Part shown: positions 1-64,000 of the stretch, piece by piece
Numbering within the stretch: position 1 is the first letter of the stretch
Layout: each line of letters starts with the position of its first letter
Source of the DNA: Verrucomicrobia bacterium Tous-C9LFEB
GTDB taxonomy: Bacteria > Verrucomicrobiota > Verrucomicrobiia > Methylacidiphilales > UBA1321
Direction of reading: 5' to 3'
Length of the DNA stretch: 64,000 nucleotides
NCBI GenBank assembly: GCA_002304345.1
Contig: NEUU01000008.1
Location: 62,001-126,000, forward strand
The notes under the pieces: model-generated
Told to the model about the DNA's origin: nothing
The model's input: only the letters and a program-made list of their open reading frames with translations
Database searches by the model: none
Position numbers and translations under genes: made by a program

Positions 1-93
1 TTCTTCTTCGTACTTTCCCTCTTCTGAATAAGCAGGCATCGCAATAAGGAAGAACAGGAAGGCGAGAACGGCGGCGGCGAGCCATGCGGACAT
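1..93 (-). CDS. N-terminus of an exported protein (partial, runs off left edge)
   Basis: Reading leftward from the ATG at 93, 31 codons stay open to the window edge. They encode a short N-region, a run of hydrophobic residues (LAAAVLAFLFFLIA) and a plausible signal-peptidase site around PAYSEEG, followed by a charged stretch (EEGKYEEE). This is the shape of a Sec signal peptide. Nothing of the mature protein is visible, so no function can be given. The gene lies 305 bp downstream of the giant LamG-module gene on the same strand and could be read from the same transcript or its own promoter. An in-frame TTG 30 nt further upstream is an alternative start. Confidence 0.5.
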   Translation of the reverse strand, partial: MSAWLAAAVLAFLFFLIAMPAYSEEGKYEEE

Positions 94-398
94 ACGGTGC
101 TTGATAGATGTGAGACGGGACAATCCCTTGCCCTGTGGCGCGATTCCTTGACGGAGTTGGGAAGGATGGGACGACAGGGCACACACCCGGGCGGGGGATT
201 TCGGCTGGTGGAATTCAACGTTGCCGAGAGCCCCGGTCTGATTCGCTTGCGACCCGCCGAAGCCAGCGGCTTCGGCACCACCGGAGGTTTGGCGGCGAGG
301 TGAACGAGTGGAGAACGTGTGATGGGAAGCACACATCCCGCCTTCGGCATGAGGAAGACGGGACTCCGAGGTGGCGGGGGTGTGGCGCGAGGGCGTGT
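94..398. other. Intergenic region, GC-rich, one hairpin
   Basis: This 305-bp stretch separates the giant gene from the partial exported-protein gene. The open frames here look like GC-driven shadows: they have no start context and no recognisable domain. The only clear structure is the hairpin at 256-276. Confidence 0.5.
256..276 (-). terminator. GC-rich hairpin downstream of the giant gene
   Basis: A perfect 9-bp inverted repeat (GCCGAAGCC / GGCTTCGGC) with a 3-nt loop lies about 125 nt past the stop codon of the giant gene. No T-tract follows on either strand, so it is not a canonical intrinsic terminator. It could be an mRNA-stabilising hairpin or a REP-like dispersed palindrome. Confidence 0.3.
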
Positions 399-3300
399 TC
401 ATGGGACGGGGACGGCGTTGGTGGGTTGTGTAAGCTGGATGGTGGGCGGGTTGGTGTCGCCGGGGTCACCGGTGGATTTGGTGGGGTCGTCGGGATAGGC
501 GTCGAGGTAGTCGGGGACGCCGTCGCGGTCGCGGTCGCTGGTGGTATTGACTCCGGTGACGGGGATGCCGGTCTTGGCGGCGAGTCCGTCTTTGATGCCG
601 TCGCCATTGGTGTCGGCGTTGTTGGGGTCGCTGCCGAGTTGGTATTCCTGGAGGTTGGTGAGGCCGTCGAGGTCATTATCGGCGGTGGCGCTGGTGACGC
701 CGTTTTGGGTGGCCCAGGTGTTGTCGATGCCGTCGTGGTTGGTGTCGTTGATATAGAATTGGGCGGTGGCGATGGGGCTGGGGTCCTGGCCGTTGGCGAT
801 GGCGGTGGCTTTGACGGTGGTGGTGCGGTTGATGTTGAGGGCGCCGGTGTAGGTGGGGGAGTTGATGGTGGGGTCGGTGCCGTCGAGGGTGTAGTGGATC
901 TCGGCGGTGGGCATGTCGGCGCAGGTGATGGTGACGGCTTGGGCGGTGGGGTAGTCGCCGCCGGCGGGGCTGATGGCGGGGGTGTGGGTGCGGGCGCCAA
1001 TGGTGTAGCGGTTGACGAGGTAGGTCTGGATGGCGAGGCGTTCGGCGTCGGTGAGTTTGCGGTTGTAGAGGAGGATTTCGGCGATGTCGCCCTGGTAGAG
1101 GGCGTCGAGGGGCCAGTTGCTTTTGCCGATGTAGTTGAGGGTGCGGGTGATGTTGGGGATGGCTCCGCCGCTGCCTTGTTTTCGACCCTGGGCCTGGAGG
1201 TAGCCGTCGTTGTAGAGGCGGATCTGGGTGCCGTCGTAGTCGGCCTGGAGGATCTGGAAGAGGCCGGGTTGGAGGGCGTTGATGCCGTCGGCGGCGTGGA
1301 GGGCGAGGACGCTGCCGCCGGTGTAGAGGTCGAGCCGAAGCGCGGCGGTGGTGGCGTCACGGGAGAGGACGAGGTTGTTGCTGGGGCTTCCGTTGCCGAA
1401 GTCGAAGAATTTGGCGTTGGAAGCGGAGGCCGTGGGTCGGGCGACGACGATGGCCGTCATGCCAGAGGTGAAGTCGGCAAACCCGGGGAGGCATTGGAAG
1501 AATTGGGTCGCGCCGTCAAAGTGGATGGCGGGGAGTCCGTTGATGGCTCCTGCGGCAAGGGTGGGCCGGACGCCGGACAGGTATTGGACGGCGTGGCGGC
1601 TGCCGGCGGATTGGTCTTTCCAGCGGGTGACGGTGGAGCTGCCGGGCGCGGTTTCCACCGCGGTGTCAGCCTTGAGCCAGAGTTGGAGTCCGCTCGAGGG
1701 TACGGGGAGCACGGGGTTGATGACGAAGTCGGCGGTGCTGATTTCGCTGAGGGCGCCGTTGTTGTAGAAGTTGCGGGCCTTGAGGGTAGTGCTGGCGGTG
1801 ATGGTGATGGGGCCGCTGTAGCTGGTGGAGGCGGCGGTGGGGGTGTCGCCGTTGAGGGTGTAGCGGGTGACGGAGTCGGGCGGCGTGTTGAGGACGGTGA
1901 CGGTCTGGGTGTCTTTGAAGGTGCCACCGTCGGGTGAGAGGAGCGGGGCGGCGAGGCCAATGTTGTATTTCTTGGCGAGGTAGGTCTCGACGGCCTGGCG
2001 CTCGGTGTCGCTGAGGGCGCGGTTGTACATGAGGACTTCGTTGATTTCGCCGCCGAAGTAGTTGGTGAGGTTGTAGGGGCTCAGGGCTCCGAGGGCCAAG
2101 TCGATCGTTCCGGTCCCGGCTCCGGTGTAGTCGAGGTTGCCGGTGGCGGCTTGGGTGGCGGAGAGTGTGCCGTTCAAGAACATCTTTTGGTTGGCTCCGT
2201 CGTAGCTGACGCCGTAGATGACGGGACCGGGATTGGGGAGGTAGACGGTGGGCACGAGGCTGCGGGCGACGGCACCCGTCGTGGCCACCCAGAAGCTGGT
2301 TTGGTTATTGTTCTCTTCGCCAAATCCGTAGGAATAGTATGGCGAGGACCAACCACTGGTTCGATAGGGACGTGAGAGGATTTTGTCGTACTTGTTGGTG
2401 TCGGAGTTTTTGTTGATGGCGGCAATGATGGTGATCTGCGAGGCGGGGCGTAGTGTGGCGCTGTCGGCAATACGCATCCAGTGGCCGGCACCGTTGAACT
2501 TCATGGTGGGTTTGCCGGTGGTGACATCGATGCTGGATATGGGGCGCGAGGCGGTAGCGCTCTGGAAGGCGTGGTTGGCGTTGCCGGATTGGTCCTTCCA
2601 TTGGCTGACGGATCCGGCGAGGTCTTTCTGGATGGCGGTATCGGCCATGAGCCAGAGGCTGAGGTCGGTGGTGGGGATGCTTAAGTCCGGATCGATAACG
2701 AAGCCAGTGGTGGCCACTTCAGTGAAGGCGCCGTTGCTATAAAAACTCTTGGCTTTGAGCGTGGCGCTGGAGTTAATGGTGATGGCCGAGGAGTAGCTGG
2801 TGGAGGCGTAGGTGGGATCGGTGCCGTCGAGGGTGTAATAGGTGACGGCCCCCACGGGTACGCTGAGGGTGACGGTCTGTGCCACTTTGAATGTACCACC
2901 GTCTGGGGTAATGCCGGGGGGTGGCAGCGGGACGGCATATTTGGCAGCGAGGTAGAGTTCCACACTCTTGCGCTCAGTCGCGGTGAGGAGGCGGTTATAG
3001 AGAATGACTTCGCTGATGTCGCCCTGATAGAGCGGTTCGGGCCAGTTGCTCTTGCCGATGTAGTTAAAGTAGCGGGTGACGTTGGGAATATTCCAGGTGG
3101 TGCCCGAAGCCGCGACGGCTCCGTTCTTGTAGATCACGGCGGAACCAGTACTGGTGCCGTCGTGTGTCGCCGCCAACATTTGGAGGGAATTTTGCGTCAA
3201 CGTATCGGGAGCCGCGATCGATCGCGTGGAACCACCCTGCAAGACATTGAAATTCAGCTGCTGGGAAGTGCCTTCCCGGCGCAGAATGAGGTTATTGCTG

Positions 3301-6300
3301 TCCCGTCCTCCAATGCCGCCAAAATCCAGGAATCGCGCATAGGAAGCTGTCGACGTGGGCCGCGCGATCACGAATGAGGTCAGACCTTGCGTGAAGTCAG
3401 CGAACCCGGCGGGACATCTCAAAAATTGAGTCGATCCATCAAAGCGAATCGTCGCGTGCCCATCGGTCTCCTGCGGAATCCATGTGGGCAGATTGGCGGG
3501 GTCTTGCTGGAAGGCGTGCATGCTATTTCCGGAGAGATCCCGCCAGCGCGTCACCCGGCTATTTTCATGCTCCACCCCGATATCGGCGCGAAGCCAGAGC
3601 TGTAATCCATTTCCCGTGATGGGCAGACTCGGATCAATGAAGTAATCCAGTGATGCAATATCGGAGACGGCGCCCGTGTCGTAATAGTATCGGGCTTTGA
3701 TCGACGTTCCTTCGGTAATCGTGATCGGTCCGGAGTAAGAGGTGGAGTTCGTCGTGGGATCAGAACCATCCAGCGTATAGTAGAGTGTCGCTCCAGCTGG
3801 CGGGTTAAAGGTCACCGTTTGCGTGCCGCTATACATGCCGCCGCCCGTGGAACCTTGGGGCGCTTCTATAGGAACCGCATATTTCCCAGCAAGATACGAT
3901 TCCACCCGTTGACGCTCGGTATCGCTGAGCCGGCGATTGTAGACGAGGATCTCAGCAATAGCTCCCTGATAGAGAGAATCATTCCAGTTGCTTTTACCAA
4001 TATAATTCAATGTGCGCGTGAGACTCGAAATTGTTTGCGTCCCCCCCTGCTCCCAAAGATTGCTGTTCTTATAGAGCTTGCGAACGCCCCCCGTAATTCC
4101 ATCATCCGTGACTGAAATCACTTGATACGCATTCTGAGAAAGCGCGTAGATACCCGTGGTGTCCGTGCCCGCATTCCCAATCCTTGTGGAATACAACAGG
4201 CTCTGGGATGTCCCGGAGCGACCGAGGAAAATATTGTGATTATCCTGTCCATTTCCTAGATCGATCAATCGCGCCGAGCTTCCAGTAGAAGTCGGACTGG
4301 CTACGACAAAGATGCTGAGACCTTGCGTAAAATCCGCAAATCCCGGCAGCATCTGCAAGTAGGAAGTTGTGCCGTCAAACTGCACGGACGGTTTTCCATT
4401 CACCGCAGACGCCTGCAAAAGAGGTTGGCCGATGGTCGTCGTCAGTTGCGAAGCATGCAGACCATGGCCCGATTGATCTTTCCAGCGGGACACGGAATTG
4501 CCCGAGGACAGTTCAATGCCTCGATCCGCTTCGAGCCAGAGTTGCAGATTCGACGTCGTAAAGATAATGCCGGGATCAATCACGTAATCCACGGTCGCGG
4601 TAGCCGATGCGGCACCATTTGTGTAGATATATTTCACCTTCAATGTCGTGTTCGCGCTGATGGAAATCGGCCCCGAATAGGAACTGGAAGCAGTCGTAGG
4701 TTCTGTCGTATCGGTCGTGTAGTAGGCTATGGCGTTGGTGGGCGGAGTCAGCGTCACATTCTGCGCTGTCTTAAAAGTGCCGCCATCGGGATTGGCGACC
4801 GGCGCTGCCATGGGGATGTTATATTTGAGACTTAAGTAGGCCTCGATATTCTGCCGCTCCGCTTGGGTTAATTTGCGATTGTAGGTAATGATTTCAGCTA
4901 CATCCGCCGAACTGAATGCAGCTTGCCCCATGAAACTTCCCAGCAACAACCTCTCCGATGGCAAGGCCGCGGTCCCGGCCGCCCGATCACCAACCAGGCC
5001 GCCATTGCGGTAGGTGGTGATTCGGTCCCCAGACTTGTACGTCACACCTCCGATATTCGATTGAGATAAAACCAATCCGGATGAAACTCCGCTTGTGGTT
5101 CCACCATCAGAGCTGACGATCACGTGATTGAAGTGAGTGGGATCTGTCCAAGGATAGCCCAAATAACCACCCGAAGTCTGCGCCTGCAGCAGCGACGAAT
5201 ACCTCTCCCCCTTGGTGACAACAAACAGGCTGAGTTCTGTCCCGCCGGGCCAGTAGCCGTCCATAAGCAGGTGATCGTCCGTCCCGTCAAACCGAAGGAC
5301 CGGGAGATTATTAATCGACTGATTCACCCAGAGAGGATTCTTGCCCGTCAAACCACTGCTCAAGGCATGGCGACCATTTCCTGACATGTCCACCCAACGA
5401 GTCACCGAATTGTCCCCTTGTTTTTCCACCCAACCGTCAGCCTTGAGCCAAAAGCTTAAGCTGCTCGTTGTGATGGGAATGCTCGTGGTGATCGTGAAAT
5501 TGGCCGTATAGGTATCGCTGGGTAAAAAGTTTCTTTTATATACTTTGGCCTTTACCGTCTGAGAAGCCGCAACGGTAAAGGAGCTTGTATAGGTCGCTGA
5601 AGATTCTGACGGCTCGGAGCCATCCGTCGTATACCGAATCACCACCTCGGAAAGTGGCGAACTCAACGTCACATCTTTGGTGGAAGTATAAACTCCACCA
5701 TCAGGCGTTACTTTCGGCGCATACAATTTCGGAACGCAGAGATTGTATCGGCGCGCGAGATAAGATTCCACTTCCATCCGCTCGCTGTCATTGAGAGCGC
5801 GGTTATAGGCCATGACCTCCGCGATCTTTTGCTGGACCGTTCCACCAACACTCAAGTCTGCGTACATTCCCCACGTTCCCAATGCCCGGCACAGATAGCG
5901 GAGGTTCTCTCCGTTCTTGTAATTGTAGAGATAATTGCCTTGAAGAACGGACTCCTGCAAAACGAATCCTTGTCCGACCGCGGGTTGTCCAAGGTCCACT
6001 GCTGACTCAACCGCATCAAAGGACAGGCTACCACTCGCGGTGACACCTAGGAGGTATCCTCCCCCAACTCCATGAATTCCATTCCCATACCAAAATCCAC
6101 CACCCCAACCCGAGCTCTCATACTGGATCACCATGAACACACTGCGATTGTCTCCACCCGCAGGCATTCCTGCAATGCCACCTCGACCCAGACTTTGATT
6201 AGCCTGACTAAAGCTAATGACAGGCTGCCCATTTACATAATTGGGCACCAATGATGGTTGCGCATTGGTATTGCCCTGACCTACGTTTAGTTGCGAGGCA

Positions 6301-9300
6301 GACAAGTCATTCCACCCGCTCACTTTACCATTCGCATCGCTGGTCACACCGGTATCGGCGCGAAGCCAGAGACAAAGCCCGGCAACCTCCGGGGGCGGCA
6401 GGAGCGTGGCGGTGAAGCTCACTTCAGCGTTAAGCGGTGCAAGCCCAGCCACAGCGGAAATGATTCCCGACTGCGTTTCGCTACCTGGAAATTGATAGTA
6501 GACATTCGCGTATCCCGATCCGTCGGCATGAACCTCCAAGCTCGGATAGCCCTGGGCCCCGAGCACTCCACTTGCCGACACTTTGCCTGCGCCTCGTGTG
6601 GTGGTAAAGGTCACCGTCGCGTTATCGAGCGGTTCTCCCGTCAAGCTGTCGGTCACTCTCACGGCCAAGGGATTGTCCGTTGGCGTACTCGCCGCGCCGA
6701 CCTGGTTATTGCCGCCAATCAGCGTAAGCACTGGAATGATCCGGCGCGAACCCTGGCTATAGTAGTCGTGAGGGTTACTTCCTTCGAGATACTCTTGCAA
6801 GTTGCTCATGCCATCACCGTCGGCATCTTCCTGCAAGTTCACTGTCGTGGTACCGAAATGGGTCATCTCCCATGAGTCGAGAACTCCATCTCCGTTTTCG
6901 TCCAATTCGGTTGTGACAAAGAATCGGGGATTCATGAAGGCAACCGTCTTACCCGTGGTTGATCCAATGCCCAACTGCCCCACATCATTCTTTCCCCAAC
7001 ACCAGACTGAGCCATCGAAGCAAATGGCCATGGAAAATTGATCCCCTGCCGCAATGGCGGCAATGACAGGCAAACCAGTCACCTGAATCGGGGTGGTTCG
7101 GTTCGTGGTGGTGCCATCGCCGACCTCGCCCTGACTATTGCTCCCCCAAGCCCAGACGGTTCCGTCATTCTTGAGCGCCAAGGAATGTTGTCCGTGGGCC
7201 GCAATAGCTTTCACGTTACTAAAGCTGGAAATCATCGCGGGCGTCGAATGATCCGAGGTGGTTCCATCTCCAAGCTGCCCCGAGGCATTCGATCCCCAAG
7301 TCCAGACATGGCCGCTGCTATCCAGAGCCAGATAGTGCCCCTCTCCCACGGCAACCGAAACCGCACCCGTCAGGCCATTCGCTTGAACAGGAGCGGCACT
7401 GCTGGCAGCCTCCCACGTCCAGACCGTGCCATCATTCTTGACGACAGCGGTGTGATAAGTTCCTGCCGCAATAGCGATAGCGGTGCCCACACTACTCACC
7501 TGCACGGGCGAACTGGTTTTATCCGCACCCCAAGCCCACACCGTGCCATCGGATTTTAACGCTACGGAGTGATTGCCGCCCGCGGCAATGGCCATGACAT
7601 CGGTAAGTCCATTAACTACTACAGGAGTCTGCCGGGTTGTGATGGAGCCATCCCCCAGTTGTCCCTGCTGGTTGAGCCCCCAAGTCCAGACCGTTCTATC
7701 GTCTTTCAAGGCAATCGTGTGCCCCGCTCCGGCGCTCACCAAAGATACCCCACTTAAACTCGAAACCCGCACGGGCGAGGAATGACTGGTAGTTCCTCCC
7801 ACGCCAAGCTGGCCGCTGGAGTTCTCGCCCCAAGCCCATAATGTTCCGTCTTTTTTAACAGATAACGCATGCGTGGTCCCGGCCGCCAGGATCCCCGGAC
7901 GCCAGTAATTCACCGTCTCTTCCGAGAATGATACAGACAGGGAAGCCCCCGCGACGGCTTGAACGAAGCCAACTTGAGGGCTGGCTGGGTTAAGGTAATA
8001 GACCCGAGCTTGCCCCGTCGCATCGGCCAGAACCGTCAATGACGTGTTCGTTTGTGGCGCGCCTACATTCGTCGTAGCCAGCAATCCGGAACCGGTCGTG
8101 ACAGCGAAGGTCACGGGAGCATTCTCCCACGAAGTGATTCCGCCGCCGCTTAACTGCACGAGCAGTGGATTGAGAGAAAATGTGGAGGTGCTCCCTATTT
8201 GATTATTTCCAGCAACGATGGTCAGTGTCGGCGTCACCGTAGCGGTCCCCCGATTAAAATAGTCCACTGGATTTCCGCCGAGTTGATATTCCTGCAGATT
8301 GGTTAGGCCATCGAGATCCGCATCCGCGCCTGGGAGGGCTCCAATCTGGCCAAAGTACTGCAGCTCCCAAGTGTCCAGTAATCCATCCTCATCATAGTCG
8401 AAGTATTTGCGATGGAGATAACGCTCCACCTCCGCACGCTCGGTATCCGTGAGTCTTCGGTTATAGAAGAGAACCTCGGCGATATCTCCCTGATAAAGCG
8501 GATCCCCCCAATTACTCTTTCCAATATAGTTGTAGATCTTGGCAATATTCAACAAAGGCTGGGATGCCGCTTGCCCCACAATCTGACCGTCTGCGTACAT
8601 TTTGATGAGGCCGCTGCTGGTGGCATCGTCTGTCACAGAAAGCACCCGCACGGCATTTTGAACAATCACACCAGGTCCGCTGTAATTCCGAACGCTCCCA
8701 CCGTTCATGTTTTGATAGAGACAATCCTGCGAAGTCCCCATTCGGCTCATGAAAATATTGTTACTGCCCGCGCCATTACCAAAATCAAAGAAGCGTGCGT
8801 AATTTTTAACTGCCGTAGATCTCATGACCACAAAGGCACTGATTCCATTGGTTAAATCCGCAAACCCTGTCGGACACTGTAAAAAATTGGTGGCGCCATC
8901 GAGCGTCAGCGTCGGTTTTCCATACGTGCCCAACGTTCCCAATGTCGGTTGGGCCGTCGTCAGCGTTTGCGCCGCGTGCATGCCACTTCCCGATTGATCT
9001 TTCCAGACACTGACTTTATTCGCCCCATCCTTCACCACGCCTATGTCTGCCCGCAGCCAAAGGCTCAAACTCGACGTCGCAATCGGTAAATCCGGATCAA
9101 TTATAAAATTAATCGAGGCCATCCCAGAACAGGGAGATGCGCCGTAATAATACCGGACCTTCACCGTGGCAGAATTGCTCACGACAAATGGGGCCGAATA
9201 ACTCTGGGAAGAAAGCGATGGATCGGTTCCATCTACCGTGTAATACGCAATGGCTCCACTGAGCGAACTAACCGAAACGGTCAGTGGTGTCTTAAATATT

Positions 9301-12300
9301 CCTCCGTCTGGCGTCACACTCGGCAGGTAGACTGGCGTTCCATACTTCTCACCGAGATAAGTATCGACCTGTATCCGCTCCAGATCATCAAGCTTTCGAT
9401 TGTAGAATAGAACCTCGGCAATATCTCCCTGGAAAAGAGCATTATTCCAATTACTTTTCCCTATGTAATTAGTGGTTTTCGTGATGTTCAGGAGGGGTTG
9501 AGAGACCGTTTGATTGATAAACCGGCTATCTTTATACATTTTAATATAGCCACTGCTCGTCGCTTCAGCCGTGATGGAAAGTACCTGTACGGTATTCTGG
9601 GATAGAATTCCTATACCATATAGATTTCTGGAGGTCCCTCCATTCATGAGGGTAACTGCAAAATCCTGTGAAGATCCTGATCTCGCCAGGAATATATTGT
9701 TATTCCCGGCGCCAATTCCGAAGTCAAAAAAACGCGCCCAGTCACCGGTCGATGTCGGCCGGGCCACCACAAAAGCCGTCACCCCTTGAGTCAGGTCCGC
9801 AAATCCGGCAGGGCATTGCAAATAGCTGGATGTCCCATTCAGCGTTACCGTGGGCCTTGAATTGGCACCCGATAAATTCAATACGGGCTGCGCTGTAGAG
9901 AGCGTTTGACCGGCATGCATGCCACTCCCCGATTGATCCTTCCACAAGCTGACATTATTCGAACCATTACTCACCACACCCCGATCCGCCCTCAACCACA
10001 GATTCAAACCGGCTGTGGTGATAGGCAAATTGGAATCAATGATGAAGTCGGAGGTCGCCGTGCCAGAAAAAAGACCATTTCCGTAATAATATTTAACCTT
10101 GAGCGTGGCATTGGCGCTGACAGCGAATGGAGCGGCATACAAAGAGGAATCAAGAGTAGGTTCGCTTCCATCAAGGGTAAAATAGGCAACCGCTCCCGTG
10201 GGTGGGTAAAGCGTCACACTTGGTGCTGTTCTATATATACCTCCGTCGGGAACGATCACGGGCAAAGGCGTGCTGATCGCATACTTATTCCCGAGATAGG
10301 TTTCGATCTGTTTGCGCTCGATTTCATTTAATTGATGATCATAAATCAAAACCTCGCTGATATCCCCTTGCCAAAAGCCGTTCAGAATTGGTGATGCACC
10401 TAGCATCAAACCCGGCGTCACCATTCCCACGCCAGCGATGCTCGCGGTAGCTGTCTGCAAGCCGTTTCGGTAATAGATGATGTTATTTAGAGCCGCGTTA
10501 ATGGACGCCTGCTCGATGACGAACGTATTGGAAGTCGGACTAGCTCCTCCCAAAATAGAGGTATTAAAGGTGTCGAAGACCTGTCTGGACGACAGGTAGC
10601 CTAAACTTCTTCCTCGACTACTAATACTGCCCCCGGAAAATACTGCATATTGTTGAGCTCCGGGATTTGTAGTTGAGCTCACGACGATCAGGGTCATGTC
10701 GGCATTCGCGCCAGCACCCAAGGTATTTCCACTATAGAGGCATTGCCCACCACTGAAACGTAATCCGGGCTTTCCGTTGACAGCGCTGGCGATATAGGCG
10801 GGCTGCCTGTTGGCTGTACTTTGCGTTGCCGTATAATTGCCCGATTGATCCGTCCAACTGCTGACATATCCCCCGCTTTGCGTCACTCCCGCATCGGCCT
10901 TAAACCAAGCCTTGAGACCATTCGTCATGACGCCCGTATTGTTCTGCTGCATGGCGACATAGGCATCCGCCTCGACTTTATTCCATTGGTTGCGCGTAAT
11001 CGTGGACTGTACAGCACTACTATAGGCAAGTGGCCATGTGGCATTCGGATGATAAACCCCATACTTATTGGATAAGTAAACCTCGGCTTGGAGCCGTTCG
11101 GAAGAGGAAAGCTGGCGGTTATAGACAAGAATCTCAGATATTGTGCCATTCCAATAGGCTCCTACCCATCCTGCTCGTCCAAATATAAAGCCACTAGCAA
11201 CATCGCTTGTGCTCAAGCCCCCCGCTCCATTAGCGACACCTTGCATATAGAAAGAGACGACACCACTGCTTTTACTGTAAAGGACTGAAGCAATGACCGG
11301 CCTTCCCGCAATCGGTGCCGATCCAGTGGTAACGGCCGCTTGATAGACATCAAACTGCGCCATTGAATTCTGATAGCCATACCCTCTCATGCGACCCGTG
11401 GCCGAGGGACTGACGCCTATTGCGCAGATTTCGCTGTAAACACTCGGAGTTGCATTTGATGCGAGAGTAATAATGGTAATATCTTGATTAACCGGAAGCG
11501 TGGTGGTTCCGTTCAACCACTGATTCCCGCTAAAGCTCAGCGCTGCTTTCCCAGTCTGCGCATCGTTTACAAGCTTGGGGCTATTGGTTACCGTGGCTTG
11601 CGCGGATAGATACGACGCAAAACTCTGGTCTTGCCATTGGCTCACATTGTTATTGGCATCGATCGTAATACCCGCATCCGCCCGCATCCAGAGGGATAAA
11701 CCCGCCGCTGGTATTTCCAGAGTGGGATTATTCTGCAGATAATTCGCATAGGCATCTGCTTTTTCTTTATTCCATTGATTGCGCGTGATTTCTGACTGTA
11801 CTGCACTGCTGTATTGCGTAATCCACGAGGCGTTCGGATGATAAATTTCGTACCGATCAGCCAAATAAACGCTAACACTCGACAATTCAGAGCTATTCAA
11901 AACGCGATTGAAGACAACTATTTCCGAAATTGTCCCATAAAGAGGCCTGTAGTATGATGCAGCATTCAGACATCCGGCCGTAATACCCTCCGAAAGTGTT
12001 GTAAGAGCTTGCCCGCTACCCGCATTTCCCGTGCCCACATCTACACCAGATACATAGCCTTGGATTAGCGAGGAAGATCTTGTTAAAACATAGGCAGTGA
12101 GCGTTTGATAAAGTGGGTTTGGCCCTTTTCCAAAACTCACGCCCCCACCCCAGTTCGCAAAATTCAACGTACTTGGCGAATATCCGAATCCCCTCATCCT
12201 CCCAGCCTGATTAGTTCCCAGTACCAGCGTATACTGATCGTTGGTATAAGTTGTGTTATTAACACTACTAACCACGAGAACCGTTATATCCTGATTGCAG

Positions 12301-13838
12301 GGAAGCAAGGCATTACTATAGAGATTTTGATTTCCATTAAATTGAATTTTGATTTGATTACTTATAGTTCCAGTCTGCAATAAAGGTCGACTACTTGCAG
12401 ATGATTGACTCAGTATGTGCCCAGAAGAGCTCTGGTCTAGCCATTGAGTGACAGAGCCGCTGGATGTCGTCACGCCCATATCGGCCTTCAACCATAGGGA
12501 TAAAGCATCAGCTCCCGTAAGCGCCTTTTCTGTAAATGCGGCTTGGGACATTAATGCTCCACTTTGCACTTGGGCAGTAATCTGATCGTATTTGCCATTG
12601 ATCGCACCCGCTTGAAAATAAACCTGCGCACTACCTGAAGCATCTGTCCTGACCGTTACCGTCGAAAAAGTCTGCGGCGCACCGGTTCCGGTCGTGGCAA
12701 GCTTACCCGTGCCCGTCGTCACGGTGAATGTCACCGGGGCATTGATCAAGGCACTATTGGAGGCGTCCTTGACCTGGACGACCAACGGATTAGTCGCGAA
12801 GGAGGATAAGGCGGTAACCTGCCCATCTCCGCTCACCTTGGTCAAGGTCGGCAAGACATTGTTATAATAATCGGCTGGATAGGAATCCGAACCATCCGCA
12901 ATCCCATCTCCATCTGTATCGGAATTCTGAGGATCTGAACCAGCCTGATACTCCTGCCAATTTGTCAACCCATCCACGTCGCCGTCTGTATAGGTTTCGG
13001 GCAACAACCCAATTTCATTAATAGAGAGAACTCGATTATAGAGTCTCACTTCGTCAATCAAGCCCGCCCACCAATTCGCCCCATCAGCTTGACCCACTAC
13101 GAAATTTGCAACCGTAGAATCCACATCCCCACTAACCGTTCCTTGCGCCTCAAGCATCCCATCGACGTATACTTGGGCGAGATGATTGGTGTTCGCATAG
13201 GTCAAGGCAACATGATGCCAGCCGCCATTTTTTATAGAAAGGGGTGGTTGGCTGGCGCTTTGAAAAATTTGTGATGCAGCGGCCGGAGTATCGAATCGAG
13301 CACGAACTTGACCGTTGGTAGCTGTATCCACCCGCCACCCATAACCACTCGTATTCACCCACTGGGCAATGACCTGATTGTCATTGGCGCTCGCGGTGTT
13401 CACCCATACGGAAAAGGTGAAATTAGTCAGATTGTATGCCGAATTTGTCTGCGCCTGCAAATAACGCCCAACTCCATCCGTTTGAGCCGCCCCGTAAAAA
13501 AGGCCGTTGGTTGTCCAAGTATTGCTACCCGGCGAGATGACCGTCAAAGCCAGATTGTTCGAGCTGCGGTCTGAAGCGCTGATTCCGTTGGTCTCGTCGA
13601 GCTGCCACCAGCCGATCAGATTGGTTTCAGCATAGGCCCCCGCAGAAAATCCATGCGCCAGCTCCCAATCATCCGGCAACAAATTCTTATTGAGATCCAC
13701 TGCATATAGAAGAAAAGGAATAAGAAGCGAGAGAAGAACGGTAAAGAAAAGATGCCTCACCAATACGAATGATCGATTGCAAGACCCTCCGCGGTTACTC
13801 CGTGATACGACGCTGCCCAATCGTAGTCTCCCGTGCAT
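399..13838 (-). CDS. Giant modular exported protein with LamG, chitobiase-C, Big-1-like and RCC1 modules (4,479 aa)
   Basis: A hydrophobic export segment lies at about residues 26-46. An N-terminal LamG/concanavalin-A-like domain follows (about 70-275). Eleven further LamG-like modules each open with a variant of LSLWLKAD...V..W.DQSG and close with AEVL.YNR.L...ER..VE.YL; they start near residues 446, 713, 971, 1278, 1593, 2488, 2794, 3096, 3411, 3724 and 4049. Eight are followed by a chitobiase-C-terminal-like module (PDGG...YYT.DG.DPT...Y). Three Big-1-like Ig domains and several DxDxDG loops (DGLTNLQEYQ.GSDP) separate blocks, and seven RCC1 repeats occupy about 1980-2300. Known LamG and chitobiase-C modules bind glycans or act as spacers, so a surface adhesin or glycan-binding role is inferred. 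No catalytic or sorting domain is seen. The start is uncertain: TTG/GTG codons near residue 26 would give a tidier signal peptide. The protein ends abruptly at the beginning of what looks like another Ig domain. Confidence 0.85.
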   Translation of the reverse strand: MHGRLRLGSVVSRSNRGGSCNRSFVLVRHLFFTVLLSLLIPFLLYAVDLNKNLLPDDWELAHGFSAGAYAETNLIGWWQLDETNGISASDRSSNNLALTVISPGSNTWTTNGLFYGAAQTDGVGRYLQAQTNSAYNLTNFTFSVWVNTASANDNQVIAQWVNTSGYGWRVDTATNGQVRARFDTPAAASQIFQSASQPPLSIKNGGWHHVALTYANTNHLAQVYVDGMLEAQGTVSGDVDSTVANFVVGQADGANWWAGLIDEVRLYNRVLSINEIGLLPETYTDGDVDGLTNWQEYQAGSDPQNSDTDGDGIADGSDSYPADYYNNVLPTLTKVSGDGQVTALSSFATNPLVVQVKDASNSALINAPVTFTVTTGTGKLATTGTGAPQTFSTVTVRTDASGSAQVYFQAGAINGKYDQITAQVQSGALMSQAAFTEKALTGADALSLWLKADMGVTTSSGSVTQWLDQSSSGHILSQSSASSRPLLQTGTISNQIKIQFNGNQNLYSNALLPCNQDITVLVVSSVNNTTYTNDQYTLVLGTNQAGRMRGFGYSPSTLNFANWGGGVSFGKGPNPLYQTLTAYVLTRSSSLIQGYVSGVDVGTGNAGSGQALTTLSEGITAGCLNAASYYRPLYGTISEIVVFNRVLNSSELSSVSVYLADRYEIYHPNASWITQYSSAVQSEITRNQWNKEKADAYANYLQNNPTLEIPAAGLSLWMRADAGITIDANNNVSQWQDQSFASYLSAQATVTNSPKLVNDAQTGKAALSFSGNQWLNGTTTLPVNQDITIITLASNATPSVYSEICAIGVSPSATGRMRGYGYQNSMAQFDVYQAAVTTGSAPIAGRPVIASVLYSKSSGVVSFYMQGVANGAGGLSTSDVASGFIFGRAGWVGAYWNGTISEILVYNRQLSSSERLQAEVYLSNKYGVYHPNATWPLAYSSAVQSTITRNQWNKVEADAYVAMQQNNTGVMTNGLKAWFKADAGVTQSGGYVSSWTDQSGNYTATQSTANRQPAYIASAVNGKPGLRFSGGQCLYSGNTLGAGANADMTLIVVSSTTNPGAQQYAVFSGGSISSRGRSLGYLSSRQVFDTFNTSILGGASPTSNTFVIEQASINAALNNIIYYRNGLQTATASIAGVGMVTPGLMLGASPILNGFWQGDISEVLIYDHQLNEIERKQIETYLGNKYAISTPLPVIVPDGGIYRTAPSVTLYPPTGAVAYFTLDGSEPTLDSSLYAAPFAVSANATLKVKYYYGNGLFSGTATSDFIIDSNLPITTAGLNLWLRADRGVVSNGSNNVSLWKDQSGSGMHAGQTLSTAQPVLNLSGANSRPTVTLNGTSSYLQCPAGFADLTQGVTAFVVARPTSTGDWARFFDFGIGAGNNNIFLARSGSSQDFAVTLMNGGTSRNLYGIGILSQNTVQVLSITAEATSSGYIKMYKDSRFINQTVSQPLLNITKTTNYIGKSNWNNALFQGDIAEVLFYNRKLDDLERIQVDTYLGEKYGTPVYLPSVTPDGGIFKTPLTVSVSSLSGAIAYYTVDGTDPSLSSQSYSAPFVVSNSATVKVRYYYGASPCSGMASINFIIDPDLPIATSSLSLWLRADIGVVKDGANKVSVWKDQSGSGMHAAQTLTTAQPTLGTLGTYGKPTLTLDGATNFLQCPTGFADLTNGISAFVVMRSTAVKNYARFFDFGNGAGSNNIFMSRMGTSQDCLYQNMNGGSVRNYSGPGVIVQNAVRVLSVTDDATSSGLIKMYADGQIVGQAASQPLLNIAKIYNYIGKSNWGDPLYQGDIAEVLFYNRRLTDTERAEVERYLHRKYFDYDEDGLLDTWELQYFGQIGALPGADADLDGLTNLQEYQLGGNPVDYFNRGTATVTPTLTIVAGNNQIGSTSTFSLNPLLVQLSGGGITSWENAPVTFAVTTGSGLLATTNVGAPQTNTSLTVLADATGQARVYYLNPASPQVGFVQAVAGASLSVSFSEETVNYWRPGILAAGTTHALSVKKDGTLWAWGENSSGQLGVGGTTSHSSPVRVSSLSGVSLVSAGAGHTIALKDDRTVWTWGLNQQGQLGDGSITTRQTPVVVNGLTDVMAIAAGGNHSVALKSDGTVWAWGADKTSSPVQVSSVGTAIAIAAGTYHTAVVKNDGTVWTWEAASSAAPVQANGLTGAVSVAVGEGHYLALDSSGHVWTWGSNASGQLGDGTTSDHSTPAMISSFSNVKAIAAHGQHSLALKNDGTVWAWGSNSQGEVGDGTTTNRTTPIQVTGLPVIAAIAAGDQFSMAICFDGSVWCWGKNDVGQLGIGSTTGKTVAFMNPRFFVTTELDENGDGVLDSWEMTHFGTTTVNLQEDADGDGMSNLQEYLEGSNPHDYYSQGSRRIIPVLTLIGGNNQVGAASTPTDNPLAVRVTDSLTGEPLDNATVTFTTTRGAGKVSASGVLGAQGYPSLEVHADGSGYANVYYQFPGSETQSGIISAVAGLAPLNAEVSFTATLLPPPEVAGLCLWLRADTGVTSDANGKVSGWNDLSASQLNVGQGNTNAQPSLVPNYVNGQPVISFSQANQSLGRGGIAGMPAGGDNRSVFMVIQYESSGWGGGFWYGNGIHGVGGGYLLGVTASGSLSFDAVESAVDLGQPAVGQGFVLQESVLQGNYLYNYKNGENLRYLCRALGTWGMYADLSVGGTVQQKIAEVMAYNRALNDSERMEVESYLARRYNLCVPKLYAPKVTPDGGVYTSTKDVTLSSPLSEVVIRYTTDGSEPSESSATYTSSFTVAASQTVKAKVYKRNFLPSDTYTANFTITTSIPITTSSLSFWLKADGWVEKQGDNSVTRWVDMSGNGRHALSSGLTGKNPLWVNQSINNLPVLRFDGTDDHLLMDGYWPGGTELSLFVVTKGERYSSLLQAQTSGGYLGYPWTDPTHFNHVIVSSDGGTTSGVSSGLVLSQSNIGGVTYKSGDRITTYRNGGLVGDRAAGTAALPSERLLLGSFMGQAAFSSADVAEIITYNRKLTQAERQNIEAYLSLKYNIPMAAPVANPDGGTFKTAQNVTLTPPTNAIAYYTTDTTEPTTASSSYSGPISISANTTLKVKYIYTNGAASATATVDYVIDPGIIFTTSNLQLWLEADRGIELSSGNSVSRWKDQSGHGLHASQLTTTIGQPLLQASAVNGKPSVQFDGTTSYLQMLPGFADFTQGLSIFVVASPTSTGSSARLIDLGNGQDNHNIFLGRSGTSQSLLYSTRIGNAGTDTTGIYALSQNAYQVISVTDDGITGGVRKLYKNSNLWEQGGTQTISSLTRTLNYIGKSNWNDSLYQGAIAEILVYNRRLSDTERQRVESYLAGKYAVPIEAPQGSTGGGMYSGTQTVTFNPPAGATLYYTLDGSDPTTNSTSYSGPITITEGTSIKARYYYDTGAVSDIASLDYFIDPSLPITGNGLQLWLRADIGVEHENSRVTRWRDLSGNSMHAFQQDPANLPTWIPQETDGHATIRFDGSTQFLRCPAGFADFTQGLTSFVIARPTSTASYARFLDFGGIGGRDSNNLILRREGTSQQLNFNVLQGGSTRSIAAPDTLTQNSLQMLAATHDGTSTGSAVIYKNGAVAASGTTWNIPNVTRYFNYIGKSNWPEPLYQGDISEVILYNRLLTATERKSVELYLAAKYAVPLPPPGITPDGGTFKVAQTVTLSVPVGAVTYYTLDGTDPTYASTSYSSAITINSSATLKAKSFYSNGAFTEVATTGFVIDPDLSIPTTDLSLWLMADTAIQKDLAGSVSQWKDQSGNANHAFQSATASRPISSIDVTTGKPTMKFNGAGHWMRIADSATLRPASQITIIAAINKNSDTNKYDKILSRPYRTSGWSSPYYSYGFGEENNNQTSFWVATTGAVARSLVPTVYLPNPGPVIYGVSYDGANQKMFLNGTLSATQAATGNLDYTGAGTGTIDLALGALSPYNLTNYFGGEINEVLMYNRALSDTERQAVETYLAKKYNIGLAAPLLSPDGGTFKDTQTVTVLNTPPDSVTRYTLNGDTPTAASTSYSGPITITASTTLKARNFYNNGALSEISTADFVINPVLPVPSSGLQLWLKADTAVETAPGSSTVTRWKDQSAGSRHAVQYLSGVRPTLAAGAINGLPAIHFDGATQFFQCLPGFADFTSGMTAIVVARPTASASNAKFFDFGNGSPSNNLVLSRDATTAALRLDLYTGGSVLALHAADGINALQPGLFQILQADYDGTQIRLYNDGYLQAQGRKQGSGGAIPNITRTLNYIGKSNWPLDALYQGDIAEILLYNRKLTDAERLAIQTYLVNRYTIGARTHTPAISPAGGDYPTAQAVTITCADMPTAEIHYTLDGTDPTINSPTYTGALNINRTTTVKATAIANGQDPSPIATAQFYINDTNHDGIDNTWATQNGVTSATADNDLDGLTNLQEYQLGSDPNNADTNGDGIKDGLAAKTGIPVTGVNTTSDRDRDGVPDYLDAYPDDPTKSTGDPGDTNPPTIQLTQPTNAVPVP

Positions 13839-13929
13839 GCTAGCTGTCTAGCCCGTTCTACAAATCGAGGTCAAGAATGAATCGTACAGACCGCTCACTT
13901 ATAACCCAATTGCCATGTAACCGAGAAAT

Positions 13930-13966
13930 TTTACTGAGACACCAAGTAATATTTACAGACACAAGG
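13930..13966. promoter_or_regulatory. Direct repeats upstream of the giant gene
   Basis: TTTACTGAGACACCAAG (from 13930) and TTTACAGACACAAGG (from 13952) are near-copies whose starts are 22 bp apart, about two helical turns. They lie roughly 95-130 bp upstream of the giant-gene start codon. Tandem half-sites with this spacing suit an AraC-type or response-regulator activator. The binding protein is unknown. Confidence 0.3.
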
Positions 13967-14102
13967 TACTCACACTCCTACCAAATCTTTGAGATGAAAT
14001 CCCGAAAATAACCTTTGCAGCAATACTACTTTTAAAAAACAAATAAAGGCCTTCGCCAACTGGACACAACCGTAATCGTGTAACCACGAACTTGCCTGTG
14101 GT

Positions 14103-14213
14103 TTATTCCCGATCCAACTCTGCCGCTGGGATACGCAACGCTTTGGCAATCGCTGCCACTTCAAAATCCCGTAGCGAGCGGTCATAGTTCCCGAAACTCC
14201 TCCATTGCCTGCC
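14103..14213 (-). pseudogene. Remnant of an Xre-family HTH regulator C-terminus
   Basis: On the minus strand one frame encodes about 36 residues ending RDFEVAAIAKALRIPAAELD-RE-stop. This is the typical end of a small Xre/Cro-type helix-turn-helix regulator (the family pattern is D.E..AIAKAL.V....L). A stop codon lies immediately upstream and no start codon serves the frame, so only the 3-prime end survives. A longer overlapping frame (13970-14275) has no recognisable content. Confidence 0.5.
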
Positions 14214-14306
14214 GGTTTATTCACGCCTCTAACTCTCCACTTGGCTCTAGTAGAAGCACAAAAAAACTGGTTCATAATCTGCGCATTGGCCCGAAAAATT
14301 GACTAT

Positions 14307-15518
14307 TCAGAACTGGTCCGATGATGTCGGCTGTTCTTGAGTATTGTGCTCGCCGTTGCGGAACTGGGCGCGGTACTGGCCAGGGGTTTTCTGGGTGACT
14401 TGGCGAAAGAGGACGTGAAGCCTCGGGGTGTTGGGAAAGTGGCACGCTTCGGCGATGGCCTCCAGCTTCATCTCGGTATTGCGAAGCAGGGATTGGACGT
14501 GCGCGATGCGGGCACGTTGGACTTCTCCAAGAATAGATTGCCCAAGCACCTCCGCAAAGCGTCTTTGCAAGCCGCTACGTGAGATGCCCGAGGCGCGCAC
14601 AACGTCACCCACATAAATATTCTCGGCTGCGTGGGTGCGAATATAGGCCACGGCGCGTTTCACAGAGGCTTCCTCGACGAATAGAGTATCTGTGGAGCGA
14701 CGCGCCGCCACTTCGACCACGGGTAGACGCATCATCGGTGATGTCGCCGATCCACCACGCATCAACCTGAGCAGCAGACGCGCTGCTTCCACCCCGATTT
14801 GCCACGAGGGCAGTTTGACACTCGATAATGGGATGTTTTCAAAGTCGACCCAGAATTTGTCATCGCCCACGCCGAGAATGGCCAACTCGTCCGGAATCGC
14901 GCGCCCGATTTCACGGGCGGCCTGGATGAGATGCAGCGCGAACGGGTCGAGTACGGCAAAGATTCCAGTCTTGGGTGGTAAGCGTTTCACCCAGTTGCGC
15001 ATGCGGGCGATAAGTCCGGGGCCGGATTCCTTGGTGAGTGGCCCGCTTGCTCCGGTCTGAAATTGAGCTCCAGCCGCTTTGTGATTGAGTACATCCCGAA
15101 ATCCACGAAAACGTTCCTCAGAAAACCGAGCTCCGCGCTGCTCCCAAACTGCGAATGAGGTGCATCCACATTTTAACAAATGTTCCGCAGCCAACCGCCC
15201 CACCTGCTCGTCGTCTTGTGTAACGACCGGGATACGAGGGGCATTGAGCACGTTGGAAACACTGACTGACGGCACGGACAGTCGCAGCAACTGATCTTCC
15301 GTGTCACTGCTGTGAACGACTGAGATAACGCCGTCGATATGCTGGCGTCGCACGATCTCGGCGATGCTCTGGCTGGCCTTGACGAATCCGTTGCCCACTT
15401 CAATTCGACCTTGGGAGAAGGCGAAGTGCCGCGCTCCCAACACGAGATTGCGGCCATATTCCCAGTCGGGCTGGCAGCAAATGAGAATGCGCCGGAAATT
15501 ATGGGGTTTCGACAACAT
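14307..15518 (-). CDS. XylR-type hybrid transcriptional regulator, cassette copy A
   Basis: A 403-residue regulator: residues about 10-275 form a LacI/periplasmic-binding-protein-like sensor domain (RRILICCQPDWEYGRNLVLG at the start; ELAILGVGDDKFW later). Residues about 285-385 form an AraC-type double helix-turn-helix (IYVGDVVRASGISRSGLQRR ... ACHFPNTPRLHVLFR). This architecture and length match E. coli XylR, in which sugar binding to the N-domain activates transcription. It is divergent from the aldolase gene at 15596 with a 77-bp shared control region carrying an inverted repeat, so it very probably controls cassette A. Its paralogue is at 22957-24141. The start codon has no Shine-Dalgarno. 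The ligand is unknown. Confidence 0.88.
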   Translation of the reverse strand: MLSKPHNFRRILICCQPDWEYGRNLVLGARHFAFSQGRIEVGNGFVKASQSIAEIVRRQHIDGVISVVHSSDTEDQLLRLSVPSVSVSNVLNAPRIPVVTQDDEQVGRLAAEHLLKCGCTSFAVWEQRGARFSEERFRGFRDVLNHKAAGAQFQTGASGPLTKESGPGLIARMRNWVKRLPPKTGIFAVLDPFALHLIQAAREIGRAIPDELAILGVGDDKFWVDFENIPLSSVKLPSWQIGVEAARLLLRLMRGGSATSPMMRLPVVEVAARRSTDTLFVEEASVKRAVAYIRTHAAENIYVGDVVRASGISRSGLQRRFAEVLGQSILGEVQRARIAHVQSLLRNTEMKLEAIAEACHFPNTPRLHVLFRQVTQKTPGQYRAQFRNGEHNTQEQPTSSDQF

Positions 15519-15544
15519 TAGGGTTGGGCAAAAATGAAACTATA

Positions 15545-15562
15545 TTTACCGTATTTGGTAAA
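15545..15562. promoter_or_regulatory. Putative XylR/AraC operator, cassette A
   Basis: TTTACC-GTATTT-GGTAAA, a perfect 6-bp inverted repeat with a 6-bp spacer, sits midway between the divergent regulator and aldolase starts. The corresponding site in cassette B (24164-24181) keeps the right arm and spacing, and the flank GTTGGGC(A/G)AAAAT(G/T)AAA is also conserved. Conservation between otherwise diverged control regions points to the binding site of the paired regulators. Confidence 0.55.
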
Positions 15563-15595
15563 GATTTCTTTCACTTGAATAACTACTCTGGAGTT

Positions 15596-16651
15596 ATGCC
15601 TGAAAGAGTTCTTGCTCCTGACACCATCCACAAACCTTTCCACCACCACGCCACGCTTGTCTCTAAAAGAGATTGCGGGAGTTGGCCAGTGATGCTGACG
15701 CCCTATGATGAAACGCTGAAAATCCATTGGAGCTCCTTTGAGCAGTTAGTGGAATGGTATCTGGGGGCCGGCAGTCAGGGGCTCTTTGCTTCGTGCCTTT
15801 CGAGCGATTTATTCCAGCTGACTCGAGAGGAACGCCGGGAGATCATCCGTCAGACATTGGTTTTGACTCGAGGCAGGATTCCCGTGATTGCTGCCGGCGC
15901 TTTCACCGAGAATGTGTCGTCAACGTGCGCCGTTTTGAATTCCACGGAAAAGCTCGCTGACGAGGTCAATCGCATCGCCGATCTTGGCGTGCGTGCCGTA
16001 GTGCTCTTAACCAATCAATTTGCCACGCCCACCGATCCCGATTCCATGTGGTTAAAATACATGGAGGCGACACTTTCCAAAATCCGGCCAAACATCCGGC
16101 TCGGGTTGTATGAATGTCCTGTGCCGTACAAACGATTGCTGACTCCCAAACTCGTGCAATGGGCTTCCGAAACGGGGCGGTTTTATTTCATTAAGGACAC
16201 TTGCTGCGATCTCGAACAGATTCGAGCCCGGTTACAAGCGATCAAATCAGTTCCGGATTGTCGGTTACGGCTCTATAATGCGCATACTGGGACGCTGTTC
16301 GACAGTCTGTTGGCCGGAGCCCACGGGTTTAGTGGAGTTGGCTCCAATGCTATTCCGCATCTCTACGCATGGCTCTGCCGAAATGCTCAAAGGCAACCGG
16401 ATGTGGCGCGCGAGCTTCAAGTTTTTCTCATCGAAAGCACTTCCGTGGTGGACATGGATTATCCTCAATCCGTACGGCTGTACCTGAATCAACATGGTTT
16501 CAATATCTCCCATGTGACGCGATTGACCGCTCAGAATAAGCTTCAACTGAACTCGGAAACGTTGACTGAATTTCATCGGAGCGTTGTTCAGTGGGAGCGA
16601 CGCCTGAAGTTGAACTCACCTTTTGAATTCATTTCTCCAATCTCCCTATGA
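15596..16651 (+). CDS. DapA/NanA-family pyruvate-type aldolase, cassette A
   Basis: A 351-residue TIM-barrel protein of the dihydrodipicolinate synthase/N-acetylneuraminate lyase family. The Schiff-base lysine is K200 in FIKDTCCD. The catalytic tyrosine is Y172 in GLYECPVPYKR, 28 residues earlier as in E. coli DapA (Y133/K161). The usual GxxGE loop reads GSQGLFASCLSS, so the family glutamate is missing, which argues against a true DapA. The start at 15596 gives the same numbering as the cassette B paralogue; 15524 is an upstream alternative. It is the first gene of cassette A, divergent from its regulator. Inferred role: cytoplasmic aldol cleavage of a 2-keto-3-deoxy sugar acid to pyruvate. 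Lyase versus hydro-lyase cannot be told from sequence. Confidence 0.82.
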   Translation: MPERVLAPDTIHKPFHHHATLVSKRDCGSWPVMLTPYDETLKIHWSSFEQLVEWYLGAGSQGLFASCLSSDLFQLTREERREIIRQTLVLTRGRIPVIAAGAFTENVSSTCAVLNSTEKLADEVNRIADLGVRAVVLLTNQFATPTDPDSMWLKYMEATLSKIRPNIRLGLYECPVPYKRLLTPKLVQWASETGRFYFIKDTCCDLEQIRARLQAIKSVPDCRLRLYNAHTGTLFDSLLAGAHGFSGVGSNAIPHLYAWLCRNAQRQPDVARELQVFLIESTSVVDMDYPQSVRLYLNQHGFNISHVTRLTAQNKLQLNSETLTEFHRSVVQWERRLKLNSPFEFISPISL

Positions 16652-16679
16652 GCTAACAACTCCTCCACAGTATCAGCCC

Positions 16680-17402
16680 ATGCGAAAAGCAACCATCACA
16701 CCTCTCAACGAAAAAGACGGGTTCACTCTTGCAGAGGTGATTCTCGTGGTTGCGATCGTGTGCCTTACTGCCGCGTTGGCACTGCCTTCCTTTAAACGCG
16801 CCTTGGCGACGGCCCGCGATGCGAAATGCGTTTCGAATCTGCGTCAAATCGGGGCGGCGATGCGGGTGTTTGCCGCCGATAACGAGGGCAAGCTTCCCGC
16901 CAAGTCCACCGCGGCGGATCGGACCTCCTGGCAGACGCGGTTACAGCCGTACATGGGAATGAACCAAAACAGGCAACTTCGTAAATCCTTCAACTGCCCG
17001 GAGGCGGCCCTGAAACCCGATATGAACGACGGCACGGACAATCGCACAACCTACGGTATGACAGTCTACAGCACGGTCTTTGAAAACTATCTCTCCCGCG
17101 TAGCCGATTCCCCCATCCTGCTGGTAGTGGACATGCCCACAGCCAACCTCGACGATCGTGGCCCCTGGAACGACGGGCGCACCTCTTACGAAGATCGCAA
17201 GGAGATGTTCCGACACAACAACCGCATGTCGCAGAACGGAGTCTTTTCCGACGGCCACGTCGAAGCGATGAGGCCCTCGCGCGCGGGAATGTTCCTGCCC
17301 GAAGGTTCGCCGAATGCGTGGTTGCCCGCCGGTTACTCTTACCGGTTTTCCGGCTACTGGATCACACCTTCCCCCGGACAACCGACCGACAACATCCGCT
17401 GA
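16680..17402 (+). CDS. Type II secretion/pseudopilin-like protein, cassette A
   Basis: 240 residues. The N-terminus has a prepilin peptidase site (DG-FTLAEV) with Glu at mature position 5, followed by a hydrophobic helix (VILVVAIVCLTAALALP). The C-terminal half carries R-H-N-N...GVFSDGHVE, a version of the H-X-DG motif found in the many DUF1559-type pseudopilins of Verrucomicrobiota and Planctomycetes. The end SYRFSGYWITPSP..PTDNIR is shared with the cassette B copy. It lies between aldolase and sialidase-like genes with short gaps (28 and 23 nt). Its role in a sugar cassette is unclear; it may form a periplasmic or surface fibre. The start at 16680 places the peptidase site at the usual distance; an in-frame ATG at 16623 overlaps the aldolase end. 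Confidence 0.8.
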   Translation: MRKATITPLNEKDGFTLAEVILVVAIVCLTAALALPSFKRALATARDAKCVSNLRQIGAAMRVFAADNEGKLPAKSTAADRTSWQTRLQPYMGMNQNRQLRKSFNCPEAALKPDMNDGTDNRTTYGMTVYSTVFENYLSRVADSPILLVVDMPTANLDDRGPWNDGRTSYEDRKEMFRHNNRMSQNGVFSDGHVEAMRPSRAGMFLPEGSPNAWLPAGYSYRFSGYWITPSPGQPTDNIR

Positions 17403-17425
17403 TTTCCACCTTTACGTCATTTACC

Positions 17426-18790
17426 ATGATCCGATTTTTTCTTCCCCTCGTAACAGTCCTCGTCGTTTCCCTTTCATCGGGCCACACCGCGCCCGATTCG
17501 TCGAGCCGCTTCCTTCTCTCTGGAAAGACCACCGCGCAGGGCACTCCAGAAGTTGGCATGTGGGCGGCGGGTATGCCGCAATCCGGTATTGAGGGCGCGG
17601 GCTTCCCGATTCTCAAACAAGCCCGGCATGCACTCATTTTCAAAGATGCGGTGGAGGCGGGAGGCTACAATCATCACTCCCAACTCTTCTATTGCTTGGG
17701 TGTTTTTTATGCCGCCTGGAGCAATCATCCGAAGGGCGAAGACGCCGCCGGTCAGCGAGTCCTTTTTTCCCAATCGAAGGACGGAGTCAACTGGACCAAG
17801 TGGGCCGAAGCGTTTCCGCCACCGAGCGAAGTGCGTGGATGGGGAGAAGGATTCGGCTGCTACGCCGTGGCCGGTTCCTGGCATGCCTATGAGGATTCCG
17901 TCTACGCGACGGCGCGCCTGTACAATTTCGTCGGATGGGAGAATGCGGACCGTACCAGTCGGACAGCCGAGCGCGACGAGAAGCATATTTTCCAGCGGTT
18001 CGAGCATATCGGACTGGTGGCCCGCAAGGTGGGATCGGACGGAACACTCGGCCCGATCTTCGCGCTCTCCACGCGCGTCAACCGTCTGACCAATCTGGAC
18101 TTTCCCTTTGTGAAGTACGGCACGCCGACATTTCAGCCCGTCGCCGATGCCATCAATCAAAGACAGCCCAAAACCCTCACCATTCAGGGGCCGTTGCCAG
18201 AGCCGGTCGACAATGCCCGGCTGGTAGAGCCCGCCGTCTATGAAACTCCTGACAAAACCCGGGTGGCCATCATTCGCGACGACAAGTTCTCCCACCGCAA
18301 ATACGTCAGTTTCTCCACAAATCAGGGAAGCTCCTGGTCCAAGGCCTTGCCGACGAACATCCCGGATTCGCCGTCTCTCGACATCGCGTTGCGTACGCCC
18401 GGTGGCGATATTTTGCTCATCGGCAATCATTGCGCGTCGGGATTTGATAATCCCCAAGATCCCAAAACCCCCTCAAATCCGTACCACTACGACCGCGATA
18501 CACTCGATGTTGCCGTCAGCACCAACGGCTACCTCTTCACACACACCGTTGTCCTGAGGACTGGAGTGCAAGCGTGGCGCGTGCCGCGCAAGGCGGTTCG
18601 CGGTCGTGGCGGCGGGCCGCAATATCCCTCTGCTCTCATCATGGGAGATAAACTCTACGTCATGTACTCGTTCGGCAAAGAAGACATCTGGTGTTCGAGC
18701 GTGCCGTTGTCCGATGTACTCCAGCCCAGCGCCGCGACCGCCGCTCCCGCCGAAATTTCCTCACCCACCCCCACAGCAATCACCAACTGA
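17426..18790 (+). CDS. Exported sialidase-superfamily (BNR/Asp-box) protein, cassette A
   Basis: 454 residues with a signal peptide (MIRFFLPLVTVLVVSLSSG). Asp-box-like motifs SQSKDGVNW and STNQGSSW and the C-terminal block PQYPSALI.GDKLYVMYSFG are typical of six-bladed sialidase/BNR_2 propellers. A conserved core NHPKGEDAAGQR is shared with the cassette B copy. The canonical FRIP motif of GH33 was not found, so the substrate may be another 2-keto sugar acid or a different glycan. Translation of the next gene begins 10 nt downstream. Inferred location: periplasm or cell surface; inferred job: releasing the sugar that the symporter and aldolase use. Confidence 0.75.
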   Translation: MIRFFLPLVTVLVVSLSSGHTAPDSSSRFLLSGKTTAQGTPEVGMWAAGMPQSGIEGAGFPILKQARHALIFKDAVEAGGYNHHSQLFYCLGVFYAAWSNHPKGEDAAGQRVLFSQSKDGVNWTKWAEAFPPPSEVRGWGEGFGCYAVAGSWHAYEDSVYATARLYNFVGWENADRTSRTAERDEKHIFQRFEHIGLVARKVGSDGTLGPIFALSTRVNRLTNLDFPFVKYGTPTFQPVADAINQRQPKTLTIQGPLPEPVDNARLVEPAVYETPDKTRVAIIRDDKFSHRKYVSFSTNQGSSWSKALPTNIPDSPSLDIALRTPGGDILLIGNHCASGFDNPQDPKTPSNPYHYDRDTLDVAVSTNGYLFTHTVVLRTGVQAWRVPRKAVRGRGGGPQYPSALIMGDKLYVMYSFGKEDIWCSSVPLSDVLQPSAATAAPAEISSPTPTAITN

Positions 18791-18800
18791 ATACACTACC

Positions 18801-20654
18801 ATGAAACACTACACATTCTGGATTATGGCGCTTCTCGTCATGATCGGCGGCATTATAGCAACCCCGGCCGCCACTTGGGTTGGCAATGGCGATGCCAACA
18901 ATGGAGGAAATTGGTCAACCACGACTAACTGGGACGGCTCAGTTCCCGGGGCGACGGACACCGCGACACTCGGCAATGTCACCACCGGCACGCGCACCGT
19001 CGTCTATGACTCTGCGTCTTCCGGGTTTCTCACAAGCCTCCAACTGGAGCAAAGCACCGCCAGTGCCATCAATAAGCTCAGCATTCAGCGCGATTTGACT
19101 CTTTCTTCCGAGTTGGTAATCGGAGCCTCTGCCGGAAGCTCCATTGTACGGCTGGGTGGCGCAGCCTCCAAGGTGACATTACAAGTGGGAGACACCGCTT
19201 CCAGTCCCGGTATCACTTTGAACTCCGGTGGCACGTTCATCCTCGATTTTATCAGCGGAGGCGTGACCGGAAGCGATTTGAAATCCAATGTAACGATCAA
19301 CACTGGCGGTGTTTTTCAGGTGGGCTCTTCCGAGAGCGGGTCCAGCTCCAGCACGGCGCAGGCAACGGTGGTACGCTCCATGACGCTTTCCGGTGGGCAG
19401 ATGGTGCTGGATACGACCGATTACTCGGCAATTCGCCTGTCCATTCAAGGTAACTTCACCGCGACGGGAGGATCGATTTCGACCACCAGCGGCAGCGGCG
19501 GCAACCTCTATTTCGACGGGACAACTGTCTCCCTGGGCAACACCTCCATCGGTTCTGTCAATTTCACGATGCGCGGCTCCGGCAACAAAACACTCAGTAT
19601 CGACCGGGCTCTCAACCGGCTTTATCTCATCGGACGTAACAGCGCTGATCTCACCGTCAATGTGAGCGCCCCTTCGACGACTGGACTTTATTTTACGCAT
19701 GAATCGGTCGGTAAGACCGTCACGATGCAATTGACCTCCGACCTTGCCCTCGCCACCAACGGCGTGCAACCGCAGGCCACCGGAGGAGCCACAAGCGGAA
19801 CGACGACTTACGGAATCGACGCAAACGGCTTCACCCTCGATCTCACCGCTGGCCAGAGCTACGGCAAGTGGACTCCCAACAAGGGCAGCGAAACTACCGC
19901 CGCATGGGAACTCACCACCAGCGCCGCCAACGGACGCATCAAGGCCACGGCGTTTGATTTCAGCACAACCAATGTCACCACGCATGTGGGCGCTGGATTG
20001 ATTCTGGAAGCGGTGTCGGGTTCAAACGCGACAACAAAGGTGAATAATCTCTCGGGAACCGGAGTCATCGAGACGAGCTCCGTCTTTCGTTTCAATCCAA
20101 CCAGCTCGGCGTCGACATCGACTCTGCAATCGAACCGCGACATTGGTATTCTTGAAATCAAAAAGGGCACCTTGAGCATCGCCGGAACCACCGACTTTTC
20201 GGCCAAGGGTGGCATCGCCATATCCGCCGGAGCCACGTTAAACCTCGACCAACGCATGGTCAGTACGTCCCTCTTCACCTTTGGCGTCAGCGGGACGGAT
20301 AAAGGAGTGCTCACGGGTGGAAATGCCGCGGTCTCGCTGGCCGATGCCCGCATTGTCTTCGACCTTTCCGGCACCATCGTGGCGGGAACCTATGACGTAT
20401 TCGACACAATTTCCGGCATTACGGGAACACCATCGTCCGTAGCCATCAGCGGCAATCAGACACTGGAACTCACCCGCTCCGGCACCACCTGGTCCGGATC
20501 GTCTGGTGGCTTCGATTACACGTTCTCCACTGACACAGGTCTCTTTCAGATCGCGGCAGTACCCGAACCCCGCACCAAGCATGCCTTGCTCATCGGTAGC
20601 CTGCTACTGCTCGTCACCGGAGTCTGGAGACAGCATCGCCACCACCGAGCTTGA
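18801..20654 (+). CDS. PEP-CTERM surface protein with autotransporter-like repeats, cassette A
   Basis: 617 residues. A signal peptide (FWIMALLVMIGGIIATPAA) is followed by W.GNGDANNGGNWSTTTNWD, the start typical of autotransporter-associated beta-strand repeat proteins, then a long Ser/Thr/Gly-rich beta-helix-like body. The C-terminus is a PEP-CTERM signal: VPEP, a hydrophobic helix (ALLIGSLLLLVTGVW) and a basic tail (RQHRHHRA). Family knowledge: such tails are recognised by exosortase (EpsH) and the protein is released or anchored at the outer surface. No exosortase is present in this window. The paralogue at 27365 is 619 residues. Role is inferred as surface matrix or glycan capture. Confidence 0.8.
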   Translation: MKHYTFWIMALLVMIGGIIATPAATWVGNGDANNGGNWSTTTNWDGSVPGATDTATLGNVTTGTRTVVYDSASSGFLTSLQLEQSTASAINKLSIQRDLTLSSELVIGASAGSSIVRLGGAASKVTLQVGDTASSPGITLNSGGTFILDFISGGVTGSDLKSNVTINTGGVFQVGSSESGSSSSTAQATVVRSMTLSGGQMVLDTTDYSAIRLSIQGNFTATGGSISTTSGSGGNLYFDGTTVSLGNTSIGSVNFTMRGSGNKTLSIDRALNRLYLIGRNSADLTVNVSAPSTTGLYFTHESVGKTVTMQLTSDLALATNGVQPQATGGATSGTTTYGIDANGFTLDLTAGQSYGKWTPNKGSETTAAWELTTSAANGRIKATAFDFSTTNVTTHVGAGLILEAVSGSNATTKVNNLSGTGVIETSSVFRFNPTSSASTSTLQSNRDIGILEIKKGTLSIAGTTDFSAKGGIAISAGATLNLDQRMVSTSLFTFGVSGTDKGVLTGGNAAVSLADARIVFDLSGTIVAGTYDVFDTISGITGTPSSVAISGNQTLELTRSGTTWSGSSGGFDYTFSTDTGLFQIAAVPEPRTKHALLIGSLLLLVTGVWRQHRHHRA

Positions 20655-20676
20655 CCTTCTTTCAAAAGATCTTCCC

Positions 20677-22212
20677 ATGCCCGCAAGCACGATCATAGAT
20701 GCACCGAGAAGTGCGGCGTCCACTTCAAACGACCGCATTCCGCTGGCACAAAAGATTGCGTTCGCAGCAGGCATGAACACAGAGTATGTCGCGACCGGCT
20801 TGATGACAGGCATTCTGTGGATGCCCTTTTTCAATATCGGTCTGGGCATGAGTCCCGTTGTCCTGGGGGGCATCCTGATGTTTCTTCGGTTCTGGGAAGC
20901 GGTGATTGACCCGTTCATGGGAAATCTGTCCGATAATACGCGCACGCGGATTGGCCGAAGACGCCCCTATCTGTTTGTCGGGGCCGCAATCACCGCCCTG
21001 TTGTATCCGCTGTTCTGGTACATGCCGAGCAGCTTATCCGATATTGGAAAAATCGTGTACCTCTCCATCGCTGGAGTCGCCTTCTTTACCGCCTTCACGG
21101 TCTGGTCGATACCGTACTACGGAATGCAGTTGGAGCTGACGCCCAATTATGACGAGCGCACGCGGCTCACCGGCTGGATGACCTTCTTTAGCAAACTCTC
21201 ATATCTGGCCGGAGGTTGGTTGCTGTCGTCGGTCATGCTCATCGGCATGGTCGTTTCGGGCAAAACTCCCGAACACGCGTCCGGTTGGCTGGAGCAGCAG
21301 GCGCTGACGCTCCTGCAACCATTGATCGTGCTTTTCCCGGTTGGCAGCCAGTCGGAAAAACCGATCGTCGTCGGCATGCAAATTCTCTGCCCCTTCATCG
21401 CACTGGGCATTTTGCTGTTCGGACTACTGCCCGCGCTGTTCGTCCAGGAGCGTTACTATGCGACCGAAGCGAGCTTCCAGAAAAAAGAGTCCTTCTGGCA
21501 AAGTATCCAGGAGTCCATACAGTGTCGCCCGCTTTGGTCGCTCAATGCGGCGGCTTTTTTCCTGCTTATGGGTACAAGCTCCGTGGCAACACTAGGGCAG
21601 TATGTGAATTTTTACTATGCCAGCCAGGGCGATCTTGCGCTCGGCACGTGGATTGCCGGATGGAAGGGAACGCTTGTGGTATTAGTGGGCGTCAGCACGA
21701 TCCCGCTGTTCATCTGGCTGGGAGAGCGTTTCGACAAGCGAACGATTGTCTTGTACATGCTGACCTGCTGCATGCTCGGGCATTTGACGAATTATTTCCT
21801 GATGACGCCGGAGCATCCCTATTGGCAAATTCTTTCCGGAACGTTCGAATCGTGTTCGCTGTCGGCAGTGTGGATTTTCCTGCCTTCCATGAAAGCTGAC
21901 GTAGCCGACTGGGATGAATTACATACCTCGCGACGCAGGGAGGGTGCCATCAATGCTTTTCACTATTGGTTCATCAAGATGTCGCTCACCCTCTCCATGG
22001 GATTGGGTGGCCTGCTCTTGGCATGGTCTGGATTTGACAGCCGGCATTCTGTGCAGCCAGAGATCGTCACCCACCGGATGTTTCACATTTACCTGATCCT
22101 GCCGCTGCTGTTCTGGGGCGTGGCCCTGCTGGCAACGTGGCGTTACCCGATCACGCGATCCCAAGCGACGGAAACCCGCCAGCAACTCGAAGCGCGCCGG
22201 GGAAAACTCTGA
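20677..22212 (+). CDS. GPH-family sugar:cation symporter (MFS), cassette A
   Basis: 511 residues with about 12 membrane helices. The signature DPFMGNLSDNTRTRIGRRRP matches the loop 2-3 motif of glycoside-pentoside-hexuronide (MelB/XynB-like) carriers, and LTPNYDERTRLTGW and PSMKADVADWDE are further family blocks. The start at 20677 gives an N-terminus collinear with the cassette B copy (DRIP..QK.AFAAG). It lies 22 nt behind the PEP-CTERM gene. Inferred job: inner-membrane uptake of the mono- or oligosaccharide acid liberated outside. Hexuronides are known GPH substrates; the specific substrate is not predictable. Confidence 0.85.
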   Translation: MPASTIIDAPRSAASTSNDRIPLAQKIAFAAGMNTEYVATGLMTGILWMPFFNIGLGMSPVVLGGILMFLRFWEAVIDPFMGNLSDNTRTRIGRRRPYLFVGAAITALLYPLFWYMPSSLSDIGKIVYLSIAGVAFFTAFTVWSIPYYGMQLELTPNYDERTRLTGWMTFFSKLSYLAGGWLLSSVMLIGMVVSGKTPEHASGWLEQQALTLLQPLIVLFPVGSQSEKPIVVGMQILCPFIALGILLFGLLPALFVQERYYATEASFQKKESFWQSIQESIQCRPLWSLNAAAFFLLMGTSSVATLGQYVNFYYASQGDLALGTWIAGWKGTLVVLVGVSTIPLFIWLGERFDKRTIVLYMLTCCMLGHLTNYFLMTPEHPYWQILSGTFESCSLSAVWIFLPSMKADVADWDELHTSRRREGAINAFHYWFIKMSLTLSMGLGGLLLAWSGFDSRHSVQPEIVTHRMFHIYLILPLLFWGVALLATWRYPITRSQATETRQQLEARRGKL

Positions 22213-22227
22213 TCACCTATTTTCTTT

Positions 22228-22944
22228 ATGCCAAATCAACCTCTCCTACTGCGCTTTCAAATTTTGATGCTCTTCGCTTTTTCCGTCTGGGGGCTTCCAG
22301 CCCAGACCGTGACAAACCTGGCAGCCATTCCTGCCACCCGCGATCCGTGGATGGAACAGCACCAGAACTACAACGTCCTCGCAGCCAAAGGAAACATTGA
22401 CCTGCTCTTCATCGGCGACTCCATCACGCAGGGCTGGCGCGGCAATGGCACACCCGTCTGGGACAAATACTTTGCATCGAAACAGGCAGCTAACTTCGGC
22501 ATCAGCGGCGATCGCACGGAGAATCTGCTCTGGCGGCTCCAAAACGGCAATCTCAACGGCATTCGTCCCAAAGCCGTAGTGGTACTGATCGGCACCAATA
22601 ACATTTGGCGAGACAAGCCGGAACAAGTCGCCGAGGCCATCGGCCTGATCGTACAGGAAATCAAGACACGCTGCCCGGCCGGTCGTGTATTGCTTCTCGG
22701 CCTCTTTCCCCGAGGAGACGCTCCGAACACGCCCACTCGCAAAAAAATCGCCCAAGTCAACGCAATCATCTCCAACCTCCACGACGGCAAGCGAGTATTC
22801 TACCTGGACATTGGCGAAAAGTTCACGAATCCCGAAGGAGCTATCAGTAAGGACATCATGTTCGACTTTACGCACCTGACGGCGGCCGGTTACCAAGTCT
22901 GGGCCGACGCCATCGAACCGAAGCTCGATGAGTTGATGCGCTAA
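22228..22944 (+). CDS. Exported SGNH/GDSL-type esterase (PAF-acetylhydrolase-like)
   Basis: 238 residues with a signal peptide ending near WGLPAQT. All SGNH blocks are visible: GDSITQGW (nucleophile S65), NFGISGDRTENLLWR, VVLIGTNN, and the catalytic dyad D213/H216 in DFTHLTAAGY. Such secreted PAF-AH-like SGNH proteins often remove acetyl groups from sugars. Placed directly after the symporter (15 nt), it is the last gene of cassette A and has no counterpart in cassette B. Inferred role: O-deacetylation of the substrate glycan or of a released sugar acid, for example an O-acetylated sialic acid. It converges on the copy B regulator with only 12 nt between stop codons. Confidence 0.85.
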   Translation: MPNQPLLLRFQILMLFAFSVWGLPAQTVTNLAAIPATRDPWMEQHQNYNVLAAKGNIDLLFIGDSITQGWRGNGTPVWDKYFASKQAANFGISGDRTENLLWRLQNGNLNGIRPKAVVVLIGTNNIWRDKPEQVAEAIGLIVQEIKTRCPAGRVLLLGLFPRGDAPNTPTRKKIAQVNAIISNLHDGKRVFYLDIGEKFTNPEGAISKDIMFDFTHLTAAGYQVWADAIEPKLDELMR

Positions 22945-22956
22945 TTCCGACAATCC

Positions 22957-24141
22957 TCACCGCCGATGGAACACCGCTCGATATTCACCCGGCGTCTGTC
23001 CGGTGTAACGGCGGAACAAAATATGCAGGCATGGCGTACTGGGGAAATTACAGGCTGCGGAAATGTCGGTCATCTTCATGTCGGTGGTTCTTAATAACGT
23101 TTTCACCCGCTCGATTCTCCCCCGCTGAATTTCCGCCAGAATAGAACGTCCCAGGATGACTGCAAAGCGTCGCTGCAACCCACTTCGGGAAACTCCAGCG
23201 GCCCGCGCCACATCCGCAACATAGATATTCTCTCCAGCATGAGTGCGAATGAAGGCCACCGCCTTGGCTACAGCCTCGTCTTTTGTATATAGAATATCCG
23301 TCGATTGCCGTTTGGCCACTTCGGTCACGGGCAGATATCGCTGCGGTGGAGTGGAACCGTACGGTTTCTTTGACTGCATCAACTCCTCCAACAGAGTCAC
23401 CGCTTCCACTCCGATTTGCCATGCCGGCAATTTCACACTTGAGAGGGGTATACTCTCGAAGTCGGTCCAGAATTGATCGTCCCCCGCCCCCAACACCGCC
23501 AGATCTTCCGGGACATCCCGGCCCAACTCCCGGGCCGCCTGCATCAAGTGGAGCGCAAAGGGATCGAATACCGCGAAAACTCCAGTTTGGGGCGGCAGCT
23601 TCTTGAGCCATTTTTGCATCTTCACGAGCAGCCTCGCGCTCTCCTCCTTGGGTCCGCTCCCTCCAGCGATACAGGTTGCCTGCGGCATACACCGCTCCAG
23701 TTCCAAGCGAAATCCCCGAATGCGCTGCAAGGAGAAGCGTTCCCCCAAGTCTTCCCAATACGCAAAAGTCGTACACCCGCATGCAAGCAAATGCTCGGCG
23801 GCCAAACGCCCGACCGCCATGTCATCCTGCGTGACGAGGGGCAGTCGTACGGTATTGAGGATGTTGGAGACATTGACCACGGGCACGGGCAGCCTCAGCA
23901 TTTCGCTTTCCATTTTCGGTGTCGTGACGCGGGCGATGATCCCGTCGATGGATTGCTGTCTCACCAACTTTGCCAATGCGGTTCCCTTGTTATGGGTACC
24001 GGGACCAATCTGAAATCTTCCCGTGGTGAAGGCGTAATGTCTCGCCCCCAAAACCAACTCCCTTCCATATTCCCAATCAGTTTCGACCATCATCAGAATT
24101 CGGTGATGTCTCTTTTTCGTCGAAAGACTGGGCAATTTCAT
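22957..24141 (-). CDS. XylR-type hybrid transcriptional regulator, cassette copy B
   Basis: 394 residues with the same architecture as the regulator at 14307-15518: a periplasmic-binding-like sensor (HHRILMMVETDWEYGRELVLG; DLAVLGAGDDQFW) and an AraC double helix-turn-helix (IYVADVARAAGVSRSGLQRR; ACNFPSTPCLHILFRRYTGQ). The recognition helices of the two paralogues are nearly identical (SRSGLQRRFA), while the sensor domains differ more. This suggests shared or overlapping DNA sites with possibly different ligands. It is divergent from the aldolase gene at 24215, with a 73-bp control region. Confidence 0.88.
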   Translation of the reverse strand: MKLPSLSTKKRHHRILMMVETDWEYGRELVLGARHYAFTTGRFQIGPGTHNKGTALAKLVRQQSIDGIIARVTTPKMESEMLRLPVPVVNVSNILNTVRLPLVTQDDMAVGRLAAEHLLACGCTTFAYWEDLGERFSLQRIRGFRLELERCMPQATCIAGGSGPKEESARLLVKMQKWLKKLPPQTGVFAVFDPFALHLMQAARELGRDVPEDLAVLGAGDDQFWTDFESIPLSSVKLPAWQIGVEAVTLLEELMQSKKPYGSTPPQRYLPVTEVAKRQSTDILYTKDEAVAKAVAFIRTHAGENIYVADVARAAGVSRSGLQRRFAVILGRSILAEIQRGRIERVKTLLRTTDMKMTDISAACNFPSTPCLHILFRRYTGQTPGEYRAVFHRR

Positions 24142-24163
24142 GTTGGGCGAAAATTAAATATTA

Positions 24164-24181
24164 ATTAGCAGATTAGGTAAA
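24164..24181. promoter_or_regulatory. Putative XylR/AraC operator, cassette B
   Basis: ATTAGC-AGATTA-GGTAAA occupies the same place relative to the regulator start as TTTACC-GTATTT-GGTAAA in cassette A. The right arm GGTAAA and the 18-bp length are kept and the left arm is degenerate. The adjacent flank GTTGGGCGAAAATTAAA is also conserved. Confidence 0.5.
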
Positions 24182-24214
24182 TACATTTATCGGAGCCTAT
24201 GGAATACTCATCTC

Positions 24215-25279
24215 ATGCAAAACGGCGCGCCCACAAGCATTCCCGAGACAGATCGAGCCAAGAATGTCCGTCTCAACATGCCCTCCACCCATCGCCCCGG
24301 CTCCTGGCCGGTGATGATCACTCCCTTTGACTCGGGTAAACGGATCGACTGGGTTGCCTTGGATGCACTCATCGAATGGTACATTGCGGCAGGTAGCCAG
24401 GGGTTATTTGCGACCTGCCTTTCCAGCGAGTTGTTTCACCTCGACGCCGACGAGCGATCAGCGCTGGTTCGTCGTGTTTTGAGCCGCGCGTCTACGCGTC
24501 TGCCGGTGATTGCAGCCGGAGCCTTTGCGCCCAATACCACGGCGACGGACGCGACCGGCACTCCCACCCAAATTGCAGATGCCGCCCACCGATTAGCTGA
24601 TACAGGAATCGAATCGGTCATTTTTTTAACCAACCAGTTTGCGGCTCCTGACGACAATGACGCAACGCTCTTGACCAATCTGGAAGCGACCCTGGCCCGT
24701 CTCGATCCTGCGATTCCGGTCGGTCTCTACGAATGTCCTGTCCCCTATAAACGTCTACTCACGCCGGCCCTGACGGAATGGGCTGCGTGCACGGGGAGGT
24801 TCCGGTTCCTGAAGGATACCTGCTGCGATCTTTCCCAGATCAAGGCAAAGCTCTCGGCGTTGCACGGATCGCCGCTTCGCTTTTACAACGCCAACACCCC
24901 CACGCTTCTAGCCAGTCTTCAAGCTGGTGGACACGGCTTCAGCGGGATTGGAGCCAACGCCATGCCGCATCTTTACACCTGGCATTGCGAGCACTTTGCC
25001 AAAGAGCCCGGGACCGCCCGCGAGCTTCAGCAATTTCTCACCGACAGCTCCGCCGCCGTCGACACCCATTATCCACACTCCGTGAAGGCCTATCTCCATT
25101 TGAATGGCCTACCAATACAGCCGGTCTCGCGCGTGTCGCAGAATGAACTGACTCGCGCCGACAACGAGCGACTCCGGCGGTTTCACGTCGAGGTGATTGA
25201 TTGGGAAAAGCGGCTTGGATTGGCCTCACCTTTTGAGGCTCTAGCCAACGATTGCCGGTCTTTCTGCGGTATTGGATAG
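24215..25279 (+). CDS. DapA/NanA-family pyruvate-type aldolase, cassette B
   Basis: 354 residues. It carries the same catalytic pair as the cassette A enzyme: Y172 in GLYECPVPYKR and K200 in FLKDTCCDLSQIKAKL. The GSQGLFATCLSSELF loop again lacks the family glutamate. Counted by eye, 43 of 76 residues are identical to copy A over the segment from GSWPVM to PVIAAGAF. The start at 24215 is chosen because it makes the active-site numbering match copy A; an internal ATG at 24278 is possible. It is the first gene of cassette B. Inferred reaction: pyruvate-forming cleavage of a 2-keto-3-deoxy sugar acid in the cytoplasm. Confidence 0.82.
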   Translation: MQNGAPTSIPETDRAKNVRLNMPSTHRPGSWPVMITPFDSGKRIDWVALDALIEWYIAAGSQGLFATCLSSELFHLDADERSALVRRVLSRASTRLPVIAAGAFAPNTTATDATGTPTQIADAAHRLADTGIESVIFLTNQFAAPDDNDATLLTNLEATLARLDPAIPVGLYECPVPYKRLLTPALTEWAACTGRFRFLKDTCCDLSQIKAKLSALHGSPLRFYNANTPTLLASLQAGGHGFSGIGANAMPHLYTWHCEHFAKEPGTARELQQFLTDSSAAVDTHYPHSVKAYLHLNGLPIQPVSRVSQNELTRADNERLRRFHVEVIDWEKRLGLASPFEALANDCRSFCGIG

Positions 25280-25300
25280 AAATCTGCAACACCGGAAGCC

Positions 25301-26035
25301 ATGATCGCCATCATGAATATATTGCCACACACTAACCTTCGAAGTGCTTTCGCACTTATCGAAGTACTAGTCGTCACGGTCTGCATCGGCGTTCTTGTGG
25401 CCTTACTTTTTCCTGCGCTTCAGAAAGGCCGCTCCGCTGCCCGCGATGCCCGGTGTCTTGCCAATTTGCGTCAACTGGCAACCGCAAGCCTCTCCTTTGC
25501 CTCCGACAATGGCGGCAAGGTTCCCGACCGCGCGCGGACTCCAGATTGGGTTAGCTGGCAGATTCAATTGTCGCCTTATTTGAATCTGAGCCTGAGCCAG
25601 ATTCGCACCCGCATCGCCTGTCCCGCCGCAGTTCCCCAGCCCCAACCACCACCGAAGGGGGACGACAGTACTTACGGAATTTCGGTCTACATGGCCAACC
25701 ATCCCGATATCCAGCGATCTCTTTTCATCCTCGCCACACCCGTACTCCTCTTTGTGGATAAGCCTACTTCAAACACCGACAATTGGGGGCCTTGGAATGA
25801 CCGGCGCCTGGCGGACACCCTGTCCCTACGACAAGCCATGTTCCGGCATGGAAACGGAACCTGCACGCAGGGGGTCTTCACCGACGGTCACGCCGAAACC
25901 ATGAAACCTTCGCGAGCGGGAATATTTGCGCCGCTGGACGAAGGGAACGTCTGGGTGCCAAGGGGCATTTCCTACCGCTTCTCCGGATACTTTATCACCC
26001 CCTCCCCAACCATCCCTACCGATGACATCCGCTAA
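25301..26035 (+). CDS. Pseudopilin-like protein, cassette B
   Basis: 244 residues. The prepilin-type N-terminus reads SA-FALIEVLVV: Ala instead of the usual Gly at -1, with Glu5 kept. A hydrophobic helix follows (VCIGVLVALLFPAL). The C-terminal half repeats the motif of the copy A protein (RHGNG...GVFTDGHAE) and the end SYRFSGYFITPSPTIPTDDIR. It starts 21 nt after the aldolase gene with GGAAG close to the ATG, and its stop is 7 nt before the sialidase-like start. The Ala at -1 may slow or prevent peptidase cleavage. Confidence 0.78.
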   Translation: MIAIMNILPHTNLRSAFALIEVLVVTVCIGVLVALLFPALQKGRSAARDARCLANLRQLATASLSFASDNGGKVPDRARTPDWVSWQIQLSPYLNLSLSQIRTRIACPAAVPQPQPPPKGDDSTYGISVYMANHPDIQRSLFILATPVLLFVDKPTSNTDNWGPWNDRRLADTLSLRQAMFRHGNGTCTQGVFTDGHAETMKPSRAGIFAPLDEGNVWVPRGISYRFSGYFITPSPTIPTDDIR

Positions 26036-26042
26036 TCCGCCT

Positions 26043-27368
26043 ATGCCCAAAGTCCTTTTCATTTGCTCGGCTATTTTGTGTGGTGCGGCCTTGGTTGCCC
26101 ATGCCCAGCAAACCGCTCCCTCGACAGCCAATGACTTCGCTCTACGCCTTTCGGGAAATGTGACAGCCCAAGGCATCCCCGAAGTCTATATGTGGGGGGC
26201 GGGCATGCCTCGCGATGGAGTCGAGGGCGCGGGCTTCCCCATTTTGAAAAACGCCCAACACAGCGCGATTTTTCAGGAAGCGGTCGCGGCTGGCGGCTAT
26301 AACCATCACTCCCAACTCGCCTGCTACAAGGGCGTTTTCTATGCCGCCTGGAGCAATCACCCCAAAGGCGAGGATGCCGCTGGGCAGAGAATTCTCTTCG
26401 CCACTTCAAGCGATGGTGTCACCTGGCGTCCATGGACCGAGGCCTTTCCTCCGCCCGACAAGGTTGGCGCCTGGGACGATGGCTTTGGATATTATTCAGT
26501 GGCCGGTCCATGGCGGATTTACGAAAACGAAATCTATCTCACCGCGCGCCTCTACAAATTCGTGGGATGGGAAGACGCCTCAGGCAAGGATCTGGTCTAC
26601 AAGCGCGATTCCGTTCATTACTTCAAACGTTTCGAATCGGTCGGTCTCCTTGCCCGCAAAATGACCGGTGGAACTCTCGGCCCCGTGTTCGCTCTCTCCA
26701 CTCGAATGAACCGGATTAGCGATCTGGCCTATCCGTTCCTGCCGTACGGTGATCCGGCATGGCAAGCGGCCGCCAATGCCATTGGCCAGACTTTTGAAAT
26801 TCAACGGGAACCCATTCCTACCGCAGTCGATGGGGCACGAATGGTTGAGCCCACTGTCTATCAAACCTCCGCAAATATCAAAATCGCCATTGTTCGCGAC
26901 GACAAGTTCTCCCACCGCAAGTATGTCAGTTTTTCCAAAGATGACGGACGCACTTGGTCGACCGCGCTGCCGACAAACATCCCGGATTCACCCTCGCTGG
27001 ACATCAGCCTGAAAGCCCCTGGCGGTGCGATTCTGCTCATCGGAAATCACTGCGCCAGCCGCTTCGACGACGGGGCCAAGCGCCGCCATTACGGCCGGGA
27101 TACACTGGACGTCGCTATCAGTACGGATGGCTATCTCTTCGCCAAAACTTTTGCCATCCGTACGGGGGCGCATCAATGGCGGGTACCGCGAGAGGAAGTA
27201 CCCGGTCGTGGTGGTGGCCCCCAATATCCGTCAGCACTCATCGAGAAGGATCGCCTCTACGTGATGTACTCGCTTGGGAAGGAAGACATCTGGTGCACGA
27301 GCATTCCACTCGCGGATATTCTTCCCGCACCCTCTAACCCATCCATTCAACCCACATCCCTACCATGA
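26043..27368 (+). CDS. Exported sialidase-superfamily (BNR/Asp-box) protein, cassette B
   Basis: 441 residues with a signal peptide (MPKVLFICSAILCGAALVAHA). It shares long blocks with the copy A protein: GNVTAQG.PEVYMWGAGMP, FYAAWSNHPKGEDAAGQR, FSHRKYVSFS, LPTNIPDSPSLDI, LLIGNHCAS and GGGPQYPSALI. Asp-box-like elements are SSDGVTWRPW and SKDDGRTW. As in copy A, no FRIP motif was found. Its stop overlaps the ATG of the following PEP-CTERM gene (ATGA), which implies translational coupling of the two surface proteins. Confidence 0.75.
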   Translation: MPKVLFICSAILCGAALVAHAQQTAPSTANDFALRLSGNVTAQGIPEVYMWGAGMPRDGVEGAGFPILKNAQHSAIFQEAVAAGGYNHHSQLACYKGVFYAAWSNHPKGEDAAGQRILFATSSDGVTWRPWTEAFPPPDKVGAWDDGFGYYSVAGPWRIYENEIYLTARLYKFVGWEDASGKDLVYKRDSVHYFKRFESVGLLARKMTGGTLGPVFALSTRMNRISDLAYPFLPYGDPAWQAAANAIGQTFEIQREPIPTAVDGARMVEPTVYQTSANIKIAIVRDDKFSHRKYVSFSKDDGRTWSTALPTNIPDSPSLDISLKAPGGAILLIGNHCASRFDDGAKRRHYGRDTLDVAISTDGYLFAKTFAIRTGAHQWRVPREEVPGRGGGPQYPSALIEKDRLYVMYSLGKEDIWCTSIPLADILPAPSNPSIQPTSLP

Positions 27369-29224
27369 AACAAACCGTCATCATCCTCCGTGCGCTCGCA
27401 CTGGCTGCGACGCTTCCGTTTAGTACCGAAGCCCAGACCATTATTCAATGGACAGGCAATGGCGATGCCAACAACAGCGGCATCTGGTCGACCACCAGCA
27501 ACTGGGACAGCGGTACGCCCCCAGGCACCTCCGACACCGTCACCCTCGGCGACGTTTCCACCGGCACCCGCACCATCACCTATGACTCCGCCGCGTCCGG
27601 CTACCTCACCAAACTTACACTCAACCAGACCACCGCCGGCTCCGCCAATCGCCTGGCTATTCAGAGGGATCTGACGCTCTCCGGAACGCTCACACTTGGA
27701 GCCACCAGCGGCACCTCGGACGTGATTATTGGGAACACCACCGCCAAGGTAACGGTCAACTCCACCGCGGGAACCGGCGTCGTCATTAACAACGGCGGCA
27801 AACTCACCCTCGACTTCGTCACCAGCTCCAACACTGGCAGCGACCTCATGGCTCATACCGTCGTCAACAGCGGAGGCATCCTCCAGATCGGCTCCTCCGA
27901 TAGCGGAACCAGCGCTGCATCGTCGCAAGTTAACATCACCAAGAATCTAACTCTCAATGCCGGTTCTTCTCTCATACTCGATACCAACAGCCGTCCCAAT
28001 ACCATCCTCGGCGTCCGGGGAAACTTCATCGCCAATGGCGCCACGATTACGGCAAACAGCGGCACAGGTGGCCAGATTTACCTCGATAGTACTACCACCT
28101 CGCTCACCAATACCTCCATCGGTTCGATCGATTTCACGGTTCGTGGCTCCGGCTCAAAAACCTTCACGGCCGATACCTCGCTCAACCGTTTCTACCTGGT
28201 CGGACGGGATAATGCAGATCTCGAAGTCACCCTCAGCGCCCCCAGTGCTACCAGCCTCTATTTCACCCACCTGTCAGCCAACAAAACTACTACGCTCAAG
28301 CTCGCCTCTGATCTGGCCCTGGCCGCAAATGCGGTCCAACCCAAGGCCACCGGTGGCGTTTCCACCGGTACCACCACCTACGCCATTGACGCCAACGGGC
28401 ATACCCTCGATCTGACCGCCGGAGCCGAGGACGGAAAATGGACGCCTAACAAAGGCAACGAACAAACCTCCGTCTGGTCTTTGAAAAACAGCGGCACCGC
28501 CAATGCCGGAAAGATCAAGGCAAAGGCCTTCGACTTCAGCGGCACTAATGTCCAAACCCAAGTCGGAGCCGGGCTCGTGCTGGAAGCCGTCAGCGGCGCC
28601 AATGCCGCCTCCCGTGCGAACAATCTCTCTGGCACAGGCACAATCGATTCAACCTCCGTCTTCCGCTTCAATGCGACCGATCCCAGTCAGACCGGCACCC
28701 TCACCTCCAATCGCAATATCGGGGTTCTTGAAGTCGCCTCCGGCACGCTCACCATTGTCGGCGACACCGACTTCACGGCTGCGGGAGGAATCCTCATCAA
28801 CGCCGGAGCTACTCTGAACTTGGGCTCGCGCATGGCGTCTTCCAGCAGCTATACCTTCGGCCTGAATGGAGCCAATATCGGAAGGCTCGACGGTGGATCC
28901 TCCGCGACATCGCTGGCCGGAGCCAGCATCATCTTCAATCTCTCCAGTTCCATCATCAACGGAACCTATGACCCGTTTGTCAGCGAGATTACCGGAACTC
29001 CACTCTCCATTTCCATTACAGGTGCCTACACACTCAATCTCACCCAGTCCGGCAATACCTGGACCGGAACAGCCGCCGGAGGTGAGACCTTCAGTTTCTC
29101 AACGGAAACAGGATACTTTGTCGTGAGCGGAGTGGTTCCTGAACCGTCTTCCTTGTCGCTACTAACCCTCTCACTCATGGCGATCGGCCTCTTTTTCCGT
29201 TCGTCTAAATATAGAACTTCCTAA
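27365..29224 (+). CDS. PEP-CTERM surface protein with autotransporter-like repeats, cassette B
   Basis: 619 residues. It has a signal peptide (ALALAATLPFSTEAQ), then WTGNGDANNSGIWSTTSNWD, a Ser/Thr/Gly-rich beta-helix-like body, and a classic PEP-CTERM tail: VVPEPSSLSLLTLSLMAIGL followed by FFRSSKYRTS. Collinear with the copy A protein throughout and almost the same length (617 versus 619). It overlaps the sialidase-like gene by 4 nt. Sorting would need an exosortase encoded elsewhere. Function is inferred only as a surface or matrix component acting with the sialidase-like protein. Confidence 0.8.
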   Translation: MKQTVIILRALALAATLPFSTEAQTIIQWTGNGDANNSGIWSTTSNWDSGTPPGTSDTVTLGDVSTGTRTITYDSAASGYLTKLTLNQTTAGSANRLAIQRDLTLSGTLTLGATSGTSDVIIGNTTAKVTVNSTAGTGVVINNGGKLTLDFVTSSNTGSDLMAHTVVNSGGILQIGSSDSGTSAASSQVNITKNLTLNAGSSLILDTNSRPNTILGVRGNFIANGATITANSGTGGQIYLDSTTTSLTNTSIGSIDFTVRGSGSKTFTADTSLNRFYLVGRDNADLEVTLSAPSATSLYFTHLSANKTTTLKLASDLALAANAVQPKATGGVSTGTTTYAIDANGHTLDLTAGAEDGKWTPNKGNEQTSVWSLKNSGTANAGKIKAKAFDFSGTNVQTQVGAGLVLEAVSGANAASRANNLSGTGTIDSTSVFRFNATDPSQTGTLTSNRNIGVLEVASGTLTIVGDTDFTAAGGILINAGATLNLGSRMASSSSYTFGLNGANIGRLDGGSSATSLAGASIIFNLSSSIINGTYDPFVSEITGTPLSISITGAYTLNLTQSGNTWTGTAAGGETFSFSTETGYFVVSGVVPEPSSLSLLTLSLMAIGLFFRSSKYRTS

Positions 29225-29273
29225 ACAGAGAAAAAAAACGACATCATTCCTGCCAAAACAAGCCTCTCCGCGA

Positions 29274-30854
29274 ATGCCCCCCTCCATCCCCATATCGGAC
29301 CGCATCCCATTCACCCAGAAACTCGCTTTTGCCGCAGGGTCGAACACCGACTTTATCTCCACCAGCATGGTGACGGGCGTGCTGTGGATGCCCTTCTTCA
29401 ATATTGGACTCGGGATAAGTCCAGCCGTTCTGGGATTCCTCCTCATGGCCTTGCGCCTGTGGGATGCCATTATTGATCCCGGTATCGGAAGTTTTTCCGA
29501 TAACCTTCGGACCCGATGGGGAAGACGGCGACCACTGGTTTTTATTGGTGCTATCACCACGGCGTGCCTGTTTCCGTTTCTTTGGCGCTTGCCCCAAGGG
29601 GTGCTCGACAACGATTCGTGGCTCGCCCACTTGGCAAACGGAATTCCTTTCATCTCCGGCCTTGGCATCTCTTCCTATGACAATGCGGCCGCCCTTTACC
29701 TGCTGTTTTTCGGGATGACCTACTTTTTCTGCACATCACTCTGGACGATGCCTTATTACGCCCAAGAACTCGAGATGACTCCCAATTACGACGAGCGCAC
29801 CCGGCTTTCGGCATGGCGAGCCGCCTTTGGCAACCTCGCGGCACTTCTTGGGGCGTGGATCGTGTTCCTGCTGATCTTTATTGGCACGCTGGCCAGCAAT
29901 CCCACCGAGATTTTGAGGACACAATCCGGAGCGTTCCTGCAAATCCTCTCCAATATCCAGCCTTGGCTGAAATCAATAGTCGAAATTCAACCGGATCAAA
30001 AACCAATCGTTGTGGGCATGTCCATCGCCTCATGGTTGATCGCATTCATCATCCTATTCTTCGGATTACTTCCCTCTCTCTTCGTCAAGGAACGTTACTA
30101 TGAAAAAAAGGTGGTCAACCAAGCCCATGATCCTTTTTGGGCAGGCATTGGCGAATCCCTCAAATGCGTCCCGTTGCTCCAGCTCGCTGGAGTTACCTCT
30201 AGCATCACCTTTGGCATGGCATCCGTCAGCGCCCTGGGCCAATACGTTAATTTTTACTATGTGTGCAGGGGTGACCTTTTGCTCGGAGCTCAAATTGCAG
30301 GCTTGAAGGGATCCATTGCCGTGGTGACCTGCCTGCTGATGATCCCCGTATACACATGGCTCTCCGAGAAGTTCGACAAACGTTCGATACTCATATTCAT
30401 GCTCGGCCTGAGCATTGCCGGGCATCTATCTAATTTTTTTCTGATGCGTCCCGAAGCCCCCTACCTGCAAATTGTGTCGGGCGCATTGGAATCATGTGCC
30501 CTAGCCGCAGTCTGGATGTTCTTGCCATCCATGAAAGCCGACGTAGCCGATTACGACGAAATGCAAACCACGCGCCGCCGGGAAGGCGCACTCAATGCGT
30601 TTTACTCATGGACCTTCAAAATGGCCATCACCTGCGCGCTCGGCGTGGGAGGAGCTGTCCTGCAACTAACCGGATTTAATGCCAAACTCGCCACACAACC
30701 GGATCACACAACCCGAATGATGTTTCTCTATTACCTGGCAATTCCCAGTATCATCTGGGGATTGGGTCTACTGGGGCTGTGGTTCTACCCACTTAACCGG
30801 GTCCGCGCAGCGGATATTCGCCAGAAACTGGAACTACGGCGCGGCGCACTATAA
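29274..30854 (+). CDS. GPH-family sugar:cation symporter (MFS), cassette B
   Basis: 526 residues with about 12 membrane helices. It carries the same family motifs as copy A: DPGIGSFSDNLRTRWGRRRP, EMTPNYDERTRLSAW and PSMKADVADYDEMQT. It is slightly longer than copy A because of a larger periplasmic loop (about residues 108-145). It is the last recognisable gene of cassette B; no SGNH esterase follows. Predicted to import the sugar acid for the cassette B aldolase. Confidence 0.85.
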   Translation: MPPSIPISDRIPFTQKLAFAAGSNTDFISTSMVTGVLWMPFFNIGLGISPAVLGFLLMALRLWDAIIDPGIGSFSDNLRTRWGRRRPLVFIGAITTACLFPFLWRLPQGVLDNDSWLAHLANGIPFISGLGISSYDNAAALYLLFFGMTYFFCTSLWTMPYYAQELEMTPNYDERTRLSAWRAAFGNLAALLGAWIVFLLIFIGTLASNPTEILRTQSGAFLQILSNIQPWLKSIVEIQPDQKPIVVGMSIASWLIAFIILFFGLLPSLFVKERYYEKKVVNQAHDPFWAGIGESLKCVPLLQLAGVTSSITFGMASVSALGQYVNFYYVCRGDLLLGAQIAGLKGSIAVVTCLLMIPVYTWLSEKFDKRSILIFMLGLSIAGHLSNFFLMRPEAPYLQIVSGALESCALAAVWMFLPSMKADVADYDEMQTTRRREGALNAFYSWTFKMAITCALGVGGAVLQLTGFNAKLATQPDHTTRMMFLYYLAIPSIIWGLGLLGLWFYPLNRVRAADIRQKLELRRGAL

Positions 30855-30880
30855 AGGATATGGAGATCGCCTGAAGAGAC

Positions 30881-31009
30881 ATGCCTTTCCATCCAAAGGC
30901 AGTCGGTCTGTATGCCGCTCTCAAGGCCCTCAATTTCATACCTCAAGTGCCTATAGTCAACAATGGACGTCGTTGCTACCCGATATTCGTTGTCATTTCA
31001 GATAAGTGA
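30881..31009 (+). CDS. Possible 42-residue small protein
   Basis: An ATG-initiated frame of 42 codons (starting MPFHPKAVGLYAALKAL, ending FVVISDK) follows cassette B. A weak AAGAG precedes the ATG. It has no recognisable family and could be a chance frame or the remnant of a larger gene. Otherwise the 252-bp gap 30855-31106 shows only the tetR control region at its right end. Confidence 0.2.
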   Translation: MPFHPKAVGLYAALKALNFIPQVPIVNNGRRCYPIFVVISDK

Positions 31010-31070
31010 ATTGGAGTATTTCCTCGAGCCTTTCAATTCATAGATAATGGGTGAACCGCAAACCGAAGCC

Positions 31071-31107
31071 TTGACGTTTAGTGATAAATCTGTAGATTTA
31101 TCACTAA
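31071..31107 (+). promoter_or_regulatory. tetR promoter with embedded perfect operator
   Basis: TTGACG (31071-31076), a 16-nt spacer and TAGATT (31093-31098) form a sigma-70-like promoter. A perfect 13-bp inverted repeat with a 4-nt spacer (TTAGTGATAAATC / GATTTATCACTAA, 31078-31107) covers the spacer and -10 and ends on the A of the start codon. A repressor bound here would block its own transcription. The predicted transcript start falls at the ATG, implying a leaderless mRNA. Confidence 0.7.
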
Positions 31108-31709
31108 TGACCGCATTAGCGAGAAAACCCCGTGCCAGCCGTGAGGAAACGCGCGAACGGATCGTTGTAAAAGCCAATGAGCTTTTTCACAAATATGGTT
31201 TTGATCGCACGACAATCGCCGACATCGCTTCAAGCCTGGGGATGTCGAGTGCGAACGTTTACAAGTTCTTTCCTTCGAGACGCGCCCTGATCGAAGCCAC
31301 CGCCAATCTTTGTCTCGGTGAACTGCGCGATATTATTCGGCAGGCGGCCCGCACCCGGACTAATGCCCTTGGGCGAATTGAGGCGGTGGTTCTTTCTCTC
31401 TATCACTTTAACAGAAAGCAAGTTAAGAATGACTATGAATTTTACAGGCTCATGCTTCAAATTCACCAGGAAGAATGGTCTTGTGTGCGTGATTTTTGCG
31501 AATTACAGCTGAAAGCCTTGACGGATATCCTCGATGATGGCGTTAAAAGTGGGGAATTCAAAATCACGGATACCCTCCAAGCGGCCAGGATTATTTCCGA
31601 CAGCATCGAATGGGTCGTAAACCCGGTGCTTTTTTACCAACTCAAAGGTGAAGATGTCGAAGCCAAGCTGCATGCTCAAATTCAATTTTTAGCGAAAGCG
31701 CTCAAATAG
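31107..31709 (+). CDS. TetR/AcrR-family repressor of the efflux operon
   Basis: 200 residues. The N-terminal helix-turn-helix is typical: ELFHKYGFDRTTIADIASSL and GMSSANVYKFFPSRRALIEA. The C-terminal part is a helical ligand-binding domain. The start at 31107 is chosen over the ATG at 31047 because the promoter and operator occupy 31071-31107. It precedes the adaptor-pump-outer-membrane genes by 51 nt, and a second operator lies in that gap. Inferred role: drug-responsive repressor of itself and of the pump. Confidence 0.85.
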   Translation: MTALARKPRASREETRERIVVKANELFHKYGFDRTTIADIASSLGMSSANVYKFFPSRRALIEATANLCLGELRDIIRQAARTRTNALGRIEAVVLSLYHFNRKQVKNDYEFYRLMLQIHQEEWSCVRDFCELQLKALTDILDDGVKSGEFKITDTLQAARIISDSIEWVVNPVLFYQLKGEDVEAKLHAQIQFLAKALK

Positions 31710-31724
31710 ATTTTTTCGGCCTTA

Positions 31725-31754
31725 AAAGTGATAAATGTTAAAATTCGTTACTAC
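31725..31754 (+). promoter_or_regulatory. Second, degenerate TetR operator before the pump operon
   Basis: AGTGATAAAT (31727-31736) is identical to 10 nt of the tetR operator left arm. At exactly the same spacing the right arm matches 8 of 13 positions (AATTCGTTACTAC). It lies just upstream of the adaptor gene start at 31761, indicating that the TetR protein also represses the pump genes. Confidence 0.5.
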
Positions 31755-31760
31755 ACACAT

Positions 31761-32930
31761 ATGAATCATCTTGTTCGCCTTTCATTTACTTTCATCGTCT
31801 TCGCCTTACTCACTGGTTGCGATAAAAAGGAACAGTCCGAGACGGCTCCCGCCACGTCCAAACAGCCGTCGCAGGAAGTGGGCGTCGTGACGATAGCGGC
31901 GGAGCGGGTGCCCATTACCTCCCTTTTGCCGGGCCGGACGAGTGCGTGCCGGATCGCGGAAGTTCGCCCTCAGGTCAATGGCATTATCCTCAAACGAATG
32001 TTCGAGGAAGGAGCCGACGTTAAGAAGGGGCAGCCGCTCTATCAGATTGATCCTGCTACCTATCAGGCTGCCTATGATAGCGCCCAAGCCGCTCTGGCCA
32101 AGGCAGAGGCTTCATTGAGTACGGCCAAGCTGTTGGCCGAGCGGTATAAACCATTGGTTGCAGCGAAAGCGGTGAGCAAACAAGACTACGATAACGCAGT
32201 AGCCTCTCAACAACAGGTCGAGGCGGATATCGCATCGGCCAAGGCAGCGGTGGAAACAGCGCGTATCAATTTGGCCTATACCAAGGTACTCGCGCCCATC
32301 TCTGGAAGAATTGGGCGTTCCTCGATCACAGAGGGAGCACTCGTGACCGCGCAGCAGGCATCTTTGTTGGCCACGGTACAACAACTCGATCCCATTTACG
32401 TGGACGTCACGCAGTCGAGCATTCAATTGCTTCAGCTTCAGCGGGAGATGGAAAGTGGTGACCTTAAGAAAATCGGGATCAACCAAATCGAAACCCGTCT
32501 GATCCTAGAGGATGGCACGGAGTATTCCGAACCCGGCAAGCTGCAGTTTTCCGAGGTGACGGTGGATGCAGGCACGGGATCGGTCACCTTACGCGCCGTG
32601 TTTCCAAATTCGAAAGGACACTTGCTGCCCGGAATGTTTGTCCATGCGCGGATCGAAGAAGGGGTGAGCGAAAAGGCCATCCTCGTGCCACAACAGGGAG
32701 TGACCCGCAATCAAAAGGGAGAGCCGACCGTGCTCATCGTTGGGGCCGATAACAAAGTGGAATTACGCATGGTAAAGACCGATCGTACCATTGGAGACAA
32801 ATGGTTGGTGACCGAAGGTCTGCAAACCGGTGACAGGGTCATTATTGAAGGACTTCAAAAAGTCGCCCCCGGAGCGGAAGTGCAGGTGGTCGAGGTGAAG
32901 CCCAAAGACTTATCCACGGCGGCTCGATAG
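31761..32930 (+). CDS. RND efflux periplasmic adaptor lipoprotein (AcrA-like)
   Basis: 389 residues with a lipoprotein signal ([12 protein letters not shown]; lipobox LTGC). The order of domains is that of AcrA/MexA: barrel-sandwich half ([20 protein letters not shown]), alpha-hairpin (about residues 95-165, rich in Ala/Gln), second lipoyl half ([18 protein letters not shown]), beta-barrel and membrane-proximal domain. It links the inner-membrane RND pump to the outer-membrane channel encoded downstream. The start at 31761 is favoured over 31728 because it places the lipobox at a normal distance. Confidence 0.9.
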
Positions 32931-32955
32931 AAATTCATCATCAGAAAGTATATCG

Positions 32956-35900
32956 ATGGCCAAATTTTTCATTGATCGTCCTGTTTTTGCCTGGGTTATT
33001 GCATTGGCATTGATGTTGGCAGGCGGGCTGGCAATCACCACCCTGCCGATTTCCCAATATCCCACGATCGCTCCTCCCTCCATCAGCATCAGCGTCGTCT
33101 ATCCGGGCGCCTCTCCACAAACGGTGCAGGACACGGTCGTGCAAGTCATTGAGCAGCAGATGAACGGTATTGACCATCTGGAATACATGTCCTCGGCAAG
33201 CAATTCCGACGGCAGCATGACCATCACCCTCACCTTTGCGCAGGAAGCGAATCCCGACATCGCGCAGGTTCAGGTGCAGAACAAACTGCAACTGGCCATG
33301 CCCCTATTGCCGCAGGAAGTACAGCAGCAGGGCATTCGCGTCACCAAAGCGACGACGAACTTCATGATGGTGCTCGGCTTTGTTTCTGAAGATGGCAGCA
33401 TGAGTGATAGTGATTTGACCGATTACGTTGTCTCGAACGTACAGGATCCAATCAGCCGTACAGCGGGAGTTGGAGATTTTCAGGTATTTGGTTCGCAGTA
33501 CGCGATGCGTATCTGGATGGACCCGGCCAAACTCAATAAATACGCACTGATTACGAGCGATGTAGCCAATTCAATCCGCGCACAAAATGTTCAGATTGCC
33601 TCCGGTCAGATCGGTGGATTGCCATCGGTAAAAGGACAGCGCCTCAACGCCACAATTATCGGACCGTCGCGCCTGCAAAATCCCGAACAATTCCGTAATA
33701 TCTTGCTTAAGGTCAATCCTGACGGCTCTCAAGTTCGGCTGAAAGATGTTGCTGAAGTGGAGCTCGGATCGGAAACATACACCGATCAAGTCTGGTACAA
33801 TGGAAAGCCGGCGGCGGGTATGGCGGTCAAATTGGCTACGGGGGCGAATGCCTTGGCCACGGCTGCAGCGGTTCGTGAAACGATGTCCAAGTTGGAACCG
33901 TATTTCCCATCTGGATTGAAAGTGGTCTATCCATATGACACCACTCCCTTCGTCCGCATTTCCATCGAGGAAGTGATCAAGACGCTCGCAGAAGCCATTC
34001 TGCTGGTGTTTCTAGTGATGTACCTTTTCCTGCAAAATTTTCGCGCGACACTTATTCCGACCATTGCCGTGCCCGTCGTGCTCTTGGGAACATTTGCCGT
34101 TCTATCAGCCTTCGGGTACTCGATCAACACCCTCACCATGTTTGGCATCGTGCTGGCCATTGGGTTGCTGGTGGACGACGCCATTGTTGTTGTCGAAAAC
34201 GTCGAACGTGTCATGGGCGAGGAAGGGCTTTCACCCAAAGAGGCCACAAAGAAATCGATGGATCAGATCACAGGAGCGCTCGTCGGCATTGCCCTGGTGC
34301 TTTCTGCCGTCTTCCTGCCGATGGCCTTTTTCGGCGGTTCAACCGGTGTTATTTACCGGCAGTTTTCGATCACGATTGTCTCGTCGATGATTCTCTCCGT
34401 TGTCGTCGCGCTCGTCCTCACTCCGGCCCTTTGCGCCACCATGTTGAAGCCAATCGCCAAAGGGCACCACGTTGGCGAGCGCGGATTCTTTGGTTGGTTC
34501 AACCGCGTGTTTGACGCTTCCAACCGCGGTTATCGCGGTGCCGTCTCCCGGCTCTTAAGAATGACACTGCCATCCATGCTGATCTACATCGTGCTCGTGG
34601 CGGTAATGGGCTGGATGTTCATGCGCATCCCAACAGCGTTCCTGCCGGAAGAAGATCAGGGAACGATTTTCGCTCAAATCCAAACACCGGCCGGTACCAC
34701 GCTGGAACAAACCGCGGCGGTTGCCCGTGATGTGCAGGATTATCTCCAGACCGACGAGAAGGATGCGGTCTCCTCTTCGTTCGCTATTGCAGGATTCAGC
34801 TTTGCAGGCCAAGGACAAAATGCGGGACTGCTCTTCATTCGCCTCAAGGATTGGGATGTCCGCAAGGAGCCCTCGCAAAAAGCGCAGGCTATCGCCATGC
34901 GGCTCATGATGCATTTCGCCAATGACAAGCGCGCCATCGTCTTCGGTTTTTCCCCGCCTGCGGTGATGGAACTTGGCAATGCGAGTGGCTTCGATTTTGA
35001 ACTGCAGGATCGAGGCGGTCTGGGGCACGAGAAACTTCTGGCAGCGCGCAATCAACTGCTTGGAATGGCGGCCCAGGAACCGACACTTTTCGCAGTACGC
35101 CCGAACGGCATCGAAGATGCGCCCCAATACCGCTTGATTATTGACCAGGAAAAAGCGAGCGCTCTGGGCCTCTCCATTTCCGACATCAATGAGACCTTCT
35201 CGTCCGCGTGGGGGTCCTCCTATGTGAATGATTTCATCGATCGCGGACGCGTGAAGAAAGTATATATCCAGGCGACTCCTTCCGCGCGTATGCAACCGGA
35301 AGACTTAAACAAATGGTATGCCCGTAATAGCAAGGGAGGCATGGTTCCCTTTTCCGCATTTGCCACGACAGAATGGACCTATGGCCCGCAAAAACTGGAG
35401 CGTTACAACGGTGTGCCTTCCTATGAAATTCTTGGCATGCCGGCGCCGGGTCAGAGTTCGGGACAAGCCATGAAAGTCATGGAAGATCTCGCATCCAAGC
35501 TACCCAAGGGCGTTGGCTTTGAATGGACCGGGCTTTCATTTGAAGAACGTCTTTCCGGCTCGCAAGCCCCGGCGCTCTATGCGATTTCGCTCATCGTCGT
35601 GTTCCTTTCGCTTGCGGCGCTCTATGAGAGCTGGTCCATTCCATTTGCCGTCATGCTGGTGGTGCCACTCGGAGTTATTGGCGTTTTGCTTGCGACGATG
35701 TTACGCGGTTTGAGTAACGACGTATATTTCCAAGTCGGCATGCTGACCACGGTGGGATTGGCGGCAAAGAACGCAATCTTGATCGTCGAGTTTGCCAAGG
35801 AAAGTTTCGATCGGGGCACTGGCTTGATTGAATCCGCAGTTCATGCGGCACACCAGCGGTTGCGCCCGATCTTGATGACGTCGCTGGCGTTCATTCTCGG

Positions 35901-36123
35901 CGTAATGCCTCTCGCCATTTCCAATGGCGCGGGCTCTGGAAGCCAGAACGCCATCGGTACCGGGGTTATCGGGGGTATGATCAGCGCGACGCTTCTTGCC
36001 ATTTTCTTCGTACCGGTATTTTTCGTCGTGATGTTGCGCTTGTTCCGGGTCAAACCGACCCAGGCGACTACCGCACCAGTCGTCGATGCTCAAGACAAGA
36101 AGGAAGAAGCGCTTTATGTGTAA
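32956..36123 (+). CDS. RND multidrug efflux pump subunit (AcrB/HAE1-like)
   Basis: 1,055 residues. The N-terminus [20 protein letters not shown] and the overall 12-helix layout with two large periplasmic loops are typical of the hydrophobe/amphiphile efflux-1 family. The proton-relay aspartates D407 and D408 ([16 protein letters not shown]) fall at the same numbers as in E. coli AcrB. It is a trimeric inner-membrane drug/proton antiporter. It starts 25 nt after the adaptor gene and its 3-prime end overlaps the outer-membrane factor start by 8 nt. Confidence 0.95.
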
Positions 36124-37630
36124 GACCCGTTGGAGTTTATATTTGGCGGTTCTCCTTATCTCCGGCTGCACCATGGCTCCGCATTATGAGCAGCCAGCGG
36201 CACCGGTTGCGGGAGAGTGGCCGGACAAGGGATCCGGTGGAGCCACTGTCGGTCCCGTGAAGGAAGACAAGACGGCTGCAGCAGACATCGGATGGAAGGA
36301 TTTTTTCAAAGACGCGAAGCTGCAACATCTCATCGAACTTTCGCTCAAGAACAATCGCAACCTGCGTGTCGCCTCGCTCAACGTCCAAAAAGCCCGTGCG
36401 CAATATCGCATTCAGCGTGCGGAATTATTCCCAAAGCTCGACATGACTGCCGACGGCAGTGCCAAGCGCATCCCGAAGGATCTCTCTGGGACCGGCTTCA
36501 CCACCACGGCCCATCAATACGACGTGGGCTTGGGATTTACCTCTTATGAACTCGATTTATTCGGGAGAATTCAAAGTCTCAAGAATCAAACATTGGAGCA
36601 ATATCTGAGCTTGGCCGAGACCCGGATCAGCACCCAGATTACACTAGTCTCCGAAGTGGCCAATGCCTACCTCACTTTGCTTACCGATCAGGGATTACTC
36701 AAAATTACCCAGGATACATTGCGGAGCCAGCAGGAATCCTATGATATAGAAAAGCAACGCGCGGCACAGGGGATTGGCACGGATTTGGACGTCCGACAAG
36801 CCGAAACGTCTGTTCGGGAAGCCGAGTCCAATATGGCGCGTTACACCCGGCAAGTGGCGCAAGATCTCAATGCACTCACACTACTTGTGGGCGAACCCTT
36901 GTCCAATGAACTGATATCGGAAATTTCGAAGATGAGCGATGGACCGGATGATCGTGGCGTCCTAACCGAACTGGCTCCCGGCCTGCCCTCCGATCTGCTT
37001 GTTCGCCGACCTGATATTCGAGCGGCCGAGCATGATCTGAAAGCTGCCAATGCCAATATCGGCGCAGCGCGGGCCGCCTTCTTCCCCTCAATCATTCTCA
37101 CTGGCGGCATTGGGACTTCCAGTCAGAGCCTTTCCGGTCTTTTCGCCGGCGGACAGAACGTCTGGAACTTTGCGCCGGTCATTCGCCTGCCTATCTTCGA
37201 CGGTGGAGTCAATGCGGGAAGTTTGGATGCCGCCAAGATCAGTAAGAATATCGAGATTGCCCGATACGAATTCTCGATCCAAACGGCCTTCCGGGAGGTG
37301 TCCGATGCGCTCGTCGCGCGTAGCACGCTCAATGATCAATTAAAGGCCGATCAACTCCTTGTTGCGGCAGCGGCAGAAAGCTACCGGCTCTATGAAATGC
37401 GTTACAACGCCGGTGTGGATACCTACATCAACGTGCTCATTTGGCACCGCCAACTCTATAGTGCGCAGCAGGCGCTCCTGAATACGCGATTATCCCGGCT
37501 ATCCAACTTGGTCACTCTCTACAAGGCTCTCGGTGGCGGCTGGACGGATCAAACACCACCCGTGAGCCTCAAAACTGGGGCTCGATTACGGCAGCCAGAG
37601 GAAAATCAAACAAAGCTAACGGCAAACTGA
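36116..37630 (+). CDS. Outer-membrane efflux lipoprotein (NodT/OprM family)
   Basis: 504 residues with a lipoprotein signal ([12 protein letters not shown], then TMAPHYEQP as in NodT family members) and two TolC-like repeats rich in coiled coil ([39 protein letters not shown]). It forms the outer-membrane channel for the RND pump. The start at 36116 is chosen over 36086 because AAGGAAG lies about 9 nt before it and the lipobox position is then normal. It overlaps the pump gene end by 8 nt, indicating coupling. Confidence 0.92.
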
Positions 37631-37755
37631 TTTTTCGTGAAAGGTTATGAATGACTTTTTTTAACACTTATCGATCCGTCGCCGCAGCCTTGTCGCTAAC
37701 TACCTACATGGCGATTTGCCGAGTCATCTTAATTTTCCATTGAGCACTCAACCCA

Positions 37756-38045
37756 ATGAAAATACTGGCAATTCAACTTAACCGCCCCGGTGATGCCATT
37801 CTCACGACGCCAGCCTTTCGATGGTGGATCAACATGGGCTATGAAGTGCATGCACTCGTGCAGCCCATTTCCGCGCAATTGCTCAATACCATGCCAGGCC
37901 TTTCCAGTATTCATTCGTTGGAACGGCAGAAGCTCCAGATCGGACGCGAGATTCGGCGTTGGCGGCAATTTCCCACAATCGGCTTCGATTGGTCCGTGGT
38001 CTTTTCACATAGCTCCGAACGTCCATCACCGTGGGCGTTTCTTTT
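37756..38045 (+). pseudogene. Truncated glycosyltransferase family 9 (heptosyltransferase-like)
   Basis: The first about 97 residues match the N-terminal Rossmann half of ADP-heptose:LPS heptosyltransferases: ILAIQLNRPGDAILTTPAFR, then FDWSVVFSHSSERP.WAFL. Homologues run to about 340 residues. Here the sequence changes near 38040 into an IS3-type transposase remnant, and the frame stops at 38106. The gene therefore lost its C-terminal nucleotide-sugar-binding half and is very probably inactive. Confidence 0.7.
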
Positions 38046-38374
38046 CGAGGCATCCGCAGTGACAATGGCTCCGATTTCATTGCCTATGCCATCCAGGATT
38101 GGATGAAAGATGGCCAAATTTAAACCATCTATATCCAACCAGGTTCCCATGGGAAAATGGCCACATCGAAAGCTTCCACAACAAACTGCGGGACGAATGT
38201 CTCAATCGAGAAATCATCGGTTCATTACTGGAAGCCAAAGTGCTGGTCGAACAATGGCGAATCGAATATAACACCAATCGGCCACACAGCTCGCTGGGTT
38301 ATCAAACTTCGCAAGAGGTGGCCGACCACTGGCAGACTACACTTCTGATCTGTCCTTCTTCTGGGGTCAGGTCA
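38043..38374 (+). mobile_element. IS3-family transposase (OrfB) 3-prime remnant with right end
   Basis: A transposase integrase-core fragment: IRSDNGSDFIAYAIQDW carries the second catalytic Asp (codon at 38061). An in-frame TAA follows at 38121-38123. A one-base deletion near 38147 moves the rest into the +1-offset frame: PWENGHIESFHNKLRDECLN (catalytic Glu) and NRPHSSLGYQT. The stop, the frameshift and the absence of OrfA and the 5-prime half make it inactive. On the minus strand the right end reads TGACCTGACCCCAGAAGAAG, resembling IS3-type terminal repeats. Confidence 0.75.
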
Positions 38375-40061
38375 ACCTCACTTTCGCGAACTCATGTCGA
38401 CTGTCGTAATTGAGCATCGGATCTTCACCACGTTCCAGGCGGCACAACACCAGCACGGCCATTATGACCAGAAAATTCGTGATCAGATTGGCCGCACTAA
38501 AGACGATCACTCCAGTCTTGAGCCCCCCCTGCACGGCCATGATTGTTTTGCCAATACCGACGACCAGCAATAGGAGCAATGCACATGCTTTAATGAAAAA
38601 TACTCCATGATGTGGAATGCCGTTACGTGGCATTGTACCGGACAGTCTCCGGTTCACATCGGCCTTGATAGCGCATTCCACCTTGATCCATGCAGCATAG
38701 AGAACTACCGCAATCGGCAGAATAACGGCCAGATGCCAGAAGAAGTCAACGCTCCACCCGATGCGGTACAGCCAGTACAACAGTGGTAGCAGGTAAAGAA
38801 TAGAGCCTAATATCAAGAGATGGACCAAGCTCAGGGCGCGATTGAGCCACAGGACTTGCGTCCCGACAAAGGGGGCCTTTTCCATCTCCTCGTAGCCAGT
38901 CTCTGTCCACGATGCCGGAGGATGGAAGTGCAAGTCTCCACCAAGAGCTTTCCATTGACGGTATAAGTTGCACACTATGATGGTGCCAACCATCAGCCAA
39001 AAACACGACCAAATGAAATTAAAGCGATAGGCGTAGTCGGAGCCTCTAAATATCCATTTTAGAAAATCGAAAAAAATCCCGACACTCAATCCTGCCAGGA
39101 CATTTGACCCGTTCGTGAGGATGGATTGTGCAGAGCAGAATTGACCATAGCGGGACTTCGGCTGAAGGCGAATATCGCATGGCATTCCTGCCAGCGCCGT
39201 GAGTGTACTGTGAAAGGTCCCAATCATCCCCGCGCCAAGCATCTGCAGCCAGAAGAAGGCCACAGGGGGGAGTGTAACAAAGAGCCATACCCAGCTCGAT
39301 ATAGAAAAGACGATGGAGAATACTGCCGAATAGGTGATAATCCGCAATGGATGCCAGCGATCAATAAAGATTGACGAGAAATATGCTGCAATGATGCCGG
39401 CGACCGAAACTACCGCAACGGCTTTCCCAACATAATCAAGAGTTAATCCCATCTCCTTGTAGAAAAAAATATTAAAAGGCGAGAGCGCGCTCCACGCCAG
39501 ACCCGGTGTAATGGCATAGAGAAACTTGGTCCAATAGAACTTGTGGGAGAAACTCTCCCTGAAGAAGGTTTTGAACCCGGCAATCCCGCGAGCATTCAGT
39601 CGCTCCTGGTCGCTAATTGGGGCGTATTCGCCTTCTTTTACAAAAAAACAAAGCATGCCGATTCCAGCTCCATAGAGAATAGACGTGCATACAAAAATCT
39701 CCTTCATATGACTTTCGGCATACTTAAATATGAAATAGTTATAGAGAAATCCAACCGTCCCGCCCACCACCTGCATCAGCCCGATAAAGCGGCCAATGAG
39801 CGTCACTGGCACCGTATCGTTGAAAATATACTGAAAAACGGAAGCGATCAGCACATCAGAGAACTGAAAGGCCACAACACACGTCCCTAGAACGATGATG
39901 GATACCATGGTCGGCGAAAATGAGAACATCCAGCCTGAGCGATGCAAAGAATTGGCGATATTATCCGAGTAGGCCAAGGGCAAGACGCTCATGCAGACAA
40001 ATGGCAGTGAGCCCGCAAAGAACGGGATGCGCCGTCCCCATCTGGTCCTCAGATAGTCGCT
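38367..40061 (-). pseudogene. MFS sugar transporter lacking its N-terminus
   Basis: From 40061 leftward the sequence is a membrane carrier starting inside the family loop 2-3 motif (SDYLRTRWGRRIPF), continuing through about ten hydrophobic helices to PMLNYDSRHEFAKV. The first two helices and the true start are missing. The frame stays open to 40142, but those extra 27 codons are antisense to a LacI-type gene. At the other end the stop codon TGA (38367-38369) lies inside the IS3 right end. Homologues are usually divergent from a LacI regulator, as the fragment at 40059 still is. Probably non-functional. Confidence 0.7.
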
Positions 40062-40832
40062 CTTGAAACTGAGGTACGCACACTGTTTGAAGCTGCAGAA
40101 GAGCAAGGCAAGCTCCTGGGTTACTCGATCGAGTATTTCCATTTTGAGAATTTACAGCCACGGACACTGAGTCGCTTATGCCGGATGTGGAAGGCACGAG
40201 GAATTCGCGGTGTGTTGCTCGGACCGTGCGATAAAGAATTATGCCAACCTCCCTTCGAGTGGAACGATTTAGCATGGGTGGCCATAGGCCACAGTCTTTC
40301 CTTGCCGTTGTTGCACCGAGTCCGTAGGGACTTCGATGCCGACATCGAAAGAGCCATCGCGAGGTTGACTCAAAAAGGCGGCCACCGACCGGGATTCCTG
40401 AGCGAACCGGAAAGCCACCATCTATTTCACACATCGCTGTTACGGTCAGCGCTGACCTACTATCACACATCAGGGGAGAGTTGCCCGGAGCCTTATATTG
40501 AACTTCCCTTCAACGATGTCTCGAGATTTCGCGCATGGATCAAGAGTATGCGGATCGACTCATTGATTGTCTCACGGCCAATGCCCCTACTGCAAAGTGC
40601 GGTAGGCAGGAAACTACCTTCGGTTATCTTGTCCCCAAACGAACAAGGAGTTATTCCCGAGAGATGTGATGGCTTTATCGCCAATTATCAGGCTATGGGC
40701 CATACCTCGATTAACTTGATGCATCACCTGTTGATGAACCGCCACTTGGGCATTCCGGAATTGCCGCAAACCATGTTGGCGTCATCTCCCTGGCATCAAT
40801 TCAGAACAGCGCCCGGCAAGTTTGCTCAATAA
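40059..40832 (+). pseudogene. LacI-family regulator lacking its DNA-binding N-terminus
   Basis: The frame reads ETEVRTLFEAAEEQGKLLGY, then RMWKARGIRGVLLGPCD, WVAIGHSLSLPLLHRVRRDF and HTSINLMHHLLMNRHLGIPE. This is the sensor domain of a LacI-type repressor common in Verrucomicrobiota sugar loci. The helix-turn-helix and the beginning of the sensor domain are absent; the sequence changes into the MFS fragment at about 40060. An internal ATG at 40185 could start a 215-residue product without DNA-binding ability. Confidence 0.7.
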
Positions 40833-41040
40833 TAGCCCCTGCGAAAAAGAAAGAGATTGCGAGTCGCCCACCTCACCGCCTCCATGCGCAAACTCCTCGT
40901 TCACCTCGGCTCCCTGTCGAATAATGATTCTTCAAGACAATTGCTGCAGCAAGGCACTCGCAACAATCATTTGATCTGACAGGCTCCACCAGTACCCTCG
41001 ATTCGATGGAATTTGCAGAAACGAGCAGTAAGGGTATGAT

Positions 41041-41068
41041 TTGACAAGAACTCAAACCAGTCTATAGA
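41041..41068 (+). promoter_or_regulatory. Promoter of the metal-efflux locus (leaderless)
   Basis: A consensus -35 TTGACA (41041-41046), 16-nt spacer and TATAGA (41063-41068) lie directly before the ATG at 41077. Only 8 nt separate the -10 from the start codon, so transcription would begin at or next to the ATG. Confidence 0.65.
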
Positions 41069-41076
41069 AAACCTGT

Positions 41077-41391
41077 ATGAAACCGAACCGCCTGATCTGC
41101 CTTGCACAGATTATGGCCGTTTTCATCGGGCTTCTTTTCTGCTTCCAGATCATGATGGGCCAAGCCGAGCATTTTGGTCTCATCGGCTGCTCCGGGCATC
41201 ATGCCTCAGCTTCTTCCGAGCCGAGCTCTCCGTCCAGCCCGGAACATTGTGTATGCTGCCAGCCCTTGGTCAATAATTCTCAGGATCTGGTGAACGCACT
41301 TTCGTCGAAAGCCTTTTTTATCGCAATCATTGACGATCGCATTGCCGATGGCCCAGTCAAAGCCATCGATCATCCGCCCCAATTGTCCTAG
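41077..41391 (+). CDS. Small exported or membrane Cys/His protein at the head of the metal-efflux locus
   Basis: 104 residues. A hydrophobic segment (LICLAQIMAVFIGLLFCF) serves as signal peptide or membrane anchor. The remainder contains CSGHHASAS and EHCVCCQPL, Cys/His clusters that could bind a soft metal. It resembles in layout the short metal-related leader proteins (DUF2946-like) found before Cus/Czc operons, but no firm family was recognised. It has a strong promoter immediately upstream and precedes the efflux genes by about 140 nt. Confidence 0.6.
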   Translation: MKPNRLICLAQIMAVFIGLLFCFQIMMGQAEHFGLIGCSGHHASASSEPSSPSSPEHCVCCQPLVNNSQDLVNALSSKAFFIAIIDDRIADGPVKAIDHPPQLS

Positions 41392-41530
41392 TCACGGCTC
41401 ACCGACGCTTTCTGCGCCGGTTACTCGCCGTTTCATCGATTCCACTCGTGGCAAGGCCCCGCCTTGTCATCCCGAAGCTCACGACCTTGTCGTGAGTCGT
41501 TACACTCAAATTGAATACAGGACAATTACC

Positions 41531-41938
41531 ATGAATCTCAGAAACATCATTTACGGTGGGCTCGCACTCACACTTACCACCGCAGCCATGGCCAGCGAAG
41601 CACCTCGCTTCAAAGTAGAAACCGGCGGCGACCGTTCCGTCAACGTGATCAGCGCCACGACGAAACAAATGCAGAACCAAGTCTACATTTCAGGCCTCGT
41701 GCGCATAGGGGCTCCTTATCACCCTTCGGTTGGCACGCATGTGGATGTCTATTTGCTGAATGCCAGCGGACAGACTCTGGCGCATAAACGGGACCGCATT
41801 ATTGTGACCTCATCGAAACGGGACCGGACGCAGGGAGGTCAATTTTCCTACGCTGTAAGTTTCGATAATGCGACCGCAGGGAACGCCGCGGTCGCGCGCG
41901 TCGTCTCTTGCACCGACACCCACAGCGATCCGAGCTAA
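41531..41938 (+). CDS. Exported hypothetical protein of the metal-efflux locus
   Basis: 135 residues with a signal peptide (IIYGGLALTLTTAAMA, cleavage near ASEAPR). The mature part is predicted beta-rich (QVYISGLVRIGAPY, HVDVYLLNASGQTL). No recognised family and no Cys/His cluster. The ATG at 41531 is preferred to 41330 because it starts directly at the signal peptide. The gene is 69 nt upstream of the outer-membrane efflux gene, so it is likely cotranscribed and may act in the periplasm. Confidence 0.65.
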   Translation: MNLRNIIYGGLALTLTTAAMASEAPRFKVETGGDRSVNVISATTKQMQNQVYISGLVRIGAPYHPSVGTHVDVYLLNASGQTLAHKRDRIIVTSSKRDRTQGGQFSYAVSFDNATAGNAAVARVVSCTDTHSDPS

Positions 41939-42007
41939 ATCGTCCGATCCACAATCGGCATCATGCCGGGACGGTCCAATTCCTACTCGGCAGCTTCAGG
42001 AAACATC

Positions 42008-43333
42008 ATGTTACGAATTCATCTCAGAAGAAATGTCTTCATCTTGAGCGCATTTATACTTGCCACGCTCATCCATCACGGTCACGGTGCCGACGCGTCC
42101 TCGTCCGAATCATGGGACGTTGAGTCGCTCGTCGCTCAAGCACTGGCTCACAATGCCGAGCTGAAGTTTTATGCGGCAGAAGTCGCCGCAGCCAAAGGAC
42201 AACGCACCCAGGCGGGTCTCTGGAAAAATCCTGAAGTCTCCGGTGAGTACGGCACCCGCCGCATCTCGGATACCGAGGGCACCCTGCAGGGGGACGGCTT
42301 TACGCGGAGCGTCGCCCTATCCCAGACTTTTGAGTTTCCGGGGAAAGGTTCCTTGCGAAAGGCAATCGCGAACAAGGATATCGAAATTGCTGAATTAGGA
42401 CTCAAACAATTTCAGCTCGCCTTGACGGCAAGGGTACAAATGCTGGCGTACCGCTATCAATCAGCTTCGATCAATGCCACGGCAGCAGAAGAAATCAGCG
42501 AACGTAGCCACGCGCTCATTGAGCTTTTAAAGAAAAGACCCATCGCCGGTGTCACGCAGTTATTGGAGCTTCGCGTCATCGAGGGCTCCCTGATTGAACT
42601 CCATCGAACGGCCAAGGAATTTATGCAAGAGCGGGAAGAAGCACGCTTGGAACTCAACGCCCTCATCGGACGTCCCTCCAGCCAATCACTCGTCATTCGA
42701 TCCAAATTCAGCCCTCCCGCTTATCAGCTGGATGCCAATCAACTCATACTCGCGGGGCTCAATCAAAATCTACAACTCAAGGGCCGTATCGCTGAATTGG
42801 AAAAAACAGTGCGACAGGTGAGCGCCGCCAGACTGGAAACCGCTCCAGATTTTTCCATTGGTCCTTTTTTCAGCCAGGACAAGGCCGGAGATCTGGAGGA
42901 GAATTTCGGCGGCAGCCTGTCGATGACCTTGCCGTTTTGGAATTGGAATCAGGGAAATGTGGCCACGGCCAAGGCGCGTCGCGAACAAGCCGATGCGCTG
43001 CTGCTGGAAGCTCGTCGCAAAGTGGAGTCCGAAATCGCCCGCCGCTGCCGCGCATACGAACTCTGCCGCAAGCAACTCAACCAGATGCCCGCTGATATCA
43101 TCGACAAGCTTCGGGATGCCTCTGATCTGGCCGACCGCCAATATCGAACCGGGGCGGTCAACGTTCAGCTTTTCCTGGAAGTGCAGCGCGAGTTTCTTAA
43201 TGCTCAGAAAATCCGGAACGAAGCCACCGTAGATCTCTGGAGTCATTGGTTCGATCTGGCGCTGTTGACAGGGGGTGCCATTCCCCTCACCCCCTCAATT
43301 TCCCAAGCGACGAAAACGGAAGGAACCCGATAG
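42008..43333 (+). CDS. TolC-family outer-membrane channel of heavy-metal efflux (CzcC-like)
   Basis: 441 residues with a signal peptide (FILSAFILATLIHHGHGADA) and TolC-type helical repeats (ESLVAQALAHNAELKFYAAE; GLWKNPEVSGEYG; DFSIGPFFSQDKAGDLEENF). The GLW.NPE block is frequent in CzcC/CusC-like proteins. It lacks a lipobox. The start at 42008 is chosen over 41963 because it yields a proper signal peptide. The adaptor gene follows immediately, with the stop and next ATG 2 nt apart. Confidence 0.87.
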   Translation: MLRIHLRRNVFILSAFILATLIHHGHGADASSSESWDVESLVAQALAHNAELKFYAAEVAAAKGQRTQAGLWKNPEVSGEYGTRRISDTEGTLQGDGFTRSVALSQTFEFPGKGSLRKAIANKDIEIAELGLKQFQLALTARVQMLAYRYQSASINATAAEEISERSHALIELLKKRPIAGVTQLLELRVIEGSLIELHRTAKEFMQEREEARLELNALIGRPSSQSLVIRSKFSPPAYQLDANQLILAGLNQNLQLKGRIAELEKTVRQVSAARLETAPDFSIGPFFSQDKAGDLEENFGGSLSMTLPFWNWNQGNVATAKARREQADALLLEARRKVESEIARRCRAYELCRKQLNQMPADIIDKLRDASDLADRQYRTGAVNVQLFLEVQREFLNAQKIRNEATVDLWSHWFDLALLTGGAIPLTPSISQATKTEGTR

Positions 43334-43335
43334 CC

Positions 43336-44160
43336 ATGAAAAACAACTCTCAATGGGTATTTGCGGTGTGGTTGTTGATCCTGTCTTTCGGAGTGAGCGG
43401 CTGCGGATCGAAACATGACGAGGGCGACGGTCACGATCACGGAAATAAATCCACTGAAAGCAAAAAGGCCATCGAAGAACACGCTGATCATGGCGGCAAG
43501 AATGCCAGCGCTTCCTATCAGGAAGGCAAAGGAATCAGCCTACCGGAGGAAACACAAAAATCGCTCGGTTTGGAACTGGTCGAAGTCGGAGAACGGGAAC
43601 TGGCTCCCGCGCTCTCTCTGACCGCTCAGATTTATCGTGCGTCTTCGGAAAATTCTCGGGCACATGGAAAGGAACGATCCGGCAACGCCTACGCTTCGGC
43701 CCTGATATCCAGAGAGCTCGCAGAAAAATTGGCTCCCGGGAAAAAAGTGTACTTTACGACCAAGGGCAAGAATGACTCGTCTCATGACGGGACAATATGG
43801 AAAATCGATTCTGTCCAGATGGCCGTGCTCGGCAAGGTTGAGGTGCTTTTAGAGTTACCCGATCCCAATCACAGTTTGGCGGTTGGAGATTTTGTCGAAG
43901 CCCGGGTGCCTCTCGGAGATAATCGCAAAACGCTGGCCATTCCGCGCACCGGCCTGCTGGAAACATCCACAGGAACCTATGCCTTCGTGCAGAATGGCGA
44001 TTACCTGCTGCGCACCCAAGTCAAAATAGGACTACAGACCAGCGATGCCGTGGAAATCACTGAAGGTCTGTATGAAGGAGATACCGTCGTGGCGAGTCCG
44101 GTTGAAGCCCTGTATCTCATCGAACTCCGCGCCACCAAGGGTGGCGGTCACTGTCACTAG
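43336..44160 (+). CDS. RND adaptor lipoprotein of heavy-metal efflux (CzcB-like, short)
   Basis: 274 residues with a lipobox (SFGVSGC) and a His/Asp-rich N-terminal stretch (HDEGDGHDHGNK, EEHADHGGK) able to bind divalent metals, a common CzcB feature. The C-terminal part has the beta-barrel and membrane-proximal signature (AIPRTGLLETSTGTYAFVQN, VEITEGLYEGDTVV). Typical CzcB proteins have about 350-500 residues. Here no clear alpha-hairpin or second lipoyl half is visible, so the adaptor is unusually compact. It precedes the pump gene by 9 nt. Confidence 0.8.
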   Translation: MKNNSQWVFAVWLLILSFGVSGCGSKHDEGDGHDHGNKSTESKKAIEEHADHGGKNASASYQEGKGISLPEETQKSLGLELVEVGERELAPALSLTAQIYRASSENSRAHGKERSGNAYASALISRELAEKLAPGKKVYFTTKGKNDSSHDGTIWKIDSVQMAVLGKVEVLLELPDPNHSLAVGDFVEARVPLGDNRKTLAIPRTGLLETSTGTYAFVQNGDYLLRTQVKIGLQTSDAVEITEGLYEGDTVVASPVEALYLIELRATKGGGHCH

Positions 44161-44169
44161 AGATTTTTT

Positions 44170-47100
44170 ATGATTGATAAAATTCTGGAATTCTCCATGC
44201 GTCAACGCTCCTTCGTGGTACTGGCGACACTCACCTTGCTAGGTGCCGGCATCTGGTCCGCGTTTCATCTGCCCATTGATGTGACGCCGGACATCACCAA
44301 TGTACAGGTACAAATCAACACGGAAGTGGAAGGACTGGCCCCCGAGGAAATCGAAAAGCTCGTCACCTACCCGATTGAAATGGAGATGGCAGGCATTCAA
44401 GGCATGCTGGAACTCCGTTCACTCTCGAAAAACGGGCTGTCACAAGTCACCCTCGTTTTCAAAGATGGCACTGACATTTACCGGGCGCGGCAATTGACCA
44501 GCGAACGATTGATCAATGCGGCCGAGGAATTGCCCGAGGGTCTCACGCCCAAACTCGCTCCAATCTCAACGGGTCTGGGTGAAATTTTCTATTACGTGGT
44601 CGATTACAAAAAGGATTTCAAAAACAAGCCCCGGAACCGCAAGGAGCAGTTGATGGAACTGAAGCTGATCCATGACTTCATCATCAAGCCGAAACTGCGC
44701 ACGGTTCCCGGCATTGCCGAAATCAGCGCGTCCGGTGGCTACGAAAAACAGATCGTCGTGCTACCCCGCCCTGAAAAGCTTCTTGCCACGGGCGTGACCT
44801 TCTCCGAGTTGGTCAACATCATCAAAGAAAATGTGGATAACGCGGGCGGCGGTTCTGTCCAGATCGGCGGCGAACAAATCACCATTCGCACCGAGGGCCG
44901 CGTGCAAACACCCGCCCAGATCGCCCAACTACCAATCAAATTTCGCTCCGGCAGCACTCCTCTCAAAATCAGCGATCTGGCCGAGATCGGCATTGACTCC
45001 AACGTGCGCACCGGGTCTGCCACCTACAACGGGCGGGAAGCGGTGCTCGGATCGGCTTTGATGCTGGCAGGGGAAAACAGCCGGATTGTAGCCAAACGCG
45101 TAGCGAATCAACTCAAGCAAATCGAGCCTCAGTTACCGGAAGGAGTCGGAATCGAAACGGTGTATGATCGTACAGTGCTGGTGGATCGGACCATTAGCAC
45201 CGTCGGAAAAAATCTTTTTGAAGGGGCCATTTTAGTCGTGGCAGTTCTTCTTTTTATGCTGGGTAACTGGCGGTCTGCGCTGATCGTTTCTGCCGCAATT
45301 CCACTCTCCTTTCTATTCGCCATCACCGGTATGGTGCAGACGCGCCTATCCGGAAACCTGATGAGTCTTGGTGCTGTCGACTTTGGCCTGATCATTGATG
45401 GGGCAGTGGTCATGGTGGAAAATATCGTGCGACGCGTGGGACTGGCACAACATCATCGCGGTCGAAACCTCACCGCGGAGGAGCGTAGTCAGGTCGTGCT
45501 TAACGCCGCGAAGGAAGTGGGAACGCCCACGTTCTTTGGCGTTCTGATCATCACCATTGTGTATCTGCCTATTCTTTCCCTTACCGGAGTCGAAGGTAAA
45601 ATGTTTACGCCGATGGCGTGGACCGTCATTTTCGCACTGATTGGCGCATTGATTCTGGCGCTGACACTCATGCCAGTGCTTTGTTCTTATTTCCTAACCG
45701 GAGCAATCAGTGAAAAGGATAACAAAGCGATCCTGTGGCTGAAATCCCTCTACGCGCCCCTTCTCGATGCCGCCATGCGCGCCCGCGGGCTTGCCTTGGG
45801 AGGAGCGGTGTCTTTGTTCGCCCTGTCACTAGTAATCTTCACCCGGCTTGGCGCAGAGTTCGCCCCCCAACTGGACGAGGGATCATTCGCCACGCACATG
45901 ATCCGCACGACAAGCGTAGGACTGGATGCCTCGATTGCCATGCAGGAAAAAGCAGAGAAGGTATTGCGGGAGAAATTCCCGGAAGTCACCCACACATTCA
46001 GTCGAATCGGCACGGCGGAGATTGCCACCGACCCCATGGGCGTCAATGTCTCCGACACTTATATTTTCTACAAACAGCAGAAAGAATGGACCAGCGCCAC
46101 AAGCAAAGATGAACTGGCCAACAAGATGAGCCGGGAACTCAGCATACAGATTCCGGGCCAAGCCTATCTGTTTTCGCAGCCTATTGAAATGCGTTTCAAT
46201 GAAATCCTGGAGGGCACGCGCGCTGACCTGGCGGTGAAAGTTTTCGGCGATGACTTCACTGAGATCGAACGCATTGCAGAAGAAGTTCGCGAAGTGCTGG
46301 ACAAAATTCCCGGTGCCGCCGATGTGGAGTTCGATGCCCTGGGCAAGGCGCCCATGCTGGAAATCAAACTCAACCGGGAAGCCATGACCCGCTACAATAT
46401 CCACGCTTCGGAAATCAATGAAACGGTCAAGGCGGCGTTAGCGGGCAGCGAAGCGGGACGTCTCATCGACGGCAACCGCCGCTATCCCATTGTCGTGCGC
46501 CTGCCAGAGGATCTTCGCAAGCGTATTAGTGAAATGAAGCAACTCCCCGTTCGCACCTCGGACGGCGGATTGCTCACGCTGGGACAAGTGGCCGATTTCG
46601 AGGTTGGTGAGAAAGTGAATACCATCGCTCGTGAGTATGGTCAGCGTCGCGCCGCCATCATGGTGAATCTGCGTGGACGTGATGTGGAGAGCTACGTCCT
46701 GGAAGCACAAAAGAAGGTCAACGAGCAAATCAAATTACCAACTGGCTACACCATCGAATTTGGTGGCCAGTTCAAAAATCTGCAAGAAGCCCGAGCCCGG
46801 CTGACAGTGATTGTTCCCGTCGCGCTGCTCGTGATCTTCGTCCTGATCTTCATGGCCTTCGGAAGTCTCCGTCAAGCCGCACTCATCTATACCGGCATAC
46901 CTCTGGCGGTCACGGGAGGAATCTATGCCCTATGGCTGCGTGGAATGCCATTTAGTATCAGCGCAGGCATTGGATTCATCGCCCTTTCCGGTGTCGCGGT
47001 GCTGAACGGCGTAATGCTGGTCACCTACTTCAACCAACTGCGCGAGTCTGGCAAGAGCCTCATGGAAGCCGTCCGCGAAGGATCTTTGACCCGGTTGCGA

Positions 47101-47295
47101 CCCGTGATCATGACGGCACTCGTGGCGAGTCTCGGATTTCTCCCCATGGCATTCGGGTCCGGTGCTGGAGCGGAGGTGCAACGTCCTTTGGCCACCGTCG
47201 TCATCGGTGGAATTCTCAGCTCCACTTTTTTAACCTTGGTGATTCTCCCTGTTCTCTATGAATGGATGGAGAGTCGTGTCACCCGTAAAACCTAA
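44170..47295 (+). CDS. Heavy-metal RND efflux pump (CzcA/HME family)
   Basis: 1,041 residues. The transmembrane-helix-4 signature DFGLIIDGAVVMVEN starts at residue 404 and marks the HME1/HME2-type divalent-cation exporters (Co/Zn/Cd/Ni) rather than Cu/Ag pumps. The N-terminus FHLPIDVTPDITNVQVQINT and the GLGEIFYYVV block are standard for CzcA/CusA. It is an inner-membrane trimeric metal/proton antiporter acting with the adaptor and outer-membrane channel encoded upstream. The metal cannot be settled by eye. Confidence 0.93.
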   Translation: MIDKILEFSMRQRSFVVLATLTLLGAGIWSAFHLPIDVTPDITNVQVQINTEVEGLAPEEIEKLVTYPIEMEMAGIQGMLELRSLSKNGLSQVTLVFKDGTDIYRARQLTSERLINAAEELPEGLTPKLAPISTGLGEIFYYVVDYKKDFKNKPRNRKEQLMELKLIHDFIIKPKLRTVPGIAEISASGGYEKQIVVLPRPEKLLATGVTFSELVNIIKENVDNAGGGSVQIGGEQITIRTEGRVQTPAQIAQLPIKFRSGSTPLKISDLAEIGIDSNVRTGSATYNGREAVLGSALMLAGENSRIVAKRVANQLKQIEPQLPEGVGIETVYDRTVLVDRTISTVGKNLFEGAILVVAVLLFMLGNWRSALIVSAAIPLSFLFAITGMVQTRLSGNLMSLGAVDFGLIIDGAVVMVENIVRRVGLAQHHRGRNLTAEERSQVVLNAAKEVGTPTFFGVLIITIVYLPILSLTGVEGKMFTPMAWTVIFALIGALILALTLMPVLCSYFLTGAISEKDNKAILWLKSLYAPLLDAAMRARGLALGGAVSLFALSLVIFTRLGAEFAPQLDEGSFATHMIRTTSVGLDASIAMQEKAEKVLREKFPEVTHTFSRIGTAEIATDPMGVNVSDTYIFYKQQKEWTSATSKDELANKMSRELSIQIPGQAYLFSQPIEMRFNEILEGTRADLAVKVFGDDFTEIERIAEEVREVLDKIPGAADVEFDALGKAPMLEIKLNREAMTRYNIHASEINETVKAALAGSEAGRLIDGNRRYPIVVRLPEDLRKRISEMKQLPVRTSDGGLLTLGQVADFEVGEKVNTIAREYGQRRAAIMVNLRGRDVESYVLEAQKKVNEQIKLPTGYTIEFGGQFKNLQEARARLTVIVPVALLVIFVLIFMAFGSLRQAALIYTGIPLAVTGGIYALWLRGMPFSISAGIGFIALSGVAVLNGVMLVTYFNQLRESGKSLMEAVREGSLTRLRPVIMTALVASLGFLPMAFGSGAGAEVQRPLATVVIGGILSSTFLTLVILPVLYEWMESRVTRKT

Positions 47296-47314
47296 CAAAC
47301 GAAAGCGTAAAATC

Positions 47315-47770
47315 ATGAGTCATCTCCTCACCCTTCTCGCCGCCTCCGCATTTCTCGGCACCGCCGTACTGGCCGCTGAAAGCGGTCACTCTCACAAAAC
47401 CATCGCTGGGCCCAAGGGCGGTAAAATTTTGGAGAGCACGCCACTGCACGCCGAATTTTTTGTCCAAGCGGACCGGAAAGTCAGCGTGACCTTCTACGAT
47501 GCCGACATGAAACCAGTCGCGCCCTCCACCCAGAAACTCAAAGTGATCGCCGAAGCCAAGCCTGATAAAGCTACTCTGGAATTTGAAAAGATGAACGATG
47601 CGTTCATTTCCAAAACCACTTTACCGGAAGGAAACGGCTACCGCGTCGTGGTCCAGATCAAGACCGATACCTCAGCCAAACCACAGAATTTCCGTATCGA
47701 TTACATCCCGGCGATCTGTAACGGGTGCAAACGCGCCGAGTACGCCTGCACTTGCGAGCACGCCGAATAA
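47315..47770 (+). CDS. Exported small protein with Cys-rich tail, end of metal-efflux locus
   Basis: 151 residues with a signal peptide (LTLLAASAFLGTAVLA), then ESGHSHKTIAGPKGGKILES, a beta-rich middle, and a C-terminus with ICNGCKRAEYACTCEHAE (four Cys and one His). Similar small periplasmic proteins accompany Czc/Cus pumps. A metallochaperone or metal-sensing role is inferred from position and the Cys cluster. It starts 20 nt after the pump stop; the in-frame ATG at 47258 lies inside the pump gene. Confidence 0.7.
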   Translation: MSHLLTLLAASAFLGTAVLAAESGHSHKTIAGPKGGKILESTPLHAEFFVQADRKVSVTFYDADMKPVAPSTQKLKVIAEAKPDKATLEFEKMNDAFISKTTLPEGNGYRVVVQIKTDTSAKPQNFRIDYIPAICNGCKRAEYACTCEHAE

Positions 47771-47819
47771 TCGAATTAAAGAAAAACTAAAATCAAAGCT
47801 CAATATAAATTAGATCGCC

Positions 47820-47836
47820 TAATAATTGAATTATTA
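47820..47836. promoter_or_regulatory. Perfect palindrome at the beta-barrel gene promoter
   Basis: TAATAATT-G-AATTATTA is a perfect 8+1+8 palindrome abutting a TATAGA (47835-47840) that lies 9 nt before the ATG at 47850. No -35 consensus is present, so the site could be an activator or repressor binding site. The regulator is unknown. Confidence 0.4.
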
Positions 47837-47849
47837 TAGAGTACGCGCG

Positions 47850-49235
47850 ATGCGTATTCTATACCGCTCTTTAATCAACCTCGTCGCTTGCTCGCTCTTG
47901 GTCTCTTCCCTCCAGGCCGCCAGCGTCCCTCCGATTACGACCGATAGAGATCCCAGGCAAATTGAAGCGCCCGCGGTTGATCCCAAACAGATCGCGACAT
48001 CCAATGCCATAAAGAAACCTGCGTGGTTGACCGAGCTGTCGGTAACGACAAAGGAATCGTACGACAGCAACGTCTTTGGAACTGATACGGACAAACCCGG
48101 GAGTTATCCGCGAGTGGCCAATGTCAGCTCATGGGTAACCTCGGTGACGCCCAAGCTGGTCTTCAACTTCGCGGCATTACTCGACTATTCCAATGCCGAG
48201 GAAAAGACCATCGACACACTCTCCCTGTCTTATGCGCCGGAGGTAACGCGCTATCACGAAGCCGCTACGGAAAACTACGAGGCGCATCGCATTCACACGC
48301 AGATCAAGGGCAAGGTCGATTCCTTCTCCTACAACTTCGAGAACTCGTTACTCTTCCTGGTCGGTAACCGCAACACGCCGCTGTATAATCAGGTCAGTTG
48401 CTACGGATCGGCCCTCGTTCGCGAACGGCGCGATCAAATTCAGGACAGGGCCAAACTCAGTCTGCGCAACGACTGGGAGTCGGTCTTTTTTCGCGGAGTG
48501 GGCACGACGACTTACTACGATTTAAATACTTATCAATATAACAATAATCTACCGGTCTATGCCGGGTATCAGGATTACGTTGATCGCTATGAAGTGAACG
48601 GCGGCGGCGATGTGGGGTACAAGATCACAAAGGATTTTGCGCTGACGTTCGGGTATCGTCATGGGCACCAGTATCAGCAGACCTATAGCTGGGTCGATGT
48701 AAACAGCACGAATGATTTTGACCGCGTTTTAGTCGGAATCGAAGGCAAGCCGTTCAAATGGCTCAAGGTGGAATTTCAGGGCGGTCCCGACTTCCACTAC
48801 TACGAAGCCCAAAAGCAAGTGGGACATGCGGATGAATTGACCCGTGCGTATCTCAACGGCAGCGTGACAGCTGATGTCACCTCCAAGGACGTGCTCGCTT
48901 TCCGCGTCAAGCAATGGCAGTGGGTCTCCAGCACAGGTCTCTGCACTTACGAGGACAAGACTTTTGATTTCAGCTACCGGCATAAGATTGTAGACCAACT
49001 CAGTGCTTCGCTCGGATATATGATTCTAGGGGCCACCTACGATGCACCTACGGTACGAAGTGACTGGCAGTACACCTACTCGATTGGGCTCAAATACGAT
49101 CTCAATGAAAACCTCTCGTTCACGGGAGATTATTCGTTCATTCAAGGAGTGAATGAATCCGATATCAGCAATCTCCCCCCGGGCCGGGAATTCGACAGAC
49201 ACGTGGTTTGCCTCGGCGTTAGAGCCGCTTTTTAG
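47850..49235 (+). CDS. Outer-membrane beta-barrel protein upstream of kdp
   Basis: 461 residues with a signal peptide (LINLVACSLLVSSLQAAS). Alternating hydrophobic strands run throughout (for example FALTFGYRHGHQYQQ, YSIGLKYDLNENLSFTG) and the protein ends in F (GVRAAF), as outer-membrane barrels do. Its family is not identified by name; it resembles putative beta-barrel (OMP_b-brl-like) proteins. It lies 140 nt upstream of kdpA on the same strand, with a KdpE-like box in the gap, so it is probably a separate transcription unit. The start at 47850 is preferred to 47826 because it leads directly into the signal peptide. Confidence 0.7.
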   Translation: MRILYRSLINLVACSLLVSSLQAASVPPITTDRDPRQIEAPAVDPKQIATSNAIKKPAWLTELSVTTKESYDSNVFGTDTDKPGSYPRVANVSSWVTSVTPKLVFNFAALLDYSNAEEKTIDTLSLSYAPEVTRYHEAATENYEAHRIHTQIKGKVDSFSYNFENSLLFLVGNRNTPLYNQVSCYGSALVRERRDQIQDRAKLSLRNDWESVFFRGVGTTTYYDLNTYQYNNNLPVYAGYQDYVDRYEVNGGGDVGYKITKDFALTFGYRHGHQYQQTYSWVDVNSTNDFDRVLVGIEGKPFKWLKVEFQGGPDFHYYEAQKQVGHADELTRAYLNGSVTADVTSKDVLAFRVKQWQWVSSTGLCTYEDKTFDFSYRHKIVDQLSASLGYMILGATYDAPTVRSDWQYTYSIGLKYDLNENLSFTGDYSFIQGVNESDISNLPPGREFDRHVVCLGVRAAF

Positions 49236-49278
49236 CGAATTCGGTTGTCCAATTTTACGCCGATTGATCCACTCGCTC

Positions 49279-49295
49279 TTTATATTTTCTTTATA
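49279..49295 (+). promoter_or_regulatory. KdpE-like box upstream of kdpA
   Basis: TTTATA-TTTTC-TTTATA is a 6-bp direct repeat with a 5-bp T-rich spacer, followed by CTATCG. It closely resembles the E. coli KdpE target (TTTATA, T-rich spacer, TTTACA). It is centred about 90 nt before the kdpA start codon, a normal place for activation by phosphorylated KdpE. Confidence 0.6.
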
Positions 49296-49375
49296 CTATC
49301 GGGTCGGGTCTTAATTAGTCCAAGGGACTTACTCAGCTTAGGATAGCTCCATGAATGCAACATGGAGTATTGGTA

Positions 49376-51067
49376 ATGAGTCCCGGTGAAATTCTTCAAA
49401 TCTGTCTCTATATTTGTTTGCTCGTGGCCGCAACGGCCACATTCGGACCGTGGATGGCGCGGGTACTGACGGGTGAAACGACGTTTCTCGATTTCTTCCT
49501 GAAACCAGTGGAGCGAGCGGTATACCGCATCAGCGGAATCGATCCGGAAATCGAGATGAACTGGAAGCAGTATGCCCGCGCGGTTCTGGCGTTCAACTTT
49601 TTCGGTTTCGTTCTCGTTCTTCTATTAATGCTCTTTCAGGGCATCCTGCCGTTTAACCCCGCCAAGTTGCCCAATGTACCGTTTCCGCTCGCGTTGAATA
49701 CGGCGATCAGCTTCATGACCAACACAAACTGGCAGGCCTACTCGGGCGAGGCGGCCATGAGTTATCTCACTCAGATGGCTGGCTTGGGTGTGCAGAATTT
49801 TCTAAGCGCCGCAACGGGAGTCGGCGTGATGTTGGCGCTGATCCGGGGTTTCGTCCGGCGAGAGGCGAGCGAGCTGGGTAATTTCTGGGTGGATTTAGTC
49901 CGATCGACCCTTTACATCCTTCTGCCCCTTTCGTTCGCCCTCGCCTTGGTTCTTGTTTCCCAAGGTGTCGTGCAGACCTTCTCGTCCTATGTAACCGCCA
50001 CCACGCTCGCAGGACAGGAACAGATCATTCCTCTTGGTCCCGCAGCTTCGCAGATTGCGATCAAGCAACTCGGCACCAATGGCGGAGGTTTCTTCGGCGT
50101 CAACAGCGCCCATCCATTTGAGAATCCGACACCATTGAGCAACTTTCTGGAGATGTTTGTCATCCTCTGCATCCCGGCAGCCTTGACCGCGACCTACGGG
50201 AAAATGGTCGGTTCCATGCGGCAGGGCTGGACGATCTTCGCCGCGATGATGATCGTTTTTCTGATGACTCTCGGAGGAATGCTGTGGGCGGAGTATGCCA
50301 CGAATCCTGTCTTTGGAACCGGCGCGTTAATGGAGGGTAAAGAGATGCGTCTTGGCGTGGCAAATAGCGTGCTCTGGGGTGATGTCACCACACTCGCTTC
50401 CAATGGCTCGGTCAATGCCATGCACTCGAGTTTATCCTCGCTCGCAGGAGGCATCGCCATTCTCAACATGCTGTTGGGTGAAGTGATTTTTGGCGGCGTC
50501 GGTTCAGGCTTGTACGGCATGCTCATGTTCGTCCTGCTCACTGTCTTCCTGGCGGGTTTAATGGTGGGTCGCACACCGGAATATCTCGGCAAGAAGATCG
50601 AAGCGTTTGATATCCAGATGGCCATGACCGCCGTGCTGTTACCAAGCGCCTGCGTACTGATTCTCACCGCACTGGGTTGCTTCACCGAGGCGGGACGCGC
50701 GTCAATTGCCAATCCCGGACCGCATGGACTGAGTGAAATTCTCTATGCCTTTGCTTCCATGACGAACAACAACGGCAGCGCGTTTTCCGGGCTAAATGCC
50801 ACGACAAATTTTTACACGCTCTCGGGCAGTCTGGCGATGCTCGTGGGCCGCTTCGGGGTGATCCTTCCCGTGCTCGCCATCGCGGGCAACATGGTCACCA
50901 AGAAGGTGACACCGGCTTCCGCAGGGACATTCCCGACTGACGGCGGACTCTTTGTGGTACTGCTCGTGGCCGTTGTCCTGATAGTCGGGGCCCTGACCTT
51001 CTTCCCGGCACTTTCACTCGGACCGATCCTCGAGCACTTACTCGTTCTCAGTGGTCGCATTTTTTAA
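49376..51067 (+). CDS. kdpA: Potassium-transporting ATPase potassium-binding subunit KdpA
   Basis: 563 residues (E. coli 557). The selectivity-filter loops are visible: [30 protein letters not shown] and [12 protein letters not shown]. It forms the K+ channel-like subunit of the KdpFABC high-affinity uptake pump in the inner membrane. The start at 49376 is chosen over 49355 because GGAG lies 9 nt before it. No kdpF-like short frame was found in front. KdpB starts 19 nt after the stop. Confidence 0.96.
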
Positions 51068-51086
51068 CCTCACCTACGAAAATTCT

Positions 51087-53171
51087 ATGTCCACCGCATC
51101 TCAAACCAATTCCTGGGTCAACGCGAAAATCCTCAGAGTGGCGACAGTCGATTCCTTTACAAAACTCAATCCACTGCAACTCTGGAAAAATCCGGTTATA
51201 TTTGTCACCGCCGTGGGAGCAGTCCTCTCGACCGGATCGCTTTTGATTTCGTCTTTTTCCGGTTTCGCCCTGCAAATCACCCTCTGGCTCTGGTTCACGG
51301 TACTCTTCGCCAACTTTGCCGAGGCGATTGCGGAAGGTCGCGGCAAGGCTCAAGCCGAGGCACTACGGCGGACGCGCACCCAAACCTGGGCACGACTCGT
51401 AAAGAATGGGACGGAAGAACGGATTGCCGCTCCGGATCTGAAGCTGGGCGACACGGTCGTGTGTGAAGCCAACGATATTATCCCAAGTGATGGCGAAGTC
51501 ATCGAAGGAATCGCCAGTGTGGACGAATCGGCTATCACCGGCGAATCGGCCCCGGTGGTGCGTGAAAGCGGTGGCGACCGTAGTGCTGTGACTGGCGGAA
51601 CGCGTGTCATCAGCGACCGCATCGTGATCCGCATCACGGCCGAGAAGGGAAACACCTTTATCGACAAAATGATTTCATTGGTGGAAGGGGCCTCCCGGCA
51701 GAAGACTCCGAATGAAATTGCACTCAGCATTTTGCTGGTTGCTCTGACCGTCATCTTCCTGCTCGCCGTGGCGACCATTCCCTTTTTCGCCTGGTACAAT
51801 GAAGCCGCAGCAGGTCAAAAAAACGTTGTCGACGTTTCGTTGCCCGTCCTCGCAGCACTTCTCGTCTGCCTGATTCCCACCACGATTGGCGGCTTGTTGA
51901 GCGCGATCGGAATCAGTGGCATTGATCGCCTGGTGCGTCGCAATGTCCTTGCGACCAGCGGACGAGCCGTGGAAGCGGCCGGCGACATTGACGTACTACT
52001 GCTCGACAAAACGGGCACCATCACACTTGGTAACCGCATGGCGGTGGAATTCATTCCCGCCCCGAGCATCCCCGCAGAGCGACTGGCTCGCGCCGCGCAA
52101 TTGGCCTCACTGGCTGACGAAACACCGGAAGGCAGGTCGATCGTGATTCTCGCCAAGGAATTACACGGTATTCGGGCCCGCGAAGTCGCCTCGCCTCATG
52201 TGACATTCGTTCCGTTCACCGCGCAGACACGCATGAGCGGTGTTGATTTCACCCCAAGCGACAGCCAACAGCCGAGCATCCGCAAAGGGGCCGCCGAGAG
52301 CGTGAAAGCCTGGGTGGAAGGGCAAGGCGGACTCTATCCGAATGCTGTGACTGAAATTGTCACGCGGATTTCACGTCAGGGCGGCACCCCGCTCGCAGTA
52401 GCGGAGGGACGCGAAGTGCTGGGGGTCATTTATCTTAAGGATGTGGTAAAAGGCGGCATCAAGGAGCGCTTCGCGCAACTTCGGCAAATGGGTATCCGCA
52501 CCGTCATGATCACCGGAGACAATCCCCTCACGGCGGCAGCCATTGCAGCCGAGGCAGGAGTCGACGACTTTATGGCCGGAGCGACACCCGAAATGAAGCT
52601 CATGCGCATCCGCGCCGAGCAGGCGGCGGGACATCTGGTTGCCATGACCGGCGACGGGACCAACGATGCTCCCGCTCTGGCCCAAGCCGATGTCGGCGTT
52701 GCCATGAACACAGGCACGCAGGCCGCGCGCGAGGCCGGCAATATGGTCGATCTGGAGAGCAATCCAACGAAGCTCATCGAAATCGTGGAGATCGGCAAAC
52801 AACTCCTCATGACTCGCGGCGCACTCACGACCTTCAGCGTGGCCAACGACGTCGCAAAATATTTTGCGATCATCCCCGCAATGTTCGGTGCACTCTATGC
52901 CGTGAACGGCACCGCCGGTCCGCTTCAGGCACTGAATATCATGGGACTGCATTCACCCTCAAGCGCGATTCTGAGTGCTGTAATCTTCAACGCACTCATC
53001 ATCATCGCCCTCATCCCGCTAGCCCTCCGCGGAGTGACGTATCGTGCGCTCCCGGCCGTCGAGGTCTTGCAGCGCAACCTGTTTCTCTATGGTCTCGGTG
53101 GACTCGTTGCACCGTTCGTGGGTATCAAACTCATCGACCTCGCCCTTGTCGCCACAAAACTTGCCGCCTAA
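51087..53171 (+). CDS. kdpB: Potassium-transporting ATPase ATP-binding subunit KdpB
   Basis: 694 residues. This P-type ATPase has the phosphorylation motif DKTGTI with D307, the same number as E. coli KdpB. TGES ([10 protein letters not shown]), the hinge motif [20 protein letters not shown] and the [13 protein letters not shown] helix are present. It hydrolyses ATP to drive K+ uptake through KdpA. The start at 51087 aligns the N-terminus with the family. Confidence 0.97.
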
Positions 53172-53186
53172 GCGAAAGAAACTCCT

Positions 53187-53777
53187 ATGAAAATCATACT
53201 CCAATCGATTCGCCTTCTTTTTGTCCTCACCGTATTGACAGGTATTCTCTATCCACTGGTGGTGACATTCTTTGCTCATGTGGCCTGGAGCGAAAAAGCC
53301 GAGGGCTCCCTGATCATCGCGAATAAACGCGCGGTGGGCTCGGAGTTGTTGGCGCAAAAGACCGAGGACAACCGCTATTTTTGGCCGCGCCCCTCGGCCG
53401 CCGATTATGCCACCATTGCATCCGGGGCCAGTAATCTTGGTCCGAGTAGCACCGCCCTCAAGAAGGCAGTCGAGGAACGGACCCAAAAATGGCGCGAAGC
53501 CAATGAATTGTCCGCCGAGACCCCGGTACCGAGCGACATACAGTTCGCCTCTGGCAGTGGACTCGATCCGCATATCAGCCCGCTCGCAGCAGCGCAACAA
53601 ATCCAACGCGTGGCGGCTGCGCGAAACCTATCGCTGGAAAACCGCGCTAAACTCACCACCCTCGTCAAAGATTCCGTTGAAGGGCCGCAATGGCAAATTT
53701 TCGGTGAATCTCGTGTGAACGTATTAAAGCTGAATTTGGCCATGGATCGGTTATTATTCTCCCCACAACCACAGTAA
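53187..53777 (+). CDS. kdpC: Potassium-transporting ATPase subunit KdpC
   Basis: 196 residues (E. coli 190). A single N-terminal membrane helix (IRLLFVLTVLTGILYPLVVT) is followed by the conserved periplasmic part: DNRYFWPRPSAADY, ASNLGPSS and SGSGLDPHISPLAAAQQIQR. It assists assembly and ATP affinity of the Kdp complex. It lies 15 nt after kdpB and 3 nt before kdpD. Confidence 0.96.
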   Translation: MKIILQSIRLLFVLTVLTGILYPLVVTFFAHVAWSEKAEGSLIIANKRAVGSELLAQKTEDNRYFWPRPSAADYATIASGASNLGPSSTALKKAVEERTQKWREANELSAETPVPSDIQFASGSGLDPHISPLAAAQQIQRVAAARNLSLENRAKLTTLVKDSVEGPQWQIFGESRVNVLKLNLAMDRLLFSPQPQ

Positions 53778-53780
53778 CCC

Positions 53781-56453
53781 ATGCCCGACGCCTCTCGCCC
53801 TGATCCTGACCAGTTACTCGCCTCCTTACAAAAGGAGGAGGCGCAGGCCAAGCGTGGACGACTCAAGATCTTCTTCGGCATGTGCCCCGGAGTGGGGAAA
53901 ACCTATGCCATGCTCAAGGCGGCCCGCCAACAGATGCAGGAGGGCACGGACGTTGTCGTAGGGCTGATCGAAACGCATGGACGCGCCGAAACGGCAGCAC
54001 TGATTGAAGGGCTGGTCGTCGCCGAGCGAAAGAAAATCGATTACCGCGGCACGGTTCTGGAAGAGATGGACGTAGAGGGAATTCTCTTTCTGCAACCACA
54101 ACTCGTGCTCGTCGATGAGTTGGCGCATACCAATGCCCCGGGGTTGCGGCATGTGAAACGTTATCAGGATGTCGACGAACTTCTCGCGGCAGGCATCGAT
54201 GTCTATACGACCCTCAACGTTCAACATATCGAGAGCCGGGCCGATACCGTGCGGCAGATCACGGGAGCGCCCGTGCACGAAACCGTTCCGGATTCGGTCC
54301 TTGAATGGGCCGATGAAATCGAGTTGATCGACATCACGCCGGAGCGACTACGGGAGAGACTCGCCGAGGGCAAAGTCTATCTTGGCCCTCGGGCAGACAT
54401 GGCAGCAGCCCATTTTTTCAAGGAAACCAATCTCACCGCATTACGAGAACTGGCGTTGCGACTCACCGCCGAACGGGTCGATCAACAATTGCGTTCGATT
54501 CGCCAACGAGAGATCACACGGGAGGTTTGGAAATCAGGAGACCGGCTGATGGTGGCGGTCGGACCAAGTCCGTTCTCGCTCCAACTCGTGCGTTGGACAA
54601 GACGCATGGCCTACGCGATGAATGCTCCGTGGATGGCGGTTCATGTGGAATCAAACCCCACATTATCGCCCGAAGCGAAGCAACAACTCGACCGCAATCT
54701 TTCCACCGCGCGCGAACTCGGAGCGGAGGTGGTCCTGACCCACGACGTGGACTCGGCTGCAGCGCTGGTGCGCATCGCCCGGGAACATAATGTCAGCCAG
54801 ATCGTAGTCGGAAAACCCCGCGACAGTTGGTGGATGGACGTCCTACGCGGCGGCGGGCTGGTGAATCGGCTGATTCGTCAATGCGGCCACATTGACGTCT
54901 ATGTGGTGCCAGCCGAAGCTCATAAAGCGGAGCCGTCACCGCTCCGCTTTTCTTTTTCCAACCGCACCGGTTGGAAGGAATATCTGAACGCCTCGGCTTC
55001 CGTTGTGGGTGTGACGCTTTTCTCCCTGTCGGTCGGCTCCTTCACCGGCTATTGGGCTGTCGCACTCATTTATCTATTTTTGGTGATTTTGCTCTCCCTC
55101 GTTCTCAATCGCGGCCCTGTTTTTGTCGCGGCTACGCTGAGTGCCTTGACATGGAATTATCTTTTTATCCCTCCGAAGTATACCTTCATCATCGCCACTC
55201 TGCCGGACACGCTCATGTTCGGCATGTACTTTGTGATTGCGCTAGTCACTGGCCATCTCACCTCCCGGTTACGACTCCAACAGCGCAACGAACGCGAGCG
55301 TGAATTACGTGCGATTGCGCTCTATCGACTGATCCGCACGGTGGCGACCGCCCGCACCATCTCCGAACTTTTAGATCAGGCTGCCACGGAGATTGAGTCG
55401 CTATTTCAGGCCAAGGTAGCTTTCTTCACCACTGAAGCCGAGCAACCGGTCACGCTCGATCCACATCCCGCCAGTCGCTTTGCGGTCGACGATAAGGAGA
55501 TCAGCGTGGCTTTGTGGACCTTTCGCAATGGACGCAGCGCCGGGCGCTTCACGGACACTCTCCCCGCAGCTGAAGGCTACTATGTACCGTTGCGGGCGGG
55601 CGAAAAATGCCTCGGAGTGATGGGAATTAAATTGCGTTCAGGCGAAGCTCTTCTTCTGCAACAGCGTGACATTCTCGAAAGCTTTGCCGGACAGATCGGG
55701 CTGGCATTGGAGCGGGAAAAATTACGCGCGGCGACACAGGCCACTCAACTAGCACTCAAATCTGAGACGCTGCAAAAGACGCTTTTCAACTCAATCTCCC
55801 ACGAATTGCGCACGCCGCTCTCGGTCATCCAGGCGGCAACTTCGCAATTATCTCTCGGCGCGAGCGCTTCATCGAGCCAGCCCCTTCTCGAGGAAATCAA
55901 GCAAGCCACCACACGGTTGGACCGGCTGGTGCAAAACCTCCTCAATAGCGCCCGTCTGGAATCGGACCAACTCCAAGCCAAGATGGAATGGGGTGATGTG
56001 GAGGATGTCGTGACCGGTGCGGTTCAACTCATGAAGGGTCACCGCGAGTCCTCACGGATTCAGGTGAACATGGCACCCAAACTGCCTTTGATTCATGCCG
56101 ACTTTGGTCTCCTGCAGCAGGCCTTGATGAACCTGATCGATAATGCACTTAACTACACGCCGGAAGGTTCTCCCGTGCATGTGTCGGCAGCGCAGGACCG
56201 GGATTCCATAATTTTGTGTGTGGAGGACGAAGGCTCCGGATTATCTCCGGAAACGCTGGCCCATCTCTTTGAAAAATTCTATCGCGCCTCCGACGCACGT
56301 CCCGGAGGAACCGGGCTCGGGCTGTCCATCGCCAAACATTTTGTTGAAGTCAATCGCGGTCAACTCACTGCCGCCAACCGTGAAACGAGCGGAGCCATTT
56401 TCACCATTCGTCTCCCCATTTTAAATTCTCCTGCTAAGTTGAATCCGGCATGA
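53781..56453 (+). CDS. kdpD: Sensor histidine kinase KdpD
   Basis: 890 residues (E. coli 894). In order: N-terminal KdpD domain with Walker A (GMCPGVGKTYAML, about residues 33-45) and DELAHTNAPG; a USP-like domain (about 250-370, QIVVGKPRDSWW); four membrane helices (about 400-500); a GAF-like domain (about 515-650); HisKA with phospho-accepting H674 (SISHELRTPLS, E. coli H673); and HATPase with NLIDNALNYTP and GGTGLGLSIAKHF. It senses K+ limitation and phosphorylates KdpE. Its stop overlaps the kdpE start by 4 nt (ATGA). Confidence 0.96.
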   Translation: MPDASRPDPDQLLASLQKEEAQAKRGRLKIFFGMCPGVGKTYAMLKAARQQMQEGTDVVVGLIETHGRAETAALIEGLVVAERKKIDYRGTVLEEMDVEGILFLQPQLVLVDELAHTNAPGLRHVKRYQDVDELLAAGIDVYTTLNVQHIESRADTVRQITGAPVHETVPDSVLEWADEIELIDITPERLRERLAEGKVYLGPRADMAAAHFFKETNLTALRELALRLTAERVDQQLRSIRQREITREVWKSGDRLMVAVGPSPFSLQLVRWTRRMAYAMNAPWMAVHVESNPTLSPEAKQQLDRNLSTARELGAEVVLTHDVDSAAALVRIAREHNVSQIVVGKPRDSWWMDVLRGGGLVNRLIRQCGHIDVYVVPAEAHKAEPSPLRFSFSNRTGWKEYLNASASVVGVTLFSLSVGSFTGYWAVALIYLFLVILLSLVLNRGPVFVAATLSALTWNYLFIPPKYTFIIATLPDTLMFGMYFVIALVTGHLTSRLRLQQRNERERELRAIALYRLIRTVATARTISELLDQAATEIESLFQAKVAFFTTEAEQPVTLDPHPASRFAVDDKEISVALWTFRNGRSAGRFTDTLPAAEGYYVPLRAGEKCLGVMGIKLRSGEALLLQQRDILESFAGQIGLALEREKLRAATQATQLALKSETLQKTLFNSISHELRTPLSVIQAATSQLSLGASASSSQPLLEEIKQATTRLDRLVQNLLNSARLESDQLQAKMEWGDVEDVVTGAVQLMKGHRESSRIQVNMAPKLPLIHADFGLLQQALMNLIDNALNYTPEGSPVHVSAAQDRDSIILCVEDEGSGLSPETLAHLFEKFYRASDARPGGTGLGLSIAKHFVEVNRGQLTAANRETSGAIFTIRLPILNSPAKLNPA

Positions 56454-57136
56454 ACGCTCCAAGTCTTACCGCGCTCGTCATTGACGATGAAGTCCAGATG
56501 CGGCGACTCCTCCGCATCACTTTGGAAGCAGCCAACTATCGGGTGCACGACGCGGATAACGGAGCCCACGGTTTGATCGAAGCGGCCTCGCGACGACCGG
56601 ATGTCGTCGTTCTCGATATGGGGTTGCCTGACATGGATGGCCTGGAAGTCTTAAAACGCTTGCGCGAATGGAGCCGCGTTCCCATCGTCATTCTTTCCGT
56701 GCGCGATGGGGAGGAAGACAAGGTTGCCGCCCTGGATGCCGGTGCCGACGATTACGTCACCAAGCCATTCCATTCCGCCGAACTCCTCGCCCGCTTGCGT
56801 GTGGCCCAACGCCACTCTCAAAGCATCGATGAGCAGGCGCTTTATGAGTACGGCCCACTAAGGGTTGATTTCGAAAAGCGACAAGTCTTCATCAAAGAGG
56901 AATTGATCGATCTCACCCCAACCGAATACACCCTGCTTCGCCTGCTGATCCAGAGTTCAGGCAAAGTGCTCACGCACCGCCAAATCCTCCGCACCATTTG
57001 GGGTCCCAAGAGCGAGGAGCAGGCGCAGTACCTTCGCGTCTACGTCTCCAACCTTCGCAAGAAACTCAGCGCTCACATCGGTCTGGACAAGGTTATTAAA
57101 ACAGAATCGGGAATCGGCTACCGCTGGACAGAGTGA
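56450..57136 (+). CDS. kdpE: Response regulator KdpE
   Basis: 228 residues (E. coli 225). The receiver domain has acidic pocket D12/D13, phosphorylation site D56 (VVVLDMGLPDMDG) and K105 (DDYVTKPF). The C-terminal winged helix of OmpR type (LTPTEYTLLRLLI; LRVYVSNLRKKL) occupies about 130-228. It activates kdp transcription, probably through the box at 49279-49295. It is the last kdp gene and converges on the GH9 gene, with 10 nt between stops. Confidence 0.96.
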   Translation: MNAPSLTALVIDDEVQMRRLLRITLEAANYRVHDADNGAHGLIEAASRRPDVVVLDMGLPDMDGLEVLKRLREWSRVPIVILSVRDGEEDKVAALDAGADDYVTKPFHSAELLARLRVAQRHSQSIDEQALYEYGPLRVDFEKRQVFIKEELIDLTPTEYTLLRLLIQSSGKVLTHRQILRTIWGPKSEEQAQYLRVYVSNLRKKLSAHIGLDKVIKTESGIGYRWTE

Positions 57137-57146
57137 TTTGGAGCGT

Positions 57147-59633
57147 TCACTTCATGGGAGGGCGCGCGGCGAGATACCCCCACACGAGAATATTGGGCGC
57201 CCATGAGTCGATGACGTACTCGTTCATGGAAACAAAAAGGTGGATGTCAAAATAAGCCTCTGCCAATGGCCACTCGTAAGGATTCGGATAACAGACCTGC
57301 GGTTTGGAGATAAAGGGAATGGGCCAATCCCAGAAGCCCCCCTTCCAATTCCAATAATCCACGTTGCCGAAGGATGTGAGCCCATCAGGAGGCAGTTGAC
57401 CACTGGAGCGCGAGTCGAGATGAAGCGGATGTTTAATCGGATTCGCTCCGAGACCGGTGGTGTAAACAATGTTGTTGGGATTACAGCCCGACTGAAACTG
57501 ACAGGATCTCACTGCGCCGGTGAGATATTCTTCTTTTCCCGTCAGGAAATGCGCCCGGACTAATTGGGACCCTCCTGAGGTGCTGAAAAAACTCCCCATA
57601 AAAGGTCGGGACGGATCTTCATGCGAGAGGTTGAAGGCATTACCCGCCTCGTATGCCAGACATTTCCCCGCCTGTTTGAGGGTTCCCGAGATGGCTTTAT
57701 GCTTCAGCGCATTATCGGCCTTGGAATCATCCAGTCGCGCGTAATAGAAAACAGCGTCACTTTGCATCCATTTCGCATACCAGCAGGGCTCCACAGACAC
57801 TTCATTCATGCACGTATCTTGCCGGAAAACCTCATGATAAGAGCGCTCGCCAGTCAGATCATAGAGAATCAGCGCGGCGAAGTTTCGATTATCCTTCGCT
57901 CGCCATAACTCCTGGATGGTATTCACGGAGCCGTCTGCTTTGCGCTTGGCATAATCGGACTCGGCCCATGCAAAGGCCTTCTTGGCACTTTCTTCATAGA
58001 CCGCCGCCAGCTCGGGTTTGAGCGGTTTGAGAATTTTTGCCGCGCGGGCCGCGACACCCGCATAGTTCCATGTATCGCGCATATTCGGCGCGAGCACGTA
58101 AGCATGCATGGTCGAGAGCCAACTCAACTCTCCGGGACTGGGATCTCCATTCGTTTCGATACCGTAGGGAATACCTCCGTCTGGTAATTGGAGTCGGCGG
58201 AAGCAATCGATCTCGAAGAGGGCTTCCGTCATGATGTCGGGAATTCCCTCTATGGGAGGAATGTTCAGTTTAAGTGAATTGAAGTAGGCGGGATATAATT
58301 CCATCAATTCGAGTTGCGCCATCGTCGACGCCATGTGGGAAACACGCCGGGGATTCCAGTCCCCCGCATCGTGATAACCGCCCCACGCTTCGGGAATCGC
58401 CTCCCCCGTGTCGCCTTTGACCAGATCTCCCCAAGCTTCTCCCCCTTTGGTGAGCACGTCATAAGTGGAGCGGGTAACAACCGCTCCGTCGGCAGGGTGG
58501 AAGTCGCGAGGCTTTTTGAATGTCGTGTAGGGTTCTCCCAACTCGACACCGCTCCGGTTATGGAAAAGCCCCCGCATCTGGATCTGGAATGCCTTTTCCC
58601 ACACGTTGGCCGCAATATCAAAGGGGTAACTACACCCAATGCCTTCCACGTGCACACGGTAGCGACCGGGCTCGGTCACCTTGGCATAATCCATTTTATA
58701 GACGGCTGTTTTGCTACTGTTCCGGGGAGAACCCGAGGAAAGACTTTTTTCATTTTGATCGGGAGTCAGCACCACCTCTACCGAACCGGTGAACACATCC
58801 TTCCCGCTGACTTCATCGATCACGGAGAATTTAAGTCCTTCCGGATAAGACAACGCCCCGCCCGATCCGAGCCAAACGGAAAGAAACGCCCTCTTGCCAG
58901 GATCGTCGGATCGATACCCGATCTGGCTCACATGCACGGCCTCGCTTTGAAGCTTGCGGGAGTCGTAGATAAATTCGATCTCGGGATTTTTGACGTTCAA
59001 GCCAGTGATCGTCACCTTGTAACTTTTCCCCGGAGAGAGTGCTTTCTTCAGCTTTAGATATAACCGATGCCGCATCGGATAGTTATTCATCTGTACTTGC
59101 CAATCCGTCGGAATGCTTTTGCGGTAAATCACTGTCGGATGCGTATCGGCAAAGTACTCGGAATCCTCTTTCGAAGTGATGGTGTAATTATCAGGCTTTT
59201 CGGCGCGAAAGTAGAGCAGCGGATCGCCTTCAATGGATTCGAAAGTCGAGAATTGGTCCAAAGCCTTCCCTTGCAACCAACCGATTTCTTTACCGTCACG
59301 AACCAGCTTCGCGCGGCGAACGGTTCCGTCTGCCCATTTTTCAATAGTCTTTTTATCGCCCGGCTTGGCGGTATAAGGCTCCAGCTTGGGCAGGATCACC
59401 TTTTGCGCATCGATCGTCAGGCATATGACATCAGGCGCTACGCATGAAATTGACGACACCTCCGGAGAGTTCTCGCTGCGTTTGGAATATTTCCGCACCA
59501 GCTCCGCCTCTTCCTTCGAAGGGGCGGCTTCCTTGCGGTTGGCCTCCCCCTCGCCTCTCAGCGAAAGCACCATCGCCATGACTGTAATCAAGAAACTGAT
59601 TGAAAATAATTCGAGCTTCCCCCGCATCATCAT
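57147..59633 (-). CDS. Exported glycoside hydrolase family 9 cellulase-like enzyme
   Basis: 828 residues with a signal peptide (FSISFLITVMAMVLSLRGE). Residues about 45-230 form an uncharacterised beta-rich extension. A CelD_N-type Ig domain follows (VHVSQIGYRSDDPGKRAFLS, about 232-345), then the GH9 alpha/alpha catalytic domain. The catalytic carboxylates are visible: GGYHDAGDW (D422, D425) and MNEYVIDSWAPN (E805). Family knowledge: GH9 enzymes are inverting endo- or exo-beta-1,4-glucanases; a few act on xyloglucan or glucosamine oligomers. It is transcribed after the two genes at 59741-64000 on the same strand, so it probably belongs to a polysaccharide-degradation unit. Confidence 0.85.
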   Translation of the reverse strand: MMMRGKLELFSISFLITVMAMVLSLRGEGEANRKEAAPSKEEAELVRKYSKRSENSPEVSSISCVAPDVICLTIDAQKVILPKLEPYTAKPGDKKTIEKWADGTVRRAKLVRDGKEIGWLQGKALDQFSTFESIEGDPLLYFRAEKPDNYTITSKEDSEYFADTHPTVIYRKSIPTDWQVQMNNYPMRHRLYLKLKKALSPGKSYKVTITGLNVKNPEIEFIYDSRKLQSEAVHVSQIGYRSDDPGKRAFLSVWLGSGGALSYPEGLKFSVIDEVSGKDVFTGSVEVVLTPDQNEKSLSSGSPRNSSKTAVYKMDYAKVTEPGRYRVHVEGIGCSYPFDIAANVWEKAFQIQMRGLFHNRSGVELGEPYTTFKKPRDFHPADGAVVTRSTYDVLTKGGEAWGDLVKGDTGEAIPEAWGGYHDAGDWNPRRVSHMASTMAQLELMELYPAYFNSLKLNIPPIEGIPDIMTEALFEIDCFRRLQLPDGGIPYGIETNGDPSPGELSWLSTMHAYVLAPNMRDTWNYAGVAARAAKILKPLKPELAAVYEESAKKAFAWAESDYAKRKADGSVNTIQELWRAKDNRNFAALILYDLTGERSYHEVFRQDTCMNEVSVEPCWYAKWMQSDAVFYYARLDDSKADNALKHKAISGTLKQAGKCLAYEAGNAFNLSHEDPSRPFMGSFFSTSGGSQLVRAHFLTGKEEYLTGAVRSCQFQSGCNPNNIVYTTGLGANPIKHPLHLDSRSSGQLPPDGLTSFGNVDYWNWKGGFWDWPIPFISKPQVCYPNPYEWPLAEAYFDIHLFVSMNEYVIDSWAPNILVWGYLAARPPMK

Positions 59634-59740
59634 AAGCTAATCTCTCTTTCTAAAGGCCCAACGACAGCAACGCACCTCGCCACGATGGACGTTAAAAACG
59701 GGAGGTTCCAGCCCTATTCTTCACTTACGGAATCATTTCC

Positions 59741-61735
59741 TTAATCTCTGACTTCCCGATGGCCCGTGGAAGCGATTCCCCACTTATCCTTGGGAGCCCA
59801 AATCACGCGCAAGTGTTCAAAAGGAAGCTCCAGACTATTCGGCTGTGGATCCGTGAAAAACGGTAGTGATTCCCGAGGCATGCCATCCGCGTGCCACTCT
59901 GGTCGGGGAGCCAACCGTCCATTGATCGTCCGGTAACGCACGCGATTCAGCGCCACAGAATAGCTCATACCCAGAATCGTATCGCCCACCTTACAACGCA
60001 CCGTGCGGCTGCCATTGTGATGATAGTCGAGCACTTCAGTTTTTTTTACCCGTTCACAAAAGTCCCCCCAAGTCTCCTCAGCCCTCAGTCCGACTATAGA
60101 GACAAACCCGTTGAGAGTGAGTCCCAGCTCTTCCTGGCTAAAACGTCTGATCTCACCTTCGGCATTAAAGAATGAAATGATCCGGTAATGATTAATCTGC
60201 TCGACCTTCACGGCCGTTTTTCGACCCAAGTCTGTGGCGTTCAGTCCGCGTAATCCCAGATAGACAGGACCATCTTGAATAAAGACATGCCCATCTTGCA
60301 CTTCGATTTTCTCCACCGCTGCAAAATGCTCCGGAAGTATGATGGAAAATTTCAGCGTATGCAGATCCGTCTCAGTTAAGGACAAGGATGGCCTCGACAA
60401 CACCAACGCCACGCGTCCGTCCTGCACTGTATGAATGATTCCATGCGACCGAAGCATATGGTCCTCCTTACGATCCCCCGGCCTCTGGTCATTAATGAGA
60501 TACCGGCAGTAGACCGTGCGCAAATCCTCGATCCCATAGAGCGGTACATTCCGACGGAATTGCAGGAAATACATTTCCGATTGCAATTCAGACCAACCAT
60601 CACCCTCTGCCGTCCCGAGAGCAAAATCCTCTTCCGCGTAGAACGTCGTATTCACCTCGCCGCTGTGCTCAAATCCGCGCTCGGCGCTCGCGAGCAGATG
60701 GAATGGATATTTACGTCCGTTCAACCACTGAACCAGATAAGCTGGCGGCTCCAGCGGACAGGAGGCAATCCAACTCAACACGCCGACCTGAGAAATCCAG
60801 CTATCATGATGATGCACCAGACGGATCGATTTCCGGGACAACTCGTCCAACGGTCGCAACGCCACGCGATCGCCCAAGGCGATCCAAAGCAGGCAGCCCA
60901 TGGATGAAAAATGCCCGGTGGAATCGAGTTGATATGCGCGTGAATAAGGACCGCCCATCGTTCCGGTGGGAGAATGAAAATGGCCGATCGCATCCGCCCA
61001 CACTCTCTCCACGCATTGCGCCGCCAGATCGCGCGCTTCGGGGTGACGCGCATGCCTCGCAATCTCCGTCAAATTCACAATCGACAATGGCAAATAGGTG
61101 GGGCTGGTATACTCACTCAACAACCCACGACGTGTGAGCAAATCGCGCAGTTGGCGTAAGTTCCACAGCCCGTGCTCCACGGCTGCCGTGTCTCCAAAAT
61201 ATTCCCCGGCCAAAATCAGGCCCAGGGTGGCCTTCGCCGGCATATTGTCATTGCAGCCGTGGAATTGGTAATCGCATTGCCGGTCACCGGGGTAATCGGC
61301 CAGCGCGTGCCGCGCCCAACCTTCCAGTTTCTCGCGTACAGACGGTTCCAGTTTCTCTCCATGCTCAACGAGCAGTTGCACCGTGTGGTTGGTAACGAAA
61401 ATATCAAACAAACTGGCCTGTTCGCCCTCGGTACGAGTGGGATGATGATGCTCGAACTCCAAGCGATGGAGAATGGCATTGGCCAGTGCGACGTCCGTCG
61501 ATTCCCCTTGTAGCAGACTGAAGACTCCCCAAATCGTCTCGCGGGGGTCCGGTGGAGTCATGGAGGAAATCCAACGGCCATCCGAATCAAACCATTCTCC
61601 ATAGAGTTCGATAACGCGAGCAATGACCGCCGTCCGGCGCTGCTCTGCAGTCAGAAGCAAAGGCCGGAAAGTAGAATCGCCATTGCGGATGGGAGCCCGC
61701 AAATCAATCACGGAAGAGAAGGACGTCGCTTTCAT
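59741..61735 (-). CDS. Unclassified protein, probable alpha/alpha-toroid with beta-sandwich tail
   Basis: 664 residues, no signal peptide seen. The first about 400 residues are helix-rich with repeated aromatic/charged helices (REKLEGWARHALADYPGDRQ; FHGCNDNMPAKATLGLILAG), suggesting an (alpha/alpha)6 toroid as in glycosidases or lyases. The rest is beta-rich (SIILPEHFAAVEKIEVQDGH). No named CAZy family was recognised. The ATG at 61735 lies 4 nt past the stop of the preceding GH2-like gene, implying tight coupling, and GH9 follows. Inferred role: processing of oligosaccharides from the same polysaccharide. Confidence 0.6.
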   Translation of the reverse strand: MKATSFSSVIDLRAPIRNGDSTFRPLLLTAEQRRTAVIARVIELYGEWFDSDGRWISSMTPPDPRETIWGVFSLLQGESTDVALANAILHRLEFEHHHPTRTEGEQASLFDIFVTNHTVQLLVEHGEKLEPSVREKLEGWARHALADYPGDRQCDYQFHGCNDNMPAKATLGLILAGEYFGDTAAVEHGLWNLRQLRDLLTRRGLLSEYTSPTYLPLSIVNLTEIARHARHPEARDLAAQCVERVWADAIGHFHSPTGTMGGPYSRAYQLDSTGHFSSMGCLLWIALGDRVALRPLDELSRKSIRLVHHHDSWISQVGVLSWIASCPLEPPAYLVQWLNGRKYPFHLLASAERGFEHSGEVNTTFYAEEDFALGTAEGDGWSELQSEMYFLQFRRNVPLYGIEDLRTVYCRYLINDQRPGDRKEDHMLRSHGIIHTVQDGRVALVLSRPSLSLTETDLHTLKFSIILPEHFAAVEKIEVQDGHVFIQDGPVYLGLRGLNATDLGRKTAVKVEQINHYRIISFFNAEGEIRRFSQEELGLTLNGFVSIVGLRAEETWGDFCERVKKTEVLDYHHNGSRTVRCKVGDTILGMSYSVALNRVRYRTINGRLAPRPEWHADGMPRESLPFFTDPQPNSLELPFEHLRVIWAPKDKWGIASTGHREVRD

Positions 61736-61739
61736 AATA

Positions 61740-64000
61740 TTACCAGTGATGCTGCAGATAAGGGTCGTCGCTGTGCTTGAGATCACCCACATAGGGAGTC
61801 GCCGCGGTTTCCATCATTCGAATGAACATCGGGCCGCGCACCTGAGCCTGCGTGCCCTTTGCCGCGTTCCGATTCCACGCGCGAATGGCCAGCACGTTTT
61901 CGGTGCCGGGCTTGAGCAGTCCGGCGGGTATGGAATAAATCCGACGAGTTTGATAAGCCTGCTCGGGCTTCGAGTTATCAGGATTGACCGAGCCAATCTT
62001 GACACCGTTCAACCACGTCTCGTCATAGTCGTCCATGGTCCCAAGGTCGGCCACCAGATTCCCTTCGGCGATTTCCTTGGGAACGGTAAAGCTGATGCGG
62101 AGGCAGGCATCTCCAAACGTGGTCGTCTGCCCAGTCAATCCGAAAGGGCGCCAACGGCTCGCGTCGAATTCCGGAGCAGTCCATCCCGTCGACTGATCTT
62201 CCTTCCTTTCCAAGATGCGGGCTTTAGCAGAAGCCGTCAGATCGATCTGAAATGGAGTGCGTTTAAAACGCTCATACATCGACTCCGACGGCAAATCCAA
62301 CGCGACACCGAGATTCGTCAAAACCTGGGACAAGGCGCGATATTGATGCCGATAGGTAAAGCGCATCCATGGCTCATCCTTTACATCGAGACGGCGCGGA
62401 TCAAAACCAACAAAGATCCAACGACCATTACCAGCAGGAACTTCCTTCATCACGTCTTCTCCGTTGAAGGTACGTAATGGCAAAAGCCCGCGATAATGAA
62501 AATCACTCTGCCCCAAGCCTTCAAATACTCGGCCCGATGGCACCAGCGTCAGGCTCAGCGTCTTTGAGGCCACTGCCGTGGTTGGCGAAACCGTCGTATA
62601 GAATTCCGGGTTTTGAGGCATGACCACCGCAGTACCGCCCTGCTCCACCCAGGCTTTCAACGCCGCAGGATTCGAAACCGACTTCCCCACCAGAACCACT
62701 TTCATGGCGTTGAGTTGCCCCATCGAAATCGACTTCCCAATGTCCGCTCCGAGTTCCCGTGCCAGATCAACATCAGCGGCATCGCCCATGACACCGAAGG
62801 CCGAAGGCGTCGCCACTTTTTTTCCCATCAGGTAATCCACCAGATTAACCAAAATGCGAGCCCCCACCGGATCGCCCATCTCCGGCGATACACCGAAAAT
62901 GCCATCGACAACCGAGAGCTGACAAAAGAGCCAGCGACGGTCTTTCAATGTTGCTTCCAGCAAAGGGGTCTCACGCAGATCGAATCCGCTTTGCAGGAGT
63001 GGAGTGAAATTGCCGCGAGTGGGCGTTTCAATCGTTACCGATGCCACCGCGCCGTAATAGCCCACATGATAGTTATAGCCATTACGCAATGGCTCGATCC
63101 CCGACTCCAGCAATCGCGGCTCCACTCGCCAATCGCGCAGGTCATCAGCTTCAACTCCACTCAATGCCGAATGATTCGCCGCCAGCGGGAAAACCGTCCG
63201 GGGCCGAACCGGATACGTCCGCAGACCGACCGATTCCAATGCATTGACTCCCTGCTCCAGCACAAGAATAGGCACGGAGGATGGAATTGATTCGGACGAT
63301 TGACGCCCAAATGCGGGCAAGGCCTCCCGACCGATCACTAAAAGATCTCCGCCTTTCCATTCCGACAGATTCTTGATGAGAGTCGGATTGATCCCCAGCC
63401 GCCGGAAAGCCGATTCGCTGCCACCCGTGGGATCGAACAGAACCACCTTCGCTTTTTTCACACGCTCGGACAACGTCAGCACCGGATAAATCTGAAAAGC
63501 AAAACGGTCACGGGAAACCACTTCCTTGCTTGTCGCATCAATCACCGCGAGCTCGATCTGACCCTCACTGCGATTCACCACCATGGGTGCCGTGAATTTC
63601 ACCGGGAAAAATTGAATATCGCCGCTCTTGAGAGTGACCAATTCCTTGCCTTCACCCACGTTCTTCCCACCGACTTGCGCCTTCCATTGCAGCTCCAACT
63701 TGCGATCGGTGAATCCGTCCCAGATTGCCGCAATTTGCTTTGCTATGGTTTCACCTGAAGCGAAAACATGATCTTTCGCCGTCACACGTTGAGACGATCC
63801 CGCGATATAAACAAGAAGCGGACTATTGACCTCGTAGAGAGCTTCTCCCAACAGAGTCAAACCCTGCGGCTTGCGCCCGGTCGGAGCAGTCGGCAGGGAA
63901 GGCATCGTCACACTCGGCCAGTATCCCATGTAAAGCCAGCGATCCAGCTTGGCCCCGGTTGTCCGCAATTCCGTTCCGGCATCGACGAGCAATTGACCCG
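61740..64000 (-). CDS. Large GH2-like glycosidase-type protein (5-prime end outside the window)
   Basis: At least 753 codons are visible and the frame continues past the right edge. Visible segments include an Ig-like block (ELQWKAQVGGKNVGEGKELV), a Rossmann-like or glutamine-amidotransferase-like region (DLLVIGREALPAFG, KVVLVGKSVSNPAALKAWVE) and a C-terminal jelly roll of GH2 sugar-binding type (DDYDETWLNGVKIGSVNPDN; LAIRAWNR). The layout resembles very large Verrucomicrobiota glycosidases of the GH2 superfamily, but the catalytic domain would lie upstream and is not seen. It is probably the first known member of the minus-strand unit that includes 59741 and GH9. Confidence 0.55.
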   Translation of the reverse strand, partial: GQLLVDAGTELRTTGAKLDRWLYMGYWPSVTMPSLPTAPTGRKPQGLTLLGEALYEVNSPLLVYIAGSSQRVTAKDHVFASGETIAKQIAAIWDGFTDRKLELQWKAQVGGKNVGEGKELVTLKSGDIQFFPVKFTAPMVVNRSEGQIELAVIDATSKEVVSRDRFAFQIYPVLTLSERVKKAKVVLFDPTGGSESAFRRLGINPTLIKNLSEWKGGDLLVIGREALPAFGRQSSESIPSSVPILVLEQGVNALESVGLRTYPVRPRTVFPLAANHSALSGVEADDLRDWRVEPRLLESGIEPLRNGYNYHVGYYGAVASVTIETPTRGNFTPLLQSGFDLRETPLLEATLKDRRWLFCQLSVVDGIFGVSPEMGDPVGARILVNLVDYLMGKKVATPSAFGVMGDAADVDLARELGADIGKSISMGQLNAMKVVLVGKSVSNPAALKAWVEQGGTAVVMPQNPEFYTTVSPTTAVASKTLSLTLVPSGRVFEGLGQSDFHYRGLLPLRTFNGEDVMKEVPAGNGRWIFVGFDPRRLDVKDEPWMRFTYRHQYRALSQVLTNLGVALDLPSESMYERFKRTPFQIDLTASAKARILERKEDQSTGWTAPEFDASRWRPFGLTGQTTTFGDACLRISFTVPKEIAEGNLVADLGTMDDYDETWLNGVKIGSVNPDNSKPEQAYQTRRIYSIPAGLLKPGTENVLAIRAWNRNAAKGTQAQVRGPMFIRMMETAATPYVGDLKHSDDPYLQHHW

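Follow-up and report, generated by a model that had tools for sequence, protein, structure and literature searches.

Six neighbouring genes of Verrucomicrobia bacterium Tous-C9LFEB, encoding a regulator, an aldolase, a pseudopilin, a sialidase-like protein, a PEP-CTERM protein and a symporter, are found twice in a row. The locus raises the question of whether the two sets arose by duplication, whether their genes belong together as one functional system and, if so, what this system acts on. The window analysed here is a stretch of 64,000 nucleotides (GCA_002304345.1, NEUU01000008.1:62001-126000), and the source genome (G000) comprises 4.28 Mb and is about 90% complete.

Two tandem units of six genes

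The features of the two units are listed in Table 1. The initial annotation had described six genes doubled with order and strand kept, and this is borne out: BLASTP pairs all six genes, not merely one or two of them, at 43-62% protein identity and with E values from 7e-65 down to 0. The start-to-start offsets given there, namely 8623 (regulator), 8619 (aldolase), 8621 (pseudopilin), 8617 (sialidase-like), 8564 (PEP-CTERM) and 8597 bp (symporter), are all exact on the sequence if the likely ATG starts are used. The duplication is also old, as had been claimed, because DNA identity between the units is only 55-64%. Unit 1 contains a seventh gene, encoding an SGNH/GDSL esterase; its counterpart is absent downstream of unit 2, where a TetR/RND efflux operon is found. 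Elsewhere in the window, a 4479-aa protein with seven LamG domains, RCC1 repeats and eight CHB_HEX_C_1/Fn3-associated domains is encoded immediately past reg1, on the strand of that gene (399-13838, minus), and a Kdp potassium uptake operon with a KdpD sensor kinase occupies positions 49355-56453.

Table 1. Features of the two units, in window positions; the starts of ald1, psp1, sia1, pep1, sym1 and sia2 are the likely ATGs, and identities between paralogues are from BLASTP
Feature	Position	Strand	Basis
reg1, XylR-type regulator (LacI-like sugar-binding domain and AraC HTH)	14307..15518	-	Pfam Peripla_BP_3 and HTH_18
operator-like element, unit 1; direct repeats TTGGGCAAAAAT / TTTGGTAAAGAT, 30 bp apart	15524..15565	+	conservation
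ald1, class I DHDPS/NanA-superfamily aldolase	15596..16651	+	Pfam DHDPS E=1.4e-16; Tyr and Schiff-base Lys invariant
psp1, pseudopilin-like	16680..17402	+	TIGR02532 above cut-off; N_methyl/DUF1559 in homologues
sia1, predicted secreted sialidase/GH143-like propeller hydrolase	17423..18790	+	Pfam BNR_2 1.5e-12 and Beta-prop_BT_1020 1.5e-10, both above cut-off
pep1, beta-strand-repeat PEP-CTERM protein	18801..20654	+	C-terminal VPEP-hydrophobic-basic motif; 57% to pep2
sym1, GPH-family sugar/cation symporter	20677..22212	+	Pfam MFS_2 3.4e-56
SGNH/GDSL esterase, predicted secreted, unit 1 only	22228..22944	+	Pfam Lipase_GDSL_2 5.9e-31
reg2, XylR-type regulator	22957..24141	-	58% to reg1 over 388 aa; best PDB match XylR 4fe7, E=2.5e-43
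operator-like element, unit 2	24143..24184	+	conservation
ald2, aldolase	24215..25279	+	52% to ald1 over 320 aa; AF2 model pLDDT 90, DHDPS/NAL fold
psp2, pseudopilin-like	25301..26035	+	43% to psp1 over 235 aa; GspG-like N-terminus
sia2, sialidase/GH143-like propeller hydrolase	26040..27368	+	62% to sia1 over 429 aa; family profile vs BT_1020 5mqr E=8.8e-31; Foldseek best match BT_1020 1.9e-15
pep2, PEP-CTERM protein	27365..29224	+	Pfam PEP-CTERM E=0.0016, just under cut-off; 57% to pep1 over 571 aa
sym2, GPH-family symporter	29274..30854	+	Pfam MFS_2 4.2e-59; 48% to sym1 over 521 aa

Maximum-likelihood trees group ald1 with ald2 (support 96/87) and sia1 with sia2 (98/94) as sister pairs, and in both cases place the homologue of the distant genome G175 outside the pair. 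This grouping favours a single old tandem duplication that occurred once the lineage had separated from that of G175. The symporter tree sets sym1 and sym2 apart from three other genomic paralogues but is unrooted, and the regulator tree, which is small and long-branched, does not resolve the sisterhood of reg1 and reg2. Across the whole genome, the aldolase gene has two copies, both in these units, plus one weak DapA-like match. The sialidase-like gene likewise has two copies, both in these units; strong pseudopilin and PEP-CTERM matches are limited to this pair, and three more symporter paralogues are found elsewhere. Theoretically, two similar cassettes might have been assembled or acquired separately, without duplication as a unit, given that neither the symporter tree nor the regulator tree proves the two copies to be sisters and that other genomes also carry several such cassettes each. 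Such a separate origin is highly improbable in view of the aldolase and propeller sister pairs, the near-constant 8.6-kb spacing, the high-similarity PEP-CTERM pair found only here and the operator common to both units (see below).

The cassette in other genomes

The initial annotation had further proposed that the genes form one functional system under selection as a unit. A search of 388 genomes of the phylum for the aldolase subfamily (E at most 1e-42) yielded 24 copies, spread over 11 genomes. Nine of these 11 genomes have a propeller match, as compared with 55 of all 388 (Fisher p about 6e-7). A propeller gene lies within 8 kb of 9 of the 24 aldolase copies, against 0.17 expected, so that aldolase and propeller adjoin far above chance. 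All six roles are present together in G175, in a different arrangement. At the 22 aldolase loci outside the window, an SSS symporter is located within 8 kb in 18 cases, a pseudopilin directly beside the aldolase in 10 and a propeller in 10; some aldolase loci are cut by contig ends.

A search with profiles and six-frame ORFs revealed the order aldolase-pseudopilin-propeller-SSS symporter, on one strand, at six loci in four genomes (two each in G081 and G022, one each in G020 and G352). All six have a divergent AraC regulator (Pfam) beside the aldolase, and a PEP-CTERM gene was recognised at none of them. The four genomes represent two families and five of the six loci come from one genus (g65); the independent lineages sharing this order are genus g65, G352 and the window. 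An AXE1-like esterase is inserted between propeller and symporter at G022:C10, and the propeller of G081:C6 was called in two pieces. The proposal that the genes form one unit is therefore upheld for the four-gene order with its divergent AraC-class regulator. It does not extend to the GPH symporter of the window, which is swapped for an SSS-type symporter in the other cassettes, nor to the PEP-CTERM gene, and pseudopilin and PEP-CTERM genes stand beside regulators throughout the source genome. Because the same order is seen in distant relatives, the core of the cassette (aldolase, pseudopilin, propeller and transporter) looks like a real nutrient-scavenging system.

Cassettes have been multiplied in other genomes as well. 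The aldolase is present in four copies each in G081, G020 and G092 and in three in G240, and locus L093 (G092) carries two propeller genes in tandem. At L037 (G240:C24:1-12842), near-identical propeller and PEP-CTERM genes lie inverted at both contig ends, which may represent an assembly artefact or an inverted duplication.

Regulators and the shared operator-like element

Both regulators combine a LacI-like periplasmic-binding domain with a C-terminal AraC HTH, which is the architecture of XylR (4fe7) over its full length; unlike XylR, they adjoin an aldolase/hydrolase operon. The AraC domains of reg1 and reg2 are 64% identical and the effector domains 56%. The regulator-aldolase gap of each unit contains a 42-bp element with two direct repeats, 30 bp apart, which is also present in the regulator-symporter gap of G175 (L036:16193-16234) and nowhere else in the source genome, even when three mismatches are allowed. 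Since the element pattern was derived from the three sites that it matches, exact matches there hold by construction, and its support comes from permutation. The gap of unit 1 aligns with that of G175 better than in any of 1000 shuffles, and all three gaps together align better than in any of 300; when the gap of unit 2 is aligned with that of G175 by itself, the score is not above that of shuffles. In the window, only the paired element is clearly rarer than chance; a single half-site is not. Promoter and terminator scans yielded no more matches than in shuffled sequence.

The retention of this operator in both units suggests cross-regulation or co-induction of the two. A common inducer, or two similar ones, fits the shared operator and the very similar regulators at least as well as two substrates do. 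The shared operators make the earlier idea that the cassette was doubled to handle two related substrates less probable.

Propeller hydrolase, aldolase and symporter

The profile of the propeller family matches residues 32-405 of BT_1020 (5mqr) along its full length, whereas its matches to sialidases are short and local (about 1e-9) and rank below. The AlphaFold model of sia2 (pLDDT 84) likewise retrieves BT_1020 first in Foldseek, and Pfam PF24067 (Beta-prop_BT_1020) is above cut-off for sia1. A GH33-type sialidase would be expected to have its closest whole-domain similarity to sialidases, but BT_1020 ranks first in both comparisons. The N-terminal domain of BT_1020 is the founder of the ulosonic-acid hydrolase family GH143 and releases Dha from rhamnogalacturonan II. 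In the cassettes, no further enzymes of the RG-II type were recognised. In contrast to BT_1020, to which they are 18% identical in the model alignment, the window propellers are stand-alone proteins encoded in an operon without Sus genes. They have also retained a Glu and an Arg of the sialidase type: Glu277 and Arg293 align with the Glu and Arg of an Akkermansia sialidase and have no counterpart at the aligned positions of BT_1020. Arg293 and Tyr403 are invariant across the family, and NHH occupies the position of the sialidases' first Arg motif. Because Glu277 and Arg293 match the sialidase and are absent in BT_1020, the family may occupy a position between sialidases and GH143, and its catalytic machinery need not be that of GH143.

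The aldolases belong to the DHDPS/NAL superfamily (Pfam DHDPS), as TIM barrels with a Schiff-base Lys and a catalytic Tyr; Tyr172 and Lys200 do not vary among 20 homologues, and most members share the signature CLSSE, YECP and KDTCCD. Foldseek recovers the DHDPS/NAL fold for the ald2 model through generic matches that give no pointer to the substrate, with about 20% identity to every solved DHDPS/NAL structure. All scores against the NCBIfam equivalogs are far below every cut-off, those for NanA being 15.9-21 bits against cut-offs of 281-382, and the scores with the 2-keto-3-deoxy-gluconate (KDG) and 2-keto-3-deoxy-arabinonate enzymes of the superfamily are weak. For these reasons homology does not fix the reaction, and by sequence the aldolases are a DHDPS/NanA subfamily distinct from NanA, without an assigned reaction.

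The symporters of the window are of the GPH family, with Pfam MFS_2 above cut-off and TIGR00792 matched over its full length, below its strict cut-off. GPH carriers are known mainly as transporters of glycosides, pentosides and hexuronides, and the use of such a carrier in place of a SiaT-like one speaks against an ulosonic acid as the cargo.

Candidate substrates

We hold, with moderate confidence, that the two units are copies of one catabolic operon for scavenging a 2-keto-3-deoxy ulosonic acid. The propeller hydrolase, if secreted as predicted, would free a terminal ulosonic acid of this kind (Kdo-, Dha- or Kdn-like) from a polysaccharide, the GPH symporter would take it up, and the DHDPS/NanA-type aldolase would cleave it to yield pyruvate and an aldehyde, with Lys200 forming the Schiff base. 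The divergent XylR-type regulator would sense the sugar and act at the direct-repeat pair in the regulator-aldolase gap. The pseudopilin, as a core partner, and the PEP-CTERM protein may accompany the hydrolase as exported or surface proteins, as at many other loci of the source genome.

Partner genes of the relatives point to ulosonic acids. One SSS symporter, that of G175, was compared with the PDB, and its nearest solved relative is 5nv9 (7.9e-71; next best 5e-39), the sialic acid symporter SiaT of Proteus mirabilis (PMC5931594). Sialate O-acetylesterase-family (SASA) genes are found near the G175, G240 and G020 loci, and a GlcNAc 2-epimerase gene is located two genes from a G092 aldolase. 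A NagB-PIG-L/LmbE cluster is found near the G175, G050 and G021 loci, with a ROK-like gene too except in G021; it is unlinked in the source genome. Such clusters, composed of a NagB-PIG-L fusion and an LmbE deacetylase, are at L101:5602-9789, L036:4125-8295, L094:12305-16494 and L041:11924-14818, with a ROK-like protein between the two in all except L041.

These partner genes are also what one would expect of a true Neu5Ac operon, in which an ordinary exo-sialidase and NanA feed ManNAc/GlcNAc metabolism, and the sialidase-like Glu277 and Arg293 would agree with it. NanA has been reported from Verrucomicrobia (PMC2693436). The logic of Nan operons (NanA, NanE, NanK, SiaT and sialidase) is indeed the same, i.e. 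an exo-hydrolase, a symporter and a pyruvate aldolase, and a SiaT-like symporter and SASA genes occur near the relatives of the window cassette. However, the window aldolase is of another subfamily with a trivial NanA equivalog score, the propeller is much nearer to BT_1020 than to sialidases, and the cassette has an XylR-type regulator and pseudopilin and PEP-CTERM genes. Moreover, neither AGE (PF07221) nor NanE (PF04131) was found in the source genome at its completeness of about 90%, although control genomes gave matches, which leaves no known route from Neu5Ac to GlcNAc there. Neu5Ac itself is therefore an unlikely substrate, unless the gene lies in the tenth of the genome that is missing or a different enzyme does the work, and we regard a plain sialic acid operon as quite unlikely. 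A uronate or aldonate route is unlikely too, if slightly less so. Here the aldolase would act on intermediates of the 2-keto-3-deoxy-gluconate/arabinonate type, as enzymes of its superfamily do (with the weak scores mentioned), and the propeller would attack a uronic-acid polymer as a lyase or glycosidase. Pentosides and hexuronides are typical cargo of GPH carriers, the best solved relative of the regulator is a xylose regulator, and a heparinase-like gene follows the cassette in G081. Yet the nearest relatives of the propeller, BT_1020/GH143 and the sialidases, act on ulosonic acids, the G175 symporter is SiaT-like, and neither a KDG kinase nor a uronate isomerase was recognised in the cassettes.

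Pseudopilins and PEP-CTERM proteins

The prepilin N-terminal cleavage/methylation motif is recognised by TIGR02532 above cut-off in psp1, GspG-like matches were obtained for both pseudopilins, and the PEP-hydrophobic-basic C-terminal sorting signal can be read in the translations of both pep1 and pep2. In the source genome there are 64 pseudopilin tblastn matches, and 42 of the 50 pseudopilin loci examined have a regulator or PEP-CTERM gene at most two genes away. Among 132 control genes in 20 regions away from pseudopilins, one regulator and three PEP-CTERM genes were counted, a contrast that the choice of regions overstates. The approximately 64 pseudopilin genes (for example, L097-L149) are mostly located beside LacI, AraC or GntR regulators, PEP-CTERM genes and putative glycan enzymes. 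Because both kinds of gene adjoin regulators throughout the source genome, their presence is a genome-wide habit and not peculiar to the cassette. The pseudopilin is nonetheless a recurrent member of the aldolase cassette.

A similar number of pseudopilin homologues, 67, was reported in Verruconatronum alginivorum, where pseudopilins are induced by alginate and are encoded in, or co-induced with, polysaccharide clusters (PMC13274419). Those clusters contain alginate lyases (PMC13274419), whereas the window combines an ulosonate-type hydrolase with an aldolase, tandem-duplicated and accompanied by PEP-CTERM proteins. We found no paper joining a pseudopilin, a PEP-CTERM protein and this aldolase. 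It is conceivable, though doubtful, that the pseudopilin is a dedicated, operon-specific part that presents or exports its partner hydrolase, in a role like that of SusD-type proteins in Bacteroides loci, within a phylum-wide ulosonic-acid scavenging system that would unite a propeller between sialidases and GH143 with a new pyruvate-aldolase subfamily.

Conclusions

The reading that fits best is that of an ulosonic-acid scavenging operon present in duplicate, which would make it a variant of the glycan-utilisation operons already known. The cassette pairs a little-studied family of putative ulosonic-acid hydrolases with an aldolase subfamily, and each helps to define the other. The fixed place of the pseudopilin between aldolase and hydrolase offers a handle on why these genomes have more than 60 pseudopilins. 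If the pairing holds, it would provide a route for the breakdown of acidic keto-sugars from polysaccharides of plants, algae or bacteria in a phylum of which few members have been cultured.

Follow-up and report, generated by a model that had tools for sequence, protein, structure and literature searches.

Two tandem cassettes with a sialidase-fold protein and a DHDPS-family aldolase in a Verrucomicrobiota genome: probable scavenging of an ulosonic acid, and a predicted Dha route in the GH143 operons of relatives

Which sugar acid, and by which steps, might be scavenged by the genes that surround a sialidase-like protein in this genome? In a preliminary description, the genes at 15596-22944 were read as a pathway for a 2-keto-3-deoxy sugar acid of the sialic acid, Kdo or Dha type, with release by a sialidase-fold protein, O-deacetylation by an SGNH esterase, uptake and aldol cleavage. 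In this study, we followed up this reading in the window, i.e. the whole stretch of 64,000 nucleotides that was analysed, which lies on contig C35; the draft genome comprises 4.28 Mb and is 89.67% complete. The genes named in that description are present, with the Pfam matches listed below, and they belong to the first of two tandem cassettes (14307-22944 and 22957-30854). Common to both is the gene order: a divergent regulator of LacI/AraC type, a DHDPS-family aldolase, a pseudopilin-like protein, a predicted exported sialidase-fold protein, a PEP-CTERM protein and a GPH symporter. Only in cassette 1 is the symporter followed by the SGNH esterase gene. The preliminary description had not mentioned the regulator, the pseudopilin-like and PEP-CTERM genes, or the duplication of the whole block. 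The following features were assigned.

14307..15518, minus strand: regulator 1, LacI-type ligand domain and AraC helix-turn-helix (Pfam Peripla_BP_3 1.3e-24, HTH_18 1.9e-15; homologue in L037-L040)
15545..15562, no strand: candidate operator 1, perfect palindrome with 6-bp arms, TTTACC-N6-GGTAAA, between regulator 1 and aldolase 1 (similar site in L037/L038)
15596..16651, plus strand: aldolase 1, DHDPS family (Pfam DHDPS 1.4e-16; alignment to NanA)
16680..17402, plus strand: pseudopilin-like protein 1 (start chosen within ORF 16623-17402; N_methyl and DUF1559 below the cut-off, prepilin cleavage domain over the cut-off)
17426..18790, plus strand: sialidase-fold protein 1, predicted to be exported, placed by fold and tree in a sister family of GH143 (BNR_2 1.5e-12, BT_1020-like propeller 1.5e-10)
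18801..20654, plus strand: PEP-CTERM surface protein 1 (start chosen within ORF 18606-20654; no Pfam match; C-terminal VPEP, hydrophobic stretch and basic tail)
20677..22212, plus strand: GPH-type symporter 1 (start chosen within ORF 20506-22212; MFS_2 3.4e-56; NCBIfam gph 148.3 bits, cut-off 231.35)
22228..22944, plus strand: SGNH/GDSL esterase, predicted to be exported, cassette 1 only (Lipase_GDSL_2 5.9e-31)
22957..24141, minus strand: regulator 2 (58% identical to regulator 1)
24164..24181, no strand: degenerate candidate operator 2, two mismatches (palindrome scan)
24215..25279, plus strand: aldolase 2, DHDPS family (Pfam, alignment to NanA, structure model; 52% identical to copy 1)
25301..26035, plus strand: pseudopilin-like protein 2 (43% identical to copy 1)
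26043..27368, plus strand: sialidase-fold protein 2, predicted to be exported (BNR_2 4.4e-13; 62% identical to copy 1)
27365..29224, plus strand: PEP-CTERM surface protein 2 (57% identical to copy 1)
29274..30854, plus strand: GPH-type symporter 2 (MFS_2 4.2e-59; 48% identical to copy 1)

The palindrome TTTACC-N6-GGTAAA occurs without mismatch at a single site in the window, and with up to two mismatches at three sites, two of which lie in the cassettes. For aldolase 1, the start at 15596 was preferred over a TTG at 15524, because the TTG start would enclose the candidate operator in the gene. Both symporters match MFS_2 well above the cut-off, but reach only 148.3 and 126.2 bits with TIGR00792 (cut-off 231.35). 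Hydrophobic, signal-like N-termini were seen by eye in the sialidase-like proteins and the esterase, and not in the aldolases. A search of the window's genome with the protein detected no third copy of the sialidase-fold protein, and neither a kinase nor an isomerase that would act on the aldose product lies in the cassette. Further away, the window harbors an RND-type system, Kdp and GH9 genes. Since no pectin set was present among ten proteins scanned, reading the substrate from these far neighbours was dropped.

The sialidase-like fold expected from the preliminary description was observed in a structure model of the protein (28 sequences, mean pLDDT 87.7). Its nearest solved structure is BT_1020 (residues 27-412; Z 31.2, rmsd 3.2, 334 residues aligned; Foldseek 2.7e-16), followed by GH33 sialidases with Z scores of 25.0 and below, at about 11-16% identity. 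In a single-sequence search, BT_1020 was the sole solved relative up to an E-value of 1 (1.7e-7), and in a profile search it came first at 1.1e-38, before sialidases at 5e-12. BT_1020 is the enzyme of B. thetaiotaomicron on which family GH143 was founded. Dha is a rare sugar of plant pectin (RG-II), and Kdo is also a keto sugar acid of RG-II. According to a 2019 paper (PMC6811678), the family goes back to an enzyme of B. thetaiotaomicron that cuts Dha off RG-II and has a five-fold propeller with a Tyr-Glu pair; a 2020 table (PMC7761036) enters GH143 as the Dha hydrolase. The Pfam model named after BT_1020 (PF24067) also matches the window proteins (41.5 and 31.6 bits, cut-off 27), but only at positions 48-101 and 48-100 of 236 (54 and 53 positions), whereas the 12 best places elsewhere match about 220 or more profile positions. 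In a tree of 36 rows, the eight GH143 rows form a clade of their own (support 100/100) and the window proteins fall outside it; the ten-row clade that contains them is the sister of the GH143 clade, with a support of 92/87 that lies below the 95/80 mark. Because of the partial PF24067 coverage and the separate clade, the GH143 label suggested by the Pfam name was rejected. Judged by sequence, the sialidase-like proteins of the window are a separate sister family and not GH143, and they represent a candidate new glycosidase family adjoining it.

Residues identical in all 28 homologues include E105, W123, G206, E268, G301, R357, Y400 and K418, and R284 is kept in 27 of the 28. The YNH and KED motifs and the aligned E105, R357 and Y400 are common to the window proteins and the N-terminal domain of BT_1020 (PDB 5mqr). 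In contrast, the GH142 domain of BT_1020 is absent from the window proteins, and the positions of E268 and R284, which are Glu and Arg in 9/9 window-type rows, are occupied by Ala and Lys in 8/8 GH143 rows. The propeller fold is common to the window protein and the GH33/GH181 sialidases, and in the alignment to a solved Akkermansia sialidase the Glu (EP) and the second Arg coincide with E268 and R284. The FRIP Arg is a member of the GH33 carboxylate triad. It is absent from the window proteins, where, as the alignment shows, the place of the FRIP motif reads YNHH (residues 81-84); the motif had already been reported as missing. Its absence counts against the reading that we favour below.

In the lyase, the Tyr and Lys previously described as conserved align with Y137 and K165 of E. 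coli NanA, and the equivalents of K165, Y137 and T167 are each kept in 13/13 window-type aldolase rows. Fold, Schiff-base Lys, Tyr and the Thr167 equivalent are common to NanA and the window aldolases. Not shared is the GSTGE motif of NanA, which is of CLSSE type in the window-type aldolases. The same holds for D191, E192 and S208, the NanA contacts to the substrate side chain, whose columns read T, G/P and V/I. Aldolase 1 scores 15.9 bits with NCBIfam nanA (cut-off 382) and aldolase 2 is not listed; the dapA scores of the window aldolases are far below the cut-off. For aldolase 2 a structure model was obtained (pLDDT 91.8). Picking the aldolase substrate by fold was rejected, because the Z scores of DapA, NanA, YagE and 4-hydroxy-2-oxoglutarate aldolase against the model differ by no more than about 2 units and the ranking leaves these families unseparated.

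Four close relatives were found in named genomes of Verrucomicrobiota (54-67% identity, best segment). Two of their loci (L037 and L038) carry the full block of regulator, aldolase, pseudopilin, sialidase-like protein, PEP-CTERM protein and GPH symporter, together with a palindrome similar to that of the window, while in the other two (L039 and L040) the regulator, the aldolase and the sialidase-like gene are retained but differently ordered. The further neighbours at L037 (citrate-type transporter, sulfite reductase, DUF4886) were uninformative on the substrate. In a linkage survey of 387 genomes of the phylum, 11 genomes had window-type aldolases (E-value of 1e-30 or lower), at 24 places in total. 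Both window cassettes and G174 (= L040) are among these places and were read directly. At 11 of the 24 places, the fetched stretch contains a sialidase-profile gene (E 1e-60 or better; a weaker neighbour at L074, 1.2e-22, was left out). From BNR_2 gene numbers 1.12 were expected, which corresponds to a tail of 2.6e-9 that counts related genomes as independent and includes two places whose contigs measure about 6.4 kb. The remaining 13 places have no sialidase-profile gene at the threshold used, therefore the aldolase family has other uses. As uptake gene, GPH is present in the window, L037 and L038; of the 25 window-type aldolase loci fetched from other genomes, 20 have SSF.

Like the sialidase fold and the conserved hydrolase-aldolase linkage, the earlier proposal of release, uptake and aldol cleavage is supported, for 2-keto-3-deoxy sugar acids as a class. 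O-deacetylation is the weakest step of that proposal: the GDSL gene is present, but in one of the two cassettes and outside the L037/L038 block. We consider it rather probable that the two paralogous cassettes are inducible and scavenge an ulosonic acid (2-keto-3-deoxy sugar acid) in the following way. The exported sialidase-fold protein, as an exo-glycosidase, would cut the ulosonic acid off a polymer. Its mechanism would probably be sialidase-like and retaining, Tyr400 being the nucleophile with Glu268 in support. Arg284 and Arg357 may hold the carboxylate, with Glu105/Asp106 near the leaving group; these roles are transferred from GH33, with equivalence taken from the sequence alignment. 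The freed acid would be imported by the GPH symporter, and in the cytosol the DHDPS-family enzyme would form a Schiff base via its Lys, aided by the Tyr, and cleave the acid to pyruvate and an aldose. The divergent regulator of LacI/AraC type may sense the sugar and bind the site between the divergent genes. A substrate that yields a neutral sugar (Kdo giving arabinose, Kdn giving mannose) would be favoured over Neu5Ac, and Dha would be possible.

For true GH143 genes in relatives, the steps downstream of the aldolase can be predicted. Of the 387 genomes, 12 have strong PF24067 matches (E-value of 1e-43 or lower), at 15 places in total. At 12 of these places GH143 has a DHDPS-family gene within 7 kb (0.22 expected), at 11 a DUF1537 kinase gene nearby, and at 10 both. 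Exceptions are G386:C4 and G179:C101 with neither gene, G386:C6 (a 290-residue frame) with the kinase only, and G130:C116 and G171:C215 with the aldolase only. Five of the seven fetched GH143 loci (L082, L083, L084, L085 and L089; not L081 and L090) have SSF, Fe-ADH, DHDPS, DUF1537, PdxA and GH143 genes close together as a set, and the GH143 protein of L089 matches BT_1020 over 575 residues (2e-118). The relatives' GH143 operons encode the proteins of the D-threonate pathway, DtnK of the DUF1537 family and a PdxA-type dehydrogenase. PdxA-type enzymes oxidize D-threonate 4-phosphate to DHAP. Aldol cleavage of Dha yields pyruvate and a C4 aldehyde acid, and by Fischer bookkeeping the centres of the reduced acid are those of D-threonate; the same reasoning gives D-arabinose for Kdo and ManNAc for Neu5Ac. 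On account of this C4 stereochemistry, the downstream genes of the GH143 operons fit Dha, and not Kdo or Neu5Ac. We predict that these operons constitute a candidate complete Dha route, in which Dha is cleaved to pyruvate and a threuronate-type semialdehyde, and the latter is converted via D-threonate and D-threonate 4-phosphate to DHAP. Beside the window's own cassettes, this concrete and testable route is the most interesting result of the study. The literature searched, outside which the founding RG-II paper lies, contained no published statement of a Dha-to-DHAP route and no match for 'Kdo aldolase' with rhamnogalacturonan; the passage retrieved for lyxo-heptulosaric and aldolase describes no catabolic route, and a Verrucomicrobia-focused search on this subject returned no paper.

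It is tempting to transfer this route to the window, in which case RG-II Dha would be the substrate, like that of BT_1020, and genes outside the cassettes would provide the enzymes for the four-carbon semialdehyde acid. The hint at Dha in the preliminary description agrees with BT_1020 being the closest solved protein by fold and sequence, with the aldolase linkage of true GH143 genes (12/15 places against 0.22 expected) and with the sister position of the two families in the tree. However, that sister support stays under the mark, the window proteins themselves fall outside GH143, Ala and Lys replace E268 and R284 in every GH143 row, and the GH143-linked aldolases belong to another subfamily (in most rows GTTGE, against CLSSE of the window type). 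Furthermore, the DUF1537 member of the D-threonate pathway (PF07005) has no match in the window's genome. Taken together, we regard Dha as an unlikely substrate of the cassettes, and its use by the GH143-operon route in this genome is not supported. Since DUF1537 is unmatched, the window cassettes probably serve a different ulosonic acid, of the Kdo/Kdn type, and by exclusion Kdo or Kdn fits best. The genome is 89.67% complete, so that families scored as absent (DUF1537, NanE and AGE) may have been missed.

Rather less probable still is that the sialidase-fold protein is no ulosonic-acid hydrolase but has a different role (lyase, phosphorylase, another type of glycosidase, or binding protein), with the aldolase acting on a 2-keto-3-deoxy acid that lyases or dehydratases produce. 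Such a role would agree with the fold matches to beta-propellers of other activities (e.g. beta-1,2-mannan phosphorylases at about 1e-7), with the 13 of 24 aldolase places that have no sialidase-profile neighbour at the threshold used, and with L076, where the sialidase-profile gene is accompanied by heparinase-like and GH38 genes. However, the matches to BT_1020 and GH33 are far stronger than those to other propellers, and Glu, Tyr and Arg are invariant in 28/28 homologues.

Classical Neu5Ac scavenging is highly improbable and was rejected as the main reading: the sialidase fold and the SASA genes, SSF transporters and sulfatases near L039, L040 and L062 would suit it, but NanE is over the cut-off in 0/11 genomes, the window's (89.67% complete) included, AGE epimerase has no match in the window's genome, the FRIP motif is missing, and the aldolases lack the NanA side-chain residues D191, E192 and S208 and fall far short of the nanA cut-off. 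The preliminary description had already noted no nanE homologue and named Kdo or Dha as possible substrates in place of Neu5Ac.

The reading as ulosonic acid cassettes of Kdo or Kdn type may extend beyond this genome. Tentatively, and with somewhat less confidence than for the cassettes themselves, we propose that Verrucomicrobiota follow a general scheme beyond Neu5Ac, in which sialidase-superfamily hydrolases are paired with DHDPS aldolases and the downstream genes reveal the substrate. In this scheme, GH143 operons would stand for the route from Dha to DHAP, and the window cassettes for a new glycosidase family acting on, e.g., Kdo or Kdn. No description of the bacterial use of Kdo and Dha after their release from RG-II was found in the literature searched, which does not comprise the main RG-II paper. 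Within the sister family itself, the clusters with sulfatase and SASA (sialate-esterase-type) genes and SSF transporters near the relatives at L039, L040 and L062 suggest that more than one polymer is served. A sialidase-profile gene was also observed beside heparinase-like and GH38 genes at L076.

In five verrucomicrobial loci, genes for SSF, Fe-ADH, DHDPS, a DUF1537 kinase and PdxA are packed together with GH143 as a compact operon:

L082, 4647-12671, compact GH143 operon
L083, 8628-16330, compact GH143 operon
L084, 3457-11375, compact GH143 operon
L085, 7127-14868, compact GH143 operon
L089, 3748-11300, compact GH143 operon

These operons are candidates for a Dha catabolic pathway via D-threonate. 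In loci L039, L040 and L062, sialidase-like genes of the sister family of GH143, to which the window's sialidase-fold proteins belong, are accompanied by genes for sulfatases, SASA esterases and SSF transporters, and by genes resembling GH110 or GH36. Such neighbors point to a sulfated glycan. At L069 (G092:C1 2959405-2962693), an AGE-type epimerase adjoins a DHDPS-family aldolase of the window's type, and a sialidase-profile gene is absent at this site. Possibly, this pair belongs to a different nonulosonic acid route.

The window's two sugar cassettes harbor pseudopilin-like genes, both with a DGH segment at the C-terminal side, and PEP-CTERM surface proteins:

16680-17402, pseudopilin-like gene, copy 1
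25301-26035, pseudopilin-like gene, copy 2
18801-20654, PEP-CTERM surface protein, copy 1
27365-29224, PEP-CTERM surface protein, copy 2

A PEP-CTERM surface protein occupies the same cassette position in the related blocks L037 and L038. The Pfam scan, which covered copy 1, gave no match.

Elsewhere, the window carries a set of genes for RND efflux, Kdp genes for potassium transport and a gene for a GH9 glycosidase (41963-47295, 49355-56453 and 57147-59633), and no pectin-type gene set was detected among the 10 proteins scanned there. On the minus strand, 399-13838 is one open frame of 4479 residues, in which many similar lectin-like and repeat-like segments were recognized by eye; its predicted product is probably a giant exported protein.
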